Of a stretch of DNA of 64,000 bases, positions 1 through 64,000 are shown piece after piece. Under the pieces are notes generated by a model, which worked only from the letters and a program-made list of their open reading frames with translations, was not told where the DNA came from and made no database searches. The position numbers and the translations under genes are program-made. Source of the stretch: Bdellovibrionales bacterium RIFOXYC1_FULL_37_79. GTDB taxonomy: Bacteria; Bdellovibrionota; Bacteriovoracia; Bacteriovoracales; Bacteriovoracaceae. The number at the start of each line of letters is the position of its first letter. The first letter of the stretch is position 1. The stretch is from contig MEQB01000052.1 in NCBI GenBank assembly GCA_001770015.1, positions 1 to 64,000 of the forward strand, in the 5' to 3' direction.

Positions 1-39
1 CTCACACCGAAGCCAATGAATTTGAAGCTGAGGCATAAT

Positions 40-87
40 GTGGGATTACGTTTTTTTATTGAAGAGAAAGCTAAAATTGCAACCAAG
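40..87 (+). repeat. 48-bp direct repeat, left copy
   Basis: This segment recurs in the same orientation at 11022-11069 with 46 of 48 bases identical; the differences are at 70 and 79. It begins GTGGGATTACG and runs through a T7 tract. Weaker similarity extends about 20 bases leftward in both copies (GAATTTG, AGCTG and AGGCA blocks with small gaps). The two copies enclose almost exactly the part of the window that holds truncated mobile genes and orphan secreted proteins, so they may mark the edges of an inserted or exchanged segment. No integrase or tRNA gene is next to either copy. Confidence 0.85.
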
Positions 88-240
88 GAAACTTCACTCA
101 TGGTAATCAGGTAATTTTTTCAAATTGATAATAATCAATGTTCATAGCATTTATATTTATATAAAACGCAACAAGAAGTTTTCTAACAATTAACTATGAT
201 TCCAGGCAAAAGGAACATACATTTAAAACAGGAGATAAGT

Positions 241-603
241 ATGAAAATTACGATTATGATTTTTTTACTGAGCGTTTCATTTACTATTCTTGCCAAAGAC
301 CTAATTTGTAAAAATGTGGAAAATCAAAAAATGGTATTAAAAATGTCCTCAGTAAATTGGGATGAAGATTCGGTTAGTGGAAAAGTTAAAATTAGTTTTT
401 TATTTGACGACATCCCTTTTTCCGTCGACGAAGATGGTGGTTTCGCTGATTCTCCCTACATCGTTGGAGGTAAAATCACATTACCTGATAATGATGGATC
501 ATCACCTATGTTTATTAAAATTTCAAAGAATTTCAGGCGGGCAGATGTAAAAATACTTGCTGATGGTGAAACACTCGATTTTGGAAAATTTAGCTGTAAA
601 TAA
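241..603 (+). CDS. small secreted protein, unknown function
   Basis: 120 residues. The start chosen is the ATG at 241, preceded by AGGAGATAAGT; an in-frame upstream ATG at 196 has no good ribosome site and would bury the signal peptide. Residues 1-18 form a clear Sec signal peptide (MKITIMIFLLSVSFTILA, then KD). The mature part is about 100 residues, mostly predicted beta-strand, with cysteines near each end (LICKN and KFSCK at the C-terminus) that could form a disulfide. No family recognised. It lies 50 bp upstream of another secreted protein on the same strand and is probably the first gene of a three-gene operon. A role in the periplasm or outside the cell is inferred only from the signal peptide. 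Confidence 0.7.
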   Translation: MKITIMIFLLSVSFTILAKDLICKNVENQKMVLKMSSVNWDEDSVSGKVKISFLFDDIPFSVDEDGGFADSPYIVGGKITLPDNDGSSPMFIKISKNFRRADVKILADGETLDFGKFSCK

Positions 604-653
604 ACGCAGCAGTTTGGGGGTAATCGCAAAAATTAACTATAGGAGATTAGAGA

Positions 654-1253
654 ATGAAAAAAACAATTTTATTAACTACAATTTTATCAACAGTACTTTG
701 TACCAACGTATTATCAGCGAATGAAAATCAAACTTTAAAAATTTCTGGCAAAATTGATAAGGGTTTGAAAGTTCAGGCGAGAGTAGGTTACGAGGCAGGT
801 AAAACAGCGCTAGGCTGTGGTCACTATAACTGGAATTGGACTGATTTGGGATATGAGTGGAGTGCTAAAAGTAAAAAAGAAACTTTTGTCGCAACTGTTG
901 ATGTTGACGGTAATTATTCTGTTACAGTTAATTTTAAAAACAAGCCCTTTGATTTTTGTAAATGGGAAATAGGTAGCTTTAACCTCGATATTCTTCCAGC
1001 AACTACCACTGATCTTGATAGGTATGATTATTTTATTTATGATCGTTTAGATTCTGGAAGTTATGATACTGATTTGCCACTCTCGGATATTTCAAATATT
1101 GCGTGTAAGCTTGAAGATAGTGATAATGAGAAAGTTACAAGATGTAAGATTAATGATGAAAGTGATTTCTCAAATTCAAGCTACCGCTATTCATTGGATT
1201 TTATGAATGACGGTGAAAATAGTGTAAATTTTGATATATCTTTGAGCAACTAA
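654..1253 (+). CDS. secreted beta-rich protein, unknown function
   Basis: 199 residues with a Sec signal peptide (residues 1-22, ending NVLSA before NENQT). The ribosome site AGGAGATTAGAGA precedes the ATG. The mature protein looks beta-rich, with many aromatic and Gly/Asp turns and four cysteines (CGHY, DFCKW, IACKL, TRCKI), compatible with two disulfides in an exported protein. No family recognised. It is placed between two other secreted proteins, with only 8 bp to the next gene, so the three are probably co-transcribed and may act together. A partner or substrate cannot be named from sequence. Confidence 0.7.
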   Translation: MKKTILLTTILSTVLCTNVLSANENQTLKISGKIDKGLKVQARVGYEAGKTALGCGHYNWNWTDLGYEWSAKSKKETFVATVDVDGNYSVTVNFKNKPFDFCKWEIGSFNLDILPATTTDLDRYDYFIYDRLDSGSYDTDLPLSDISNIACKLEDSDNEKVTRCKINDESDFSNSSYRYSLDFMNDGENSVNFDISLSN

Positions 1254-1261
1254 GTTGCAAC

Positions 1262-3211
1262 ATGAGAAAAGAAGTAATCATATTCATTATGATAATATAT
1301 CCCGCTATAGTCTTCTGTGGCGGGATTGCTTTTCCAGGAATTGATGAAATTTTCAAAAAAAATAATATTTCTGTAGAATATAATCAGGATTCATATAAAT
1401 CTTTTAAAGATTATGTTCAATTGTTGATGACAGAGTCTTCAGTGAAAAAAAAGCAATCCGCTTATAATTATGCTTTTACTTTATTGGGAGATAGTTACAA
1501 TCCTGGTTTGGAAAATGAAAATAGATACTTTAAAGCTTTACGTGTTATTTATGCAGCACTTGCTGATGGGCAATTTGAGATTAATCCTCCGAATATTGCG
1601 ATGGTTCGGCTTGAAATGGCGACGCAGCCAAAATCATTTAAGCAAATGGATGTGGATGAAATATTTAAACAGATTGGTCTCAAAAAATCTGTAGATGAAG
1701 CTAGTTTTCTTTATGATACTTCATCTGGAACTTTTGTTTCAAATAAACACGATCTACAACACCTGACACCAGAGGAAATTTCTAAATTAGATATTGATCC
1801 CGATCATGCATGGTGGAACCAAGTGGGAAAGGTAACTTCATGGAAGAATTTAGAGGATTGGGCAGAAGAGATTATTACCAAAAAAATTGAAAAGAAACTA
1901 GGTAGCAAGATTGAGCGATATCAAATTTCAAAATTTAGAAAAGTTTTATTCTTGCAAAAAATAAAATCATCTGGAACAAGTCCCAAGGCGCAGGCGAAGG
2001 ACGCTTTGGCAATTGAGTGGAAAATTAAATGGGGAAACGAAGTTCAAACAGAGCCGGTCGCCAATCGGTTATATCTTGCACTTGGCGCTAAATATGTCGA
2101 CTTGGTCTACGCAAATAAACGAGGCCAAGAAGGATTGACGCTTATTTTAGGAGACCCATCAAATGAGCAAAGATGCGATAAGGAGATTGCCTCGATATCT
2201 TTTTTGAGAAAATGTCTGATTGAGGATTCTCCTTATAGGTTCGATATATTTCCTTTTATTTTTGATCAAGGAATTATAACGGAGGACAATGTAGATCAAG
2301 TGTTGCGATATTTACCAGAAACTCCTGTTGATAAATATCAAAAAGATAAATTAATAGGCAGACAATATGTAACATTTAAAGAATCGTCGGTAAAACTTGA
2401 TGCGGATTCAATCATTAAGAAAATTGGACCTGCAACGACAAACCTTTTTGAAGCACAAAATGATAGGGCACTTAGAGGTCTTTTTCTTTATAATTTATGG
2501 ATTTCAAATACTGATGCGAAAGAAGATAATAATAAAGCAGTTTTTCTAGAAAATTTTAATTCTAAATCTCAATATTATATAGAAACTCAACACGATATGG
2601 GTGCCAGCTTTGGGCCTTTAGGATTTCCTGGTTTGATTAATGAATTAAATATAGATAAAGATTTTTTGAAGGAAAAATACTTTTTTAAAAAAATAATATT
2701 TGATACAAAATTTGGTTATTTTCCGACATCATGGAAAAATGCAAGCTATTCCGATTTTTTGTGGTTTGCTAAAAAAATAGCATCCATTCCCAGTAAGCAA
2801 ATCGAATTAATCGTAGCGTCAAGCAAATGGCCTGTTCACATTCAAAAAGTTTTTAGCTACAAAATGATAAAGAGGCAACATCGAATTGCGGAAATATTTG
2901 GAGTTACTTCGCTACTCGACTTGAAAAATGTACCGGTTCCAAACATTGAAATTGATCTATCCACTGCAGACAAAAAGATTGCAGCGGCGATGGATTTTGG
3001 TTTTCCCCCAGAAAAATTTGTAAAGATTCTCGGACAAAACAATATAGAAAAAGATATTCTTGTCCGAGATGGTTTGATTATCACTTGCGATAAATCAATA
3101 ATAAATAATTTGTTGGAAAAATTTTATTACCCGACAGGCCTTTCCAGGAGAATTAAAAGAAGTGACGATGATAAACCATTGGATCCATGTAAAATGAAGT
3201 TTCCTTGGTAG
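1262..3211 (+). CDS. secreted protein with kinase-like signature, unknown function
   Basis: 649 residues with an N-terminal signal peptide (residues 1-19). Residues about 250-285 read WKIKWGNEVQTEPVANR followed by LALGAKYVDLVY. This resembles the N-lobe of a bacterial PI3K/HipA/CotH-like kinase-fold group, with Lys254 or 256 and Glu264 as possible ion-pair residues. Residues 402-450 read RALRGLFLYNLWISNTDAK, then EDNNK, then QHDMGASFG. Asp418 and Asn423 would match the catalytic Asp/Asn, and Asp445-Met-Gly the metal-binding DFG-like motif. The fold is my inference; no residue has been tested. It is last in the three-gene secreted cluster, 8 bp after the previous stop and with no clear ribosome site, so it may be translationally coupled. 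It is the second kinase-like exported protein in this island. Confidence 0.6.
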   Translation: MRKEVIIFIMIIYPAIVFCGGIAFPGIDEIFKKNNISVEYNQDSYKSFKDYVQLLMTESSVKKKQSAYNYAFTLLGDSYNPGLENENRYFKALRVIYAALADGQFEINPPNIAMVRLEMATQPKSFKQMDVDEIFKQIGLKKSVDEASFLYDTSSGTFVSNKHDLQHLTPEEISKLDIDPDHAWWNQVGKVTSWKNLEDWAEEIITKKIEKKLGSKIERYQISKFRKVLFLQKIKSSGTSPKAQAKDALAIEWKIKWGNEVQTEPVANRLYLALGAKYVDLVYANKRGQEGLTLILGDPSNEQRCDKEIASISFLRKCLIEDSPYRFDIFPFIFDQGIITEDNVDQVLRYLPETPVDKYQKDKLIGRQYVTFKESSVKLDADSIIKKIGPATTNLFEAQNDRALRGLFLYNLWISNTDAKEDNNKAVFLENFNSKSQYYIETQHDMGASFGPLGFPGLINELNIDKDFLKEKYFFKKIIFDTKFGYFPTSWKNASYSDFLWFAKKIASIPSKQIELIVASSKWPVHIQKVFSYKMIKRQHRIAEIFGVTSLLDLKNVPVPNIEIDLSTADKKIAAAMDFGFPPEKFVKILGQNNIEKDILVRDGLIITCDKSIINNLLEKFYYPTGLSRRIKRSDDDKPLDPCKMKFPW

Positions 3212-3234
3212 AAAAAAAACTTATACAGATATAA
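3196..3234 (+). repeat. short dispersed repeat, copy 1
   Basis: The block AAGTTTCCTTGGT.GAAAAAAA, overlapping the stop codon of the upstream gene, recurs at 10633-10655. After a gap of about ten bases in one copy, an ACTTA..ACAGATAT.AT block recurs too. Base-level similarity is strong only over about 23 bases. It may be what remains of a duplicated gene end. Confidence 0.45.
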
Positions 3235-3485
3235 TCTCTTTTATCTTTTCTTGGTTCTCGAAATTTCAATTTTGGTTTTAAATTTTTAAAAATATTTAAT
3301 GGATGGTCTGTCTGATGGATTATTATTCCAATCATGATTTTTAACAACTCTTAGAATTTCCCTTATATGTTTTTTATCGTTTGTAGTCATATTATGCTCT
3401 ATTGAAGATGGAAACAAAATTCATGATTCAACATCCGCTTCATTTATACATTTTGCTTGTAAAATCTCTAACCATGTCATTCTAC

Positions 3486-3794
3486 TTAAGCCGCCCAATC
3501 AGTGATAATCTCTTTCTCTGAAAGATTCATTGCCTCAGCAATCTTATACAACGTTGTTCTCCTCGGCATTGAGGCAGCGCTGAAAAATCTACTAAGTGAA
3601 GGCTGAGGAATTCCTGTTTTTTTTGCAAGCTTTGTCACTCCACCCCACTGATCAACAACCGTTTTTAAATGAGCTTTAAATCCCATTACGTCTTTAGCAA
3701 TTAGATCTAAATCAGTATATCTAATATAGGGTTTTTTAGTTGGTTTTTTGGGTTGCTCTTCATATTCGTCAATCTCACCTTGAATTTGCGCCAC
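3486..3794 (-). pseudogene. HTH (XRE/antitoxin-like) protein, N-terminally truncated
   Basis: The reading frame encodes a C-terminal helix-turn-helix: residues about 52-95 include GVTKLAKKTGIPQPSLSRF and a RRTTLYKIAEAMNL segment, typical of XRE/HigA-type antitoxin DNA-binding domains. The listed start is a GTG at 3794 without a ribosome site. The same frame stays open back to 3929 and continues the protein sense (ADAVEIAAYYEGVYELFELW), but no ATG, GTG or TTG is found there before it runs into the end of an IS66-like fragment. I therefore read it as the 3' part of a gene cut by a rearrangement near 3900. It could still be expressed from the GTG. No toxin gene is adjacent. Confidence 0.55.
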
Positions 3795-3877
3795 AATGTC
3801 TTTTTTAAACTCAACATCATTCTCGGTGGCCCAAAGCTCAAATAATTCGTAAACCCCTTCATAATAAGCCGCAATCT

Positions 3878-4387
3878 CTACCGCATCTGCAATAAATTTA
3901 TTTGAATATATTCGGGAGGTAGTTTGCCTTCAAAAACTTTTCCTGAAAATGGTGAATAGTATTTATGGAGAAGAAATTTAGTATTATTTAGATTAAAATT
4001 AATGTCTTGGATTACAACCTCCCTGGTACCTTTATATTGTGCATCTTGGGGAAGATCTTTTTTGTCGACATTTATTTCTTCTGTCTTATGGATTTCTATT
4101 ATTTTAGTTTGCTTGTTTTTACCACGACCAGATTGCCCTCTGTCCTTTTTTTTATCCTTATTATCGATTTTGTTATCTTTATTTTTAGTAATAACAGGTT
4201 TCCCTTTTTCTCCCTTGAAACGATTGATTTCATCTTTTAGTTTTTGAATTTCTAAAGACAAGTCAGTTATTTTATTTTTTTGTTCGTCAATTTTATTAAG
4301 AAGAGTCTTAATCGCCTCACCTAATTTTTTCAACGGAAGCTTTAGAAATAATTGAATAGAAAAATTCTTAATATCGTCGAATGGCAT
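3878..4387 (-). pseudogene. IS66-family transposase (TnpC-like) N-terminal fragment
   Basis: 169 codons. The N-terminal half is a coiled coil (LLNKIDEQKNKITDLSLEIQ) followed by a Lys/Asp-rich linker. Residues about 113-158 include YKGTREVVIQDINFN, KYYSPFSGK and GKLPPEY, matching the N-terminal region of IS66-type DDE transposases. The full family protein is about 450-550 residues, and the catalytic part is missing. The frame ends shortly after PPEY at a junction where the neighbouring HTH reading frame begins, so this is a truncated remnant. No companion tnpA or tnpB genes and no convincing terminal inverted repeats are found. Confidence 0.65.
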
Positions 4388-4764
4388 TCACCAATAATTT
4401 CATAACTGAGGTAAAAGGCCTTACATTTGCAGAATATTTATAGAATTCCCCTATCTAATGAATAGATACGGGACAGGGAAATGGGGAATAATCTATTAAT
4501 GCGTTGATATTATTAAAAACTGCATTTCAGATTTTTGGGAAGTCCACCATTCCCGCAGAATGGTGGAGGTGGTGGAATTTTTCCAACGTCTTATTATCAT
4601 TAACGTTGGAGTGTTGAGTGTAGCCAAAATAGCCACGGCACTTCCAATCTTTCCTTAAACGTCAGCACTATTTTTCAGTGTAACGTAAGAGCGTATTTTT
4701 TATTAAAACTATATCATCAAATAGTCTAGAAGCTACAGGTCAAAGAATATCTAATTGAAGTTTC
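4388..4764. other. 377-bp intergenic region with two hairpins
   Basis: No gene is supported here. The stretch separates the IS66 fragment from the large protease/kinase gene, both on the - strand. It contains two perfect inverted repeats, listed separately, and an AT-rich tail. It would hold the 3' untranslated region of neither a nearby + gene nor an obvious promoter, so it may be leftover insertion-element DNA. Confidence 0.5.
4544..4610. repeat. two adjacent perfect hairpins
   Basis: Hairpin 1: CCACCATT (4544-4551), 7-base loop, AATGGTGG (4559-4566). Hairpin 2: TCCAACGT (4582-4589), 13-base spacer, ACGTTGGA (4603-4610). Neither is followed by a T-run on either strand, so they are poor terminators. 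They may be element ends or a structured transcript. Confidence 0.6.
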
Positions 4765-7700
4765 CTATTGCAACATTTTCATTAAGCAATCCCTCAGGAT
4801 TGGTATATTAAGAGTAATATGTTTTTCCAGAAATGCGGTTGCTTGCTTTGATAATATATTTTTAAATTGATTTTCAGTTACATATCCATTTCTCGAAAGA
4901 GTAAGTAATCCCTTTAATCCGAACAAATATGGTTTTTTTAGAAATCCACCTTCTTCTGATAATAGATTTAATACTTTAATTATTTTCTCGCTGGATTTCT
5001 TTTCACCAGCAACTGCAATCGTTAATTTATCTATTAATGACTGATTTATATCTATTTTTTTATCTGCCATTTTATTATAATGTTTTAGGACTTCCTCAAT
5101 ATTTCCATCTTTTAAATGTCTTAGGAACTGCACAAATATAAATCGCTCATCAGCAAGTTTAAATATATTATTGGGGGCAAACTTTTGAGACTGACCAAAA
5201 TCTATTGGATAAATTGTTTTAGTTTTGGGATTAACAAGAAAGTTTCCGCTGTGGCGATCTGGATCAAAATGGCCATATTCAAACATTGATCTCAAAGATG
5301 ATTCGACAATATGAGGACCTATTTCTTCTTGAATTGCCCGATCAAGCTTTCTAAAAGTGATCCCTTCTCCTTTTTCCATGAATAAAATATTTTCGTGTAC
5401 CCCAAGTTTGTCATCAGAAGATGGAACGTGAAACTTCCAATCATTCATTGTTTTTTCCATTTTTGTATTTATTTTTTCATAAACTTCGGCGCTTGTTTTT
5501 AACTTCTTTTTTTCTAATTTAAAATCAATTTCTTCGTTCAAAAGGTTCTTCATATGAAAAATATAATTTTCAACTAAGTTTTTAGAAAATTTGACATCAC
5601 TTTTTTCTAGTTGTTTTAAATAGTTTTCGGCCCTCGTAATATGATATTTAATTTGATTAACAGCATTAGGGTTTTTAAAAGCTGCCACTCTTTCAGTACC
5701 ATCAACCATTTCCAATAATACAACCGTTTTAATACTAGCACTACCAAGCACTGATTTTACTCCTTTAATTTGAGCGCGAATCTTTTGAGGAAGATTATTA
5801 TCCATTTCTTTTAAAATATCATATTTGCTCATCGCCTTAGTTGAATCTTTATATTCATCTAGTTGTGAATTAATTTCTTTGTTGAAAAAATCAAAATCAG
5901 GCGCTGTTTGTGCAGCTTTTGGTCCAATTACTTTAAACGCATCAAATATTTTTAAAAACCCTTTCTCTTGTTCATCACTAGGTAGTGATAATAGATACGA
6001 AATAGTTGTTGATTTTTCATCAAGAGGAGGAGTATTCAAGTATGCCGTCAGCATCTTGGTATAGTTGTCATTAAGTTTTAAATGATCACTTACAACAAAC
6101 TTGAAGTATTCAGGATCGTCTAGGAGAGGTGGTTTAGTATTAAATATAAAATTATTCAAGAGTGTTTTTTCATTAGTATCAAGTTCTTTAATAAAATTTT
6201 CAAGATATTCTTTAATGAAATTTTTAGTTTCTTCTTGAGATAATCCCTTAGTGCCATTTTCAAATATAAATTTAAAAGTTGTATTATAATCGTCCACAGC
6301 AAGATTAAGTAATGAATCGGGGAATTCCATATGCTCGCTACGTAAAATATATTCAATTAACGTTTTTCTTTGTTCTAGGTTTAAATTGCTTAAGTAATTA
6401 CTTATTCCAGATAATCTTCTTACAGGTAACTCAGATATATTGATTGTACTGGTTGTTTTTAGTTTTTCAACCTGAGCAAGTTGTTGCAAATCATCAATCT
6501 TATTATCCCACACCCACTTTTCAATTAATTCATCTCGCTTAGTAGAACTACTGATATGAAGTCGTCTCAGTGTATCTTCAAGACCTTCGATTTCCGTTTT
6601 AGGAGAATACTTGTCTTTTACAGGCACACGGTCGAAGTCAATAATGTGTTTAGAGCTTTCAAACTTAACCGTGAAATCTTCACTTAATTTAACATTTTTA
6701 AATTCATCATCCTTACGTAAATGTCCAGGGGCACCCATTTCTATAGAATAATCCATTAATCTTATCTTTTCATGCCACTGCCTATTAAGTTCGTTGAATA
6801 GTTCAATTTTCAATCCTTCATTTTCGACTTTTTCTTTGTTTAAAAGTTTTATTACTAGGTGATTTAAACTGGCATTTATATCAGTAGTCCTTTTCAACCT
6901 AGGTAAAATCACTCTTTTTATAAACTCATCAGTATCTGTGTTTGTACCTGTACCTATAGCATTAAGGAACATTTCAACTTTTTTAAAATCAGGTATATCC
7001 ATCTCATCAATTGTAGAAATAAATTTTCGTAAAATTTTATTATTCCGTACCACAGAACTTAAGGGATTAGCATCAGAATGGCTCATTATGTAATTTAGGA
7101 TATTAGACTTCTCTGTTAGAGATAATGAAGAATTCAATAATTTATCAATGTGATTATGAATAAAACTAACATAGACATCATCTCCTGCAAGTTTTGCAGA
7201 ATCCAAAAGATATTCTAAAATTTTAAAATCTTTGAAGACATTATCTTTTTTCAAATATTCAATATTTTTTAAAATAATATTAAAGTTTGATCGTCGCATT
7301 TCGTTAGTACCTAGATCGCCTAATCTTTCAAACGGAGTTGCTTGTGCTGCCCCTCTATTAATATGATTAATATCTTCAAAAAAATTATCTCTATGGCGAT
7401 ATTCGTGAATACCCATCATCCCATACTTGTTAGGTAATGATTTGTAGCGATTCCCTTTAGGATTTCTTTTTAATGGTCTTTTACCAAATGTGCTCGGTTT
7501 ATCGAGTTTATCTTCTGCTAAAAATGTATTATCTAAAATTAACTTTGATTTTGCTCTTTTTGATAAGTCGGACTGATCTATCGATTCGTAAAAAATATCT
7601 ACTGAGTACGCTGGAGGGTACTTGGTAGAACCATATAATTCCGTCATCGCTTCGGCCCAAATTTTATCAACTTCTATTTTTTGTCCATTTTTTAAAGCAT

Positions 7701-9723
7701 TATTAATACGATTTTTAATATTCGCCTTGAGATGCTTTCTATAAAGATTTGGTTGATGTACATACAAAAGCCTTCTAGCTAAATAATACTCCTTACTTTC
7801 CTTTGGAAATTTCTTAATTGCTTCATTAAATATATCTTCATCAATCCAATCAAGCTTTGATGGAGCAAAGCGACCGTCGTTTGGGTAAGTACTGCTTAAT
7901 TCATAGTCTTTAAATTTATTATTTTTTAAGAAAAATTCTATGAATGCTTCTTCACTGTCATTTATCGTTGAATTTCTTATTAACTCGTCAAAATCGCCAG
8001 ACTTTATAAACTTTAAAACATCTTTTTTAAGGTCTGCCTTACTACCACCAACCTTAGAAGAAATTTTATCCCAGTCATATGTAGCTTCTCTGGCATTAAA
8101 TAAATCCGAAATAGCAAATTCACCTTTATTCTCCCATAAGTTTTTAAGATATTTCTCCTCCAATCTTTTCCAAGCTGGTAAATTTGAGTCTTTTAGTTTA
8201 CTCCAAGCATAAGAATCACTTGTGATTGGTGTTGAATTCCAATCTCTAAAAGGAGATCCTAAAATATTTAAGCAGTTTTTGAAATCACAGTTCTCTTCTA
8301 TTCCTTTAATATATTGCTCCACTAATATATTAAAAAGATTATCAGGAGCTGGCTTTTTATACTCTGATCCACTCAGATATTTAAATATCTCAAAATGATT
8401 TAATTTTCGTTTATCAGCATGACTTAAAATCATATCATTTACTTCATCTAATAGAAGTTTATGTGTCTCAATAAAATCCTTTTCAGTTAGAAAAAGTCTT
8501 GAATACGTTAAATCATGAACAGTATCCACCTGTTTTCCATCAATGTAGCCATCCGTTAACTTTTTAAATATTGCAAATCGATCTACTTCTTTTAATCTTT
8601 TTTGAAATATTTCTTTGACTCTCAATCGATAATCACTACTTTGAAAAAGCGGTATCTTATTTGATTTTTTCAAAATATTATCATCCAAGTTAATTGGACT
8701 GCTTTTTTTAAAGTTTGATATAGGTATAACGATTTTTTCCAAGAAATCATCGATGAGTTCTTTGCTTACAGACTCATCCTTAAGAAGTGTAAACGTCTTA
8801 TCAAGTTCAATCATTAGTTGAGTTTTATAATCGTATATAGCATCGTATTTAACCATTTCCTCTAATATTTTATTTACCTTGTTCATTTGTTTAGTAATTG
8901 AATGCTGACTCAAACCCTTTACAAAAGTACTTTTTAATTGCTTAACCTCTGTTTCTAAGTCAGGCGTTATATATTTTCTTAGTAAATCATCGCCATTATC
9001 TCCCTGTTCCATTCTGCTTGATAGCATTTCAGCTTGATCAAGGGTTTCTCTTAGATTAATTTCTGGATGACTATGAATTAGATACTTTGCTGATTCTTCG
9101 AGTACATCTTTTCTTGTTTTATCAGTTTGCCCTTCAATTATATTTAATTGTTTAATAGCACTGTAAACTGTATCTTGCGGATACCCAGCGTTAAATGCAA
9201 TTTTACTACCTCTTTGATCTGTGAAAAGTTCAATGGTTTGTGGAGATGCTTTTTTGGGATCTAGTGACATACCATCAACACCCATATGATCATAAGAGTG
9301 AGCAATTTCGTGGGCAAGCACTCCTGTAATTTTTTTTAATCCATTTAAAATATCGATATTCCCATCTTTATCTGTCATAAGAAATTCAATAGCACCTTGA
9401 GAAATTTGAATATGATAAGGAGTATAAAGATCTTGTGAGCGTCTTATGTTTATAAAATATTTATCACTAGAATCCATTATATGTAGATAGTATTCGGGGG
9501 AACTTACACCAGTACCAGCATCTTTACTCATCTTTGTCGATGTTTTCACCAAGTTCTCGAAAATGTTATTTATTGCTGCTTGAAGTGCTGGATATTTACT
9601 TTTTGAAAGCACACTTTCTTCTGGAGGTTTTAACCAATCAAAGTAGGAACTCTCGGCCCAAGGATGGCACGAAAAAATCGCACAAAGTAAATATATTATA
9701 AGTAGAAAAGACCTAACACTCAT
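4765..9723 (-). CDS. exported metallopeptidase-like / ABC1-kinase-like fusion protein
   Basis: 1652 residues with an N-terminal signal sequence (hydrophobic residues 5-19, likely cleavage after PWA at 23). Residues 138-142 are HEIAH, and ELFTDQRG at 165-172 supplies the third zinc ligand expected in M48-like gluzincins. Residues about 200-1250 are mostly helical and unrecognised. The C-terminal part matches the ABC1/UbiB (ADCK) atypical kinase pattern: an LGSAS loop, then VAAFK for the ATP-site lysine, NEEIDFKLE, FMEKGEG, and DRHSGN with the catalytic Asp near residue 1489, then PIDFG. The classical KxGQ motif of UbiB is not seen. ABC1 proteins normally act on the cytosolic face, so a signal peptide is odd. 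Its substrate and site of action are unknown. The nearest known genes are remnants, so it stands alone. Confidence 0.72.
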   Translation of the reverse strand: MSVRSFLLIIYLLCAIFSCHPWAESSYFDWLKPPEESVLSKSKYPALQAAINNIFENLVKTSTKMSKDAGTGVSSPEYYLHIMDSSDKYFINIRRSQDLYTPYHIQISQGAIEFLMTDKDGNIDILNGLKKITGVLAHEIAHSYDHMGVDGMSLDPKKASPQTIELFTDQRGSKIAFNAGYPQDTVYSAIKQLNIIEGQTDKTRKDVLEESAKYLIHSHPEINLRETLDQAEMLSSRMEQGDNGDDLLRKYITPDLETEVKQLKSTFVKGLSQHSITKQMNKVNKILEEMVKYDAIYDYKTQLMIELDKTFTLLKDESVSKELIDDFLEKIVIPISNFKKSSPINLDDNILKKSNKIPLFQSSDYRLRVKEIFQKRLKEVDRFAIFKKLTDGYIDGKQVDTVHDLTYSRLFLTEKDFIETHKLLLDEVNDMILSHADKRKLNHFEIFKYLSGSEYKKPAPDNLFNILVEQYIKGIEENCDFKNCLNILGSPFRDWNSTPITSDSYAWSKLKDSNLPAWKRLEEKYLKNLWENKGEFAISDLFNAREATYDWDKISSKVGGSKADLKKDVLKFIKSGDFDELIRNSTINDSEEAFIEFFLKNNKFKDYELSSTYPNDGRFAPSKLDWIDEDIFNEAIKKFPKESKEYYLARRLLYVHQPNLYRKHLKANIKNRINNALKNGQKIEVDKIWAEAMTELYGSTKYPPAYSVDIFYESIDQSDLSKRAKSKLILDNTFLAEDKLDKPSTFGKRPLKRNPKGNRYKSLPNKYGMMGIHEYRHRDNFFEDINHINRGAAQATPFERLGDLGTNEMRRSNFNIILKNIEYLKKDNVFKDFKILEYLLDSAKLAGDDVYVSFIHNHIDKLLNSSLSLTEKSNILNYIMSHSDANPLSSVVRNNKILRKFISTIDEMDIPDFKKVEMFLNAIGTGTNTDTDEFIKRVILPRLKRTTDINASLNHLVIKLLNKEKVENEGLKIELFNELNRQWHEKIRLMDYSIEMGAPGHLRKDDEFKNVKLSEDFTVKFESSKHIIDFDRVPVKDKYSPKTEIEGLEDTLRRLHISSSTKRDELIEKWVWDNKIDDLQQLAQVEKLKTTSTINISELPVRRLSGISNYLSNLNLEQRKTLIEYILRSEHMEFPDSLLNLAVDDYNTTFKFIFENGTKGLSQEETKNFIKEYLENFIKELDTNEKTLLNNFIFNTKPPLLDDPEYFKFVVSDHLKLNDNYTKMLTAYLNTPPLDEKSTTISYLLSLPSDEQEKGFLKIFDAFKVIGPKAAQTAPDFDFFNKEINSQLDEYKDSTKAMSKYDILKEMDNNLPQKIRAQIKGVKSVLGSASIKTVVLLEMVDGTERVAAFKNPNAVNQIKYHITRAENYLKQLEKSDVKFSKNLVENYIFHMKNLLNEEIDFKLEKKKLKTSAEVYEKINTKMEKTMNDWKFHVPSSDDKLGVHENILFMEKGEGITFRKLDRAIQEEIGPHIVESSLRSMFEYGHFDPDRHSGNFLVNPKTKTIYPIDFGQSQKFAPNNIFKLADERFIFVQFLRHLKDGNIEEVLKHYNKMADKKIDINQSLIDKLTIAVAGEKKSSEKIIKVLNLLSEEGGFLKKPYLFGLKGLLTLSRNGYVTENQFKNILSKQATAFLEKHITLNIPILRDCLMKMLQ

Positions 9724-9905
9724 GGTGTCTTATCGGTAGAAATATGTGGAATTATTCAGATCGCATTGGATAAATTACGAAGAGGCAAAAAGTACCTTAA
9801 TTCACAAAAATAAAGGAAAGTTTCCTCGTACCGTTTTGACAATAAAAAGCCACACCTGTCGGCAAACAAGTTGCTGATCACTAAATGTTTTTTTCTTTAG
9901 CCGGT

Positions 9906-10184
9906 TCAACATATCATAATTTCATGATAAATACGTGTATAGAGAGAAATTATAAATTCCAAAACTTGTTCTTCAATCGTTCTTTCTGTCTCTGAACTAT
10001 AACCATCACCAAGTGAAACTCCTAAATTATCTGGTTCCTTACACATGATAATCCCGCCAGGTTTTAAAATTCTCTTCATCTCTTGTAGAGCCTTCTCGGG
10101 TTTTTTCAAATGCATCAGCAACGTCTGACACATGGCCATGTCTACTGATTCATCGGGCAGAGGAATTTCATTACCAACTAGCAA
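9906..10184 (-). pseudogene. SAM-dependent methyltransferase fragment
   Basis: 92 codons resembling the centre of a class I (type 11) methyltransferase: LPDESVDMAMCQTLLMHL and a KALQEMKRILKPGGIIMCKE segment match motifs II-III (post-motif Asp and the LKPGG turn). The GxGxG SAM-binding motif that should lie upstream is absent, and the frame opens at a TTG four codons after an in-frame stop. The C-terminus is also cut short. It is most likely a decayed gene remnant within the accessory region. Confidence 0.65.
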
Positions 10185-10631
10185 GTAGCTTAGTTAATTG
10201 TTAATCGGAGTTTAGAATTATTTAATTAAGTAGTCTAGTGGTTGCTTCAGAAAAATATTTTAATCTAACCTGACATTGATGGTTGCGTAAGGAAATTCTA
10301 CTTGTAACAAATGCTAAATAACTAAAATCATATTAAGTGGTACAAGTAACTAGTACCAACAGATAAGAAGCTTATCGGACAAAAAATTCTTTTAACTTGT
10401 CTAATTTAGATGCTTCTCTACATATTCAGCAAAAATTTACCCAAGTTTATAAATTTTTTAAATTTTTCCAGAAAAACACCTTGAAAATGCACACTGAAGG
10501 AATAGAACCACCCTCCCGCCGTCCTGGCGGGATCATGAAATTGACTCAAAACCTCTCTCTATATTGAAGATTGATCCTGAAATTAATCGTAACTATTTTT
10601 ATAAGGCGATAAAAATATCGCTTAGGTTTAA

Positions 10632-10678
10632 TAAAGTTTCCTTGGTGGAAAAAAACAAATAAAAGACTTAACAGATAT
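10632..10678 (+). repeat. short dispersed repeat, copy 2
   Basis: Repeats the AAGTTTCCTTGGT.GAAAAAAA block found at the stop codon of the 649-residue protein gene (3197-3217), followed after an insertion by a similar ACAGATAT block. No reading frame continues here. Confidence 0.45.
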
Positions 10679-11021
10679 TATAGTTGCTTGTTTATGGTAA
10701 AAATTATTGAAGAGGCTGAAGTCTTACACAAAAAGCCCGATTAATGCTATGAGAAAATACGGATCGTAAAAAATAGAACGAGTACCAACTCGTGGACGAC
10801 AAGCCACAGCGCCAACGAAACAACGGATTTTGATCGTATCATGAAAATTGTAATGTGTTCTCCAGTGTCGAAGGCCAGACTGAAAGCGAAGCTTTCGGAC
10901 CGAAAGGTCTATCATGAAGGCTGTGAAAGATAGGAATTGGAGCCTGTTACTATAGTAATTCACACGAAACTTGATAAGTCCTCAAGCTGAAGAATTTGTA
11001 AGCTGACAAGAGGCAAAAAAA

Positions 11022-11069
11022 GTGGGATTACGTTTTTTTATTGAAGAGAAAACTAAAATTACAACCAAG
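11022..11069 (+). repeat. 48-bp direct repeat, right copy
   Basis: Matches 40-87 at 46 of 48 positions in the same orientation. It lies about 50 bases before the operator of the thioredoxin/RND operon, exactly where the gene content changes from orphan secreted proteins and gene fragments to ordinary conserved genes. Confidence 0.85.
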
Positions 11070-11117
11070 TAAATTCCATTGATTATTATTTAAACCCTAT
11101 TCTGAAAAAAAACACTT

Positions 11118-11145
11118 GAACATATTATAATTTTGTAATATGTTC
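11118..11145 (+). promoter_or_regulatory. palindromic operator and -10 box, probable ArsR-family site
   Basis: GAACATATTA (11118-11127), 8-base spacer, TAATATGTTC (11136-11145): a perfect 10-8-10 inverted repeat about 50 bases before the thioredoxin ATG. A TATAAT hexamer (11126-11131) lies inside it, so a bound repressor would block the promoter. AT-rich palindromes of this kind are typical ArsR/SmtB-family operators, and the operon's second gene encodes such a regulator, so autoregulation is likely. Binding is inferred. Confidence 0.65.
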
Positions 11146-11195
11146 CCCCTCTCTTTCACTTACTAGCATATAAAACGATTAACCAAGGAGTTTTT

Positions 11196-11570
11196 ATGTT
11201 ATTTACCCATGAAATTGGAAGTGAAAATTACGATCAAACCTTAAAAGACCACAATATTGTCATCCTGGATTTCTGGGCACCCTGGTGCGGGCCTTGCCGA
11301 GCATTTGGCCCCATTTTTGAGAAAGTTGCCAGCAGACATACTGATGTGTTTTTTGGCAAGGTCAACACCGAAAACGAACAACTTTTATCCAGTATTTTAA
11401 ACATAAGATCCATCCCGACCATCATGATTTTTCGCGACAATATCCCGGTTTTTTCTCAAGCTGGCATGCTGCCGGAAGCAGGGCTAGAGGATCTGATCCA
11501 AAAAATTAAAAATCTTGATATGGAAGAAATAAAAACGAAATTATCCTCCAAACCCTCCATGACAGTTTAA
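11196..11570 (+). CDS. thioredoxin
   Basis: 124 residues, a single thioredoxin domain with the active site WCGPC (Cys31, Cys34), the cis-proline segment RSIPTIMIF and the usual length plus a C-terminal tail of about 18 residues. No signal peptide, so it is cytosolic. It reduces disulfides or persulfides using electrons from a thioredoxin reductase encoded elsewhere. AAGGAG stands 7 bases before the ATG. It is the first gene of an operon with an ArsR-type repressor, a TolC-like channel and an RND pump, placed directly behind the palindromic operator. That setting suggests an inducible role in thiol, persulfide or metal stress rather than housekeeping. Whether it is the main thioredoxin of the cell cannot be judged here. 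Confidence 0.9.
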   Translation: MLFTHEIGSENYDQTLKDHNIVILDFWAPWCGPCRAFGPIFEKVASRHTDVFFGKVNTENEQLLSSILNIRSIPTIMIFRDNIPVFSQAGMLPEAGLEDLIQKIKNLDMEEIKTKLSSKPSMTV

Positions 11571-11584
11571 TAACTTGGGTTTAT

Positions 11585-11890
11585 ATGAAAAAATGTTTTG
11601 AAAAAATTGATCAAAATTGTCTTATGGCAACAAAAATTTTTAAAACGCTATCACATCCTTTGCGTCTGAAAATTCTTTGCCATCTTTTTAATGAGGCTAG
11701 CACGGTTAGTGCGCTAGAAGAACTCTGCCACGGCTCACAATCCCTGGTTTCCCAGTGTCTAAAACGACTTGAACTGGAGGGACATGTTGAATCATCCAGG
11801 GATGGAAAAAACGTGTACTATAGGATAAAGGATATGAGAATCATTGAACTGTTTAAAAATTTTGAAAAAGTTTTTTGTAATAGGAATTAA
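11585..11890 (+). CDS. ArsR-family repressor, BigR/SqrR-like
   Basis: 101 residues, one winged-helix domain. TLSHPLRLKILCHL begins the domain and SQSLVSQCLKRLELEGHV is the recognition helix region, followed by the wing RDGKNVYYRI. The SQSxVSQ helix together with Cys32 and a cysteine four residues from the end (Cys98) is the pattern of the sulfide/persulfide sensors BigR and SqrR, in which the two cysteines form a tetrasulfide bridge. Four more cysteines (4, 12, 48, 58) are present, so a metal sensor is not excluded. It starts 14 bases after the thioredoxin stop and probably represses the whole operon through the palindrome at 11118-11145. Confidence 0.82.
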   Translation: MKKCFEKIDQNCLMATKIFKTLSHPLRLKILCHLFNEASTVSALEELCHGSQSLVSQCLKRLELEGHVESSRDGKNVYYRIKDMRIIELFKNFEKVFCNRN

Positions 11891-11908
11891 GGATAAATTG
11901 GAGTCTTT

Positions 11909-13186
11909 ATGAAAATAATAATTATGTTGGTGTTTTTATCTGCATCCCTGGCGTATGCCCAGAAATTTACTTTAAGTGAATTAATCACTCAAAGTGAAAC
12001 TCATTCTCCCCTCTTGGATCCCAATAAGGCCAAAATCGATTATGCCGACCAGGCCAATGCCCTGGCAACCTCTTATTATTTTCCGGTCTTTAATTTTACC
12101 CAGCGTTATACGGAATCCAACAATCCGGTTCAGGCCTTTGGTATGAAACTCATGCGAGAAGATTTCACCATGCAGGATTTTGCCCTCGACAAACTCAATA
12201 ATCCCGACAAGACCAAGGCTCACCAAAGCTCGTTTACCCTGTACGTTCCGCTGGATGTTTTTGGCAACATCCGTACCCAAAAAAAGATTATCAATCATCA
12301 AAAAGAATCAGTTCTTTTTGAAGGTCAATGGATAAAAAAGGAAATCAAAAAGAATTTAACCGCACTTTACCATGCTTATTTTTCGCTGGATGATCTGCAA
12401 AAATTCTTTATATCCGAGAATGATTTTCTCCAAAAGATTGTAAGAACCTATGATTCCAAGAGCAAAGAAAATAAAAACCGTTATCTTTCCTATAACCAGG
12501 CCAGAATCCTGATTGATTCATTACAAGAAGGGATTGAAACCCTAACCAATGAAAAAACCAAACTCCTAAAGGAAATTTCCTATATTTCCGGTATCGAGCA
12601 GCTTGAACTGGAACGACAAAGCATCCAAAATGTGGATATCCCCAACCTTTCATCCAGGCCGCTTGCACGTTATGATTTAAAATCCATGCATAAATATGTT
12701 GAGGCGCTGGAAGCAGAAATTTCCAAGGAAAAAATGGCCTATTTCCCTGAACTCTCCGCTTTTGGTCAATATAATTTAACCCGAGAGAATTTTTCTGATA
12801 CTGCCGGAAAAGATACCACGATCGGGGCCCAGCTATCATGGACCTTTGGTTTATCCACGGTTAAAAATGTCTCCCTCAGCAGGGCCAAAAGTTTGCAGGC
12901 CCGCTATGAATATAAAAACAAGGAACGACGGGCAGAAACCGAAATTGATTTACAGGCCAAAGAGCTCGATAAAATGCATAAAAAATTAAGACATTTGGAA
13001 AATCGTCATAAGATATTTTCTGAAAACAAGAATATTTTAAATTTTCAATATCAAAGAGGCTCGGTAGAACTTTACAATCTGCTGGATAACTTCACTTACT
13101 ACATTCAAAATTATTCAGACCTTATGAAACTTGGTGCCGAGTATCAGGCACAACTGGCCACATATGTTCAAAATTTTCAGGAATAA
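11909..13186 (+). CDS. TolC-family outer-membrane efflux protein
   Basis: 425 residues with a signal peptide ending near residue 17 (SLAYA before QKFT). Two repeats of long amphipathic helices (residues about 130-225 and 330-425) separated by short beta segments give the TolC/OEP architecture; ALEAEISKEKMAYFPELSAFGQYNL is characteristic of the family (here in shortened form AEISKEKMAYFPELSAFG). The channel would form a trimer through the outer membrane and periplasm. TTGGAG precedes the ATG. It lies 18 bases after the repressor gene and 14 bases before the RND pump gene, so the pair clearly belongs together. The gene for a membrane-fusion adaptor that normally links channel and pump is not between them. 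Confidence 0.88.
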   Translation: MKIIIMLVFLSASLAYAQKFTLSELITQSETHSPLLDPNKAKIDYADQANALATSYYFPVFNFTQRYTESNNPVQAFGMKLMREDFTMQDFALDKLNNPDKTKAHQSSFTLYVPLDVFGNIRTQKKIINHQKESVLFEGQWIKKEIKKNLTALYHAYFSLDDLQKFFISENDFLQKIVRTYDSKSKENKNRYLSYNQARILIDSLQEGIETLTNEKTKLLKEISYISGIEQLELERQSIQNVDIPNLSSRPLARYDLKSMHKYVEALEAEISKEKMAYFPELSAFGQYNLTRENFSDTAGKDTTIGAQLSWTFGLSTVKNVSLSRAKSLQARYEYKNKERRAETEIDLQAKELDKMHKKLRHLENRHKIFSENKNILNFQYQRGSVELYNLLDNFTYYIQNYSDLMKLGAEYQAQLATYVQNFQE

Positions 13187-13200
13187 TCAGGAGTCAATAG

Positions 13201-16200
13201 ATGAAAAATAAATTAGGTTTCGCCGGAAAGATTGCAAGTAAATTTTTAAATTCCAAACTAACTTTGCTTTTTGTACTGTTCTCTTTGACCTTGGGAGTTT
13301 TCTCCATCATTATGACGGCCAAAGAAGAAGAGCCGCAGATCAAAGTTCCCATGATTGATGTCATGATCCCGGTGCCAGGCTATTCCCCACAAGAAATTGA
13401 AAAACGAGTCAGCAATATTGTTGAGCGTGAAATGAGCGCCTTGACCCAGGTGAAACATGTTTACTCAACCTCCATGGAGAATTTTGCCATGGTTACCGTG
13501 CGATTTGAAGTGGGAGAGGATTTAGAAACCAGTTTAATAAAAGTGCATGATAAAATGATGCAACTTAAAGCTAAGCTTCCCAGCGAAATGATGTCTCCTA
13601 CGGTTAAATCGTTCACCATCGATGACGTCCCCTTTTATTCACTCACTTTCTTTTCCAAAAATTTAAATTCATCCGAAATTCGTTATCAAGTTTATCCGAT
13701 TGTGCAAAAGCTGCAAGAAATTGATGGCATCGCTGATCTAGGTTATATCGGAGGAGAAAGAAAAGTCGTCAGAATCATACCCGACCTCATCAAGCTGCAA
13801 ACCTACGGCGTCACCCTGTTAGAAATGAAAGATGCGGTTGAAAAATCCAGTTCGGAATTTACCGTGGCGGTTTTGCGGGAACGCACCCCCGAACCATTAC
13901 TAGCAGTGGGTTCATTTATTAAAAATATAGATGATATTAACAATATTCCCATCGGAAGACGTTTTGGCAAAACCCTGAAACTCTCGGATATGGCTTCTGT
14001 TATATACGATTTTGATAATGTAAAATCCAAAGTTTTACACGGGAAAGAATTCTTGTCGGCCATAACTGTCACCTTTACCAAAAAGAAGGGCACCAACGCC
14101 ACCAACTTGGCCATCAATATAAAAAATCAACTGGATGATCTTTGGAAAGAAAGTAATTTAGGTGAAAATATCGCTTATGAAGTCACCAGAGACTACGGAC
14201 AGACGGCCAAAGAAAAATCCGATGAATTATTGGAGCATTTAATCCTGGCCACGATCTCGGTTATGATTTTAATTGCCCTAACCATGGGAATCAGAGTTTC
14301 GCTGGTAGTTGGCATTGCCGTACCGGTTACGCTTGCCATGACCCTGCTGATCTACTATCTCATGGGATACACCTTAAATCGGGTTACCCTGTTTGCCCTG
14401 ATCTTTTCCATTGGTATCCTAGTGGATGATGCCATAGTCGTAGTTGAAAATATTTATCGTCATCTGGCAATGGGTAAAAATACCAATCGTGATGACCTCA
14501 TAAACGAGGCGACAGATGAGGTGGGCAATCCCACCATCCTGGCAACCCTGACGGTTATTGTCGCCATCATGCCCATGGCCTTTGTCGGAGGATTGATGGG
14601 GCCATATATGCGTCCCATCCCGATTGGGGCCTCCATGGCCATGATCTTCTCCTTGTTTATTGCCTTTATGATCACCCCTTGGGCATCCAAGCGTATTATC
14701 GGAACTAAAGTCACGGCCCATGAAGAAAAGCACGACGGTTTTTTGGCCAGATATTTCAAAGTCATGATGACCTGGATCGTGGCCAGGCCTAAAAACTCAA
14801 TTATAGTGGGTATCAGTGTTTTTATCCTGCTGCTGGGCTCGGTCTCGCTAATCCTTACCAAACAAGTAAAAGTCAAAATGTTACCCTTTGATAATAAATC
14901 CGAATTTCAAGTTTTAATTGATATGCCCCCTGGCGCCACTCTCCTGGAAACTGAAAATCTGGCCAAAAATATAAGCACCAGGCTTTATAGCTATAAGGAA
15001 GTTCAAAATATTCAAGCTTATGTGGGAACTGCGGCCCCTTTTAATTTCAGCGGAATGGTCAAACATAGCTTTCTGCGCGCCTCCTCCTACCGGGCCGATC
15101 TGCAAGTCAACCTCTTACCTAAACATGATAGGGACATGCAAAGTCATCCACTGGTCACGAAAATGAGACAGGAAATTTTAAAAGAATTTGCATCCAACGA
15201 CATGCTTAAAATTAAATTTCTAGAAATTCCCCCAGGTCCTCCTGTGCTCTCCACGCTCCTTGGTGAAATCTATCATCCCAACGATCAAATCGCCAAAGAT
15301 GCCACTTTAAAACTTGCCTCCATTTATAAATCAACCGACGGTGTAGTCGAAACTGACACAACTTATGAAATTCCTCAGGAAAAACTTTTCTTTAACTTTG
15401 AAAGAGAACAAGGCATGATTCATGGGGTTCCTCAAAAATATGCCACAGCGACCATCCTCATGGCGCTGGGGGATTTAAATCTTTTTCCTTTGCATATTGA
15501 TAATGAAGAAGAAAGTATTTTTATGCGACTGACTCTTTTGGATTCCATCAAACAATCCAACGATCAATTACTATCCCTGTTAGTCCCTTCCATGGAAGGG
15601 GACAAAATCCCTCTCCAAAAAGTATTAAAAGTGGAAAAGAAATTTACCGCAAATCCCATTTACCACAAGGATTTAAAAAAGGTTTCTTATGTCATGGCCG
15701 AAGTGGCAGGCAGTGAAGAAAGCCCATTTTACGCTATTTCAAATATGAGCGATAAACTAAACGATTATGAAGTCACTTATACCCAGGTGCCAAACGTCCA
15801 TGCCAAGCCTATTTTAAAGTGGGATGGTGAGATGGATATTACGATTGAAGTATTTAGGGATATGGGAATCGCTTTTTTCATAGCCGTCGTTTTCATTTTA
15901 TTAATTGTCATTGGCTGGTACAACTCTTTCATCCTGCCCCTCATTATCATTGTACCAATCCCTCTGACTTTGATTGGTATCATTCCTGGACATCTCTTGG
16001 CGGGCGCTTTTTTTACCGCCACCTCCATGATTGGATTTATTGCCGGAGCCGGTATTACAGTTCGAAACTCCATTATCCTGGTTGATTTTATTGAAATGAA
16101 AAGAGCCGAAGGATTAAGTGCCAAAGATGCCATTATTGAATCAACCATTGTGCGATTTCGTCCTATCCTCTTAACCGCATTGGCCGTACTAGTTGCCGGA

Positions 16201-16338
16201 GGCGTAATCCTCTTTGATCCGATTTTCCAAGGTCTTGCCATCAGTTTAATGGCCGGTTCAATTATTTCGGCACTGCTTTCCATCCCCCTGATACCCGTTT
16301 TATATTACTGGTTAAGGAAAGATATGGAGGTCAATTGA
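13201..16338 (+). CDS. RND efflux pump permease
   Basis: 1045 residues, full length for the RND (AcrB/MexB/CzcA) superfamily. One TM segment near the N-terminus (residues 17-37), a large periplasmic loop, six TM segments around 340-560 and a second half of the same design with TM segments from about 880. Residues 405-417 (GILVDDAIVVVEN) are the TM4 motif with the proton-relay pair Asp409/Asp410. The pump would export a toxic compound by proton antiport. CAGGAG precedes the ATG. It is the last gene of the thioredoxin/repressor/TolC operon. Heavy-metal (HME) and hydrophobe (HAE) types differ by a charged residue in TM4; the DD pair here fits the HAE side. The substrate is unknown, and a sulfur compound is suggested only by the neighbours. 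Confidence 0.9.
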   Translation: MKNKLGFAGKIASKFLNSKLTLLFVLFSLTLGVFSIIMTAKEEEPQIKVPMIDVMIPVPGYSPQEIEKRVSNIVEREMSALTQVKHVYSTSMENFAMVTVRFEVGEDLETSLIKVHDKMMQLKAKLPSEMMSPTVKSFTIDDVPFYSLTFFSKNLNSSEIRYQVYPIVQKLQEIDGIADLGYIGGERKVVRIIPDLIKLQTYGVTLLEMKDAVEKSSSEFTVAVLRERTPEPLLAVGSFIKNIDDINNIPIGRRFGKTLKLSDMASVIYDFDNVKSKVLHGKEFLSAITVTFTKKKGTNATNLAINIKNQLDDLWKESNLGENIAYEVTRDYGQTAKEKSDELLEHLILATISVMILIALTMGIRVSLVVGIAVPVTLAMTLLIYYLMGYTLNRVTLFALIFSIGILVDDAIVVVENIYRHLAMGKNTNRDDLINEATDEVGNPTILATLTVIVAIMPMAFVGGLMGPYMRPIPIGASMAMIFSLFIAFMITPWASKRIIGTKVTAHEEKHDGFLARYFKVMMTWIVARPKNSIIVGISVFILLLGSVSLILTKQVKVKMLPFDNKSEFQVLIDMPPGATLLETENLAKNISTRLYSYKEVQNIQAYVGTAAPFNFSGMVKHSFLRASSYRADLQVNLLPKHDRDMQSHPLVTKMRQEILKEFASNDMLKIKFLEIPPGPPVLSTLLGEIYHPNDQIAKDATLKLASIYKSTDGVVETDTTYEIPQEKLFFNFEREQGMIHGVPQKYATATILMALGDLNLFPLHIDNEEESIFMRLTLLDSIKQSNDQLLSLLVPSMEGDKIPLQKVLKVEKKFTANPIYHKDLKKVSYVMAEVAGSEESPFYAISNMSDKLNDYEVTYTQVPNVHAKPILKWDGEMDITIEVFRDMGIAFFIAVVFILLIVIGWYNSFILPLIIIVPIPLTLIGIIPGHLLAGAFFTATSMIGFIAGAGITVRNSIILVDFIEMKRAEGLSAKDAIIESTIVRFRPILLTALAVLVAGGVILFDPIFQGLAISLMAGSIISALLSIPLIPVLYYWLRKDMEVN

Positions 16339-16345
16339 GCTTTTT

Positions 16346-17149
16346 TTAATCAACCACCACTTTCATAATAAGTGGTTTATGATCGGAAGAAGTGAAATTT
16401 TCAAGCACGTGCGGATCAACAATCCGCACCCCTCGATAAAGGACATGGTCAATAGTTCCCCACACCAACTTGATCCGCTCGGGAAATTGGGTAAATTGTA
16501 GATTTAAATTTTTCGCCACACGATCAACTACTTGCTTTCGATTTTTTTTCCAGCAATTAAAATCTCCGGCAAAAATCAAAGGACCTTGGTGAGCGCTTAA
16601 TAATTTCTCCATTCTGTTCATTTCTGCTTCATACACATCATCATCTACAAAATTGATGGAATGGATATTAGCAATCATCACATTCTGATTATTAATCTTA
16701 TAAGTGGCAATCGTCATCACCTTGGGAGTGTTAATAATAGGTTCCAATCCAACCGATCGCACCCAGCTTAGCTCATCCATTTTTATATTACTAATATTCG
16801 CTACGCCGGTTTGGTATTCGTTACCTTTTAAAAAACTGATAGCAAAATCGATGCGATGATTTTTATAACTATCCCAGTACGAATTCAAAATCTCACTGGA
16901 AGCAAATTCTTGAATCAACATTAAATCATGATTTTTTGAAAAATTCAAAAGATCTTGCTGGGCACCTCTTTTTTCAAGTTTCTTGATATTCCAGACAAGC
17001 AGATTAAATTCATTCGCATTTTCAGAATAATCCATTGATTCATTCCAAACCCTCAGAACATCCTGATCGGCAGGAACACTAAATCCGCCAAACGAAATGA
17101 AAGAAAAACCATATAACACAACCCCTACCAGCAAGACTTTTTTTCCCAT
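16346..17149 (-). CDS. exported endonuclease/exonuclease/phosphatase-family protein
   Basis: 267 residues. Residues 1-20 are a signal peptide or anchor. The EEP fold motifs are all present: Asn54 in LLVWNIKK, Glu81 in LMLIQEF, His in IANIHSIN, Asp and Asn in FAGDFNCW, and the terminal SSDHKPL with the catalytic Asp-His. The fold cleaves phosphodiesters in DNA, RNA or phospholipid head groups, using Mg2+. A secreted member could degrade extracellular DNA or attack lipids; the sequence alone does not decide. GGAAGG precedes the ATG. It is convergent with the RND gene (7 bases between stops) and forms its own unit. Confidence 0.85.
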   Translation of the reverse strand: MGKKVLLVGVVLYGFSFISFGGFSVPADQDVLRVWNESMDYSENANEFNLLVWNIKKLEKRGAQQDLLNFSKNHDLMLIQEFASSEILNSYWDSYKNHRIDFAISFLKGNEYQTGVANISNIKMDELSWVRSVGLEPIINTPKVMTIATYKINNQNVMIANIHSINFVDDDVYEAEMNRMEKLLSAHQGPLIFAGDFNCWKKNRKQVVDRVAKNLNLQFTQFPERIKLVWGTIDHVLYRGVRIVDPHVLENFTSSDHKPLIMKVVVD

Positions 17150-17208
17150 CTATCCTTCCCTTGAAATCTAAATAGTCATTTAAGTGTGGCATATTTGGAA
17201 ACCTTTGT

Positions 17209-17238
17209 AAAAAAAAGGCCCACAAAACTTGTGGGCCT
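17209..17238 (-). terminator. rho-independent terminator of the PFOR gene
   Basis: Perfect 9-bp stem AGGCCCACA (17216-17224) and TGTGGGCCT (17230-17238) with a 5-base loop. On the - strand it is followed by a T-run (complement of the A-run at 17209-17216). It lies 28 bases after the PFOR stop codon. Confidence 0.88.
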
Positions 17239-17265
17239 GATAAATATCAATTTTTTTTAAAGCGG

Positions 17266-20200
17266 TTATTTTTCACCGCAAGGCATTTCGGCCATTCTCT
17301 TATATGAATTGAATCTCCACTTGGCGTCTACCAGGGCATCCTTGAAGAGTTTTTCTGCTTCCTGGGGATAGCTTTTTACCAGCGATGAATAACGAACTTC
17401 ACCCATGATAAAATCATTAAATTTATTCCAATCTGGTTCTTTAGAATCAAGTACAAATGGATTTTTACCTTCATTTTCAAGCATTGGATTATATCTATAA
17501 AGCGACCAATATCCCGCTTCTACAGCCTCTTTCTGTTCTTTTAATCCATAACTCATGCCTTTTTTCATTCCCTGGTTAATACAAGTCGAGTAAGCAATAA
17601 TGAGCGATGGGCCCTTATAATTTTCAGCTTCTTCCAAAGCCTTAATGTACTGGTTTTGATTGGCACCGATTGCCACCTGGGCAACGTAAACATAACCATA
17701 ACTCATTGCCATTCTACCTAAATCTTTTTTTCTGGTTTTCTTTCCACTCGCTGCAAACTTGGCAACTGAGCCAGTGGGCGATGCCTTGGAAGCTTGGCCA
17801 CCGGTATTGGAATAAACTTCGGTATCTACCACAAGCACATTGATATCTTCATTTTGCGCCAGTACGTGATCAAGCCCGCCATAACCGATGTCATAGGCCC
17901 AACCATCACCACCAAATACCCAAATTGATTTTTTAACGAAGTGATCTTTAAGTTTTAAAAGTTCTTGGCATGCTTCATTTCCGCATTTTTCCAACATCGG
18001 CACTAATTGCTTTTTAATCTCTTTGGTTTTGTCGCCATTATTTTTATTATCAAGCCACTCTTTAAAAAGCACCTGACAATCAGAAGAAACGTTTTCCAAA
18101 TTTTCCCTCATGATGCGTTCAACTCGATCACGAAGCTTTCCCTGGCCTACTACAAAGCCAAATCCGTACTCCGCATTATCTTCAAAAAGCGAATTGGCCC
18201 AAGCAGGTCCCTTGCCTTCGTCATTTTTGCAGTAAGGGGTAGATGGACATGACCCGCCATAAATGGATGAACAACCCGTGGCGTTTGCCACCATCATACG
18301 ATCCCCATAAAGTTGGGTGATCAGTTTAATATAAGCGGTTTCACCACAACCGGCACAAGCACCGGAAAATTCAAAAAGTGGCCTAGCAAACTGGCTACCT
18401 TTAACCGTACTGGTTTTAAAATGTTCCGTCTTATAACTGACATTTTTAGTAATATAATCCCAATTTTTAGTTTCTTTGAGTTGTCCTTCCAGCGGCCTAA
18501 GTACCAACGCTTTAGTTTTCGCAGGACAGGTTTCCACACACACGCCACATCCGGTACAATCAAGCGGTGATATCTGAATTTTATATTGATACTTTTCAAG
18601 TCCCTTGCCTTGGGCCTGTTTCGTCACCATACCTGACGGAGCATTTTTCATTTCTTTTTCATCCAGTAAAAATGGTCTGATAACCGCATGAGGACATACA
18701 TAGGCACACTGATTACATTGAATGCAATTTTCTGACTGCCACTCGGGAATATTAACCGCAATACCCCTTTTTTCAAACTGGGTAGAGCCAGATGGAAACG
18801 TTCCATCCGAATCTTGCATAAAGGCACTCACCGGCAAATTATCTCCATCAAGAAAATTGATAGGAGCAGCTATATTTTTCACAAAATTGACAAGCTTGGC
18901 ATCTTCGCACGCTTCCAATCCGTACACCTTATAATCGTCGTTACTGCAATCTAAATTGGCCCACGCAGAATCAATTTTAACCGACACCAATCCTTTATCA
19001 CCTTGATCAACGGCATCGTTATTCATTTTAACAATATTTTCACCTTTTTTGCCGTAGGTTTTTTGATTAGCCTTTTTCATAAATTTTACAGCGTCAGCAT
19101 AATCAATAACATTAGAAAGTTTGAAAAAAGCTGATTGCATAATGGTATTGGTTCTGGTTCCAAGCCCTAAATCACTGGCAATCTGAGTAGCGTTGATAAT
19201 ATAAAATTTGACCTGGTTATCGGCCATCTGTTTTTTCATACGATTGGGTAGGTGATTAATGACTTCTTTGGCATCCCAAATAGAATTTAAAAGGAAGGTT
19301 CCCCCTTTTTTAATTCCTCGAAGCAAATCATATTTATCCAGGTAAGATGGAACTGAACAGGAAACAAAGCTTGGGTTATTGACAAAATAAATAGAAGTAA
19401 TGGGTTTTTTCCCAAAACGTAAATGAGAAATAGTAACCCCACCGGATTTTTTAGAATCATAGGCAAAATAACCTTGAGCATACATCGGAGTTTCATCTCC
19501 AATTATTTTAATGGAGTTTTTATTCGCACCCACGGTTCCATCAGCTCCTAATCCAAAAAATTTACATTCCACTGTCCCTTCGGGCACGGTATTGACATCA
19601 GGTCCCAGTTTAAGCGAAGTAAAAGTTACATCGTCAACAATCCCGATCGTAAAATTATTTTTAGGTTCTGATTGCTTTAAATTTTCATAAACGGAAATGA
19701 TTTGGCTTGGGGTGGTATCCTTGGAAGAAAGTCCATACCTTCCCCCTACAATCAGCGGACGGGTTTTAGCATCGTAGAGAGCATTTCTAACGTCAATATA
19801 AAGTGGCTCGCCGTTAGCACCTGGCTCTTTCGTTCTATCTAAAACCGCAATTTTAGTTGCTGTAGATGGAATAACTGCCGTCAAATATTTGGGCGAGAAT
19901 GGCCTAAACAAATGGACCGCCACACATCCCACTTTCTCACCATTCTTATTTAAATAATCAACGGTTTCTTTAATGGTGTCAGTCACTGACCCCATGGCCA
20001 CAATCACTCTCTGGGCATCTGTAGCGCCGTAGTAAGTAAAAGGTTTGTACTCCCTACCTGTTAGTTTTGAAATTTCTCTCATATAGTCGTTAACGATATC
20101 CGGAAGAGTATCATACTTCTTATTCACGGTTTCTCGTGCTTGAAAATAAACATCCGGATTTTGCGCAGTACCTTTTGTTACCGGACGTTCACTATTAAGT

Positions 20201-20820
20201 GAGCTATCCCTGAATTCTTGTAAGGCCTTATAATCCACTAATTTTTTCAGCTCCTCATAATCCCAGGAATCAATCTTTTGAATTTCGTGACTGGTTCTAA
20301 AACCGTCAAAAAAATGAACGAAAGGCATCCTGGCCTTAATGGCCGTTAAGTGAGCAACCGCTCCCAAATCCATCACCTGCTGAACTGATCCTGAAGCCAG
20401 CATCGCAAAGCCGGTTTGTCTTGCCGAATAAACATCGGTATGCTCACCAAAAATGGAAAGAGCATGAGTGGCTATCTGCCTGGCCGATACATGTAAAACA
20501 CAGGGAAGTTGTTCACCCGCAATTTTATACATATTGGGAATCATCAAAAGCAGTCCCTGAGAAGCAGTATAGGTGGTAGTGAGCGCACCTGCTTGCAGTG
20601 AACCATGCACCGTACCCGCTGCTCCGGCTTCCGACTGCATCTCGACCACTTTGACGGTTTCACCGAATATATTTTTCTTTCCATCAGCTGCCCATTGATC
20701 CACATATTGGGGCATATCAGAGGAAGGGGTGATGGGATAAATTCCAGCGGTTTCCGTAAAAGCATAAGAAACATGGGCCGCTGCCATATTTCCATCCATT
20801 GTCTGTTTTTTCATGGTCAT
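17266..20820 (-). CDS. nifJ: pyruvate:ferredoxin (flavodoxin) oxidoreductase
   Basis: 1184 residues, the usual length of the homodimeric single-chain enzyme. It oxidises pyruvate and CoA to acetyl-CoA and CO2, passing electrons to ferredoxin or flavodoxin. Domain order is as expected: alpha domain with TAGIYPITPSS, gamma domain, two 4Fe-4S motifs (CIQCNQCAYVCP at about 697 and CTGCGVCVETCP at about 753), then the thiamine-diphosphate domain with GACAGCGET, a GDGWAYDIGYGG motif and NTGGQASK. AAGGAG stands 6 bases before the ATG. It is monocistronic with its own terminator. The enzyme is oxygen-sensitive in most organisms, so its presence implies life with low or fluctuating oxygen. The window also has pyruvate dehydrogenase E1. 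Confidence 0.97.
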   Translation of the reverse strand: MTMKKQTMDGNMAAAHVSYAFTETAGIYPITPSSDMPQYVDQWAADGKKNIFGETVKVVEMQSEAGAAGTVHGSLQAGALTTTYTASQGLLLMIPNMYKIAGEQLPCVLHVSARQIATHALSIFGEHTDVYSARQTGFAMLASGSVQQVMDLGAVAHLTAIKARMPFVHFFDGFRTSHEIQKIDSWDYEELKKLVDYKALQEFRDSSLNSERPVTKGTAQNPDVYFQARETVNKKYDTLPDIVNDYMREISKLTGREYKPFTYYGATDAQRVIVAMGSVTDTIKETVDYLNKNGEKVGCVAVHLFRPFSPKYLTAVIPSTATKIAVLDRTKEPGANGEPLYIDVRNALYDAKTRPLIVGGRYGLSSKDTTPSQIISVYENLKQSEPKNNFTIGIVDDVTFTSLKLGPDVNTVPEGTVECKFFGLGADGTVGANKNSIKIIGDETPMYAQGYFAYDSKKSGGVTISHLRFGKKPITSIYFVNNPSFVSCSVPSYLDKYDLLRGIKKGGTFLLNSIWDAKEVINHLPNRMKKQMADNQVKFYIINATQIASDLGLGTRTNTIMQSAFFKLSNVIDYADAVKFMKKANQKTYGKKGENIVKMNNDAVDQGDKGLVSVKIDSAWANLDCSNDDYKVYGLEACEDAKLVNFVKNIAAPINFLDGDNLPVSAFMQDSDGTFPSGSTQFEKRGIAVNIPEWQSENCIQCNQCAYVCPHAVIRPFLLDEKEMKNAPSGMVTKQAQGKGLEKYQYKIQISPLDCTGCGVCVETCPAKTKALVLRPLEGQLKETKNWDYITKNVSYKTEHFKTSTVKGSQFARPLFEFSGACAGCGETAYIKLITQLYGDRMMVANATGCSSIYGGSCPSTPYCKNDEGKGPAWANSLFEDNAEYGFGFVVGQGKLRDRVERIMRENLENVSSDCQVLFKEWLDNKNNGDKTKEIKKQLVPMLEKCGNEACQELLKLKDHFVKKSIWVFGGDGWAYDIGYGGLDHVLAQNEDINVLVVDTEVYSNTGGQASKASPTGSVAKFAASGKKTRKKDLGRMAMSYGYVYVAQVAIGANQNQYIKALEEAENYKGPSLIIAYSTCINQGMKKGMSYGLKEQKEAVEAGYWSLYRYNPMLENEGKNPFVLDSKEPDWNKFNDFIMGEVRYSSLVKSYPQEAEKLFKDALVDAKWRFNSYKRMAEMPCGEK

Positions 20821-21027
20821 TTTTTGACTCCTTAATTTGAGATATCATACATAATTTGAATTTTTCTTTGGAAATTCCCACTATTTTTACACCACCGGAA
20901 ACCCCTTTTCAATTGTTATCGTTTTTTTTGACACAATTAAAATATGGCTGCTTTTGTGCACTACGGCGTTTACTTAAAATCTTGACCAATGTATATTTTT
21001 TCTCCTTCCCAAGAAAAGGAGCTACGG

Positions 21028-23103
21028 ATGACCGCCACCATTTTATCCCATAAAGATTTTTGTTTGAATAAATACAAAAACGAAACCGTCCCTTTTCTCA
21101 TCAATCGAAAACTTCTTATTCATAAGCAGCTGGAAAAACCCCAACGCACCTATTGCGTCTATAGCGACCTCCACGGCTCCTTTGAAAAATATGTCTACTG
21201 GTTAAAAAACGGGCTAGGCTACTATTCCATCGCCATCTCCGAAATCCTGGGAGCTTCCTATTCCAAAGAAATTTATCAAAAATTTGAGCGTTTGTTCCTT
21301 TTGGTAAACCGCAACCGGATTAACTCCATTCAAAAACATGTGGAAGATCCACACAGCACCGACTGGGACGTCACCGACTATTTTGATGAATCCGTCCCCA
21401 AAATCTACATTGATACCATCGAAGAATTAGAGGCCATGGGATTGTCCCGCAGAAGAATTCTCGAAGACATTCTCAAAATCCTGCGCTTAATCACCCGTGG
21501 TGATGAACACCGGATTATTAAAGTTCTCCCCAGGACTTATCTGGAAAATATTTTAAAACTTTATTTTAAAGAGGATCGCCGCAGTTATATCTCACTGGTA
21601 GATGGCATTACCGAAAATTTCAGCGTATTTTGCGTCACCACTTCCTTTATCATCAAACTGATCTCCCTTAACGTCTTTGATAAGCACATTAATCTGGGTG
21701 ATACCTTCGATCGAGGAAACGGATCTGATAAATTAATCAAACTCTACAAGGCCTACTTCGGGCCGGCAACCAGTGCCAGTCCCCTCCACTACATCTGGGG
21801 AAATCATGATATTTTATGGTTGGGTGCTTCAGTTGGAAATCCAGTGTGCTGTATGACTGCGCTTAGAATTTCCATGCGCTATAACAACGTTGACTTTCTT
21901 TTCAGATACGGCTTTAATCTGGATAAACTAAAAAACCTCTCTCTTAACCAGTATAAAATTAAACCCACCGGCAAATATATCAAAGAACGCAATGATGATT
22001 TATGGCCTGAAGACGTGCAAATCAAAATGACCAAGGCTTTACTCGTCCTAGAATCCAAACTGACCGTCAGTTGTCTCGAAGAAGCACTCACCCTCAAAGG
22101 CCACATTGATTATAGGCCCTATCTAACCCATTATACCAACCTGCTTAATTACCTGGTTACAGATATCCCGGAAGATGCCCACCAATGGGATGAATTCATG
22201 AAAAACAATCCCCTTTATATTGATTGCTTTTTTCCCTCCGTATCCAAGAACAATCCATCAGAATTAACCGCTGAGGAACAAGAAGTAGTGGAAGATATTG
22301 TCAGGCAATTTACTACCCTTTTCAAATTACAAGACGACATTAAATGGATGTTTGATAAAGGCGAAACTTACCGGGTAATGGATAATACCGTTTACTACCA
22401 TGCCGCTTTACCTGCCACTGAAAATATGGACCTGGAAGAAGTGAAAGGCCTTAAAGGCAAAGAGCTTTTGGATTTCATTCAAAGGGATTTAAAAAGAATC
22501 GGCGAGGCCCATCGGGATGGCACCCCTCTTACACACCGGGAAAAAATGCAGTTTTGGTATCTTTGGTGTGGCAGTGAATCGCCCTTTTTCTGTAAATCCA
22601 AAATGGCCACTCTGGAGCGGGCCATCTTTAATAAATTAATTGCCGAAAACGATCCAGTAACCACCCATCACGAAGAAAAAAATTACTATTATAAATTTAT
22701 CAGAAACGATATTTTTTTAAACAAGCTGCTTTTGGAATTTCATGCCGATAAAATTTGTATGGGACACACTCCGGTGAAAAGCGCCAATGACGGCATCCTA
22801 TCTGATAATCTACGGGCCTTTATTGTAGATGGTGGGGCATCCAGTGCTTATGGGGACAGGGGAACTGTCTTAATCAATACTCCTGACTTTACTTACGTCA
22901 CCTTTCATCCCGGCATTGACGAACTGATTGCCGCCGAAAAAGAAAATCGGCTGCCCGATATTAAAATTGAAACCTTGGAAGAAAGAAAAAATCTTTCCCT
23001 GAGAAATGTCGATAAGGGATATTTCTTACGAAGAGAGCTGGAAGCCTTAAACGAACTTTTGGAGGAAAAACTGGATCAGTGGTGTGATGGATACTTCGTG
23101 TAA
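21028..23103 (+). CDS. fbp: fructose-1,6-bisphosphatase, class III
   Basis: 691 residues. The start at 21028 is chosen because AAAGGAG lies 8 bases before it; a longer in-frame start at 20989 has no ribosome site. The protein shows the metallophosphoesterase motifs of the class III (Firmicutes-type, COG3855) enzymes: CVYSDLHGSFEK (residues 43-54), GDTFDRG, WGNHDILW and a C-terminal HTPVKSANDG followed by VDGGASSAYGDRG. It hydrolyses fructose 1,6-bisphosphate in gluconeogenesis and is Mn2+-dependent in characterised members. Class III is best known from Firmicutes and Bacteroidetes. It is divergent from the PFOR gene, so both may share a control region at 20821-21027, and it is convergent with the MFS gene with two bases between stops. 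Confidence 0.93.
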   Translation: MTATILSHKDFCLNKYKNETVPFLINRKLLIHKQLEKPQRTYCVYSDLHGSFEKYVYWLKNGLGYYSIAISEILGASYSKEIYQKFERLFLLVNRNRINSIQKHVEDPHSTDWDVTDYFDESVPKIYIDTIEELEAMGLSRRRILEDILKILRLITRGDEHRIIKVLPRTYLENILKLYFKEDRRSYISLVDGITENFSVFCVTTSFIIKLISLNVFDKHINLGDTFDRGNGSDKLIKLYKAYFGPATSASPLHYIWGNHDILWLGASVGNPVCCMTALRISMRYNNVDFLFRYGFNLDKLKNLSLNQYKIKPTGKYIKERNDDLWPEDVQIKMTKALLVLESKLTVSCLEEALTLKGHIDYRPYLTHYTNLLNYLVTDIPEDAHQWDEFMKNNPLYIDCFFPSVSKNNPSELTAEEQEVVEDIVRQFTTLFKLQDDIKWMFDKGETYRVMDNTVYYHAALPATENMDLEEVKGLKGKELLDFIQRDLKRIGEAHRDGTPLTHREKMQFWYLWCGSESPFFCKSKMATLERAIFNKLIAENDPVTTHHEEKNYYYKFIRNDIFLNKLLLEFHADKICMGHTPVKSANDGILSDNLRAFIVDGGASSAYGDRGTVLINTPDFTYVTFHPGIDELIAAEKENRLPDIKIETLEERKNLSLRNVDKGYFLRRELEALNELLEEKLDQWCDGYFV

Positions 23104-23105
23104 GC

Positions 23106-24350
23106 TTAAGACAGCGCAAATGGTTTTTTAGATTTTACATAGAATGCGATGGCCACCATAAAACAAATCACCGATGAAATAATAATAGTGGTGCGGGCCC
23201 CGATGAATTCTGCGATAATTCCGGCCAAAAAAGATCCCAAGGGCATGCCACCAAAAAAGGCGACCGAATAAACACTCATCACTCTCCCTCTTAACTGATC
23301 ACTCACCAGGGATTGAATCAGGCTATTAAGAGTATTAAAAATAATAATGAGTCCTACCCCCATTCCTATCATGAAGATCAGGGCCATTTTTAAATTGTCA
23401 TGAAGGGCGAAAAGTAAAAGAAAAATGGGAAAAAGAAAAGTGGCTGTTTGCAAGACTCCATATCTTTTGGTGACACTTCCAATCGATGCAACAATTAAGG
23501 CCCCCATTAATGATCCAAGTCCCCGGGCCGAATTAAGATACCCGTAAGTCACCGCATTCCCTTTTAAGATATCGGTGGCCCAGGCCGGCAAAAGCGTCGT
23601 AAAGGACATCCCGATGCTTCCCGTACATAAGGTGAGCAGAATAAATAAGCGGATAGTTTCATTCTTAAAACAATATTGCATGCCCTCCGCCAGTTGGCCT
23701 TTCAGGGGTTTCTTATCTTTGGTTTTCGAAAGGCTATCCATCTTTAACCCAAACAAGACTAGAATAATCGCCAAAAAAGACAATCCATTTACCAAAAAAC
23801 ACCAACTGGCACCCATGGAAGCATACATAATACCAGCAATGGCAGGCCCAATAATGGCCCCCAGATTAAACATCATGGAATTAAGGGCAATGGCATTACT
23901 TAAATCTTTTTTTTGCACCAATTCAAATACAAACGCCTGGCGGGCCGGCACATCAAAGGAATTAGTAATCCCAAATAAAACCGACAGCATCAGAATATGC
24001 CAGGGAAGCACAACTTGAAAATAAACCAAAAAAAACAAGATGAAGGCCAGGATCATCATTACTGATTGAGTGATAATTAACAAATATCTTCTTGAGAAAC
24101 GATCGGCAAACACCCCTCCATAAAGCATCAGCAATATGGTGGGCAGGCCAGACGCCAGGCTCATATAACCAAGATACGCCATGGAGTGGGTCAATTCATA
24201 CATCAAATAACCTTGGGCGGTGATCTGCACCCAGGTCCCTACCAGCGATATGATTTGACCGATAAACCAGAGCCGATAATTGGGATATTTCAAGGAAACA
24301 AAAGTTGTGTTCGTATATAACTTGAAATCTATAATATTCATTCTCAACAT
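23106..24350 (-). CDS. MFS transporter, EntS/MFS_3-like
   Basis: 414 residues with about 12 membrane-spanning segments. The loop between TM2 and TM3 carries the MFS signature GGVFADRFSRRYLL, and a related NVLRGRV-type loop is seen as LVSDQLRGRVMSVY in the second half. This arrangement is typical of the MFS_3 group, which includes the enterobactin exporter EntS and many putative drug exporters. It is probably a proton-driven exporter in the inner membrane. The substrate is unknown, and no siderophore genes are nearby. An alternative start lies three codons in (24341). The gene is convergent with fbp. Confidence 0.85.
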   Translation of the reverse strand: MLRMNIIDFKLYTNTTFVSLKYPNYRLWFIGQIISLVGTWVQITAQGYLMYELTHSMAYLGYMSLASGLPTILLMLYGGVFADRFSRRYLLIITQSVMMILAFILFFLVYFQVVLPWHILMLSVLFGITNSFDVPARQAFVFELVQKKDLSNAIALNSMMFNLGAIIGPAIAGIMYASMGASWCFLVNGLSFLAIILVLFGLKMDSLSKTKDKKPLKGQLAEGMQYCFKNETIRLFILLTLCTGSIGMSFTTLLPAWATDILKGNAVTYGYLNSARGLGSLMGALIVASIGSVTKRYGVLQTATFLFPIFLLLFALHDNLKMALIFMIGMGVGLIIIFNTLNSLIQSLVSDQLRGRVMSVYSVAFFGGMPLGSFLAGIIAEFIGARTTIIISSVICFMVAIAFYVKSKKPFALS

Positions 24351-24446
24351 GTCTTAATCTTTTTTTGCATCATTCACTCACAACCACACTAGTAATTTAA
24401 TTTGTTTTTTTTGACTTGGAAACTTATATTTCAAAAAGGTGATTTA

Positions 24447-24947
24447 TTAATTCCTAAACAATGTTTCACTAATACTTTGAATAATCAGATCCCGGTCACG
24501 GTGACGGTCAGTCGTTTCCATCAGATTGATTTTAATTCCGCTATCTCCGAAGTTGGTCTCAATATCAATACACTTTCCACCACATTTGAAAACGATATAG
24601 ATTCGTGGAATGACTTTCATATTTTTATTTTCAATTTTGGCCCATTTTTGATTACTCCAAGTAATCATTTTGTCAACAGAGTCATTTTCATTAACCTCAA
24701 GGTCAGTGTATTTACCCCCTGTTTCAGGGGAGATTGCAGTTTAAAAACAGTTCCATATTCATGATCGTTAAAAGTATCATCATCCATATTTACCGTGGGG
24801 CGAAAACCTTTCATTGGATTTTTAAAGGCCTCAGAACTTTCAGAAAAATTTTAATGTGATTTGTGTTGCTGCCAACAATCTGTCTTGTATTAAAGTCAGA
24901 AAATTTATTACAATAAATAGTAAGAAAAATAATTTCAACTTCTTCAT
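24447..24947 (-). pseudogene. chimeric pseudogene: DUF4874/4832-like start joined to a VWA-protein tail
   Basis: A signal-peptide start (ATG 24947, MKKLKLFFLLFIVINF) overlaps the stop of the upstream gene (ATGA). The frame breaks at a TGA (24842-24840) and continues in another frame as SEAFKNPMKGFRP, TFNDHEYGTVFKLQ. It breaks again near a G5 run (24715-24719) and continues as KYTDLEVNENDSVDK, KWAKIENKNMKVIPRIYI. This reads like the N-terminal part of secreted DUF4874/DUF4832 (glycosidase-like) proteins. After IVFK the frame switches to a diverged copy of the last 45 residues of the VWA protein at 26378-27412 (GGKCIDIE.N.GDSGI.IN, ending LFRN and stop). Two frameshifts plus a recombined end indicate a dead gene. 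Confidence 0.75.
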
Positions 24948-26218
24948 TTTAATCCAGTTAAAAATAGGTGAACTAAACTAATACATGATCCCGATCCTCC
25001 ATCACCCAGTGAATCGCTCTGTTCATTTATAATTTTACTGTATCGATCCACTATCATTTGAAACTTATCGGTGGGGAATTTAAAGTTGTTTTCCAGATCC
25101 GCCAACTTCCCTTCGCTCATCACCTTATTAACTTCTTCAAGATAATCATACTCATATATACTCAAATCCTTGGTTAATAATTCTAGCTGTTTAATTTTTT
25201 TCTCAATTGTACTTAACTTATCCAAGATCATTTGCTGATCACCGGCATGGGCATGAGATTTGAGTTCTTTGATATTTTTCCGATACTCAATTATTTGCAT
25301 ATTAATCAATTTTCGTTGATTATCAAATTTGATTAAGTCTTTCCTCACTCCTTTTAATTGGTTTTCTCCTCCAAAATATCCACTTTGGATAACAAGATAC
25401 TCATTCAATTCTTTTTTAGCCTCGTGATTATTTTTTAAATATTCCATAATTATTTGAACATAAACCGCTTGGTTTAAGTCCGATGACTGCTCGATAATGG
25501 CAAGCTGTGATTTAGAATAATGTTTTACAAATATTTGTTCCAATCTTTTTAAATCTATCTGGCCTTTGGGAAGTACTTTCCTAGTTAATTTTTGCATAAA
25601 GGTTTTTTTTACAACAACAAATTCTTGATCTTTTTCAAGTTCATCATAAAAAATTGAAAGAATTCGGTTGTCCACCGTAAAAGCTAGAATCTCTTCTTTA
25701 AGCTCCTCAAGTGCTTTTAATTTTTCGATGTCATAGCCTAATTTATTTGCCATCAATTTTCTTTCTCTATTCATGGAAAAATAAAAATACGAAGGTAGGG
25801 TAACGGAGTTGATAGGCAGACTGGCCACAAACAAGGCTATTTCGGCTTGTCCCATCATCATGAATATGCCAGGTATAATAAAATCACCAATGAGCCCACT
25901 CACGGCAAATACCCAAAAGGTTCCCTTCCCCTTGGTTATTATAATATTTTGGATTTCAGAAAATGGAAGCATGTTTTTAAATTTCTTAACTGCAATTTGT
26001 CGTACTTTGTGAAATCCCGCTAGCTTGGCTTTATCATCGATAAGGTGTTTAATGTTCTCCAATTTTTCAGCGGTAATTTGATCCACCAGTGCGTAAAAGT
26101 CATCGTGCGTTAATTGGTCCGGATTAGCAACGTCACTTTGTGCATAGACATGATTATTTAATGTCAGCATTGAGTAGACAAAAAATCCCCATAAGGCAAA
26201 AAGTTTAAAATTATCCAT
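24944..26218 (-). CDS. membrane protein with coiled coil, unknown function
   Basis: 424 residues from the ATG at 26218; an in-frame TTG at 26227 is less likely. An N-terminal signal peptide or anchor (KLFALWGFFVYSMLTL, then VYAQ) is followed by a helical region, two adjacent hydrophobic segments (about residues 100-125 and 127-150, FWVFAVSGLIGDFIIPGIF and IALFVASLPINSV) and a long charged helical part with coiled-coil character (about 290-370). No family recognised. It is downstream of the AAA+ and VWA genes on the same strand, separated from the VWA stop by about 160 bases, and overlaps the pseudogene start by 4 bases. It may be the membrane partner of the AAA+/VWA pair, which is a guess from position only. 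Confidence 0.7.
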   Translation of the reverse strand: MDNFKLFALWGFFVYSMLTLNNHVYAQSDVANPDQLTHDDFYALVDQITAEKLENIKHLIDDKAKLAGFHKVRQIAVKKFKNMLPFSEIQNIIITKGKGTFWVFAVSGLIGDFIIPGIFMMMGQAEIALFVASLPINSVTLPSYFYFSMNRERKLMANKLGYDIEKLKALEELKEEILAFTVDNRILSIFYDELEKDQEFVVVKKTFMQKLTRKVLPKGQIDLKRLEQIFVKHYSKSQLAIIEQSSDLNQAVYVQIIMEYLKNNHEAKKELNEYLVIQSGYFGGENQLKGVRKDLIKFDNQRKLINMQIIEYRKNIKELKSHAHAGDQQMILDKLSTIEKKIKQLELLTKDLSIYEYDYLEEVNKVMSEGKLADLENNFKFPTDKFQMIVDRYSKIINEQSDSLGDGGSGSCISLVHLFLTGLK

Positions 26219-26377
26219 CCCTATCAACCTGCTTCTTTCTTAGCGTTAACGCATTGTGTTATTTATACCCCAAAACAGCATAATTTCAATATCTAATGTA
26301 AAAAATAGTGGGTTCTTGGAATATGCGTACTATTGCGACTATAATAATTAAGATGATTTTCTACTTTTGCCTAAACC

Positions 26378-27412
26378 TTAATTTCTAAATAACTCTTCAC
26401 TAATGCTGGTTATAATCAGGTTCCTATCATCATTACGATCTTTGGCTTCCGTGAAATTAATTCTAATCCCGCTATCACCGAGGTTGGCCTCGATATCAAT
26501 ACATTTTCCCCCGCTTTTTCTGATCATCTCCATGGCCAGCTTGTCACCAGAGGTTTCCAGTCTTTTCTGGTTTTGGATAACATTATAGCGAGGCTTGATA
26601 ATTAATAATTGAATTTTATCCTTTTTAAATTTTCCGGCCTGTCTTACTACATTCTGATAAGCCGGTTCATCGAAAACATCCTTGAATTTATGAGTTAGTG
26701 GCTCAGGAAAACAGTCACTCAGTAGAATCACCAGACTTTTGGATCCTGGTTTTATACGTTTTTCCGTTTTGGCCATTTCCAGGGCAACTTTTAGTCCATC
26801 GTAAAGTGGAGTTGTTCCCGATACTTTCAAAGACCGCATCCCTCTTAACACCACTTTGAAATTATGACTGGGATAATTTAAAACCTGGGCCTTATTATCC
26901 TTGATAGCAATAAGACCAATCCGATCATTATTTTTTCTAAAATACTTGGTCAGCGAATCAAGAACGTCACAAAAAAGCATGATAGAAGTAAGCGTCGAAT
27001 TACTCACATCAATTGCCAGGATAAGGGTCATGCTCTCTTTTTCACTGCGAAGCTCTCCCATAAATTCATGCTTGGATATTTTCAAAACTTTTTGATTAAA
27101 GTCATATTTCCCAAGTGTAATGGCATTTTTTATGGTTCCGTAGCTTGCAATTCTGGTTTTACCAACGACATGTTTGATAATTTTAACTGGACGACCGATG
27201 CTGGTGCAGGTGATCTTATTTCTTTTTGAATTAAATTTATTCGATAATGATTTACGTCTCATTTGCTTGAGTAAATAATTAAAAGCGGACTTGGTTTTTT
27301 CCTTAGACATCTGCAAAAAATCATATAAATTATGCATCTGTTTATCTTCTGCGTACGGGATATTCAGACTTTGCTTGAATTGTTGACAAGGCATCGCTTT
27401 GCCAGCAGCCAA
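26378..27412 (-). CDS. VWA-domain protein, Mg-chelatase D-like; probable second half of a frameshifted fusion
   Basis: 344 residues from a TTG at 27412; ATG at 27394 is an alternative. Neither has a ribosome site. The VWA domain (about residues 128-344) has the MIDAS residues DVSNST (135-140), the threonine in SGTTPLYDG and an SDCFPEP loop. The sequence resembles the C-terminal integrin-I domain of magnesium/cobalt chelatase D subunits. The frame is open upstream through VVDPVSGPSDKSTT to the A10 run at the end of the AAA+ gene. A -1 frameshift there would join the two into about 762 residues, the architecture of ChlD/BchD. No tetrapyrrole genes are nearby, so the real client of this ATPase is unknown. 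Its last 45 residues are copied in the pseudogene at 24447. Confidence 0.8.
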   Translation of the reverse strand: MAAGKAMPCQQFKQSLNIPYAEDKQMHNLYDFLQMSKEKTKSAFNYLLKQMRRKSLSNKFNSKRNKITCTSIGRPVKIIKHVVGKTRIASYGTIKNAITLGKYDFNQKVLKISKHEFMGELRSEKESMTLILAIDVSNSTLTSIMLFCDVLDSLTKYFRKNNDRIGLIAIKDNKAQVLNYPSHNFKVVLRGMRSLKVSGTTPLYDGLKVALEMAKTEKRIKPGSKSLVILLSDCFPEPLTHKFKDVFDEPAYQNVVRQAGKFKKDKIQLLIIKPRYNVIQNQKRLETSGDKLAMEMIRKSGGKCIDIEANLGDSGIRINFTEAKDRNDDRNLIITSISEELFRN

Positions 27413-27450
27413 TGTTGTTGACTTGTCTGAGGGACCAGATACTGGATCAA

Positions 27451-28665
27451 CTACTTTTTTTTTTCAGTTTCCGAAGCTTTGGCTGATTTATTTTCGGATG
27501 GATTGGTATTGCCCATAGGCCCTACACCTTCACCCTTGCTGGCTGGGTTTAAATTATTCTGAAGATAATTTCCTTTGGAAACATCCAAACTTTGATCGAT
27601 AGATTCCATCTTGACAGCGTTTGAATCTTTAATTCTTTTTATTTCCAATTTCAAATGCCTGCCAAACACTTCATAGATGGTATCAGTGGTCGGTGGCTCT
27701 AAAAGTCCACCATCCCGAGTTCGATGATTAAGTGCCATTTCAGCGGCCAGTAAAATATCTTTCTCGCAAACTTGCCCAGATTGGTTCATACATGCAAGTG
27801 TCAAGGCGGTTTTGGTGATAATGATATCAGGACGCTGACCATCCACTTTTAATTCCGCACACGACGCCGCAATCGCATAGAGAAAATTTTCTGAAATAAA
27901 AGTTTTTTTCAAGTCAGTCCTGGCTTGCTTTATAATCTCTTTCAGGGCATTTTCACTATCTTGAAATTTATTTTTAAAAGCATCATAATTATTTTCCAGC
28001 AAAATATTTCGCTTAACTATTTCTACTCGAAGATTTGGATCATAGATGGATTCGGCTTTTACACAAAGAGGAAAGCGATCCAGGATTTGCGGTCGCAAGT
28101 CCCCTTCCTCCGGATTCATGGTACCCACCAGTACAAATTTTGAGGCATGAGTTATGGAAATGCCTTCTCTTTCAATCGTATTCACTTTGGAGGCAGCCAC
28201 ATCCAAGATATCGTCCACAATGTGATCAGGCAGAAGATTAACTTCATCAATATATAAAATATTATTGTTGGCCTCGCCCAGAATACCCGGCTGAATATGT
28301 TTTTTTCCAGTGGTTAGGAGTTTTTCAATATCCACCGTACCGATCAGTCGATCTTCACTTGCACTCAGAGGCAGATTCACCACTCGCATTTTTCTTTTAG
28401 TGGTTTTAAGGTCTTTTTTGTCTCGGCATTCACTACAAAAAGAGTCCACATTCTGGATGCTACAATTAAAGGGGCAATCGACATTGGCATCATATTCAGG
28501 AAGAAGCGGACCAATGGAATGCACCAAAGTGCTTTTACCGGTTCCCTTCGGCCCTGAAATTAACAGTCCACCAATTTCAGGATTGATAATGTTGGCAAGA
28601 TAGGCCGTCTTCAGCTTTTCTTGGCCAACAATGGCCGAAAATAAATAGTTTCTTTGCTTATCCAT
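27451..28665 (-). CDS. AAA+ ATPase, Mg-chelatase I (ChlI/BchI)-like
   Basis: 404 residues. Walker A GPKGTGKST (38-46), Walker B ILYIDE (136-141), an inserted Cys cluster CPFNCSIQNVDSFCSEC (64-80), the sensor region GTMNPEEGDLRPQILDRF and a C-terminal lid match ChlI-type ATPases. The last 65 residues or so are a low-complexity Asn/Ser/Lys/Glu tail that has no counterpart in ChlI but resembles the linker of ChlD. The ORF ends with AAA AAA AAG TAG in an A10 run, so reading through in the -1 frame gives the VWA domain. Such pairs use ATP hydrolysis to remodel or metallate a partner. It is the first gene of the - strand cluster, with no strong ribosome site visible. Confidence 0.87.
   Translation of the reverse strand: MDKQRNYLFSAIVGQEKLKTAYLANIINPEIGGLLISGPKGTGKSTLVHSIGPLLPEYDANVDCPFNCSIQNVDSFCSECRDKKDLKTTKRKMRVVNLPLSASEDRLIGTVDIEKLLTTGKKHIQPGILGEANNNILYIDEVNLLPDHIVDDILDVAASKVNTIEREGISITHASKFVLVGTMNPEEGDLRPQILDRFPLCVKAESIYDPNLRVEIVKRNILLENNYDAFKNKFQDSENALKEIIKQARTDLKKTFISENFLYAIAASCAELKVDGQRPDIIITKTALTLACMNQSGQVCEKDILLAAEMALNHRTRDGGLLEPPTTDTIYEVFGRHLKLEIKRIKDSNAVKMESIDQSLDVSKGNYLQNNLNPASKGEGVGPMGNTNPSENKSAKASETEKKK
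27454..27460 (-). other. A-AAA-AAG slippery heptamer directly before a stop codon
   Basis: On the - strand the end of the AAA+ gene reads GAA AAA AAA AAG TAG. The last seven bases before the stop are the -1 slippery heptamer A AAA AAG in the correct phase, the same one used by E. coli dnaX. Slipping gives GTA GTT GAT, which stays open into the VWA domain. Just after the stop, GTTGA and TCAAC can pair around an inner CCAG/CTGG stem (27422-27451), a possible but weak stimulator. RNA polymerase slippage on the A10 run is an alternative route to the same product, and a sequencing error is a third explanation. Confidence 0.6.
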
Positions 28666-28881
28666 CTTAAATTAAATTTTATAATCCCTTATGCCATATT
28701 GTAAGCCACAACTTAATGCCCTACCATATTTTTTTATCCCCTTCCTTTAGCGCATCGCGCTATGCTTTCTGACATTTACTTACCAATCCTATAGCATCTA
28801 CGTCATGCATAATGTTCAGTATATTTAATTTTTTACTTTCGTTGTAGTTTCCACTTATCGCTATCAATCCAAGGGGCACTT

Positions 28882-29676
28882 ATGAAATTTCAACTCGCTT
28901 ATGCTTTAATTTTGATGCTTACTCTCAAGTTCTCCTTCGCAGGAATTATCAGTGGCCCCATAAATGAAACCGTCTTTGAAAACACCAATTGCGAGGCAAA
29001 CCAAACCTGCAATCTCAAAAGAATAAAACATTTTGTGAACGATTACGAAGTGGCCTTTACTCCTCAAACCAGTTCTTATGGAACTAAAATGTACCTGCTG
29101 TTTGAAACCAGTGAAGTAGAGGATGTCAAAGACTACGTTGCGGTACAATTTATAAAGGGATGCCAATTTGAATCAATTTTAAAAGATGGATCCATCAAAT
29201 ATTTATCGAACATCAGCAAACGCTCCTTTGGAGAAGTCGTTGCTTTTAAATTTCCCGACTGGATTACTGATTCCATTGATACAGATCCGGTTTATAACTC
29301 CCATGCTGATGAACACCTGCCCCGCCACTTTGGCTACAAATGGAATAAAGTGCGCGGATCCTTCGAGGAATCCACCGAAGATTATTTAAGAGATCAGATG
29401 CCTGCTCATCCAGAAATCTACGTCAGGGATATGCCGGGCACCGCTTTCGTCGATTCCGCTAAAAATGCCGACGATTTTGAATATGCAAAAAATATATCCC
29501 TTGAATTTAAAATTTGCCTCTATAAGGAAAAAGATATACCACTGGTCTCAACTAGAAACAATTTACTGGAAGACGTGACTCCAATCCATTGCTTCAGTTG
29601 GAGTAGCTCGTTTATCTATGACCATGAAAAGAAAGTTTTTAACCAATCTAAAGAAATACATCCAATATGCCTATAA
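28882..29676 (+). CDS. secreted protein, unknown function
   Basis: 264 residues with a Sec signal peptide (residues 1-20, FSFAG at the end). AAGGGG precedes the ATG. The mature protein has eight cysteines or so, including NCEANQTC near the start, GCQFE and a C-terminal HPICL, suggesting disulfides. No family recognised. The stop overlaps the next gene by 59 bases in a different frame. With the next two genes it forms a tight + strand group. It is divergent from the AAA+ gene; the 216 bases between hold both promoters and a small AGCGC/GCGCT hairpin at 28749-28761. Confidence 0.65.
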   Translation: MKFQLAYALILMLTLKFSFAGIISGPINETVFENTNCEANQTCNLKRIKHFVNDYEVAFTPQTSSYGTKMYLLFETSEVEDVKDYVAVQFIKGCQFESILKDGSIKYLSNISKRSFGEVVAFKFPDWITDSIDTDPVYNSHADEHLPRHFGYKWNKVRGSFEESTEDYLRDQMPAHPEIYVRDMPGTAFVDSAKNADDFEYAKNISLEFKICLYKEKDIPLVSTRNNLLEDVTPIHCFSWSSSFIYDHEKKVFNQSKEIHPICL

Positions 29677-30364
29677 AAAAGGTGGCGCACCATCCTGGTG
29701 CGTACCTTTCTTATCTTTACTTTTAACCACCCACGTTTGGGCCATTCCTGCTTCCTTTTTGGAATTATCGCCGGCCGAGCGACATCTTTTGCTTAAAGGT
29801 GAGTTGATCATTAAAACCAAAGAAATCAAGGAATCCACCTGGCCTCAAGTCACGCTCTATGGAAAAATTAATACTGATCCACTCCTGGCCTTGTCGGTTT
29901 ATGCCGCCTATGACTATCAAAAAAACTATGTGCCAGCAGTCATCAAATCTGATCCCATCAAACATATAAGTCCTACCGATGTGCATGTCAGCTACGAAAG
30001 AGATCTACCCTGGCCTTTGTCTTCCACCAAATACACCACCGGAAATATTGTCAGCAAGCAATCTGATGATGCCTACTCCATTAATTGGTACCTGGTTAAC
30101 TCTGATTCCATCACCGATACCAAGGGAATGGCCTCCTTTAATCGTTATCAAGATTTTACCATCTTTAAATATACGACGATCATTGTACCTAACACGGTCT
30201 TTGCCCCACTTTTGAAAAACAACATGCTCACCGATTTAAGCCAATCCATGACGAAAATTATTTCTCATATCGAAACTGTGGCGGAAAACTCTCCCGAACT
30301 GGTCACCACATTTAAAGAAAAAATTATAAAGGCCCTGAAGGGAATCAAGGTGTATGAAAAATAA
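29618..30364 (+). CDS. exported protein, possible START-like (SRPBCC) fold
   Basis: 248 residues from ATG 29618 (a second ATG is at 29624). The overlap of 59 bases with the preceding gene is long, but no later start would keep the signal sequence, which has a Lys-rich stretch and then WCVPFLSLLLTTHVWA (about 27-42). The mature part contains the run of strands DDAYSINWYLVNSDSI, FNRYQDFTIFKYTTIIVP and a long C-terminal helix, a layout that resembles START/SRPBCC lipid-binding domains. This is only a fold-level impression. It ends 11 bases inside the BtpA-family gene, so the two are likely to be translationally coupled. Confidence 0.6.
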   Translation: MTMKRKFLTNLKKYIQYAYKKGGAPSWCVPFLSLLLTTHVWAIPASFLELSPAERHLLLKGELIIKTKEIKESTWPQVTLYGKINTDPLLALSVYAAYDYQKNYVPAVIKSDPIKHISPTDVHVSYERDLPWPLSSTKYTTGNIVSKQSDDAYSINWYLVNSDSITDTKGMASFNRYQDFTIFKYTTIIVPNTVFAPLLKNNMLTDLSQSMTKIISHIETVAENSPELVTTFKEKIIKALKGIKVYEK

Positions 30365-31154
30365 ATTATCCTTGAATAAAAAATGCTCGCTGTTTACCAT
30401 GATTCATGTAAAGGCCTTGCCGGGAACGCCTTATTACCAGGGCAATTTCGAGACGATTTTGGATCAGGCAATGAAGGAAGCTTCGATTTATAAGAACGCC
30501 AATGTGGATGGGATCATCATAGAAAATATGCACGATGCCCCTTATCTTAAAAACATAGTAGGCCATGAAATATCAACTGCCATGGCAGTAATTGGCAGGG
30601 AGATCAAAAAAGAAACCAAACTACCTGTGGGAATCCAAATCCTCGCCGGTGCCAACCAAGCCGCACTGAGTGCGGCACTGGCCGGAGGGCTTGACTTTAT
30701 CCGGGCCGAAGGTTTTGTTTTTGCCCATGTCGCTGATGAAGGGATTATTGAATCCTGTGCGGGAAAGCTCCTGCGCTTTAGAAAACAAATGGAAGCAACT
30801 CATATTGCCATTTGGGCCGACATCAAAAAGAAACACAGTTCTCACGCTATTACCGCCGATGTTTCCATCGCCGAGACTGCGCACGCCGCTGAATTTTTTG
30901 GTGCAGATGCATTAATCGTCACCGGTACGGAAACCGGCAAAGAAGCCGATTTGCATGATCTGCTCGATGCTAAACAAGCATCAAAACTGCCCGTTATCAT
31001 TGGATCAGGCATCACCGACCAAAACCTCAATAAGTATAAGGCCCACGCGGATGCACTTATTGTGGGATCCTGGATTAAAAAAGACAGTAATTGGAAAAAT
31101 GAACCAGACCCCCATAAATTAAAAATCCTATTGGAGAAATGGCATAATAACTAG
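30354..31154 (+). CDS. BtpA/SgcQ-family protein
   Basis: 266 residues forming a predicted TIM barrel. MIHVKALPGTPYY at residues 17-29, VDGIIIENMHDAPY, and the segment GVQILAGANQAAL (here GIQILAGANQAALSAALAGG) with DFIRAEGFVFAHVADEG, then ADALIVTGTETG, are family hallmarks. BtpA was named for photosystem I assembly in cyanobacteria, but most members are in non-photosynthetic bacteria and their chemistry is not established; SgcQ sits in a sugar-use operon. No signal peptide, so it is cytosolic. AAGG precedes the ATG, and the gene overlaps the upstream gene by 11 bases. Confidence 0.88.
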   Translation: MKNKLSLNKKCSLFTMIHVKALPGTPYYQGNFETILDQAMKEASIYKNANVDGIIIENMHDAPYLKNIVGHEISTAMAVIGREIKKETKLPVGIQILAGANQAALSAALAGGLDFIRAEGFVFAHVADEGIIESCAGKLLRFRKQMEATHIAIWADIKKKHSSHAITADVSIAETAHAAEFFGADALIVTGTETGKEADLHDLLDAKQASKLPVIIGSGITDQNLNKYKAHADALIVGSWIKKDSNWKNEPDPHKLKILLEKWHNN

Positions 31155-31171
31155 GCTAAAAGGCGTGGGGT

Positions 31172-31193
31172 TATGTGCTCAGATGAGCACATA
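31172..31193. repeat. hairpin related to the downstream terminator
   Basis: TATGTGCTC (31172-31180), loop AGAT, GAGCACATA (31185-31193): a perfect 9-bp stem, 17 bases after the BtpA-family stop. It is followed by TTGTGTTG rather than a T-run, so it is a weak terminator at best. The core TGT.CTC/GAGCACA recurs in the terminator at 31745-31774. Confidence 0.6.
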
Positions 31194-31275
31194 TTGTGTT
31201 GCCAGATACTTGTTTCAAACTTCCATTATTGTTAGACTGAACATAACGATTTTAACTTCATCCTAAGGAGGATTT

Positions 31276-31710
31276 ATGAAAAATTTAATTTTAATTCTTT
31301 TGGTTTTATCTATCCAGTCCACTTTGGCATCCCCCATGTATTGTGAAAAAGGAGAACCTGTAATCATTGAAACAGGATTTTCAAAAATTAACGACACCTT
31401 ATCTTGCCCTATGTATGCGGGTGCTTGCGTTTCCCAAGAACTTTGTCCCATCCTTTCCCCCATGTACTGCGAAGAAGGAGCACCCATGATGTTTACGAGC
31501 GGATTTAGCAAAATTGACGAGCAATTATCATGCCGCGTAATGACCGGTGCTTGTATTTCCCAAGAACTTTGTCCAGCGCCTACCCCCCTGTTTTGCCAAA
31601 CAGGAAATCCCATGACCATGCTCAAGGGTTTTTACCCAATCAATGATACATTAGCTTGTCCAATATTTGAGTCTGCCTGCGTTGAAGAATCACTTTGTCC
31701 ACAATATTAA
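31276..31710 (+). CDS. small secreted triple-repeat cysteine protein
   Basis: 144 residues. A strong AAGGAGG lies 7 bases before the ATG. After a signal peptide (residues 1-18, QSTLAS) the mature chain is three tandem repeats of about 41 residues, each built as SPMYCE.G.P, a GFSKINDTLSC segment and ACVSQELCP. Each repeat has four cysteines at matching positions, so each is probably one small disulfide-bonded module. The third repeat is the most diverged (TPLFCQTGNP). No known family is recognised; the spacing does not match EGF or kazal modules. It is flanked by two related hairpins, the second a good terminator, so it is a one-gene unit with a strong translation signal and may be abundantly secreted. 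Confidence 0.82.
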   Translation: MKNLILILLVLSIQSTLASPMYCEKGEPVIIETGFSKINDTLSCPMYAGACVSQELCPILSPMYCEEGAPMMFTSGFSKIDEQLSCRVMTGACISQELCPAPTPLFCQTGNPMTMLKGFYPINDTLACPIFESACVEESLCPQY

Positions 31711-31744
31711 CTAAAACATATACAAAAAATCCCACCCGTACTAA

Positions 31745-31780
31745 CGATCATGTACTCAAACGAGCACATGATCGTTTTTT
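31745..31780 (+). terminator. rho-independent terminator
   Basis: CGATCATGTACTC (31745-31757), loop AAAC, GAGCACATGATCG (31762-31774), 13 bp with one A/C mismatch, followed by TTTTTT. It ends the triple-repeat protein transcript and shares its core with the hairpin upstream of that gene. Confidence 0.88.
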
Positions 31781-31855
31781 GCAAATTGAAAATGGCCTGG
31801 GTTTATGATAAAATCAACTGACTTTATTTGACTTCAATAAATTAAAGGAAGATTT

Positions 31856-32089
31856 ATGAAGAAATTAGCCTTAAGTTTTTTAACCTGTATCATGTTTTCC
31901 AGTCTTACTTTTGCGCTTGAAGACGTTTTACTAATCTCGATCAATAAGACTGTACCTCCAGAGGACGTTAATATTGCCCTCACTGATTTAGAAAGAATTG
32001 ATTTGCCGCCTGGATCTAATCATTTAACCGCATTGTCAGATACCCCTCTGGGACCAAACCCACATCCCTCCGTCACCGGCAATAATTAG
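31856..32089 (+). CDS. small secreted peptide, unknown function
   Basis: 77 residues, AAAGGAAG before the ATG. A signal peptide spans residues 1-20 (SSLTFA before LEDVLL), leaving a mature peptide of about 57 residues without cysteines, with a Pro-rich end (TPLGPNPHPSV). It precedes a TIGR02147 regulator by 15 bases. TIGR02147 genes often stand next to small exported proteins, so co-transcription is likely. No family is recognised. Confidence 0.6.
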   Translation: MKKLALSFLTCIMFSSLTFALEDVLLISINKTVPPEDVNIALTDLERIDLPPGSNHLTALSDTPLGPNPHPSVTGNN

Positions 32090-32104
32090 CCGCGTGCATT
32101 TGCC

Positions 32105-32935
32105 ATGCTGGATAAAAAAAAAAGAAAAGAGGACCTTCAAAAACTTTTGCTGGAATGCAAGTCCTACGATGAATTTCTAAGAAAAGCATTTTCCTACTTA
32201 CAAAAAGAAAATAAAATTTTTAATTATTCTGAACTGGCCAGACGCGGAGGTTTTCCTTCCCGCTCCTACGTCAGACAGCTTATTCTCGGACAAAAACATA
32301 TCACATGGCATTCCTTAGAGGGAATCTGTCAGGCCTTTGATTTAACCGGTCTCTCCAAAAAATATTTCATTGTTTTATGGGAGATATCCAATATAAAAAA
32401 TAAAGAAAAAAAAATAAAATACCATTCCAAATTAGCAGGACTTACCAAACAGATTCAAGGAAAAAAAACCCAAATCGATACTTCCATGTATGAATTGGAG
32501 GATTGGCCTCTAATTTATGCCTCTCTTGGCAGTGAACAAGAAGGGGCATCCTTGGTTAATATTCAACAACGTTCGAAATTAGATCTCAAGCAATGTGTTC
32601 TTATATTAAAGCTACTGGAAGAAAAAGGGGTAGCCCGCCAGGTCAACTCACATTACTTTCCAATCAGCAATCACATCGCGCTCAATGAACTGGGTGGTGA
32701 TCAATTTTTTAAAAAATACTTTATAAAAAAGCTGGAGGCACTTAAAAAAAGAGCTGAGAAATATTTCACCTCCGAACAGGATTTATTCTTCCAATCAACC
32801 ACCTGCATTCCTTTAAAAAAGATTAAACAATTCAGACAAGATTTAAGGGAATTATTACTGGAATATATTGATACCATTGAAAGTGCTGATGGTGATACCA
32901 CGGTATCTCTTTTAGTCTCGATGTATGAAAACTAA
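32105..32935 (+). CDS. TIGR02147-family putative regulator
   Basis: 276 residues. The first part reads YSELARRGGFPSRSYVRQLI, a helix-turn-helix-like segment at about 41-60 followed by SLEGICQAFDLTG, typical of TIGR02147 (DUF4423). A central winged-helix region includes the EDWPLIYASL motif and VARQVNSHYFP. The family is found chiefly in Fibrobacteres and Bdellovibrionota, where it is expanded; function is presumed to be transcriptional control of surface or secreted proteins, without direct proof. No signal peptide, no ribosome site clearly visible, so it may be translated together with the small secreted peptide 15 bases upstream. Convergent with the ATPase gene. Confidence 0.85.
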   Translation: MLDKKKRKEDLQKLLLECKSYDEFLRKAFSYLQKENKIFNYSELARRGGFPSRSYVRQLILGQKHITWHSLEGICQAFDLTGLSKKYFIVLWEISNIKNKEKKIKYHSKLAGLTKQIQGKKTQIDTSMYELEDWPLIYASLGSEQEGASLVNIQQRSKLDLKQCVLILKLLEEKGVARQVNSHYFPISNHIALNELGGDQFFKKYFIKKLEALKKRAEKYFTSEQDLFFQSTTCIPLKKIKQFRQDLRELLLEYIDTIESADGDTTVSLLVSMYEN

Positions 32936-32963
32936 AAAAAACCGATCATCCCCGCTTTTATAA

Positions 32964-34364
32964 TTAAGAAAACCAATCCTCTACAGACACAAAATGATGA
33001 AAATATTCAGCTCGTGCCAGGTGCTCATCAGGACCACATTGGGATATAAGGGCCTTCTCCAAAGTGTATCCTCTCGGTATCGAAATCAAAGCACATTTTT
33101 TTTCAACTTCTTTAATCACCACAGTTGATATCTGCTCATCATGGTATTTCAATTCACAAAGGGTGATGGTCTTATCTGCACGTATAAATAGCAAATCAAT
33201 CTGAAACCTTTCATCACCTTGCTTGAAATACGGTCCATAATTAATGACCTGATCTGCAAAACCCATTTTTTCCGCTAAAATAATTGCATTTTTTAAACAA
33301 AAATTCTCAAAAGCAAAACCAAGCCATGGGTTCCATTTATTTTTAACCAGCAAGGAAAATAAAGTTTTATTGGAACTAGCTTTAATAATCTTCAAATTCG
33401 GTTTAATAAATTTAAAATATAAGCAAAGAAATTCATCGGTGAGTTTGTATCGTTTATTTTTACTTTCATACCCTTTTTCATAAGAAGTATAACATGTAAC
33501 AAAAAGAGCCTTTTCTAAATTATTCAAATATCCAAGCAATCCACCTCCTGAAGGAATTTTTAGATGTTCTGAAATTTCTTTTATGCTCCTCGGACGATCC
33601 TGTAAAAATCCAACAATTTGTTCATACGTTCGATAATCTCTAAATTGACTATAAAATATTTTTTCATATTCCCCAACAAAATAACCATTTTTAGTGAAGC
33701 AGAGTTTGTTGATATTTTGCTCTAACGAATACCTAGCATCAATTAATGTCAAATATTTTGGAACGGCACCAATTAATAACAGATATCTGAATATTTCATA
33801 AGCGGACCGCTTCGATTTGGCTAACAAAAAAGCTTCCCTTGGACTCAGCTGAGTAAGACAAATTTCCAAATCGATCCTTCCATACATCGCCTTTGATTTA
33901 ATAACATTTTTTACCATATAGGATGAAACGGAACCACATAATATAATTAAAACTTTTTGTTTGCTCCATGACTGATCCCAATATTTTTTTAAAAGCGAAA
34001 CTAATCTTCCTTGATTTGCAGCCAGCCACTGAAACTCATCAAAAAAGATAATCCATTTTTCGTTCGTATGTGACATAAAGTCTGTTAAATATTCAAAAAC
34101 ATTTTCCCAATGATCAAATTCAGCATGAGCCAGTACATCATCTCCAAGTTGTTTGGCAAGATCATGGACAAAATACTTAATCTGGGTCGGAGTTTTTTGA
34201 CTTTCCAATCCTTCAAACCTCAAACACTTTTTACCTCTGACAAAATGCTCTATCAGGTAGCTCTTACCTATCCTTCTTCTTCCGTAAACTGTAACTATTT
34301 TCGCTCTCTTATCCCTAAAACATTGTTCCAATGAATCCAGTTCTTGCTTTCTTCCCACAAACAT
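32964..34364 (-). CDS. DUF234-type ATPase with C-terminal nuclease-like domain
   Basis: 466 residues from ATG 34364, with GGGGAG 6 bases upstream. An AAA-type NTPase domain has Walker A YGRRRIGKS and Walker B IIFFDEF, resembling the archaeal/bacterial ATPase family (PF01637). A winged helix (RSIKEISEHLKIPSGG) follows, and the C-terminal DUF234 region has QIDLLFIRADKTITLCELKY, a D...ExK pattern of the PD-(D/E)XK nuclease fold. Biological role is unknown; it is scattered in genomes and often linked to mobile or stress loci. A tandem pair of 58-bp palindromic units begins just upstream of its ribosome site, suggesting autoregulation or that the protein acts on this DNA. The ORF uses a lower G+C than neighbours. 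Confidence 0.85.
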   Translation of the reverse strand: MFVGRKQELDSLEQCFRDKRAKIVTVYGRRRIGKSYLIEHFVRGKKCLRFEGLESQKTPTQIKYFVHDLAKQLGDDVLAHAEFDHWENVFEYLTDFMSHTNEKWIIFFDEFQWLAANQGRLVSLLKKYWDQSWSKQKVLIILCGSVSSYMVKNVIKSKAMYGRIDLEICLTQLSPREAFLLAKSKRSAYEIFRYLLLIGAVPKYLTLIDARYSLEQNINKLCFTKNGYFVGEYEKIFYSQFRDYRTYEQIVGFLQDRPRSIKEISEHLKIPSGGGLLGYLNNLEKALFVTCYTSYEKGYESKNKRYKLTDEFLCLYFKFIKPNLKIIKASSNKTLFSLLVKNKWNPWLGFAFENFCLKNAIILAEKMGFADQVINYGPYFKQGDERFQIDLLFIRADKTITLCELKYHDEQISTVVIKEVEKKCALISIPRGYTLEKALISQCGPDEHLARAEYFHHFVSVEDWFS

Positions 34365-34380
34365 CAATTACTCCCCAATT

Positions 34381-34496
34381 CCAAACTATCTTTGCGGATA
34401 CAAGCATTTCAAATCATCGTATCCGCAAACAAAGTTTACCAAACTATCTTTGCGGATACAAGCATTTTAAATAATCGTATCCGCAAACAAAGTTTA
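34381..34496. repeat. tandem 58-bp palindromic repeat (two copies)
   Basis: 34381-34438 and 34439-34496 are head-to-tail copies differing at two bases. Each has TTTGCGGATAC and GTATCCGCAAA arms (34391-34401 and 34419-34429 in copy 1, 17-base spacer). With flanking AAACT and AGTTT, the whole unit is an imperfect palindrome. It lies 5 bases upstream of the ATPase ribosome site. Confidence 0.92.
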
Positions 34497-34718
34497 TTGG
34501 GTTTATCCGGTTTTGCCAATTTCCTTTTCTATCACTGACACTTTTCACCCCTGATAATGTTCAAAATTTCAATAGCACCTGTCCAGGAATGTAACGTCAC
34601 CCACAATTAAGAAAATCGCTTCCACTAAAGAATTTATAGAGCAGATTCACCAGATTCGCAGTTTATCACAAATATTGCTATCAAATTTTGGCATCGTACT
34701 TGGCCTGTCTATACAAGA

Positions 34719-35642
34719 TTACGATTTAAAGTTTAGCCTAATTGATTGCCTCAAAATTTCTGTCCGGGAAAAGTACTTGGGATTTAAATACTGATCCATT
34801 TTTTCAAGTCCAAAATCCTTGATCGCCTTTCTCTTATTGCAATTAGAACAAAAAAGGCTGATGTTCGACACATCATTCGTTCCACCCATGGCAAAGGGGA
34901 TGATGTGTTCATATTCTAGATTATGGGTGGACTTGCAATTTTCACACTCTCCATTTGCCCGCTTATAAACGATCTCTTTCACTTTTCTGGGGATATAGCG
35001 GCTGTTTTTTATTGGGACATTTGTTGGTTCTCTTTTAACTTCCACTTTTTGATTGATAAAGCTGTCTGCCATCAAAGAAATTATTTTATCCAAATCCTGT
35101 TCTTTAGTCAGGTTTTTAATTTTTTCCAATTTAAGTAACGTCTCGCTGGAAAAATTGACGTGTACCCGGGATGAATGCGGAGAAGTTTTTTTAATGACGG
35201 TTTTGGCCAAAGGTTTTAGTACGCCATAATTTTTTTTGAGTTCAAAAATTTTTTCTTCGCATGCCTGCTTGGTGGTGTTTTTAATTTCCTGAAATATCTC
35301 CAATTGTTTTTCTCTGGAATTGATCTTGGCATCTTTAAAGAGACTGCTGACGAGGTTGATATTTGAAAGGGAGAGTGAACCATCATCCACCTGATTTTTT
35401 AGTTCAGGTAATTTCCTGATCAATCGCATAGCATTGATTCTGCGCCACGCTTGTTGTTCGGAGTAATGCAACTCTTTCAAACAATAGTCGAAAAGGGATT
35501 TATATCCAAGATCAGAGTAGAGTTTTCTTCTTTCAATTTCTTCCAGATGAGCAAGGATGACCGATAAGAGTTGTTGTTCTTTTTTAATGAGATTTTTCGT
35601 TTGAAACAGAAGTTCTTTATCACTATAGTTTTTAATATTCAT
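34719..35642 (-). CDS. HNH endonuclease
   Basis: 307 residues. The N-terminal half is helical with a DUF222-like character (YSEQQAWRRINAMRLIRKLP, a common pattern in bdellovibrio HNH proteins). The C-terminal HNH module reads RANGECENCKSTHNLEYEHI, then GGTNDVSNISLFCSNCNKRK, with two CxxC pairs binding zinc and His of EHI as general base. AAGGAAATTAG precedes the ATG. Such proteins occur in several copies per genome and are probably mobile or defensive endonucleases. It has its own transcription unit and lies next to the tandem repeat and ATPase, so the block 32.9-35.7 kb may be a small accessory cluster. Confidence 0.85.
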   Translation of the reverse strand: MNIKNYSDKELLFQTKNLIKKEQQLLSVILAHLEEIERRKLYSDLGYKSLFDYCLKELHYSEQQAWRRINAMRLIRKLPELKNQVDDGSLSLSNINLVSSLFKDAKINSREKQLEIFQEIKNTTKQACEEKIFELKKNYGVLKPLAKTVIKKTSPHSSRVHVNFSSETLLKLEKIKNLTKEQDLDKIISLMADSFINQKVEVKREPTNVPIKNSRYIPRKVKEIVYKRANGECENCKSTHNLEYEHIIPFAMGGTNDVSNISLFCSNCNKRKAIKDFGLEKMDQYLNPKYFSRTEILRQSIRLNFKS

Positions 35643-36324
35643 CTAATTTCCTTGGGTGTTTGGTTGCTTAAATAGGTAGCATAAAAATCAACAAAAGAAA
35701 AATGTCAGGATCTCCAAATTCCGCACTCAGCGTGCCTGCGGGCGTTTTGCTAATGCTTTTTAAAACACATCAGATGGATTTTGATAATCATGGAATACAA
35801 ATTTAAGGAAACTTGCTTAAAAAATAAATTAAAAAGTTTTAAGAATAGTTATTGTGATTCAAAATATTTTTCAAAAAAATCTTACATGTGCATAATATTT
35901 TTAGGCACTCATCTTTATACTTGAATTTTAAATTTGATAATCAAACCAATCAATACCCTTCCAGGAAAAGGAAAACCATAAAGTTATAATGATTATCGTT
36001 TGACATCAGATCAACCCACCATTTTTTTGAAAAACTTTTTTGATGTAGCTGTTAAAAACCAGAAGATACGGGTGGCCACATTAAGTTGCCTTCCATTCTT
36101 AGATGATCAGCTTTACATTGTTCTAAAATATCCAGATCCTTTCTACTTGGTGTTAACTTGCCTTACGAACCCTTCACCCAATCCTTAATATATAAACTTT
36201 CAACTGATCAAGCAAAAGCCCGACCAAATCACTCCCCTGTTTTTTTTCTTTTTTGATTTTTCTTTCATCTTTTTTTTAAATTTTTTAAATTCTGCCGATC
36301 AACACAGATGAGAGTTTTTAGACT
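35643..36324. other. 682-bp region without a supported gene
   Basis: Contains no gene I can support. A 62-codon frame at 36000-36188 starts with TTG and has no ribosome site or family resemblance. A strong pyrimidine (T-rich) tract covers about 36239-36290 before the next gene. GCGTGCCTGCGGGCG at about 35734 is a short G+C patch. No tRNA-like clover leaf was found. Confidence 0.5.
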
Positions 36325-37590
36325 ATGACCATGAAATTAGGTATTGTGACACTTCTACTGTTTGTTTGTTTTCATCCAGCGATGAGCCGTGCTGATTTAG
36401 GAACAATTAAGGGCCTCGCATTGGATGCACGGGATATTACCTGGGCAATATCCAAAACTGATTCCTACTATTTGACAACACAACAGGCTGATTTTTATGT
36501 GGAACTTGATAAATTAGAATTACACATAGAAGCACTTACTTTGCCTGGTTCGAGTTGCAGGCTCCCCACCCCAAATGATCATAAGATTATTTTTATGGCC
36601 AAAAATATTCCCCTTGTTCCTCCTGATTTCGACCCTAATGACACCCATCGTTTATCTAGCGCCGAAGTTAGCATTAATGGGAAACCTGTTGGTAATATTT
36701 ATCAAGGCACCACCAGCAACGGTGAGCAAATCTCTGGTATGGCGCACTCAAGGGGCGAACCAATAGTTGGCAAACCCAGGGCATCAGAATCAACAACCTC
36801 ACCAATAATTATAGAAGTGGATAATAAATCTTATGTATCAACAGATGGACAATCCTCCCCACTCAAACCAGGTAAATTTGAAAAAAAGATTGTAAATAAA
36901 ACTGGATCGCTGGGATATTTGACTATGAAAGTTAACTCAGGGGCCCAAACTACCACCAATACTGACCCCCTTGATCCACTTACTCTTGAACCTTCTGAAT
37001 CATCAATACAAGAAAAATCTAATTCTTCGGCAATCCAAAATGCGGTCCTGGCCACGTTGGGTATACGACCATACAATGATGACAATGCGAATCTTACTCT
37101 AAATGTCGATGGCACTGTCCAAGGAAACTATAACTCAAAGATCTTAACAACAGGGGGCAAGATCACTCCCTCCACCAAATTTACCTTAACTGGAAATAAC
37201 TATCAGTTAACTGCCAGACTAAAACGCGATATTGATCCTACAAATTCAAAAAAATCCACCACCGGCGGCGAAATAAACATGCAAACCACCATACCACTGA
37301 ATCCTATTCAAAAAATAGTACTAGAAGCGATTGGATCCCCGGTTGCTTTAGCTGGAAAAAGTTCTTATTATCTTGATCCCGACACGCAAGTATATGCCAC
37401 ATATCGAACAAGTGTATCAGCGGATGAGGATAATAGTGCAGTTACATTAGGCATGAACAAGAAAATAGACCCCCTAGGCCTTCCACCTATTGACGTTTCG
37501 CTTACCTATACTGACAAAAATAGTGAAAATCGAGTAGATCCTAAAGAAAATGAAAAACTTGGATCCCTCATCCTCAAATTTCGTTTCTAA
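36325..37590 (+). CDS. exported protein, possible outer-membrane beta-barrel
   Basis: 421 residues with a signal peptide (residues 1-23, HPAMSRA before DLGT). An N-terminal globular part and a Thr/Ser/Pro-rich middle (about 120-250) precede a repetitive beta region, about 250-421, with alternating hydrophobic strands such as NLTLNVDGTVQGNYNS, FTLTGNNYQLTARLKR and PIDVSLTYTDKN. The chain ends with SLILKFRF, a terminal aromatic typical of proteins inserted by the BAM machinery. This suggests a beta-barrel or a surface beta-protein; no family was recognised. An ATG six bases downstream is an alternative start. It is a single-gene unit. Confidence 0.62.
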   Translation: MTMKLGIVTLLLFVCFHPAMSRADLGTIKGLALDARDITWAISKTDSYYLTTQQADFYVELDKLELHIEALTLPGSSCRLPTPNDHKIIFMAKNIPLVPPDFDPNDTHRLSSAEVSINGKPVGNIYQGTTSNGEQISGMAHSRGEPIVGKPRASESTTSPIIIEVDNKSYVSTDGQSSPLKPGKFEKKIVNKTGSLGYLTMKVNSGAQTTTNTDPLDPLTLEPSESSIQEKSNSSAIQNAVLATLGIRPYNDDNANLTLNVDGTVQGNYNSKILTTGGKITPSTKFTLTGNNYQLTARLKRDIDPTNSKKSTTGGEINMQTTIPLNPIQKIVLEAIGSPVALAGKSSYYLDPDTQVYATYRTSVSADEDNSAVTLGMNKKIDPLGLPPIDVSLTYTDKNSENRVDPKENEKLGSLILKFRF

Positions 37591-37678
37591 TTCCCGACCC
37601 ATTCGATAGACTAATCAGAAAAAATAAATCTCAATTTTTTTAGATTATCTTCGATAAGACATCCAAAGGGGTTTGCTG

Positions 37679-37966
37679 ATGAAAAAATATATATCCGTCA
37701 TTTTATTATTCAGTGTTATGTTTTCACTATTACTGGGTCTGGATGTCGTGGCCACTGACTTTGAAAACAAAGAGGCACTGCAGATGTATGTTGTGGAAAA
37801 TACCCTGATGGCCATCAATAAATCCAAAGAAGAAAGAAAAAAACATCTGGATCAAAACACCCGCAGTATTGCGTCCAGTGACAACGATGAAGAATTTGAC
37901 CATCTGATCAATGATGAGAGCGCTTTAGATTGGTTCGACCAAATTGATGAGCTAGAAACCTACTAG
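37679..37966 (+). CDS. small exported acidic protein
   Basis: 95 residues. The ATG at 37679 is preferred to the TTG at 37673. A hydrophobic signal (YISVILLFSVMFSLLLGL) is followed by an acidic helical stretch (DNDEEFDHLINDESALDW, near 65-82). No family recognised. The 3' end overlaps the convergent aceE gene by 15 bases, so the real extent of the tail depends on that ORF; both frames look genuine. Confidence 0.55.
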   Translation: MKKYISVILLFSVMFSLLLGLDVVATDFENKEALQMYVVENTLMAINKSKEERKKHLDQNTRSIASSDNDEEFDHLINDESALDWFDQIDELETY

Positions 37967-40534
37967 TGCTGCTTGCACAATCGCTTTTGCATCAATCCCG
38001 AAATAGGATCTAAGTCTTTCCCTGGTATCGCTTAAACCGCCGCCATCGGTTCCCAGCGTGCGCATGCGATTGGGTAAAAATCTCGAGATCATATCCGGAT
38101 AAAGGGACATATAATCAGTCACTGCCACAAATTGCCCCTGGGTTTCCCCCAGCATTTTTTCTATATGCGATCGTTTGAGGTTGGCAGGATTATGCATATT
38201 GTATTTTTCAATTTCCAAGGCTTCGTCACGCAAATTTTTAAATGAAGGGGCGCTAAACAGTGTGACTTGCATCTGGTGCTGTTCTTCCAAAATTTTTTTG
38301 GCCTTTAGCGCCTCATTCATTATGGCGCCACTTGAGAGAAGATTGATCTTGTGCGGGCCGGTCACGTTTGGTTTTTCAAATAAATAAAGTCCTTTAATAA
38401 TATCCTCTTCCTCCACCCACTCTGGCATTTTGGCCTGCTTATAATTTTCATTATAAATGGTCAGATAATAAAACTCATCCAGATTTTTTTCATACATTCT
38501 TTTTAACCCATGCTTGATGATAACTGCTACCTCAAACATATAGGCCGGATCATAGGTTTTTAAGTTAGGAATGGTGGCGGCATAAATGTGTGAATGACCG
38601 TCTTGATGCTGAAGCCCCTCTCCGTTAAGGGTCGTCCGGCCAGCGGTGGCACCCATCATAAATCCCTTGGTCTTCATGTCATAAGCTGCCCAGGCCAGAT
38701 CCCCGATCCTTTGAAATCCAAACATGGCATAATAAGTGTAAAAGGGAATCATGGGTATATTGAAATTGGCGTAACTACTGCCGGCCGAGATAAACGAAGC
38801 CATGGCGCCACCTTCGTTGATTCCCTCCTGCAGGAGCTGTCCATCGGTGGCCTCATGGTAATACAAAAGAGCATTCTTATCCACAGGCTCGTAAAGCTGG
38901 CCCTGGTTGGAATAAATGCCAAACTGCTTGAAAAGTGCTTCCATCCCAAAGGTGCGGGCCTCATCGGGAATTATGGGTACGATCAGTTTTCCAATATTTT
39001 TATCTTTTAATAATTTAACCAGGAGTGAGACATATCCGATGGTCGTGGAGACTTCCCGATCTCCTGAACCATTTTTAAAATCATCATAGATTGCGTCAGG
39101 TGGCAGGGTAAGCGAAATAAGGGGTGGGGATCTTCGGGGTAAAAATCCATTTAGGACGGCCCTTTTTTCCAAAAGATATCTGACTTCCCTGGATGAACTG
39201 CCTGGATGATAAAACTGGCAATCAATGGCGGCTTGATCCGTGATGGGAATCTCCAGCCGGTTTTTCAAGTCAATCAATTCCTGATCTGATAATTTCTTTT
39301 TTTGATGAGTGCTGTTTCGGCCTTGCCCTTCGCTTAATCCATAACCTTTAATCGTATGGGCCAAAATAACGGTGGGGCGATTATTCTTATTTTCCACTGC
39401 CCACTTATAAGCTGCATAAATTTTTCTGGGGTCATGACCTCCCCTGGATAACCATTCAATGTCCCTGTCCGATAAATGTTCCACCAGGGGTAGCAGTTCA
39501 GGATATCTTCCAAAATAATTTTTTCTGATATAATCACCGGTACTCACCACATATTTTTGATATTCACCATCCACCGTCTCATTCATAAGCTTAATCAGGT
39601 TGCCGGTTTGATCATTGGCAATTAGCTCATCCCACGGACTGCCCCAGATCACTTTTAAAACATTCCATCCGGCTCCTCGATAAACTCCTTCCAGTTCTTG
39701 AATAATTTTGCCATTTCCTCTAACCGGACCGTCCAATCTTTGCAAATTGCAATTGATGACAAAAATAAGATTATCCAGATTTTCCCGGCTGGCAACGGTC
39801 AGAGCGCCCAGACTTTCCGGTTCATCCATTTCACCATCCCCCAGGAAGGCCCAGACTTTTTGCTGACTGGTGGTTTGCAATTTTCTATTTTGCAGATATT
39901 TAGCAAATCTGGCGTGATAAATGGATAACATAGGAGCCAGTCCCATGGAGACAGTAGGAAATTGCCAATAGTCACTCATGAGTCTGGGATGCGGATAAGA
40001 GGATAGGCCTCCTCCTTCTTTCAACTCTTGTCGAAAATTTTTCAGTAAATTTTCATCCATCCTTCCTTCTAAAAAAGACCTGGCATAAATGCCAGGAGAA
40101 ATGTGGCCTTGAAAAAAAATAAAATCTCCGGGAAAATCGTCTTTGGGTCCTTTGAAAAAATGATTGAAACCCACATCATAAAGCCAGGCTGCGGATTGAT
40201 AAGAAGAGATATGTCCTCCGACATTGGTGGTTTTGTTGGCCAACACCACCATGGCAGCGGCATTCCATCTTATCATTCTCGAAATTTTTCTCTCCAGTTC
40301 AATATCTCCCGGATAGACTGGCTCCTGTTCTTTGGTAATGGTATTGATATAGCTGGTATTGATTCTTTCCAATTCCCTCGATTGAGCGCCTGATGCTTGT
40401 AATAATTCCCGCATTTTTCTCAGTAAAAAGACTGCTCTATCCGGCCCATGGGCCTTAAACACACTCTCAAGGGACTCCATCCATTCACCGGTTTCATTAG
40501 GATCAACATCAATTCTTTTTTTATTTATTTTCAT
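37952..40534 (-). CDS. aceE: pyruvate dehydrogenase E1 component (homodimeric)
   Basis: 860 residues, close to the 887 of E. coli AceE. The thiamine-diphosphate motif GDGEMDEPES at about 231 leads to NLIFVINCNLQRLDGPVRG. RWNAAAMVVLANK, GGHISSYQSAA (lipoyl E2-interacting region) and a C-terminal LGTDGGGLSDTRERLR are as in the family. It decarboxylates pyruvate and acetylates the E2 lipoyl domain, giving acetyl-CoA under oxic conditions. No E2 (aceF) or E3 (lpd) gene is next to it, unlike the usual operon. The window also has PFOR, so this organism has two routes from pyruvate to acetyl-CoA. Confidence 0.96.
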   Translation of the reverse strand: MKINKKRIDVDPNETGEWMESLESVFKAHGPDRAVFLLRKMRELLQASGAQSRELERINTSYINTITKEQEPVYPGDIELERKISRMIRWNAAAMVVLANKTTNVGGHISSYQSAAWLYDVGFNHFFKGPKDDFPGDFIFFQGHISPGIYARSFLEGRMDENLLKNFRQELKEGGGLSSYPHPRLMSDYWQFPTVSMGLAPMLSIYHARFAKYLQNRKLQTTSQQKVWAFLGDGEMDEPESLGALTVASRENLDNLIFVINCNLQRLDGPVRGNGKIIQELEGVYRGAGWNVLKVIWGSPWDELIANDQTGNLIKLMNETVDGEYQKYVVSTGDYIRKNYFGRYPELLPLVEHLSDRDIEWLSRGGHDPRKIYAAYKWAVENKNNRPTVILAHTIKGYGLSEGQGRNSTHQKKKLSDQELIDLKNRLEIPITDQAAIDCQFYHPGSSSREVRYLLEKRAVLNGFLPRRSPPLISLTLPPDAIYDDFKNGSGDREVSTTIGYVSLLVKLLKDKNIGKLIVPIIPDEARTFGMEALFKQFGIYSNQGQLYEPVDKNALLYYHEATDGQLLQEGINEGGAMASFISAGSSYANFNIPMIPFYTYYAMFGFQRIGDLAWAAYDMKTKGFMMGATAGRTTLNGEGLQHQDGHSHIYAATIPNLKTYDPAYMFEVAVIIKHGLKRMYEKNLDEFYYLTIYNENYKQAKMPEWVEEEDIIKGLYLFEKPNVTGPHKINLLSSGAIMNEALKAKKILEEQHQMQVTLFSAPSFKNLRDEALEIEKYNMHNPANLKRSHIEKMLGETQGQFVAVTDYMSLYPDMISRFLPNRMRTLGTDGGGLSDTRERLRSYFGIDAKAIVQAALVGF

Positions 40535-40607
40535 CTTTAACTCTTTTATTATAGTTTTATATTGGTGTATATTGGGCGTAATTTCTTACATAATAATGGG
40601 AGTCTCT

Positions 40608-41885
40608 ATGAAGCATACCAATCATTCTTTCAATGAAGCCTTGCTTGATTACATAAACCAGTCCCCGACAGCCTACCACGCCACGAATGAGGCCAAACAA
40701 GTACTTTTAAAAAAGGGATATACCGAACTTTTGGAAAAAGATGCTTGGAAAATTGGCAAGGGAAAATATCTAGTAACCAGAAATGATAGCTCGCTCATTG
40801 CTTTTACCACCCCTCACCCATTGACCGATGGATTCAAAATGGCCGGTGCCCATACGGACAGTCCTGGACTTAAAATAAGACCAAACGCTGGAAAAAAAGC
40901 CAATGAATATTTTCAAGTCGGAGTGGAAGTATATGGCGGTCCCCTGCTTAACACCTGGTTTGACCGGGATCTCTCCTTGGCAGGTGCCGTATTTTTAGAA
41001 ATGGAAAATCAGACCTTGCAAAAGGTGTTAATTGATTTTGAAAAACCACTTGGAATCATTGCCAGCCTGGCGATCCATCTCGATCGGGAAGCCAATGACA
41101 AAAAATCCATCCAAAAACAAAAAGAACTCCCTCCCATTCTGGGAATAACTTCCAAATCTAATGCTAGTTTTTTAGATTTACTCACCATCCAAATTACCAA
41201 GCAGCACCCCAATCTAAAATTTAAAAAAATTCTGGATTATGATCTTTCGCTATATGATCAATCCCCGGTGAGAATCATCGGCATTAATGAAGAATTTATT
41301 GTGGGAGCGAGACTTGATAATTTGCTTAGCTGTTTTATTAACCTAGAGGCCATGACCACTGCCACCACCAATTCACTGATAGTTTTAAATGACCATGAAG
41401 AATGCGGCTCCACCTCCACCACCGGCGCAGATGGCAGTTTTTTAAAGGATGTGCTACTGAGAATCTGTAAAGATCAAGAAGAATATCAAAGAATGATTGC
41501 CTCCTCCATGCTCATTTCCTGCGATAACGCCCATGCCCTTCATCCTAATTTCCCGGAAAAAATGGATGAGGCCCATGCCCCGGTTATGAACTTGGGACCG
41601 GCAATCAAAATTAATAGCAACCAAAGATACGCCACCAATCTGGAAACATCTGGTATTTTTACTCATTTGGCCCAACAAATTGATATTCCTGTGCAAAAAT
41701 TTTCATCCCGCAACGATATGCCTTGCGGAACTACGATCGGGCCCATTACCTCCAGTCACCTGGGTGTAAAAACCATCGATGTGGGTGTTCCAACTTTTGC
41801 CATGCATTCAATCAGGGAAACTGCCGGCACCAAAGATAGCTTTTATTTATATCAAATTATTTCAAAATACATGAGTACAAATTAA
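40608..41885 (+). CDS. M18-family aminopeptidase
   Basis: 425 residues from the ATG at 40608, with GGGAG 6 bases upstream; a longer start at 40572 lacks support. Metal-ligand motifs of the M18 (aspartyl aminopeptidase/ApeB) group are present: AGAHTDSPGLKIRPN (His-x-Asp), DLSLAGAVF, LNDHEECGSTS (Glu-Glu), SCDNAHALHPNF and a C-terminal FAMHSIRETAG with the final His. It removes N-terminal acidic or neutral residues from peptides in the cytosol, forming a tetrahedral dodecamer in characterised members. Divergent from aceE by about 70 bases, and followed by carbamate kinase. Useful for using peptides as food. Confidence 0.92.
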   Translation: MKHTNHSFNEALLDYINQSPTAYHATNEAKQVLLKKGYTELLEKDAWKIGKGKYLVTRNDSSLIAFTTPHPLTDGFKMAGAHTDSPGLKIRPNAGKKANEYFQVGVEVYGGPLLNTWFDRDLSLAGAVFLEMENQTLQKVLIDFEKPLGIIASLAIHLDREANDKKSIQKQKELPPILGITSKSNASFLDLLTIQITKQHPNLKFKKILDYDLSLYDQSPVRIIGINEEFIVGARLDNLLSCFINLEAMTTATTNSLIVLNDHEECGSTSTTGADGSFLKDVLLRICKDQEEYQRMIASSMLISCDNAHALHPNFPEKMDEAHAPVMNLGPAIKINSNQRYATNLETSGIFTHLAQQIDIPVQKFSSRNDMPCGTTIGPITSSHLGVKTIDVGVPTFAMHSIRETAGTKDSFYLYQIISKYMSTN

Positions 41886-41965
41886 CTTGAATATTGATTG
41901 ACTAAAATTATTCTATGCCGTAAATTTTGCCGTCTGAAATAATAAACTTTTTTAAAGGTAGATCT

Positions 41966-42934
41966 ATGACCAGTCAAAGACCCAGTATTCTTATCGCTTT
42001 CGGTGGAAATGCCCTGAACGTAAACAGTAAAAAACATGTCCATCAAAAAGAAGAATTTATTGTGGCCAGAAGAAGTATGGCCAACGTCGTTGATCTCCTG
42101 GAAAAAGGCTACAATAAAATAATTATCACCCATGGTAACGGGCCTCAAGTGGGAAGAATCGCCCTCCAGCAAGAACTCACTAAAAATGAATTCCCCCGGC
42201 AAATTACCCTGGATGTGTGTGTAGCCGATAGCCAGGGCCGCATTGGTTATATTTTACAAAACGTATTTGATAATATCTGTTATGAGCGAAAAATTAGAAA
42301 AAAAGCATCCACCGTTATCACTCAAGTGGTGGTGGATGTGAATGATCCCGCCTTTTTGTCACCTTCAAAACCGATTGGAGTTTTTTATTCCAAGGAAGAA
42401 GCTGAAGATTTAAAAAATCAAAGAGGTTGGGTTATGGCCGAAGATGCCGGCAGAGGTTTTCGCCGGTTGGTGGCTTCGCCTGAGCCAATTGAAATTATCG
42501 AGAAATCAAAATTTCAATTGCTGTTGGAACATGATTTTATCGCTATCGGTTGCGGAGGTGGTGGAGTACCCGTCATGCGCAATAAAAACCATGAATTAAG
42601 AGGGGTGGAAGCCGTGATAGACAAGGATAAATCCTCGGCACTGCTTGCCAATACCGTTGGGATTCATACCCTCATCATCTTAACCGAGGCCAACTTTGCT
42701 TACCTAAATTTTAATACCCCCAACCAGCGTCCTATCAAAACTGCCCGCGTAAGTGAAATGCAAGATTATGTTTCCCAAGGACAATTTGCCAAAGGCTCAA
42801 TGGAACCCAAAATTGAAGCTTGTGTAAGTTTTTTAAAAGGCGGAGGACAAAGGGCCATCATTGCCAATTTATTTGATCTTCCTCGCGCATTGGAAGGAAA
42901 AATTGGTACTGAAATTCTACCTGATCTAAGTTGA
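41966..42934 (+). CDS. arcC: carbamate kinase
   Basis: 322 residues from the ATG at 41966 (AAAGGT upstream; a start at 41927 lacks a site). Motifs: FGGNAL, THGNGPQVG, EDAGRGFRRLVASPEP, IGCGGGGVPV and DKDKSSALLA. It catalyses carbamoyl phosphate + ADP giving ATP, CO2 and ammonia, the last step of arginine deiminase-type and allantoin/creatinine-type catabolism. No arcA or arcD is nearby; the other enzyme of the pathway, ornithine carbamoyltransferase, is 2.4 kb away on the - strand. Its 3' end overlaps the histidine-kinase-like gene by 9 bases. Confidence 0.95.
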   Translation: MTSQRPSILIAFGGNALNVNSKKHVHQKEEFIVARRSMANVVDLLEKGYNKIIITHGNGPQVGRIALQQELTKNEFPRQITLDVCVADSQGRIGYILQNVFDNICYERKIRKKASTVITQVVVDVNDPAFLSPSKPIGVFYSKEEAEDLKNQRGWVMAEDAGRGFRRLVASPEPIEIIEKSKFQLLLEHDFIAIGCGGGGVPVMRNKNHELRGVEAVIDKDKSSALLANTVGIHTLIILTEANFAYLNFNTPNQRPIKTARVSEMQDYVSQGQFAKGSMEPKIEACVSFLKGGGQRAIIANLFDLPRALEGKIGTEILPDLS

Positions 42935-43867
42935 AAGACTAAACTTGAAAATGGCCCCTTCAGCTGTGGGCAGGCATTGCAAGGATCCATTCATGGCCTC
43001 CGCAATTTTTTGAGCAATAAACAAACCAAGCCCCCTACCCGGATAATTTTTTTTGGTGGTAAAAAGCGGATTAAAAATCTCCTTTAAAATACTGGGATCA
43101 ACCCCGATACCGTTATCTTCCATGACAATATCCATTTGCGATTTATTGACCGAAATATTTAAATTAATTTTGGGACGTCCGGAATCTTTAGCAAAATAAA
43201 TAGCATTATCCAAAAGTTGTGAACAGACTTCCAAGACCCCATTGATATCCACCTCCACCACTTCGTCACCATTTTCAATTTTAGTGGTAAAATCTATATT
43301 GGCCTTGCGTAACTCCTCTCTTTTTAGCTTGGAAATTCTATCTACCAAATGATTCAACTCAATTTTTACGTAATTAAATAAATTGGAAGCCTTGGATAAG
43401 GCAATAAATTTTTCAGCAATATGGCTGAGTTTCTTGGCCTCCTTTTCAATAATCAATAATCTTTTATAACAAATGTCATCCGGGTTGGTCGGCCGATTTA
43501 GTTCCCGGTAAAGATACACCTGGCCCAAAATAATGGTCAGAGGATTATTAAATTCATTCCCGATACTTTCTGACAGTTTGATAATCGAAGTCAAACCGGT
43601 CATTCTTTTTATTTCCAATTGTTTTTTTACACACATTTGCCAAAGCGCTTTTTTCCCTCTGTAAAAAAGTCCCAACAAAAAAAACAAGATCGGCAAAATG
43701 CACAGAGTGATCATATAACTATTTTTTGATTTTATAATTGAAAATAATTCCTGATACGAACCTGCTACTTTTAGTTCCAGCATATCCATGAATATAACCA
43801 AAACTCCCAGCATGAATCCGATTATCATTGATATAACTGGATAGAGATATTTACCTATTTCTTTCAT
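42926..43867 (-). CDS. histidine-kinase-like membrane protein lacking the phosphoacceptor His
   Basis: 313 residues. Two TM segments (about 8-29 and 52-68) span a short periplasmic loop, then a HisKA-like dimerisation helix and a HATPase_c domain. The H-box reads SIGNEFNNPLTIILG with Asn104 where HE.NNP proteins have histidine. The ATP-binding boxes are intact: N-box LLDNAIYFAKDSG, G1 EDNGIGVDPS, G2 GRGLGLFIAQ. So it can probably bind ATP but not autophosphorylate at the usual site. It could be a regulatory pseudo-kinase or a recently mutated gene. AGGAATTA precedes the ATG. No response regulator is adjacent. Convergent with carbamate kinase. Confidence 0.85.
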   Translation of the reverse strand: MKEIGKYLYPVISMIIGFMLGVLVIFMDMLELKVAGSYQELFSIIKSKNSYMITLCILPILFFLLGLFYRGKKALWQMCVKKQLEIKRMTGLTSIIKLSESIGNEFNNPLTIILGQVYLYRELNRPTNPDDICYKRLLIIEKEAKKLSHIAEKFIALSKASNLFNYVKIELNHLVDRISKLKREELRKANIDFTTKIENGDEVVEVDINGVLEVCSQLLDNAIYFAKDSGRPKINLNISVNKSQMDIVMEDNGIGVDPSILKEIFNPLFTTKKNYPGRGLGLFIAQKIAEAMNGSLQCLPTAEGAIFKFSLST

Positions 43868-43981
43868 TAATTCCTAAATTTAAACGGGAAATTTAATAGT
43901 AATTAGATTAATCAAGACAACCACATATGCAAAGAATTAATTTATATTTTTTAAATCTCCAACAATAGTGTGCAATAATGA

Positions 43982-44007
43982 AGAGGGGATCATGACCGAT
44001 CCCCTCT
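43982..44007 (-). terminator. hairpin after the cpgS-like gene
   Basis: AGAGGGGATC (43982-43991), loop ATGACC, GATCCCCTCT (43998-44007): perfect 10-bp stem, starting 10 bases after the stop of the - strand gene at 44017. The T-rich tract on that strand is imperfect (TTCATTATT), so it is a probable rather than classic terminator. Confidence 0.72.
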
Positions 44008-44016
44008 CTACTAATA

Positions 44017-45333
44017 TTATTTAAATTTTTTCTTTAGAATTTCACCCAGCTGTAAAGTGGCCTTATCACCAAGTTCGTAGGTCACTCGCACCGAAGGTTT
44101 TTTAATATTAATGATTTTTCCAAGATCAATGGGAGTACCAATAATCACCAAATCACAGTCCGTTTTATTAATGGCCTTTTCCAAATCCCTCATTTGTTCC
44201 TCGCCATATCCCATGGCCGGCAGCAAAATTCCCACATTGGGATACTTTTTAAAGGTCTCGGCAATTTTTCCATCAACGTATGGCCTTGGATCTACCAACT
44301 CTTTGGCCCCATACTGATTAGCGGCCACGGTACCTGCTCCATATTTCATGTGGCCATGAGTGAGCGTCGGGCCATCTTCCACCACCAGCACCCGTTTACC
44401 TTTAATGTTTTGTCCGTTTTCCACAAAAATCGGAGAATCTGCCTGAATAACTATGGCCTTTGGATTTCGATTTTGAATATTTTTCAAAACTGTTTCGATG
44501 TCTGCTTTTTTAGCTGTATCCACTTTATTGACGATCAACACTTCGGAAGATATCAAATTGGTTTCGCCTGGATAAAAGGTCAGTTCATGTCCCGCACGGT
44601 GGGGATCCACTACGGTGATTTCCAAATCTGATTTATAAAATGGCATATCATTATTTCCACCATCCCATAAAATAATATCCGCTTCTTTTTCGGCTTCTCT
44701 TAGAATTTTTTCGTAATCAACACCTGCAAAGATAACAAACCCTGCAGCAATATGTGGTTCATATTCTTCTCTTTCTTCAATGGTACACTCATGTTTGTCC
44801 ATATCCTCCATCGTGGCAAATCGCTGCACAGCTTGTTTAGCCAGATCGCCATAGGGCATTGGATGTCTGATGGCCGCCACTTTTTTGCCCATACCTTTTA
44901 AAAATTTCTCTACCGCCCTGGTGGTTTGTGATTTGCCACAACCAGTTCTGGTAGCACAAATTGATATGACCGGCTTGGTGGATTTGATTTGGGTGGATTT
45001 AGAACCAAGCATGGTGAAATCCGCACCACAAGCATTAACCAAAGAGCACTTGTTCATAACATATTCATGAGGTACATCACTATAAGAAAAAACCACTTCT
45101 TGTACGCTATATTTTTTAATAAGCGCAGTAAGTTCCGACTCATCAAAAATAGGAATACCTTCTGGATATAATTTTCCCGCTAATACCGCCGGATATTTGC
45201 GACCATCGATATCTGGTATTTGAGTGGCCGTAAAGCAAACCACTTCATAATTTTGATTATCCCGATAAACACAGTTGAAATTATGAAAATCTCTTCCTGC
45301 TGCTCCCATAATAAGTACACGTCTTCTCACCAT
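44017..45333 (-). CDS. cyclic 2,3-diphosphoglycerate synthetase-like P-loop protein
   Basis: 438 residues. RRRVLIMGAAGRDFHNFN starts an N-terminal Rossmann-like part; the P-loop follows as ICATRTGCGKSQTTRAV (about 148-164); WDGGNNDMPF and a VNKVDTA guanine-type motif are further on. The sequence belongs to the family annotated as cyclic 2,3-diphosphoglycerate synthetase, known from thermophilic archaea. In mesophilic bacteria the homologues often sit next to ornithine carbamoyltransferase and carbamate kinase, as here, so the real reaction there is probably different and unknown. AGGAGGATTTT precedes the ATG. It follows ornithine carbamoyltransferase by 36 bases, so the two are an operon. Confidence 0.85.
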   Translation of the reverse strand: MVRRRVLIMGAAGRDFHNFNCVYRDNQNYEVVCFTATQIPDIDGRKYPAVLAGKLYPEGIPIFDESELTALIKKYSVQEVVFSYSDVPHEYVMNKCSLVNACGADFTMLGSKSTQIKSTKPVISICATRTGCGKSQTTRAVEKFLKGMGKKVAAIRHPMPYGDLAKQAVQRFATMEDMDKHECTIEEREEYEPHIAAGFVIFAGVDYEKILREAEKEADIILWDGGNNDMPFYKSDLEITVVDPHRAGHELTFYPGETNLISSEVLIVNKVDTAKKADIETVLKNIQNRNPKAIVIQADSPIFVENGQNIKGKRVLVVEDGPTLTHGHMKYGAGTVAANQYGAKELVDPRPYVDGKIAETFKKYPNVGILLPAMGYGEEQMRDLEKAINKTDCDLVIIGTPIDLGKIINIKKPSVRVTYELGDKATLQLGEILKKKFK

Positions 45334-45368
45334 AAAATCCTCCTCGATTTCTATCCTTGATATTAATT

Positions 45369-46292
45369 CTAATCTCGCATTAAATGATACATAATTGCTT
45401 TTTGCGCATGCATTCTATTTTCTGCTTCATCAAACACCACTGACTGGCGTCCATCAATTACTTCGGTTGCGACTTCTTCACCTCGATGTGCAGGAAGACA
45501 ATGCATAAAAATTGCATTTTTGTCAGCCAGATTCATCATTTTCTGATCAACCATATAACCGTTTAGATCTTTCAATCTTTGATCTCTTTCTTTTTCCTGT
45601 CCCATACTGGTCCAAGTATCCGTGTAGATAACGTTAGAACCCTTCACTCCTAAAGCAGCATCTTCGACAAATTCAAGCTTCATTTCAGGATAAATTTTAA
45701 GGGCAATTTTCTTAACATCCTCTCTTTCTTTTAACTGATATTTCATAGGAGAAACCACTGTCATATTCATTTTAAAATTGGCACACATATAAATCAGAGA
45801 AAGAGTCATATTATTGGAATCTCCCACGTAGGTCAGCTTCATGCCCTTGGTATTTTTACCCAGTTTTTCCCTGATCGTCATGATATCGGCCATGACCTGG
45901 CAAGGATGATTATAGTCGGTCAATCCGTTAATAACCGGAATCGATGCATGTTTGGCCAGCTCTTGCACATCGCTATAGGCAAAAGTTCTAATCATAATTC
46001 CATCCATATATCGGGACAAAACGTTGGCCGTATCATAAATCGTTTCGCCTCTAGAAAGTTGCAGATCGTTGGCACCAAAGAAAAAGCCGGTTCCACCCAA
46101 TTGATAAATTCCCGCTTGAAAAGAAATTCTAGTACGGGTTGAATTTTTCTGAAAAATCATCCCTAAAATTTTACCCGAAAGAGATGTGGCATACTCCTTA
46201 GGATTTGCCTTCATTTGATCTGCCAGATCAATCAAAGCATGCAGCTCTTGTGATGTGTAATCAAGTAAACTAATAAAATCTTTCTTTTTCAC
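45369..46292 (-). CDS. argF: ornithine carbamoyltransferase
   Basis: 307 residues. The start chosen is the GTG at 46292, because GGGAGG lies 4-9 bases before it; an ATG at 46325 would put this ribosome site inside the gene. Motifs: NSTRTRISFQAG (about 48) for carbamoyl phosphate, HPCQVMAD, and the ornithine-binding HCLPAHRGEEV (about 262). It either makes citrulline from ornithine and carbamoyl phosphate or runs in reverse (arcB-like) to supply carbamate kinase. Co-transcription with the cpgS-like gene and the nearby arcC favour the catabolic direction; the sequence alone does not prove it, and a symbol of arcB may fit as well. Confidence 0.93.
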   Translation of the reverse strand: MKKKDFISLLDYTSQELHALIDLADQMKANPKEYATSLSGKILGMIFQKNSTRTRISFQAGIYQLGGTGFFFGANDLQLSRGETIYDTANVLSRYMDGIMIRTFAYSDVQELAKHASIPVINGLTDYNHPCQVMADIMTIREKLGKNTKGMKLTYVGDSNNMTLSLIYMCANFKMNMTVVSPMKYQLKEREDVKKIALKIYPEMKLEFVEDAALGVKGSNVIYTDTWTSMGQEKERDQRLKDLNGYMVDQKMMNLADKNAIFMHCLPAHRGEEVATEVIDGRQSVVFDEAENRMHAQKAIMYHLMRD

Positions 46293-46416
46293 AGATTTCC
46301 TCCCAAAACAAAGCATTAAATTCAAGTTTTAAACGCCTAAACTAATAGCAAACTTTTCTTTTCTAAGCTACAGGATAATGTGCAACGGTTGATAGGATTT
46401 GAAATAAAAGCTGACT

Positions 46417-48453
46417 TTATTCATCTTGCTGTGCGTCTGCTTTGGTTTCGCTAGTGATTTCGGCCCTGGATCTGATGATATTACTATCCTTGATGACTCC
46501 CAGGGATTTTAGTTGCCCATGTTTAAAATTATGGACAAAATTTTTGCCTTCCTTGGTTTTGGATGAGAATTTACCAAAAATAAACACATTGTCCTTCCCA
46601 AAAATCCGCTCAATATCGCTTTTATTGGCAAAATATTTGGCAAACTGCTCAAGGAGAATTTTAAAATCATAAACCGACATATTTTGATAATGCGAGCTTA
46701 AAACTTTCAAATAATAATTTTCATAACTATCTTGCAAATGGCTAACACAATTTTCATAATCGCCTCTATTTTGGGCCCGCTGTAAAAGACCGGCACCCTT
46801 AATCGTGGAGTCATTTTTGCAAATCTCCAAGATATCCTTATTCACCAGATCAACTCTTTTTTTATTAAAATATTTGATACCTGCCTGGGTCACCGCTGTT
46901 TTAATGTTTAAATCCATGGGAGGAATCAATTCATTCTTATCAACCCAGCTGGTGATCTTGGAATCCACTGCCGCATAAGAGCGCAACAAACCGGTCATTT
47001 TGGCCTTCCGCTTGGTAGCCGATTTAAAAGTACTGGCAAAATATTTGACGGAAAAAGAAGCGAAGATAATTTCCTTATCGTTGAATTTTAGTTGCTTTTG
47101 ACTGACTAATAGATCCTCTTGGCTTTGATATTCCAGATAGAAAATCCGCTGATCCACTTCCTTGTATTGATTGAGGGCCGCCACATTGAATATTTGCCAA
47201 AAAAGTTTTGGAAGGATGATCTGCCAGATCGTCGAACTGCTTACGGTTCTTATAAAAGTGTGTTTAAAAATATTTTTTAACTGGCCATCTTGATAAGTTT
47301 GCACCCGCTCAGTCTCCTTATCATTCATCCCCTTCCAAAAAAGGACGGTATATTTAGAGCCCAGGTTTTGTTTGACCCGGACTTCTTCACTCACCTTGTA
47401 AGGCGCAAAAAATGCATCATCAAAACTTGCTCCCAGGAATAATTTATCCAACTCTCCAAGCACTGGGTTACCGGTATTTGGACTTAGATCCTCCTCATTG
47501 AAGCTAAGATGAATCGTTTTAGAAGAAGTCTGTGAATAATCGTATTCATATTGTAGCAAGGTCAGTTTCAGTAATTTTAAAAGTTCAAGTTGCAACTGGG
47601 CACTGAACTCGGTGGATGATTTTTTTTCTCTTTCATAAGAAATATTGACTTTAGGCAACAGCTCATCAATTTTTTCATCCTCTTCACCTACAACCTGCAC
47701 ACTGACCTTGGTTAAATTCTGGTAACCATACATAAAGGCTGCCTGCGCATTTAAATTAATACCGGGATAAACCGGCGTTTGATAATTAAGTGCACCTCCC
47801 ACTTCTGCCGACAACTGGTCGATCCTTTCAAGGTACTGATACTCACTAAGCTCGCTTAATTTTTGACTGCGAAAATAAAAAAAAGGAAAAAAAAGATATT
47901 CATAGTTATTAGTCAATCCATCCACAAAATTTTCCGCAAAATGAGAGAACCGATACACCCGTCGAAATTCAAGCCCCGCATAAAGTCCTAGAAATTGATC
48001 AGTGATTTCTATCAGACCTTCATTTTTTAGACTGGTTAACAGATGGTGGGCATCCACTGTGATAATTAATTCATCGGTCACAATAAAACGAGTATCATGT
48101 AATACATCCGGATCCACCTGGCGCCTTACTGATATTTTAATTTCGCCAAAAGGAATCTGCCAAAAAAACGACGGATTGTTAAGGACGCCAAGTTCATAAC
48201 CGCTATTTAAAATCTCCCCGGCCTGCTGGTTTCCAATCTTTTGATAAATATCCTTCATCTTATTAAAAACCCTATCAATTAACGGGGCAGCCTGATCCTG
48301 CATATTCGTCTTTAATGATTTCTGAGACGATGATCCCTTGAACTTTTTACTCAGTAAATCCAGATTTTTAATTTTAAATGTCTTGAACTCACCACTTCCA
48401 AAAATGGAAAATGATAACCCCAGGAATATTAAAATATAAATAATTTTGCTCAT
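46417..48453 (-). CDS. large exported protein, unknown function
   Basis: 678 residues with a signal peptide (residues 1-19, FSIFGSG). A beta-rich region about 90-300 has paired strands and many aromatic residues (EYLFFPFFYFRSQK), and a mixed region follows, with a helical C-terminal end that is Lys/Asp-rich (SETKADAQQDE). Cysteines occur only late (EICKN, ENCVSH). No family recognised. It lies 90 bases downstream of the divergently read argF region and is a one-gene unit. The 260 bases between it and the next gene (48454-48715) contain no gene I would support. Confidence 0.62.
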   Translation of the reverse strand: MSKIIYILIFLGLSFSIFGSGEFKTFKIKNLDLLSKKFKGSSSQKSLKTNMQDQAAPLIDRVFNKMKDIYQKIGNQQAGEILNSGYELGVLNNPSFFWQIPFGEIKISVRRQVDPDVLHDTRFIVTDELIITVDAHHLLTSLKNEGLIEITDQFLGLYAGLEFRRVYRFSHFAENFVDGLTNNYEYLFFPFFYFRSQKLSELSEYQYLERIDQLSAEVGGALNYQTPVYPGINLNAQAAFMYGYQNLTKVSVQVVGEEDEKIDELLPKVNISYEREKKSSTEFSAQLQLELLKLLKLTLLQYEYDYSQTSSKTIHLSFNEEDLSPNTGNPVLGELDKLFLGASFDDAFFAPYKVSEEVRVKQNLGSKYTVLFWKGMNDKETERVQTYQDGQLKNIFKHTFIRTVSSSTIWQIILPKLFWQIFNVAALNQYKEVDQRIFYLEYQSQEDLLVSQKQLKFNDKEIIFASFSVKYFASTFKSATKRKAKMTGLLRSYAAVDSKITSWVDKNELIPPMDLNIKTAVTQAGIKYFNKKRVDLVNKDILEICKNDSTIKGAGLLQRAQNRGDYENCVSHLQDSYENYYLKVLSSHYQNMSVYDFKILLEQFAKYFANKSDIERIFGKDNVFIFGKFSSKTKEGKNFVHNFKHGQLKSLGVIKDSNIIRSRAEITSETKADAQQDE

Positions 48454-48715
48454 GAAAAAAATCTACTCATAACTATCCTGCCCATAAAACGTCCAACCCT
48501 CAAACCACTGATATGTTATATGAATGCGGATCGGATACCTCATTATATTTATGAGTTTTTTTATCATAAATAATAAATCCCAATCATTTGAAATGCTTAA
48601 ATCAAGAACTGCCTGCAATTGGAGGCAGTCCACCTTATTCAAGCTTTTCTGGCATTTTCCGACATGCATTTACCTTTTCAACATTACTTAACTGAACTTC
48701 CTATAGGACCGATTG

Positions 48716-49498
48716 ATGAACATTCTTACCAAGCACAAAAAAAAAGGCGAAGATGGTTTCAAAAAATTTATCTGTAACCTAGAAACCAGCACTGAAGCAA
48801 AGCAAAAGGAGATTCTAGAAGTCGCCTTTTTAGAAGATCCGGTCTATATTTCAGCGGTCATTCCCAATTTGATAAGCGCTGAGTTTATCACCAAGCTCTC
48901 CCGCCAAGAGGTTTTAAAAGTCTATAATAATTTAAGTAATCCAATTAAAATGTTTCTGTACGCTTTTTTGAACACCCCCACTGAAAAAATCCTGGTCAAT
49001 GAATTATTACCCAGCAATTTAAAAAGAATTTACGATGACGAAAAGGAAGTCACTTCCAGTCTAAAAACCGGAGAGCAGGAAACTGCCCGTTTTACGATTG
49101 TAAAAATTATTCGTAGTCTGCAAGAAAGACTGGAAATAGAACGTTTTAAATGGAAATTGCCCAGTCCCACGGTATTAAACGGGACACATTTAGAAAATCC
49201 CAAGGACGGCATGTTTTCTCTCACCTACGAGGAAAACAATGTTCCGGCACTGGAGGGCAATTATAAAAGCAAACAAAGAGACGGCAAATGGTTTCACTAC
49301 TACCCAAACGGCAAGACCATGGCAGTGGGATACTACACCTGCGGTGAAAAATCAGGAGATTGGATTTTTAATTTCACAAGCGGTGCTAAAAAGGCCAGTG
49401 GAGCATACCGGGATAATTTAAAACAAGGCCAGTGGATCCTGTACGACAAGGACGGAATAGAAAAATTTGTTTTTTATGATCGGGGAAGAATCAAATAA
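48716..49498 (+). CDS. MORN-like repeat (YwqK-type) protein
   Basis: 260 residues from the ATG at 48716 (a TTG three bases upstream is the alternative). No signal peptide. Residues about 60-150 are helical (PIKMFLYAFLNTPTEKI, NLKRIYDDEKEV). The C-terminal third has three MORN_2-type repeats: EGNYKSKQRDGKWFHYYPNG, VGYYTCGEKSGDWIFNF and SGAYRDNLKQGQWILYDKDG. These short beta-hairpin repeats are common in YwqK-family proteins, often called antitoxins in databases without proof here. It probably binds another protein. Convergent with the flavoprotein gene, with an 8-base overlap. Confidence 0.78.
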   Translation: MNILTKHKKKGEDGFKKFICNLETSTEAKQKEILEVAFLEDPVYISAVIPNLISAEFITKLSRQEVLKVYNNLSNPIKMFLYAFLNTPTEKILVNELLPSNLKRIYDDEKEVTSSLKTGEQETARFTIVKIIRSLQERLEIERFKWKLPSPTVLNGTHLENPKDGMFSLTYEENNVPALEGNYKSKQRDGKWFHYYPNGKTMAVGYYTCGEKSGDWIFNFTSGAKKASGAYRDNLKQGQWILYDKDGIEKFVFYDRGRIK

Positions 49499-51044
49499 GA
49501 TCAATCTGTTTTTCTTTTTTAATAATACTCATCGCCGCATGAATACCATCAATCGCTGACGATACAATGCCCCCGGCCCAACCGGCACCCTCACCTATCG
49601 GATAAAGACCTTTGATATTTGCTTCCAGGCTTTGGCGATCCCGCAATACCTGAACCGGAGACGAGGTCCGGGTTTCAGGCCCCAGCACCACCGCCTCACC
49701 CGAAATAAAATTCTTCATTTGTTGATTAAATTTTAAAATGGCTTTTCTCAGTTCCGCACAAACAAAATCGGGTAAGATCTGGGAAAGATCACAGGGGAAG
49801 ACACCCGAGGGGGTGGACGACTTATTTTTTAAATGCGTGGTCTTTTTTGCTTCTAAAAAATCCCCAAGCATTTGTGCCGGAATTTCTTTGCCGCTCGCCA
49901 ATTCCCGGGAATGATCAAAAGCCGCTCTCTCGATGGCCTGTTGAAACTTTATTCCAGAAAAAATATCATCCTTTAAATCTGTACCCTTAACCGACACCAC
50001 CAAGGCTGAATTACTCCACGGAGACATGCATTTGGCATTACTCATACCGTTGGTGACAATTCCTTGAGGTTCGTTACCACTTGATAAAATCAAACCACCA
50101 GGACACATACAAAAACTAAAAACGCCCCGGTTACTTTTTTCATCGTGATGACTGAGTCTATAACTGGCAGTTTTAAGATTAGGATGACCTGCAAATTTTC
50201 CATATTGGATTTGATCAATATACTTTCTAGGATGCTCAACTCGAAGCCCTACCGCAAAATCTTTTTTTTGAAGATGCACCCCCACCTCAAATAAATGGGC
50301 ATAAACATCCCGTGCCGAATGGCCAGTGGCTAAAATAACATTGGGAGCAAACATTTTCTTTTGATGATTGATTTCCACACCATAAACAGCACCATGTTCA
50401 ATCAAAAGACCGGTCATTTTGTGGTTAAAGTGGATCTCACATCCTTGCGCTTGCAAATATTGACATAAACTGATGATAATCTTTCTTATATTATTTGATC
50501 CGATATGAGGATTTTTTATCCATCTGGTTTCGCTGGGGGCACCAAACTCCACCAACTTTTTCATAACATAATCGACGTAGGGGGATTTACTTCGACTGGT
50601 TAATTTCCCGTCACTATAAAGTCCGGCCCCCCCCAGACCAAAACAAATATTGCTCTCTGGATTCATTTCCCCGCTTTTCCAATAGTGGGCGATACTTTTG
50701 ATTCTTTCATTGAGCGGCTCCCCTCTTTCAATAAGCACCGAGGTGATGCCATATTCTAAAAACCTTAAGGCACAAAATAATCCGGCCGGTCCGGTTCCCA
50801 CGATAATAGGCTTTTCATGCAAACTAGCTAGCTGGGGGAACACTTCCTCATCCACTGAAAAAATCTCCCCTTGTTCGATCATTTCGATTTGATAATTATA
50901 GCGGGGAGCTTGATCTCTTTGGGCACCCCTGGCATCCAGATTGCGGGATAAGATTCTAAAGGCCTTCAAGCGGGGATACTCTTTGGCCAGATAGTCATTT
51001 AAACTTTTATTAAAAGGGAGGTCAAACTTAATTATTTTTGCCAT
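49491..51044 (-). CDS. FAD-dependent oxidoreductase, COG2509 family
   Basis: 517 residues from ATG 51044, chosen because it avoids overlap with divergent cinA and has GGATATT upstream. The dinucleotide-binding motif IIVGTGPAGLFCALRF (about 90-105) and the second FAD motif near the C-terminus, LYPIGEGAGWAGGIVSSA, are clear. The GGAGLYSDGKLTSR and CMCPGGLI segments match COG2509, a conserved flavoprotein family often called uncharacterised FAD-dependent dehydrogenase. It would act in the cytosol on an unknown small molecule. Divergent from cinA with about 33 bases between starts. Confidence 0.9.
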   Translation of the reverse strand: MAKIIKFDLPFNKSLNDYLAKEYPRLKAFRILSRNLDARGAQRDQAPRYNYQIEMIEQGEIFSVDEEVFPQLASLHEKPIIVGTGPAGLFCALRFLEYGITSVLIERGEPLNERIKSIAHYWKSGEMNPESNICFGLGGAGLYSDGKLTSRSKSPYVDYVMKKLVEFGAPSETRWIKNPHIGSNNIRKIIISLCQYLQAQGCEIHFNHKMTGLLIEHGAVYGVEINHQKKMFAPNVILATGHSARDVYAHLFEVGVHLQKKDFAVGLRVEHPRKYIDQIQYGKFAGHPNLKTASYRLSHHDEKSNRGVFSFCMCPGGLILSSGNEPQGIVTNGMSNAKCMSPWSNSALVVSVKGTDLKDDIFSGIKFQQAIERAAFDHSRELASGKEIPAQMLGDFLEAKKTTHLKNKSSTPSGVFPCDLSQILPDFVCAELRKAILKFNQQMKNFISGEAVVLGPETRTSSPVQVLRDRQSLEANIKGLYPIGEGAGWAGGIVSSAIDGIHAAMSIIKKEKQIDLI

Positions 51045-51077
51045 AATATCCAGAGTAACTACCATATGAGGTAAAAA

Positions 51078-52301
51078 ATGCATATTGAATTAATTATCAT
51101 TGGCAATGAAATCATCTCCGGTGACACCCCAGATGCCAATGGGCCCTGGCTGTCACAATATTTAGAAACCTGGAATGCCAAGCTTGATCAAATCTCCATT
51201 ATTCCAGATCAACCAGGTGTCATTTTAAATACCCTTTCTCAATCAATTAATCGCTCTAACCTCATTATCATTAGTGGAGGGCTAGGCCCCACGGATGATG
51301 ATATCACCAAAAAAACCCTGGCTGGTTTTTTTCATAAAGATCTTAAAATCAATCCGGTGGCACAGGAACTGGTGAAATCCCACTACGTTCGCCTCAAGCG
51401 CCAGTGGGTGCCCGAACACAACTTTTATCATATGATCCCGGAGGGATTTGAACCTCTATCCAATAACATCGGACTGGCCCCTGGACTGTTTTTTCAAACG
51501 GCCACTTATAGCATCATCGTTGCCCCCGGTGTACCTTTGGAATTTCAATCAATCATTAAAGAAACCATCCCTTTGAAAAATTTAATTGATGCTCAACCTC
51601 CCTTGTACCAACTGCAAATCAGAACCAAAAATATCACTGAAGAAATGATTTTTAATGAAGTCGGTATTGAACTTTTGAAAAAAATCCGTCCTTTTACCGA
51701 GATCTGTTCCTATCCACGCTCCTTTGGCGGCGTTGACCTGGTGATTAAATCCCAACAAGATATCCAAACACTTAAGGAAGATTTTTTAAACTCCCCGCTT
51801 AAACAATACATCTGGCAAATCGGCAATCTTTCCCTGCCTGAACTCATCATTCAAATGAGCACTTCAAAAAAAATCAAACTGGGCCTTGCGGAATCATGTA
51901 CTGGAGGGCTCATTAGCTCCCTGCTAACGGACGTAAGCGGAAGTTCAGCCTGCTATATGGGAAGCATCGTGGCCTACTCCTACGAAATAAAAATGGATCT
52001 TCTCGGAGTAAAACAGGCCACCCTGGATAGCTATGGGGCGGTCAGCAAGGAAACTGCATGGGAAATGGCCAAGGGTGCATTTGAAAAACTCAAAGTGGAT
52101 ATCGCCATAGGAACCACTGGGATTGCCGGTCCCATGGGTGGAACCAAGGAAAAACCAGTTGGCACTATTGGTATTGGACTTTTTTCAAAAAATTATTCCC
52201 ACAGCGATCTTTTGGTGTTTAGAGGCAATCGTATTGAATTAAAAAAGCGATTCTCGCAGGCCGCTCTCCATAAGCTTTTAGAAGTAATAAAAACCAGTTA
52301 A
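51078..52301 (+). CDS. cinA: CinA (NMN deamidase / competence-damage inducible)
   Basis: 407 residues with both domains in order: N-terminal molybdopterin-binding-like part with GNEIISGDTPDANG and SGGLGPTDDDIT, then the C-terminal deamidase domain with LAESCTGG, GAVSKETAWEMA and GIAGPMGGTKEKPVGT. CinA removes the amide from nicotinamide mononucleotide, recycling it into NAD synthesis, and the N-terminal domain can hydrolyse ADP-ribose in characterised members. GAGG precedes the ATG. No recA follows it, although the two are often neighbours in other bacteria. Monocistronic as far as can be seen. Confidence 0.94.
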   Translation: MHIELIIIGNEIISGDTPDANGPWLSQYLETWNAKLDQISIIPDQPGVILNTLSQSINRSNLIIISGGLGPTDDDITKKTLAGFFHKDLKINPVAQELVKSHYVRLKRQWVPEHNFYHMIPEGFEPLSNNIGLAPGLFFQTATYSIIVAPGVPLEFQSIIKETIPLKNLIDAQPPLYQLQIRTKNITEEMIFNEVGIELLKKIRPFTEICSYPRSFGGVDLVIKSQQDIQTLKEDFLNSPLKQYIWQIGNLSLPELIIQMSTSKKIKLGLAESCTGGLISSLLTDVSGSSACYMGSIVAYSYEIKMDLLGVKQATLDSYGAVSKETAWEMAKGAFEKLKVDIAIGTTGIAGPMGGTKEKPVGTIGIGLFSKNYSHSDLLVFRGNRIELKKRFSQAALHKLLEVIKTS

Positions 52302-52439
52302 ACCCAATCTGACCATAATTTGGGGCAGGATTTTAATGGACCTTCTCCCAGGTGGAACCTTTTTTCAATAGGTTTTAAATTGGCAACCATATTCGTCTGA
52401 TATTTAGGGTAAAATTTTACCATAAGCTTATAGCGTGGC

Positions 52440-52500
52440 TTAAGGAGGACGCCTTAACTTGCCGATGAGAAAAAAGAGAAGGAGAAGAGGATTTGCCTAA
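52440..52500 (+). promoter_or_regulatory. leader with Shine-Dalgarno hairpin and a mini-ORF
   Basis: TTAAGG (52440-52445) and CCTTAA (52452-52457) form a 6-bp hairpin that includes the strong site AAGGAGG. Ten bases later a TTG opens a 13-codon frame (also readable from ATG 52465) encoding MRKKRRRRGFA. Its stop TAA (52498-52500) overlaps the TTG start of the big lipoprotein gene at 52493. This allows translational coupling. The purine run AGAAGGAGAAGAGGA inside it may simply be the main ribosome site. Confidence 0.4.
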
Positions 52501-55500
52501 AAATAATTGTTTGCTCAACATAACCAGGTATCTAGTGTGCGTATTGATGGCAACTCAATTGGCCAGTTGTATTAGCAGCGGTGGACCTAATAAAAAAAGC
52601 AAAACCACCACCAATTCCACTAAACCTAATTCGCCGGTTTTTGAAAGCACCGACTATGTCCGCTTTGTCTATCACGACACCAACTACAATGCAGTTCTAC
52701 CGATCAGCGTCTCCATGATTGATACTATCTATCTCCAAGGAAAGAGCGTCCATAATTTCATCGACAATGGTAACGCCTCCACCGTCTTATGCCTGGTTAC
52801 TCACTACGAAACGACCATGGTTAGCAATAAAATTTTAATAAGTGCACTCCGTCCGGCCAATTTTTTAAATCAAAATTCCAATACCCGGGAAAATTACTTC
52901 TTCTTTTCACCTTCGGATACGACCGCCAACCAGTACTTTTGCAAAAAAACAGGTTTAATCAATGCCATGAATATCAAATATCCAGGTCACAATATCGCTT
53001 ACTCACCTAGCGAAATGCAGATGATCTCCACCACCTCCATCACTTCCAATTATTTTGCCATCCATGCAGAAGGTGGATCAATCATTACGCAAATGGAAGT
53101 GAATCATCTTTCTTTAAAAATCAATGCCGGTCCTGACCCCACCGATCAAAATACCTTTAGCTGTGTCACCACCACTGAATGTAAAAATAAAGGGTACGAC
53201 TGCTGTTCAATGAACCAATGTATCAAAGACAACACACTCAAGGACGGCGTCAATACCAGCAGCAACGAATATATCCAGGCCATTTTGGATATTCAACAAA
53301 ATCAGGCCACCTTCAAGGACTATCCCAATTTCTTCCATGTCTGTGGCAACGAAGTAGAGGCCACACCTACGCCGACTCCTACTGTAAATCCTGAAGAAGA
53401 AAACACCCTCTGGCTGCAAAAATTAAAACATTTATACGAATGCACCACCCCCCTAGAAGGTGAAATGTCGATTTGTACGGTCACGCACCCCAATGCCCAA
53501 ACCGGCGTCTTCTATTCCACCACTAATGATGATCGGAATTTTAGAACCACCTTACCGGCTGACTCCTTAATGCCCACTCACAGTGTGGTGGAAATTATCT
53601 ACGCTGGCACCACCCTTTTTACGAAAGGGGAAATCTATAATCCCACCAACGGCAAATATACCATAGGCCAGGGCAACGACACCCTCATTGATCCGGTGGT
53701 GGTTTCCCTTACCAATGTGCAACCAGGAAGCAATCCGCCTGATTTGGATTTATTACTAAGATATAAGGTCGACGGTAGCTGCGAACAAATCAATTCCATG
53801 ATTTCCAAATGTAAAAAATATTATATTCAAGGCCAAAACTCCAATCCCACCAGAGTCGATGACCATCCCACCGGCACAGATCTTTTTTACCTTCCCAGTT
53901 ACGCAGATATCTCCAAGTCCGTCGTGGTGGAAGTGGATGGTATTACCAAAATTAGAAATATTCACTGGCAATTAATCAATAGTTCTCCCGCACACATTCA
54001 ATTTATAGGAACCGGGCAACAGGTTTTTGACACTCAATCAGTCATTATCACCTATTATGTAAGTAATTCCACCCTTTCCAATGTTTTACAAGCAAAGCAA
54101 ACCGCCTTGGAAGAAATTGATAAAATGTGTAATTGCGGAGGTAAAAACAACTGTTCACTGACTCCGGTCATCACTACCAATCTCGGTGTCGAAAGTATTT
54201 CAAACTATAAATGCGTTTATCCGGAAAACAACAGTCTGCCGGTACCTTTACAACAGATAGTCTATCTCAATCCTAAAACGGTTCCGGTGCGCTTATTTGA
54301 CAAGCAGGGGGTTTCCAAAAAAGAGGCCACCTACGAAGTTTCCCAAGAAGGATCTCTGTTTAAATATTATAAGGATAATTTATTAAAACCCAATAATCTT
54401 TTTGATGTTAGTGGTAATTACAAGGATGACATCTACATTGGCTTTAATGAAATATATGGAAGTCTGAGTTATCTCACCGACAGTGCCAAACCTGCCCTGG
54501 AAATCCGGGTGGTAAAGAATAAAACCTACGATATTTTTGTAGATGCAGGAGTGTTCTCATCTTGTTATTTTTGCGGAAGCGATTATTATTCCAATCTGGC
54601 CAAGCTCTTTCCGTCCAACTTCAGCACCTGGGGAGGGGGTTATACGCCCGATCCATCCCAGACCAGTCGAATCAAAACCAACGTACATAGGGCCGACGAT
54701 TCTCATTTCGGCAGGAGCTGTTATGTGCCCGCCACCATGATACCGTGGTCACATCGGGCAAGCAGCGATCGTCAAGAGCAGCGCCAAAGACGCCTGGCCA
54801 CCCAGCATTTTTTATTCGCCAACGGTTATAATCGAGACTGGTATGGGTTTGACTATGGCTCGGTCATTGGATCTTTTGATGGTGTCAAATGGTTTGCCAT
54901 TGGCAATGAAAGAAGAATCAGGGCCGAGGGCAATAAATTATTTCTAGCAGTCAATGCTTACTTTGGTGATCTGACCTTAGCTAACCAGGTGCCTTTCCAA
55001 GTCACCGTCCAAGACTCTATCACCACCATCAACACAGGTGAACTCATTTCTTCTGACTTTGAAAATGCCGGCGCTGAATGCCAAAAATATCATGTATGTA
55101 ACACAGATAAAGATTGCGTAACCCAACTGGGATGGAACTACGCTTGTGAAACCATCTCGGGCATTTCCACCAGTTGGCCAATTTTTGATGAAAATGCCTT
55201 GGAGCTTCCTGACCAATCACAAACCATCATGCTCACCCAAATCATTAAAAATCTCACTGGTGGCAGTAAAAGGTGCGTTTACCGGGGAAGAGGTGCTCCC
55301 TGTCACACCAATTATCACAGCATCTTTAACTCATCGACCGGAGGAACTGTTTCTTACGATGGCACCAAGACGATTGGACTGCATAGCTGCGTTCCCAATA
55401 GTTATTGTCAAAATTTTAGAAATACCGTGGAAGAAGAAAAATTCAATAACAAAATTGCCCGTTTTGGCAAAACGGTAAAAAATGTCAATAACGATACCAC

Positions 55501-57469
55501 CAATCCTATGGATGATGTTCACGAGTTCGGACTGGGAGCACCGATTATTGGCAGACCTTTAAAATATTTCGGAGACACTACTATTCCCTATGATGTGGAA
55601 GGAAATTTAACCAGCAATAATCTGGTTTCCCTGTGCCTGCCCGGCAGAGATCCCAGCATTAGAACGCTGGTGGATTCCCATCGGGCTGTCCCCGGTCTGG
55701 AATTTTCCGGAGATCAGGTTTTAGAAATAGGCATCACTCCTTCCAGTTCCACGGCTGCCTCCAATTATCTAAGCTCCTGTAGTATTTTAGATAAAAGTGG
55801 AAACTATTATTACAAGACAACCTCCCACTATACCGGCACCATTCCTTCCTTGAACAACGCAACATTAGTGGCCTTATCGGGTGGACAGGCACTGCCCACC
55901 AATGCGCTTAAAACCTTTGAAGCCACCAACATGACGGGCAACGAAAATATCGTCAAGGATTTTACCTTGGAATCAATCAAAAGTATTACGCTGGAAGAAA
56001 ACCGTTGTCTGCGCTCCCCAGGTTCCAGTTGTCATACCGATTTAGACTGTGCGCCTTCCTGGTATATGGCCAACAAACTCTCCGGTATCACGGCGGCTGA
56101 TTATGCCTCTATCCTTAATAAATATGAGGTTGAGTTCTGGCAGCAGGAACTAGTGTGCTCGCAGGAATACGATCCGGAAAATAGTTTATTTAAACTTACC
56201 AATAATCGTTGCTGTCGAAAAACCAATCAACCGCTTTCCATCGGAACCTTGCATGGTGATGCCGGAAGCACTGACCCCACCGGCACCAATTTTGATCCAA
56301 GCGGTATTCCAGGTATTGTAGCTAACCTTGACAACTTTACTAGGTACAGCCGGATGAGCACTATCTACCATGAAATGCAAACTGAACCCAACAAATATCC
56401 CGTCCTGTCCACCGCTGTTATCAATCAATGCTCAAGTAGTTCATGCATGGACAAAGAAAATCTCAAAAATCAATTTTTCACCTTCAGCAAAACTGCTGAA
56501 AAAACCTGTTGCAGTGGTCATTTTATTCGCAATTTTCATACCGACAATGGTGGCGGGCACAACTGGTCTTATTCCAAAATGCAATCCATCAATAAATCCT
56601 CCTTCAACTGCTATAACTGGAGTGTCTGTTTGGGAAGCACTTGTGGCGATGATTTCACCTGTGACCACACGGATCTGCCGGATGATGCCAACTGCCGGAT
56701 GTATTCCACCAGGGATTCCCAGGCAGGCAAAATTTTTGATTGGCTGGGTACCTTGGAATTAACCGGCATCCCGCAAGTCATGATTAAATCCCGAACTCAT
56801 CCAGATATTTTATGCCGGGTAAACCCGGAAGACCAAACTTTACCAGGCACCACCCCTCCGCCGGGAATTATCACCACTTCGGCCAATGCAGAAGAATACC
56901 AGGATGCTTCTAATCCTGCACTTAGATATCTGTCCTCTCTGGATAAAAATAATTTTGATAGCAATTTAAAACCAATTTTCTCTCCTGATTCCGTCAGCTG
57001 TTGTATCGCCGCCGGAGAAAAAGTCGAAGTGGGCACTGATAAAAATATCTGTTGTACCGGATATATCAATCCCCAAACCAATCGCTGTGCCCTCCCGGAT
57101 TTTGCCAATGTCAGCGTCTATCTCAATCGCTACGTTTCATCTCATGCCAAGGGATTGAACGATTCCAGTTTTGATGAATACACCGGTTATATCAAGGATC
57201 TCTCGGTCGTCAAAACCCTTGGTTGCAAGATTTGTGCATCCAGCAAACTTGCCACGGGAATTACCTTGAACAAGTTTAAAGTCCCCGGACACGAAAATAA
57301 CAGTTATGAGATAAAAAGATTTTTATCCAGCAACAACGCTAAAACCGATAACTACATAGGTCTGGCAGGACTTTATGATGCAGGTCTGCGCTGGAATACT
57401 CACGTTTATTGCTATCCCGAAGATGGTGGTGAAAACCCCGCCTATTTATCAGTTATAGAGTGTGAGTAA
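52493..57469 (+). CDS. large cysteine-rich lipoprotein, LecA-like segment
   Basis: 1658 residues from the TTG at 52493, with GGAG/GAGGA upstream. The N-terminus is a lipoprotein signal, YLVCVLMATQLASC, with the lipidated Cys26. A Lys/Thr/Ser/Asn linker follows. PTPTPTVNPEEE near residue 290 is another linker. Residues about 780-830 (YGFDYGSVIGSFDG, WFAIGNERRIRAEG, LFLAVNAY) resemble the sugar-binding fold of Pseudomonas lectin LecA; this is a pattern-level similarity. Cys-rich patches recur (CNCGGKNNCS, GSSCHTDLDC, LVCSQEYD, NRCCRK, CCSGHF). It is presumably an outer-membrane surface protein, possibly in attachment. It is much longer than known lipoproteins. Convergent with uppP, overlapping by 21 bases. 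Confidence 0.7.
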   Translation: MPKNNCLLNITRYLVCVLMATQLASCISSGGPNKKSKTTTNSTKPNSPVFESTDYVRFVYHDTNYNAVLPISVSMIDTIYLQGKSVHNFIDNGNASTVLCLVTHYETTMVSNKILISALRPANFLNQNSNTRENYFFFSPSDTTANQYFCKKTGLINAMNIKYPGHNIAYSPSEMQMISTTSITSNYFAIHAEGGSIITQMEVNHLSLKINAGPDPTDQNTFSCVTTTECKNKGYDCCSMNQCIKDNTLKDGVNTSSNEYIQAILDIQQNQATFKDYPNFFHVCGNEVEATPTPTPTVNPEEENTLWLQKLKHLYECTTPLEGEMSICTVTHPNAQTGVFYSTTNDDRNFRTTLPADSLMPTHSVVEIIYAGTTLFTKGEIYNPTNGKYTIGQGNDTLIDPVVVSLTNVQPGSNPPDLDLLLRYKVDGSCEQINSMISKCKKYYIQGQNSNPTRVDDHPTGTDLFYLPSYADISKSVVVEVDGITKIRNIHWQLINSSPAHIQFIGTGQQVFDTQSVIITYYVSNSTLSNVLQAKQTALEEIDKMCNCGGKNNCSLTPVITTNLGVESISNYKCVYPENNSLPVPLQQIVYLNPKTVPVRLFDKQGVSKKEATYEVSQEGSLFKYYKDNLLKPNNLFDVSGNYKDDIYIGFNEIYGSLSYLTDSAKPALEIRVVKNKTYDIFVDAGVFSSCYFCGSDYYSNLAKLFPSNFSTWGGGYTPDPSQTSRIKTNVHRADDSHFGRSCYVPATMIPWSHRASSDRQEQRQRRLATQHFLFANGYNRDWYGFDYGSVIGSFDGVKWFAIGNERRIRAEGNKLFLAVNAYFGDLTLANQVPFQVTVQDSITTINTGELISSDFENAGAECQKYHVCNTDKDCVTQLGWNYACETISGISTSWPIFDENALELPDQSQTIMLTQIIKNLTGGSKRCVYRGRGAPCHTNYHSIFNSSTGGTVSYDGTKTIGLHSCVPNSYCQNFRNTVEEEKFNNKIARFGKTVKNVNNDTTNPMDDVHEFGLGAPIIGRPLKYFGDTTIPYDVEGNLTSNNLVSLCLPGRDPSIRTLVDSHRAVPGLEFSGDQVLEIGITPSSSTAASNYLSSCSILDKSGNYYYKTTSHYTGTIPSLNNATLVALSGGQALPTNALKTFEATNMTGNENIVKDFTLESIKSITLEENRCLRSPGSSCHTDLDCAPSWYMANKLSGITAADYASILNKYEVEFWQQELVCSQEYDPENSLFKLTNNRCCRKTNQPLSIGTLHGDAGSTDPTGTNFDPSGIPGIVANLDNFTRYSRMSTIYHEMQTEPNKYPVLSTAVINQCSSSSCMDKENLKNQFFTFSKTAEKTCCSGHFIRNFHTDNGGGHNWSYSKMQSINKSSFNCYNWSVCLGSTCGDDFTCDHTDLPDDANCRMYSTRDSQAGKIFDWLGTLELTGIPQVMIKSRTHPDILCRVNPEDQTLPGTTPPPGIITTSANAEEYQDASNPALRYLSSLDKNNFDSNLKPIFSPDSVSCCIAAGEKVEVGTDKNICCTGYINPQTNRCALPDFANVSVYLNRYVSSHAKGLNDSSFDEYTGYIKDLSVVKTLGCKICASSKLATGITLNKFKVPGHENNSYEIKRFLSSNNAKTDNYIGLAGLYDAGLRWNTHVYCYPEDGGENPAYLSVIECE

Positions 57470-58249
57470 AATAATCAAGGCCAGGATAATACGATAAAGG
57501 GTGAATCCCCCGAAGCCAATTCTGTTAATCGTCGATATAAAAAAATGAATGGCCAGTATCCCGGTTACAAAAGAGACTCCGGTTCCTATCAGACAATTAA
57601 TAAAATCAATGGTGGGTGATTCCATCAGTTCGGGAAGCTTGAAAAAAAATCCCCCCCAAATAACCGGCAGTGATAACAAGAAGGAAAAGCGTGAGCTTTG
57701 TTGCCTACTGAGCGCAAAAAAGCGACAGGCGGTGATGGTGATACCCGAGCGGCTCACCCCCGGAAAAATGGCCAACGCCTGCATGAGCCCGATAAAAAAA
57801 GAAGCCTTCCACATAATCACTTGATCTATTTTTTGTTCACAGTTTTTGCCATATACTTTATCCACTCCCCACATTAAAAGGCCAAACACCACCAGATTGA
57901 TCGCAATCACCAGAGGGGATCTACCAAAATCAAAGGCAATTTTTTTTAAAAACAAGATAGCAATAAAACTGATCATCGTGGCAAAGAGTAGATTGACCAC
58001 CTGAGGATCTCTTTTCTTTTTAAGTTTGAAAAAATCACCAAACCCGAGAGTTAAGGCCCACAACTCCCTTTTGAAATAAATCATTACCGCCAGTGCGGTA
58101 CCAACATGCATGGACAAATCAAAAGAAACCCCGGGGTCACTAATCTTTAGAACCTGGGGAAGCAGCGCCAGATGCCCGCTGGAACTGACCGGCAAAAACT
58201 CGGTCACCCCCTGAATCACACCATATAGAATTGAACTTAGATAATCCAT
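57449..58249 (-). CDS. uppP: undecaprenyl-diphosphatase
   Basis: 266 residues, about seven TM segments. GVTEFLPVSSSGHL (about 14-27) and PGVSRSGITI are the two conserved catalytic motifs of the BacA/UppP family. It dephosphorylates undecaprenyl diphosphate at the periplasmic face, recycling the lipid carrier for peptidoglycan and giving bacitracin resistance. It lies one base after the stop of nothing upstream but 1 base from the RDD gene stop on the same strand (RDD gene upstream), so the pair is an operon with tight spacing and probable translational coupling; no separate ribosome site is visible. Confidence 0.96.
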   Translation of the reverse strand: MDYLSSILYGVIQGVTEFLPVSSSGHLALLPQVLKISDPGVSFDLSMHVGTALAVMIYFKRELWALTLGFGDFFKLKKKRDPQVVNLLFATMISFIAILFLKKIAFDFGRSPLVIAINLVVFGLLMWGVDKVYGKNCEQKIDQVIMWKASFFIGLMQALAIFPGVSRSGITITACRFFALSRQQSSRFSFLLSLPVIWGGFFFKLPELMESPTIDFINCLIGTGVSFVTGILAIHFFISTINRIGFGGFTLYRIILALIILLTLYN

Positions 58250-58250
58250 T

Positions 58251-59927
58251 TTATTTAAAATACTCCTTATTGTTAACAGTCAAGGCCAGCTTGATACTGT
58301 TCATTTTGCGTATAAACTCCTCGCTATAATAGGAAGCTTCTTTCATATTTTTGACCGAGATAACGCTTTCATATCTAGAAAGGACGACTTCCAACAATTT
58401 AATCAGATCCCCATCTTCCCAATTAAGGGCATTTCTCGAAAGACTTTTAAAATAATCGACGACATATTCCTCCAGCAGTTTTTTATCATTATCTCCCACA
58501 TCCCGGGTCGCAAAGTAGTCTAAAATAACCACGGGAGTGAACTCTTCCATTATTTTAGGAAATTCAAAAATATCCTCGTAGTCCATATACCACACAATAC
58601 TGGACCAAAACAGGTCCTTGAAATTTTCCCAACTAACCAGGGAATTGGGTTGATCGCTATAATTAAACTCCAAGACCATCGCATTCTCAGTGTCCATCGG
58701 TATCAAGGTTTCAAACTTATTTTGTCTTTGACCGTCCGTAAAATTAAACGTCTGATTAAATCTCAAGAATTCATAATTTCCTATTTTTTCAAAAGTCACC
58801 GAAGGGGTTATCCCTTCTGGAATAATCTGGGAAATTTTATGTTTGATTTGCACATACCCGTTGATGAAAGGGCCGTTGTGAAAAGCATGTTCATAAATAT
58901 TGCCGACATTAATTTTCAGAGAGTCTTGCAAAAGATTTTTGATTTCAAATTTAAGCTTTTCAGAAAAAAAAGTGGTCTTGCCGTATTTAGGATCAAAACT
59001 TTTCGCTTTAAACGACTCATCCGATTTTTTAAAGGCCTTGGATAACACCGGATATTTCATCGCAAAAAGCGGATTTCCTTTTTTGCCAAAAGACAAAAGC
59101 TTGAAAAGCGAAATGCGCTTTTTCACTTTCAAGATGCCAAAGGTTTTATAAGTCCGGTCATAAATAAGTAAACTGGGATATATTTTTCTAGCATCCCCGT
59201 TTGCTACAATTTCAAAATTGGGAAGCAAAATAAATCTCTCATCTTTCAAAGAGGAAAACGCATCAAATTTAAAATGATTGGAGGAAAAATGTTTAAAACT
59301 GTCAAAATCATCATCCTTGGAGATTTTCTTTGCGCTCGGTTCCTCTTTATAAATAACTTTAAAATCATTAATAATGGTCAAATTAAAAAAGAGTGGTGCC
59401 ACAAAGGCCAGTCCCATGATAAAAAGTAAAAAAAAGGGAGTAATCGCATAAGTATATATCCCCCATCCTTTTACAATTTTAGTAAACGATAATCTTTCCT
59501 TCAAAGTCGGCGTTCCCCACAAAGGGGGCAGATCAAAAATAACCAAGGGAGTAAAGCCAAGCTCCAAAACGCATCTAAAAACTCCCCCCAGTCTGTTCCA
59601 GATAAATCCCTTGCCTCCTCGTAACCCCAAAAACCACTGCGAAAAACTGACTCCAAAAATAAATGTTGAATAAATTCGAAGCATAATATAGAGAGCGTAA
59701 ATCATCACCAAACTGATCACGGAATCCCAGAACCATCCATTGACCAGCTCGAAATAAGGTAACGTCTTTAAGACTTGCAAAACCTGATTGGTGATACCCA
59801 CATAAGCTTTAAAACTTTGCGCATAAAAATGAATCGTGTAAGCAAATACCATGTCCCCTAAAAGAGCGATAAAGCGAACCAGGCCCCCTGCTACAAAATC
59901 ATCCACCCGTTTGATTTTGTTTCCCAT
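58251..59927 (-). CDS. RDD-domain membrane protein
   Basis: 558 residues from the ATG at 59927, with AAGGAGAGGAAC directly before it; a longer in-frame start at 59960 is rejected. An N-terminal RDD domain (about 10-180) has RFIALLGDMVFAY with the conserved Arg and Asp, and several TM segments up to about 190 (FLLFIMGLAFVAPLFF). The rest, about 200-558, is soluble and probably outside the membrane, with no known family. RDD proteins are thought to act in transport or envelope function. It is the first gene of a two-gene operon with uppP, so an envelope role is plausible. Confidence 0.72.
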   Translation of the reverse strand: MGNKIKRVDDFVAGGLVRFIALLGDMVFAYTIHFYAQSFKAYVGITNQVLQVLKTLPYFELVNGWFWDSVISLVMIYALYIMLRIYSTFIFGVSFSQWFLGLRGGKGFIWNRLGGVFRCVLELGFTPLVIFDLPPLWGTPTLKERLSFTKIVKGWGIYTYAITPFFLLFIMGLAFVAPLFFNLTIINDFKVIYKEEPSAKKISKDDDFDSFKHFSSNHFKFDAFSSLKDERFILLPNFEIVANGDARKIYPSLLIYDRTYKTFGILKVKKRISLFKLLSFGKKGNPLFAMKYPVLSKAFKKSDESFKAKSFDPKYGKTTFFSEKLKFEIKNLLQDSLKINVGNIYEHAFHNGPFINGYVQIKHKISQIIPEGITPSVTFEKIGNYEFLRFNQTFNFTDGQRQNKFETLIPMDTENAMVLEFNYSDQPNSLVSWENFKDLFWSSIVWYMDYEDIFEFPKIMEEFTPVVILDYFATRDVGDNDKKLLEEYVVDYFKSLSRNALNWEDGDLIKLLEVVLSRYESVISVKNMKEASYYSEEFIRKMNSIKLALTVNNKEYFK

Positions 59928-60208
59928 GTTCCTCTCCTTGATAAATTGCCCATTTTTCAAGGCATTTATTGCTTAAGCTTCCAAATCATTTCGATATTTT
60001 TATTCATTTTTATTATATCATTTTAGTCCAATTATCCCATAGTTAGCATCAATCGAAAAATTTTAATTCAAATTTTCAAAAAATACTACCCCGATACTTT
60101 CGCTCGGGTATTAAAATAAACATTAATCAAAGATATCAACTAATGCTTATAAAATAAAACTCCTAACTGCCGAAAAGCAGGTGAATGAGAGTAAACAGAG
60201 GTAGCTTC

Positions 60209-63200
60209 GTGAAACCAATTAACGTGAAACCAATTAAAATGATTAAAAGCTGTGTGAGAGTGGCCACAACCTATACAGTGTTGCTGAGTTTGATCATTTA
60301 TCCGATGGAAATTTTTTCACTGGATGGTGATACCACACGCACCATCGGTGGCATCATCAATCAGTTTGGCCAGCAAATGCAACGACTGCAGTCCATGCAA
60401 TACGATAATCAGGCCCAAATGGCATCACTGGCCCGTGCCCAGCAGCTGATAGCAGCCAGTGCCCCTTCCACGGTCATCTCTTCTCGTTACTTTCCAGGCT
60501 GTGCTCTACCCCCCGATAATCAACTACCTCCACCCAATGTTTGTGAAAATTTGCAAACCCAGGCAGATATCATCTTGGCCCAACAAATGACCTATCTAGG
60601 CCAGCAACAAACCATCTTTCTTGATATTATGTTAAATGGCACGGGTGATTCCTCTCCCAACAACGCCGGGATTGCCTGCATGGAAGAAGCCTTGAATCGC
60701 CACGCCCAACTCTTTACCAGCAAAGTCAATTCGCTGGAAGGTTATCGGACTAAGTACAATAAGGAAAAACAGATTCTTAAAAAAAACCTGCAACCACTTT
60801 TAGACAAGATGGGTGATCTTCACTACGAAGTAGCCGGTGGTGATCCCAAAAATGCCAAACAAAAAAGTGTCAACTTGGCAAAACTTTTTACCGGCACTGC
60901 CTGTCAAGGCATAGTTGATGACGCTCACTACATCAATAAGAAAGGAATTCGAGGCGTCAGGGATGCCCTGACCACGCCCACTGAAGGCTCTAATGGAAAG
61001 AGCCTCTACGGAAATGCTTCCAACATATTATCCGATAAAGATAAATTAAAGGCCCAGGTGGAAATCCAAATTGAAAGACTGGTAAAACATGTCAACACTT
61101 ATGGCCCCGGCGAGTTTGATATTAAGGACGGTTATCTGGATCGGGGGGGAGAAACAGCGTTTTACGAAATGGGCCTTGCGGTCGTACGCCAACAAGAAAT
61201 TTTAACCAAACGCCATAAACAAATTAAAGATCAACTGGCAAAAGATTTTCCAGGCTATGAACTGCCTCCCCTTGATCGTCACTTCTATACCAATATAGAC
61301 AGGTTTGCCGAAGAAGCGGCTGATTATTTTAGAAAAAAAATGGTACATGATTGTGTAACCATGAAAGATACCACCGGAGTGGGCCTTACCAACGACCAAG
61401 TGATTTCGATGCTTAGTTCACCAAGACTGTCCAATGGATATGTTACCGTGGAAAGCTATAAAGCAAAACTTAAGGCCATTCTCGATCAGCCCTCCTTTAT
61501 CGAGGATAAATTAAATGCGATAAAAGAGTTGGACAAGGCCGTAGGTCTTGACGTTGAAATGGCCGGTAAATTTAGCTTTTTGCCTGCCAATTCGCCTAAA
61601 AGCCCTTATGTGGTTTACAAGGCCCTGGTGGACATGTGTACTAAATCTCGCGGGCCACTAGAAGGCACCAACGCCTTTTCCGCCAAATCAGGGGCCCGTG
61701 ATGCCAGAAGCGGTATGGAGAAAGTTGAGGAAGGGAAACGATTGGTAGCGGAAATTAAACAATTAGGTGCCCGTTTTACATCCGATCTGGCCAAAGAAAT
61801 CAGGGAACGCACGCTCAGTTGTGGCGGGGGTATTACCCAAACATCTGCCAGTTGCAATACCAAAACACTAACTCCACAAGAAAAGGGATTTTGTCTGGAT
61901 AACGCCGTTAAGTGTGCCACCCGGGTCAAATCTTGCCAGGCCCTGACGCAAAAACATATCGAGGATCGCGTCACTCAGATAAAACAAATCGCTGGTACCT
62001 ATAATCAAAATGTCCTCGCCTTCACTGCTGAAACAGAAAGATCACTCAATGTTTTGAAAACTCAAGTTTTCCAAGACATGGCCACCTTTGCTGCCCAGTT
62101 TTCCGAAGTCAACATTCCTCTTCCGGAGGATCTCTTTGTAAAACTTCCCGAAAGTATCATGAGTCCTTACGATGTGGACCTCCTTGGCAGCGTCGTTGGA
62201 AGAGATAAATTCTCCTTTATGGATGATCTCTCGGATAATATAGGCAAACTCATTGGGACCATCCAAGGAGTCAATAATGATATTCAAAAAATTGGTCAGC
62301 CGGGCGGATATGTCGAAAAAACCAAAAAGAAATTAAAAGAAAATCAACGCAAGTGGGATGACTTTAGAACTCTTTGCTCGGATAAAATAGCCGAAATTCA
62401 GATGAATCAAAAGCAAATGCAAGAAGATGCGATGAGAAAACAGCAGGAACAACAAAAGCAAATGTTGGAGGAGTTAAATGATAAAGAGCTCTATTGTACC
62501 AAGTATCACAGTCTGAACCGGTCCCATCCTGGCCCTGGATGTGATCAGGAGATTCAATCTTTGATTGATGGATTTGATGACGTTGCCATTGCCCTAAGGG
62601 CAGAATCCGATCAGATCCTATTTAACTTAAACTCATACAAAGTCATTTGCGATAAAATCAATAATGAGGAAAGAAGTGACGAGGAAGAAAAAATAAGACA
62701 GATCAGTCTTCCCAAACTATGTTTCAAAACCAATTATAACTTTGAGGCCTTGAAAAAAAGTCTCATCAAGGATCTGATTTCCCAGGCACCTGAAAGTATC
62801 AGTCAGGATGAAATTTTAGATTACCTCAGCGACGTTATGGCTGAACCCGATGAAAAAAAGGCCGATAAACCGGAGAAAGGTGAGGCAGGGAAAGGCGGAA
62901 AGACTAAAGATAAGACCAAAAAATTGTTTGCTAGTTTCAAAAAAATAAAAGATAAAAATAGTGACGATGACGATGAAGATATCGACGACTTTTTATCCAC
63001 GGGAGAACACTATTTCGACCAAAAACTGAAAGGCCTCAAACAGTTCTTAAAACAGGCCCAGAATTATTCTAACAATCCCAAGTCGATGAGTTCCGTGCAA
63101 TTTCATACGGACGAAATCAACAACTTTGGTGTCGCAGAAGAGATCTCAAATGCAAAAATTGAAGAAGACTTAAAGGCCTTGCAAAAACTCATTGATCATC

Positions 63201-64000
63201 TGGCCTACAGCGAGGATAAGACACTTACTGAGCTCAAACTTGAAAGACAGGCCATAAATGCCAAAATAAAACGGGTCGAACCCATCTCAGCTGATACGAT
63301 TACATCTCCGACAGAAGCAGCTGCTACTGTGGAAGCCAGTAAAAAAGAACTCCAGATAGTCCAGGATAAGATCATAAAACATCTCGGGCACACCCCCGAT
63401 TGGTCAACCTTTGATCAAAATGCTGCTCCCGCTAGCCAGCGTGACCAGAAGATTAAAACTTTAATGAAGGAAGCCATGGATGAATCCAAGGACATAGATA
63501 AAGGTAAACTGGATACCAAATTGAATTCGATTGCCAAAGCTTTGGAGAATGATGATCTCAATCCAGAGATTCATGAAGCAGCTAAAGCACTGGCAGCAAA
63601 CGTCAAAAAGCGCAAGGACAATAAACCCAGCCTCGACGATCAAAAAGAGGCCAAAGAGAAATTTGTTGAAGAACTTAATAAAGAGGAAACAGATGCTTGC
63701 GCCATCCTACAAAGAGAAATTGTCGTGGATCTGGCCAAAACTTGTCTTAAAAAAGAAAAAGAACCCTTGTCTTGCTACAAGGAAAAAGAACAGGAGGCCT
63801 TCCTGGACGGGGACGGTGAATCGCTAGCTTCCAGAAATCTTAGCTATCAATTACAAGAATATATGAAACTTCCACTGGACTCTCCTTACTCTGAAAAATG
63901 GGAAGGTATGGGCGAACTATTAGACGGAACGTGTAATAGCGAAAACGATATGCAAAGAGGTTATTGGGGCGACTCGCAAAGAAACAATGACCCCTTTGAG
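60209..64000 (+). CDS. very long exported helical protein, partial (runs off the window)
   Basis: 1264 codons with no stop before the window end. The start is the GTG at 60209, AGAGG upstream; an ATG at 60239 is an alternative. The first codons contain an in-frame near-duplicate (KPIN.KPIK). A signal sequence (VATTYTVLLSLIIY, then IFS at about 30-33) is followed by a mostly helical, Gln/Lys/Glu-rich chain with coiled-coil stretches (KQQEQQKQMLEELNDKE near 743-760) and scattered Cys pairs. Near residue 885 there is a Gly/Lys/Asp-rich linker with an acidic block (DDDDEDIDDF). No family recognised. It follows a 248-base intergenic region after the divergent RDD gene. It may be a surface or periplasmic scaffold. 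Confidence 0.72.
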   Translation, partial: MKPINVKPIKMIKSCVRVATTYTVLLSLIIYPMEIFSLDGDTTRTIGGIINQFGQQMQRLQSMQYDNQAQMASLARAQQLIAASAPSTVISSRYFPGCALPPDNQLPPPNVCENLQTQADIILAQQMTYLGQQQTIFLDIMLNGTGDSSPNNAGIACMEEALNRHAQLFTSKVNSLEGYRTKYNKEKQILKKNLQPLLDKMGDLHYEVAGGDPKNAKQKSVNLAKLFTGTACQGIVDDAHYINKKGIRGVRDALTTPTEGSNGKSLYGNASNILSDKDKLKAQVEIQIERLVKHVNTYGPGEFDIKDGYLDRGGETAFYEMGLAVVRQQEILTKRHKQIKDQLAKDFPGYELPPLDRHFYTNIDRFAEEAADYFRKKMVHDCVTMKDTTGVGLTNDQVISMLSSPRLSNGYVTVESYKAKLKAILDQPSFIEDKLNAIKELDKAVGLDVEMAGKFSFLPANSPKSPYVVYKALVDMCTKSRGPLEGTNAFSAKSGARDARSGMEKVEEGKRLVAEIKQLGARFTSDLAKEIRERTLSCGGGITQTSASCNTKTLTPQEKGFCLDNAVKCATRVKSCQALTQKHIEDRVTQIKQIAGTYNQNVLAFTAETERSLNVLKTQVFQDMATFAAQFSEVNIPLPEDLFVKLPESIMSPYDVDLLGSVVGRDKFSFMDDLSDNIGKLIGTIQGVNNDIQKIGQPGGYVEKTKKKLKENQRKWDDFRTLCSDKIAEIQMNQKQMQEDAMRKQQEQQKQMLEELNDKELYCTKYHSLNRSHPGPGCDQEIQSLIDGFDDVAIALRAESDQILFNLNSYKVICDKINNEERSDEEEKIRQISLPKLCFKTNYNFEALKKSLIKDLISQAPESISQDEILDYLSDVMAEPDEKKADKPEKGEAGKGGKTKDKTKKLFASFKKIKDKNSDDDDEDIDDFLSTGEHYFDQKLKGLKQFLKQAQNYSNNPKSMSSVQFHTDEINNFGVAEEISNAKIEEDLKALQKLIDHLAYSEDKTLTELKLERQAINAKIKRVEPISADTITSPTEAAATVEASKKELQIVQDKIIKHLGHTPDWSTFDQNAAPASQRDQKIKTLMKEAMDESKDIDKGKLDTKLNSIAKALENDDLNPEIHEAAKALAANVKKRKDNKPSLDDQKEAKEKFVEELNKEETDACAILQREIVVDLAKTCLKKEKEPLSCYKEKEQEAFLDGDGESLASRNLSYQLQEYMKLPLDSPYSEKWEGMGELLDGTCNSENDMQRGYWGDSQRNNDPFE

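Follow-up and report, generated by a model that had tools for sequence, protein, structure and literature searches.

The window, a stretch of 64,000 nucleotides from Bdellovibrionales bacterium RIFOXYC1_FULL_37_79 that forms part of a 4.36-Mb genome in 74 contigs, carries at 4765-9723 on the reverse strand one uninterrupted ORF of 1652 codons with an ATG start (the features of its product described below all lie on this strand). The encoded 1652-aa protein begins with a signal peptide, after which come an M48-like N-terminal part, a long helical stretch and, at the C-terminus, an ABC1/UbiB domain; its delineation rests on the ORF, a match to Pfam PF03109 and a family of constant architecture. 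An initial annotation had read this gene as an exported fusion of an HExxH peptidase-like domain and an ABC1 kinase domain, and all the motifs it listed were found in the protein: HEIAH (residues 138-142), ELFTDQRG (165-172), LGSAS (1326-1330), VAAFK (1346-1350), DRHSGN (1489-1494) and IDFG (1507-1510). As detailed below, the reading of an exported protein in which an M48-type HExxH domain is joined with one of ABC1/UbiB type is supported by the signal segment and by both domain identities, whereas the notion of the ABC1 part as an ordinary active kinase is unlikely to hold.

Elsewhere in the window, a short ORF upstream of the fusion gene (9906-10184, reverse strand) matches a SAM methyltransferase domain over its second half only and is possibly a gene remnant. 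Genes resembling those for thioredoxin, ArsR, TolC and RND efflux appear to form an operon (11196-16338, forward strand; names assigned by eye). A further large gene (52493-57469, forward strand) has a 1658-aa product that starts like a lipoprotein (LASCISSGG), matches no Pfam family and is unrelated to the fusion protein by BLAST.

By hydrophobicity, residues 1-23 (9655..9723) appear to form a signal peptide, with R4 in the n-region, a hydrophobic core and a likely cut after PWA, and they are the only hydrophobic segment of the protein. Nearly all relatives whose N-terminus is complete had a similar N-terminal segment, usually as their only one; in many members it closes with an AxA-like signal-peptidase site (judged by eye), and none of the family members showed a membrane segment at the C-terminus. 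Because positive charge precedes the hydrophobic segment, the body of the protein should lie outside, and these sequence features suggest that it is probably periplasmic or secreted. The lone segment could conceivably stay uncleaved as an anchor, or act as a lipoprotein signal, a reading allowed by the Cys that follows IFS at position 19 of the window protein, leaving the body in the periplasm or, less likely, in the cytoplasm as in UbiB. We consider this improbable, given that the AxA ends resemble signal peptidase I sites and that the M48 relative BepA is periplasmic (PMC8423444, PMC7950410).

The M48-like metallopeptidase domain occupies about residues 45-230 (9034..9591). When a profile of 11 N-termini from the family was compared with the PDB, it matched the Geobacter M48 peptidase 3c37 (5.8e-18) and BepA (2.9e-8), with the region of E165 aligned to 3c37. 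At ~20% identity among these N-termini, the sole fully invariant columns were H138, E139 and H142 of the HEIAH zinc motif (9298..9312), E165 and D169 (9217..9231), and H219 and R225 of the active-site plug HP-x(4)-R (residues 219-225; 9049..9069); the rows had been picked partly for HExxH, while the Glu, Asp, His and Arg played no part in the choice. BepA binds its zinc through the histidines of HExxH together with a Glu and the plug His of HP-x(4)-R (PMC7950410), and by analogy with BepA E201, E165 is the predicted third zinc ligand. The M48 pattern published in the same study, HExxH-x(30,140)-HP-x(4)-R, was found at residue 138 of the window protein and matched by chance in 5 of 20,000 shuffles of its sequence; combined with the Glu/Asp ligand motif, it matched in 0 of 20,000.

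The initial annotation had expected both an M48 and an ABC1 profile to match. PF03109 does match the window protein, but Pfam M48 (PF01435) gave it no reportable score, although it exceeded its cut-off in six sampled relatives (L031, L028, L033, L067, L073 and L076; best 1.4e-15, in L076). An AlphaFold2 model of residues 24-860 had low confidence overall, its mean pLDDT being 48.7, and reached about 70-80 in the peptidase core. Its best VIA-align neighbour was 3c37 (Z 7.8, rmsd 4.7, 138 residues aligned), followed by the zinc-peptidase ZMP1 (Z 7.5), Z values that are weak alone and agree with the sequence evidence; Foldseek with the same low-confidence model returned no significant match. In this low-confidence model the HExxH motif appears to sit on the active-site helix of an M48-like fold, which tends to speak against the earlier concern that it might be buried in a helix with no peptidase fold. 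Taken together, the sequence comparisons confirm the N-terminus as an M48 peptidase-like domain. Across the family, 19 of 26 N-termini, drawn from genomes in 10 bacterial families, keep HExxH, and it is missing in the other 7, including both copies of genome G021. Predicted peptidase activity is therefore not universal, although the site usually appears intact.

Residues 231-1254 (5962..9033) are predicted to be all-helical, with an alpha-solenoid-like arrangement at low confidence, and belong to no Pfam family, in line with the roughly 1000 helical residues of no known family described initially. Helical repeats matched the modelled middle no more than moderately, and these matches may be due to chance.

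The UbiB/COQ8-type ABC1 domain, with its KxGQ region, covers residues 1255-1640 (4804..5961). PF03109 matched residues 1292-1525 with an E-value of 2.4e-15 (56.8 bits vs a cut-off of 22.9), and a sequence profile of the domain matched COQ8A, COQ8B and Rv3197, down to 1.8e-15. An AlphaFold2 model of residues 850-1652, built from a seven-row alignment, had a mean pLDDT of 74 (mostly 80-95 over the last 350 residues) and superposed on human COQ8A with a Z of 27.8 and an rmsd of 3.7 over 354 residues, in agreement with Foldseek (5.6e-12). Since the structural match spans COQ8A 258-644, it takes in the KxGQ region that is special to UbiB proteins. The motif itself reads KAAQ in the window protein (residues 1269-1272; 5908..5919), keeping K and Q with G replaced by A, and KFGQ or KAGQ in several relatives. 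Alignment to UbiB and COQ8A placed GSAS (residues 1327-1330; 5734..5745) at the likely equivalent of the Ala-rich loop, which is GSAS or GSGS in the family where UbiB has AAAS. Further along lie the catalytic/metal loop DRHSGN (residues 1489-1494; 5242..5259), with D1489 and N1494, and DFGQ (residues 1508-1511; 5191..5202), with D1508. The window protein did not reach the cut-off of TIGR01982, the UbiB equivalog model for ubiquinone biosynthesis (48.8 bits vs 487.55), and the source genome encodes a separate, ordinary UbiB on contig C21. By homology, then, the C-terminal domain is a member of the UbiB family and not a UbiB equivalog.

The fold was expected to superpose on ADCK3 with the kinase Lys, Asp and DFG in place; the ABC1 fold, Asp and DFG were indeed recovered, but the Lys is absent. 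The VAAFK string that had been taken for the lysine motif is present, yet its Lys is off position: in an ungapped alignment to ordinary UbiB and COQ8A, Lys1350 faces a Gln and Ala1348 (5680..5682) stands at the position of the invariant beta-3 (VAIK) lysine, K358 in COQ8A. The domain is therefore homologous to UbiB/ABC1 proteins without being a catalytically standard member. This loss extends beyond the window, as the beta-3 lysine was found in 6 of 28 family members vs 12 of 12 ordinary UbiB proteins, the remaining members having Arg (6) or another residue (16; Leu, Met, Tyr, Ala, Ser, Thr, Gln or Asn). The same 28 members kept the catalytic-loop Asp1489 and Asn1494 in 27 cases each and the DFG Asp1508 in all. 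In a tree of the family, the beta-3 lysine is absent from the window's clade (13 members), mostly replaced by Arg in a second clade (7 members) and mostly kept in a third (6 members), and L031, near the base, keeps it too, a pattern that makes at least two losses likely.

As read from these alignments, the UbiB/COQ8-type domain of the window's clade is a kinase-like module that lacks the beta-3 lysine. With Ala1348 here and the lysine lost in most of the family, the domain probably does not work as an ordinary active kinase, and phosphotransfer by the window protein itself is unlikely; the six members that keep the lysine may be active kinases. UbiB-family proteins are known as cytosolic, matrix or plastid proteins that require ATP, and the doubt voiced initially about ATP outside the cytoplasm fits the repeated loss of the lysine. 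Losing the lysine while keeping Asp, Asn and Asp is what would be expected of a nucleotide enzyme moved to where ATP is absent and reused there, although it is not proof of such a move.

We surveyed the family by searching 369 genomes from the phylum Bdellovibrionota with a profile and by inspecting loci. The fusion architecture occurs in at least 24 genomes from at least 10 families (among the matches listed, those labelled f1, f3, f6, f8, f11, f12, f19, f20, f23 and f26). Members are mostly 1500-1800 aa long, many close to 1650, and at least four genomes have two copies each. The distribution across the phylum is patchy, and none of the 24 carriers listed belongs to the large genus labelled g71, which is probably Bdellovibrio. 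Bdellovibrionota include predators, and the source bacterium is a relative of the predator Bdellovibrio. In the tree, a 100/99 branch separates the family from the ordinary UbiB proteins of the phylum, which are about 570 aa long and whose ABC1 domain is likely of common origin with that of the fusion family. Distances between N-domains and between C-domains were correlated (Mantel r 0.75; as high in 0 of 5000 permutations), so both ends have probably moved together since an old fusion. A contig scan with the A2 profile, whose pattern suits the window's clade only, found seven loci, all in Bdellovibrionota (Bdellovibrionales)/Oligoflexia/Bacteriovoracia assemblies. A single-protein contig scan for spread beyond the phylum found nothing, viral contigs held no relatives of the fusion protein, and plasmids held only an ordinary ABC1 protein.

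Two loci with further copies deserve description. A second family copy in the source genome (L009, on contig C15 of G000; 1601-6241, reverse strand) is 22% identical to the window protein and looks to be decaying, since HExxH is missing, DPA stands in place of DFG and the protein ends ~100 residues short beside a transposase-like gene; 118-1494 on the forward strand of L009 was noted together with this truncated copy. At L033, two divergent members of one genome lie head to head, ~100 bases apart (4025-9223, reverse strand, and 9324-14027, forward strand), and both keep HExxH and have Arg at the kinase lysine position.

The flanks of the compared family loci showed no conserved neighbours, and no partner is indicated by them. 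A link to the prkA-yeaH-spoVR stress cluster was considered and rejected, as the cluster adjoins a family gene at two loci only (the C15 paralog and one in G354) and SpoVR lies elsewhere in the others. The cluster itself (names partly assigned by eye) was seen at L009 8107-11999 and L065 5760-10547, in two genomes of different families. Separately, SpoVR-like segments were found within longer frames of 1079-1208 aa (G240:C22, G293:C62 and G021:C16), unlike the ordinary SpoVR architecture.

Among known proteins, the closest parallel to the N-terminal half is offered by M48 peptidases of the BepA/3c37 type (PF01435), which have in common with the window protein HExxH, the downstream Glu and Asp and the HP-x(4)-R plug, as well as a predicted alpha/beta core, export and a helical domain after the peptidase; 3c37 is ~20% identical to the window protein's N-terminus. 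BepA, which is exported, combines an M48 peptidase with a helical solenoid and acts on outer-membrane proteins (PMC7950410, PMC8423444). It carries a TPR domain but lacks a kinase domain, whereas the window protein has ~1000 helical residues and a UbiB-like domain. With UbiB, COQ8A (ADCK3) and Rv3197 the C-terminal domain has in common a COQ8A-like fold that includes the KxGQ region, a likely equivalent of the Ala-rich loop, ExD, DxHxGN and DFG; unlike them, the window's family is exported, fused to a peptidase, without C-terminal membrane helices and mostly without the beta-3 lysine. COQ8A needs a divalent cation to bind nucleotide, and phospholipids, quinone intermediates and 2-propylphenol raise its ATPase activity (PMC7263595, PMC7877690). 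The initial statement that no described family joins ABC1 to a zinc-peptidase agrees with our searches: none of the curated family models that we compared, Pfam and equivalog models among them, describes such a join, defence-system models did not match the window protein, and a literature search, with most subscription journals outside it, found nothing on exported ABC1 kinases or M48-ABC1 joins. As far as we checked, the component folds are known, and the combination, the export and the loss of lysine with retention of Asp and Asn are new.

The losses at both ends raise the question of whether the protein is a pseudo-enzyme scaffold, structural or binding in role, in which both active sites are relics. 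HExxH is lost in 7 of 26 members and the lysine in 22 of 28, as this would predict. Relics, however, are not expected to retain catalytic residues selectively, and the 11 divergent N-termini have no invariant columns other than the peptidase residues, while Asp, Asn and Asp persist at the kinase site; we therefore hold this explanation to be unlikely. Also unlikely is that both domains are active where ATP is present, for example after delivery into a prey cell, cutting targets there and phosphorylating them or extracting lipid from them, since even though the near-invariant Asp, Asn and DFG, the six lysine-keeping members, the predators in the phylum and the patchy spread, multiple copies and very fast divergence (as in an arms-race protein) would suit it, the window protein has Ala in place of the lysine, which most members have lost, g71 is absent from the listed carriers, and neither a delivery signal nor a conserved secretion neighbour was seen at the compared loci.

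We thus favor, with a probability of roughly 0.6, an exported, probably periplasmic or secreted M48 zinc-metallopeptidase that carries a ~1000-residue helical scaffold and a C-terminal UbiB/COQ8-type (pseudo)kinase serving in binding or regulation, as suggested by sequence, models and analogy. Both domain identities, the N-terminal signal segment, the conservation of the peptidase site, the loss of the kinase lysine and the co-inheritance of the ends were computed; activity, location after export, ligand and substrate, and the step from fold to function throughout, we infer. According to this proposal, the signal peptide would carry the protein out of the cytoplasm, where the scaffold and the UbiB-like domain would hold or sense a partner, be it a protein, a lipid or a quinone-like ligand, with a divalent metal or nucleotide perhaps bound at the conserved Asp, Asn and Asp. 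By binding its ligand or partner, the UbiB-type module would control or aim the peptidase, and the M48 site would then cut a substrate, similarly to BepA, in which a TPR solenoid hands outer-membrane proteins to the peptidase. More tentatively, and at somewhat less than even odds, the family may represent an extracytoplasmic branch of UbiB that acts, without the lysine, as a metal- or ligand-dependent regulator of the attached M48 domain, its targets in Bdellovibrionota possibly being quinones or other isoprenoid lipids, or prey molecules.

If this is true, an exported, peptidase-joined branch of UbiB would show the fold reused where ATP is scarce. It would also provide a natural experiment on which kinase residues serve a use other than phosphotransfer, with the Asp, the Asn and the DFG Asp staying and the lysine going. 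The family adds a large, unnamed group of exported proteins to a phylum known for predation.
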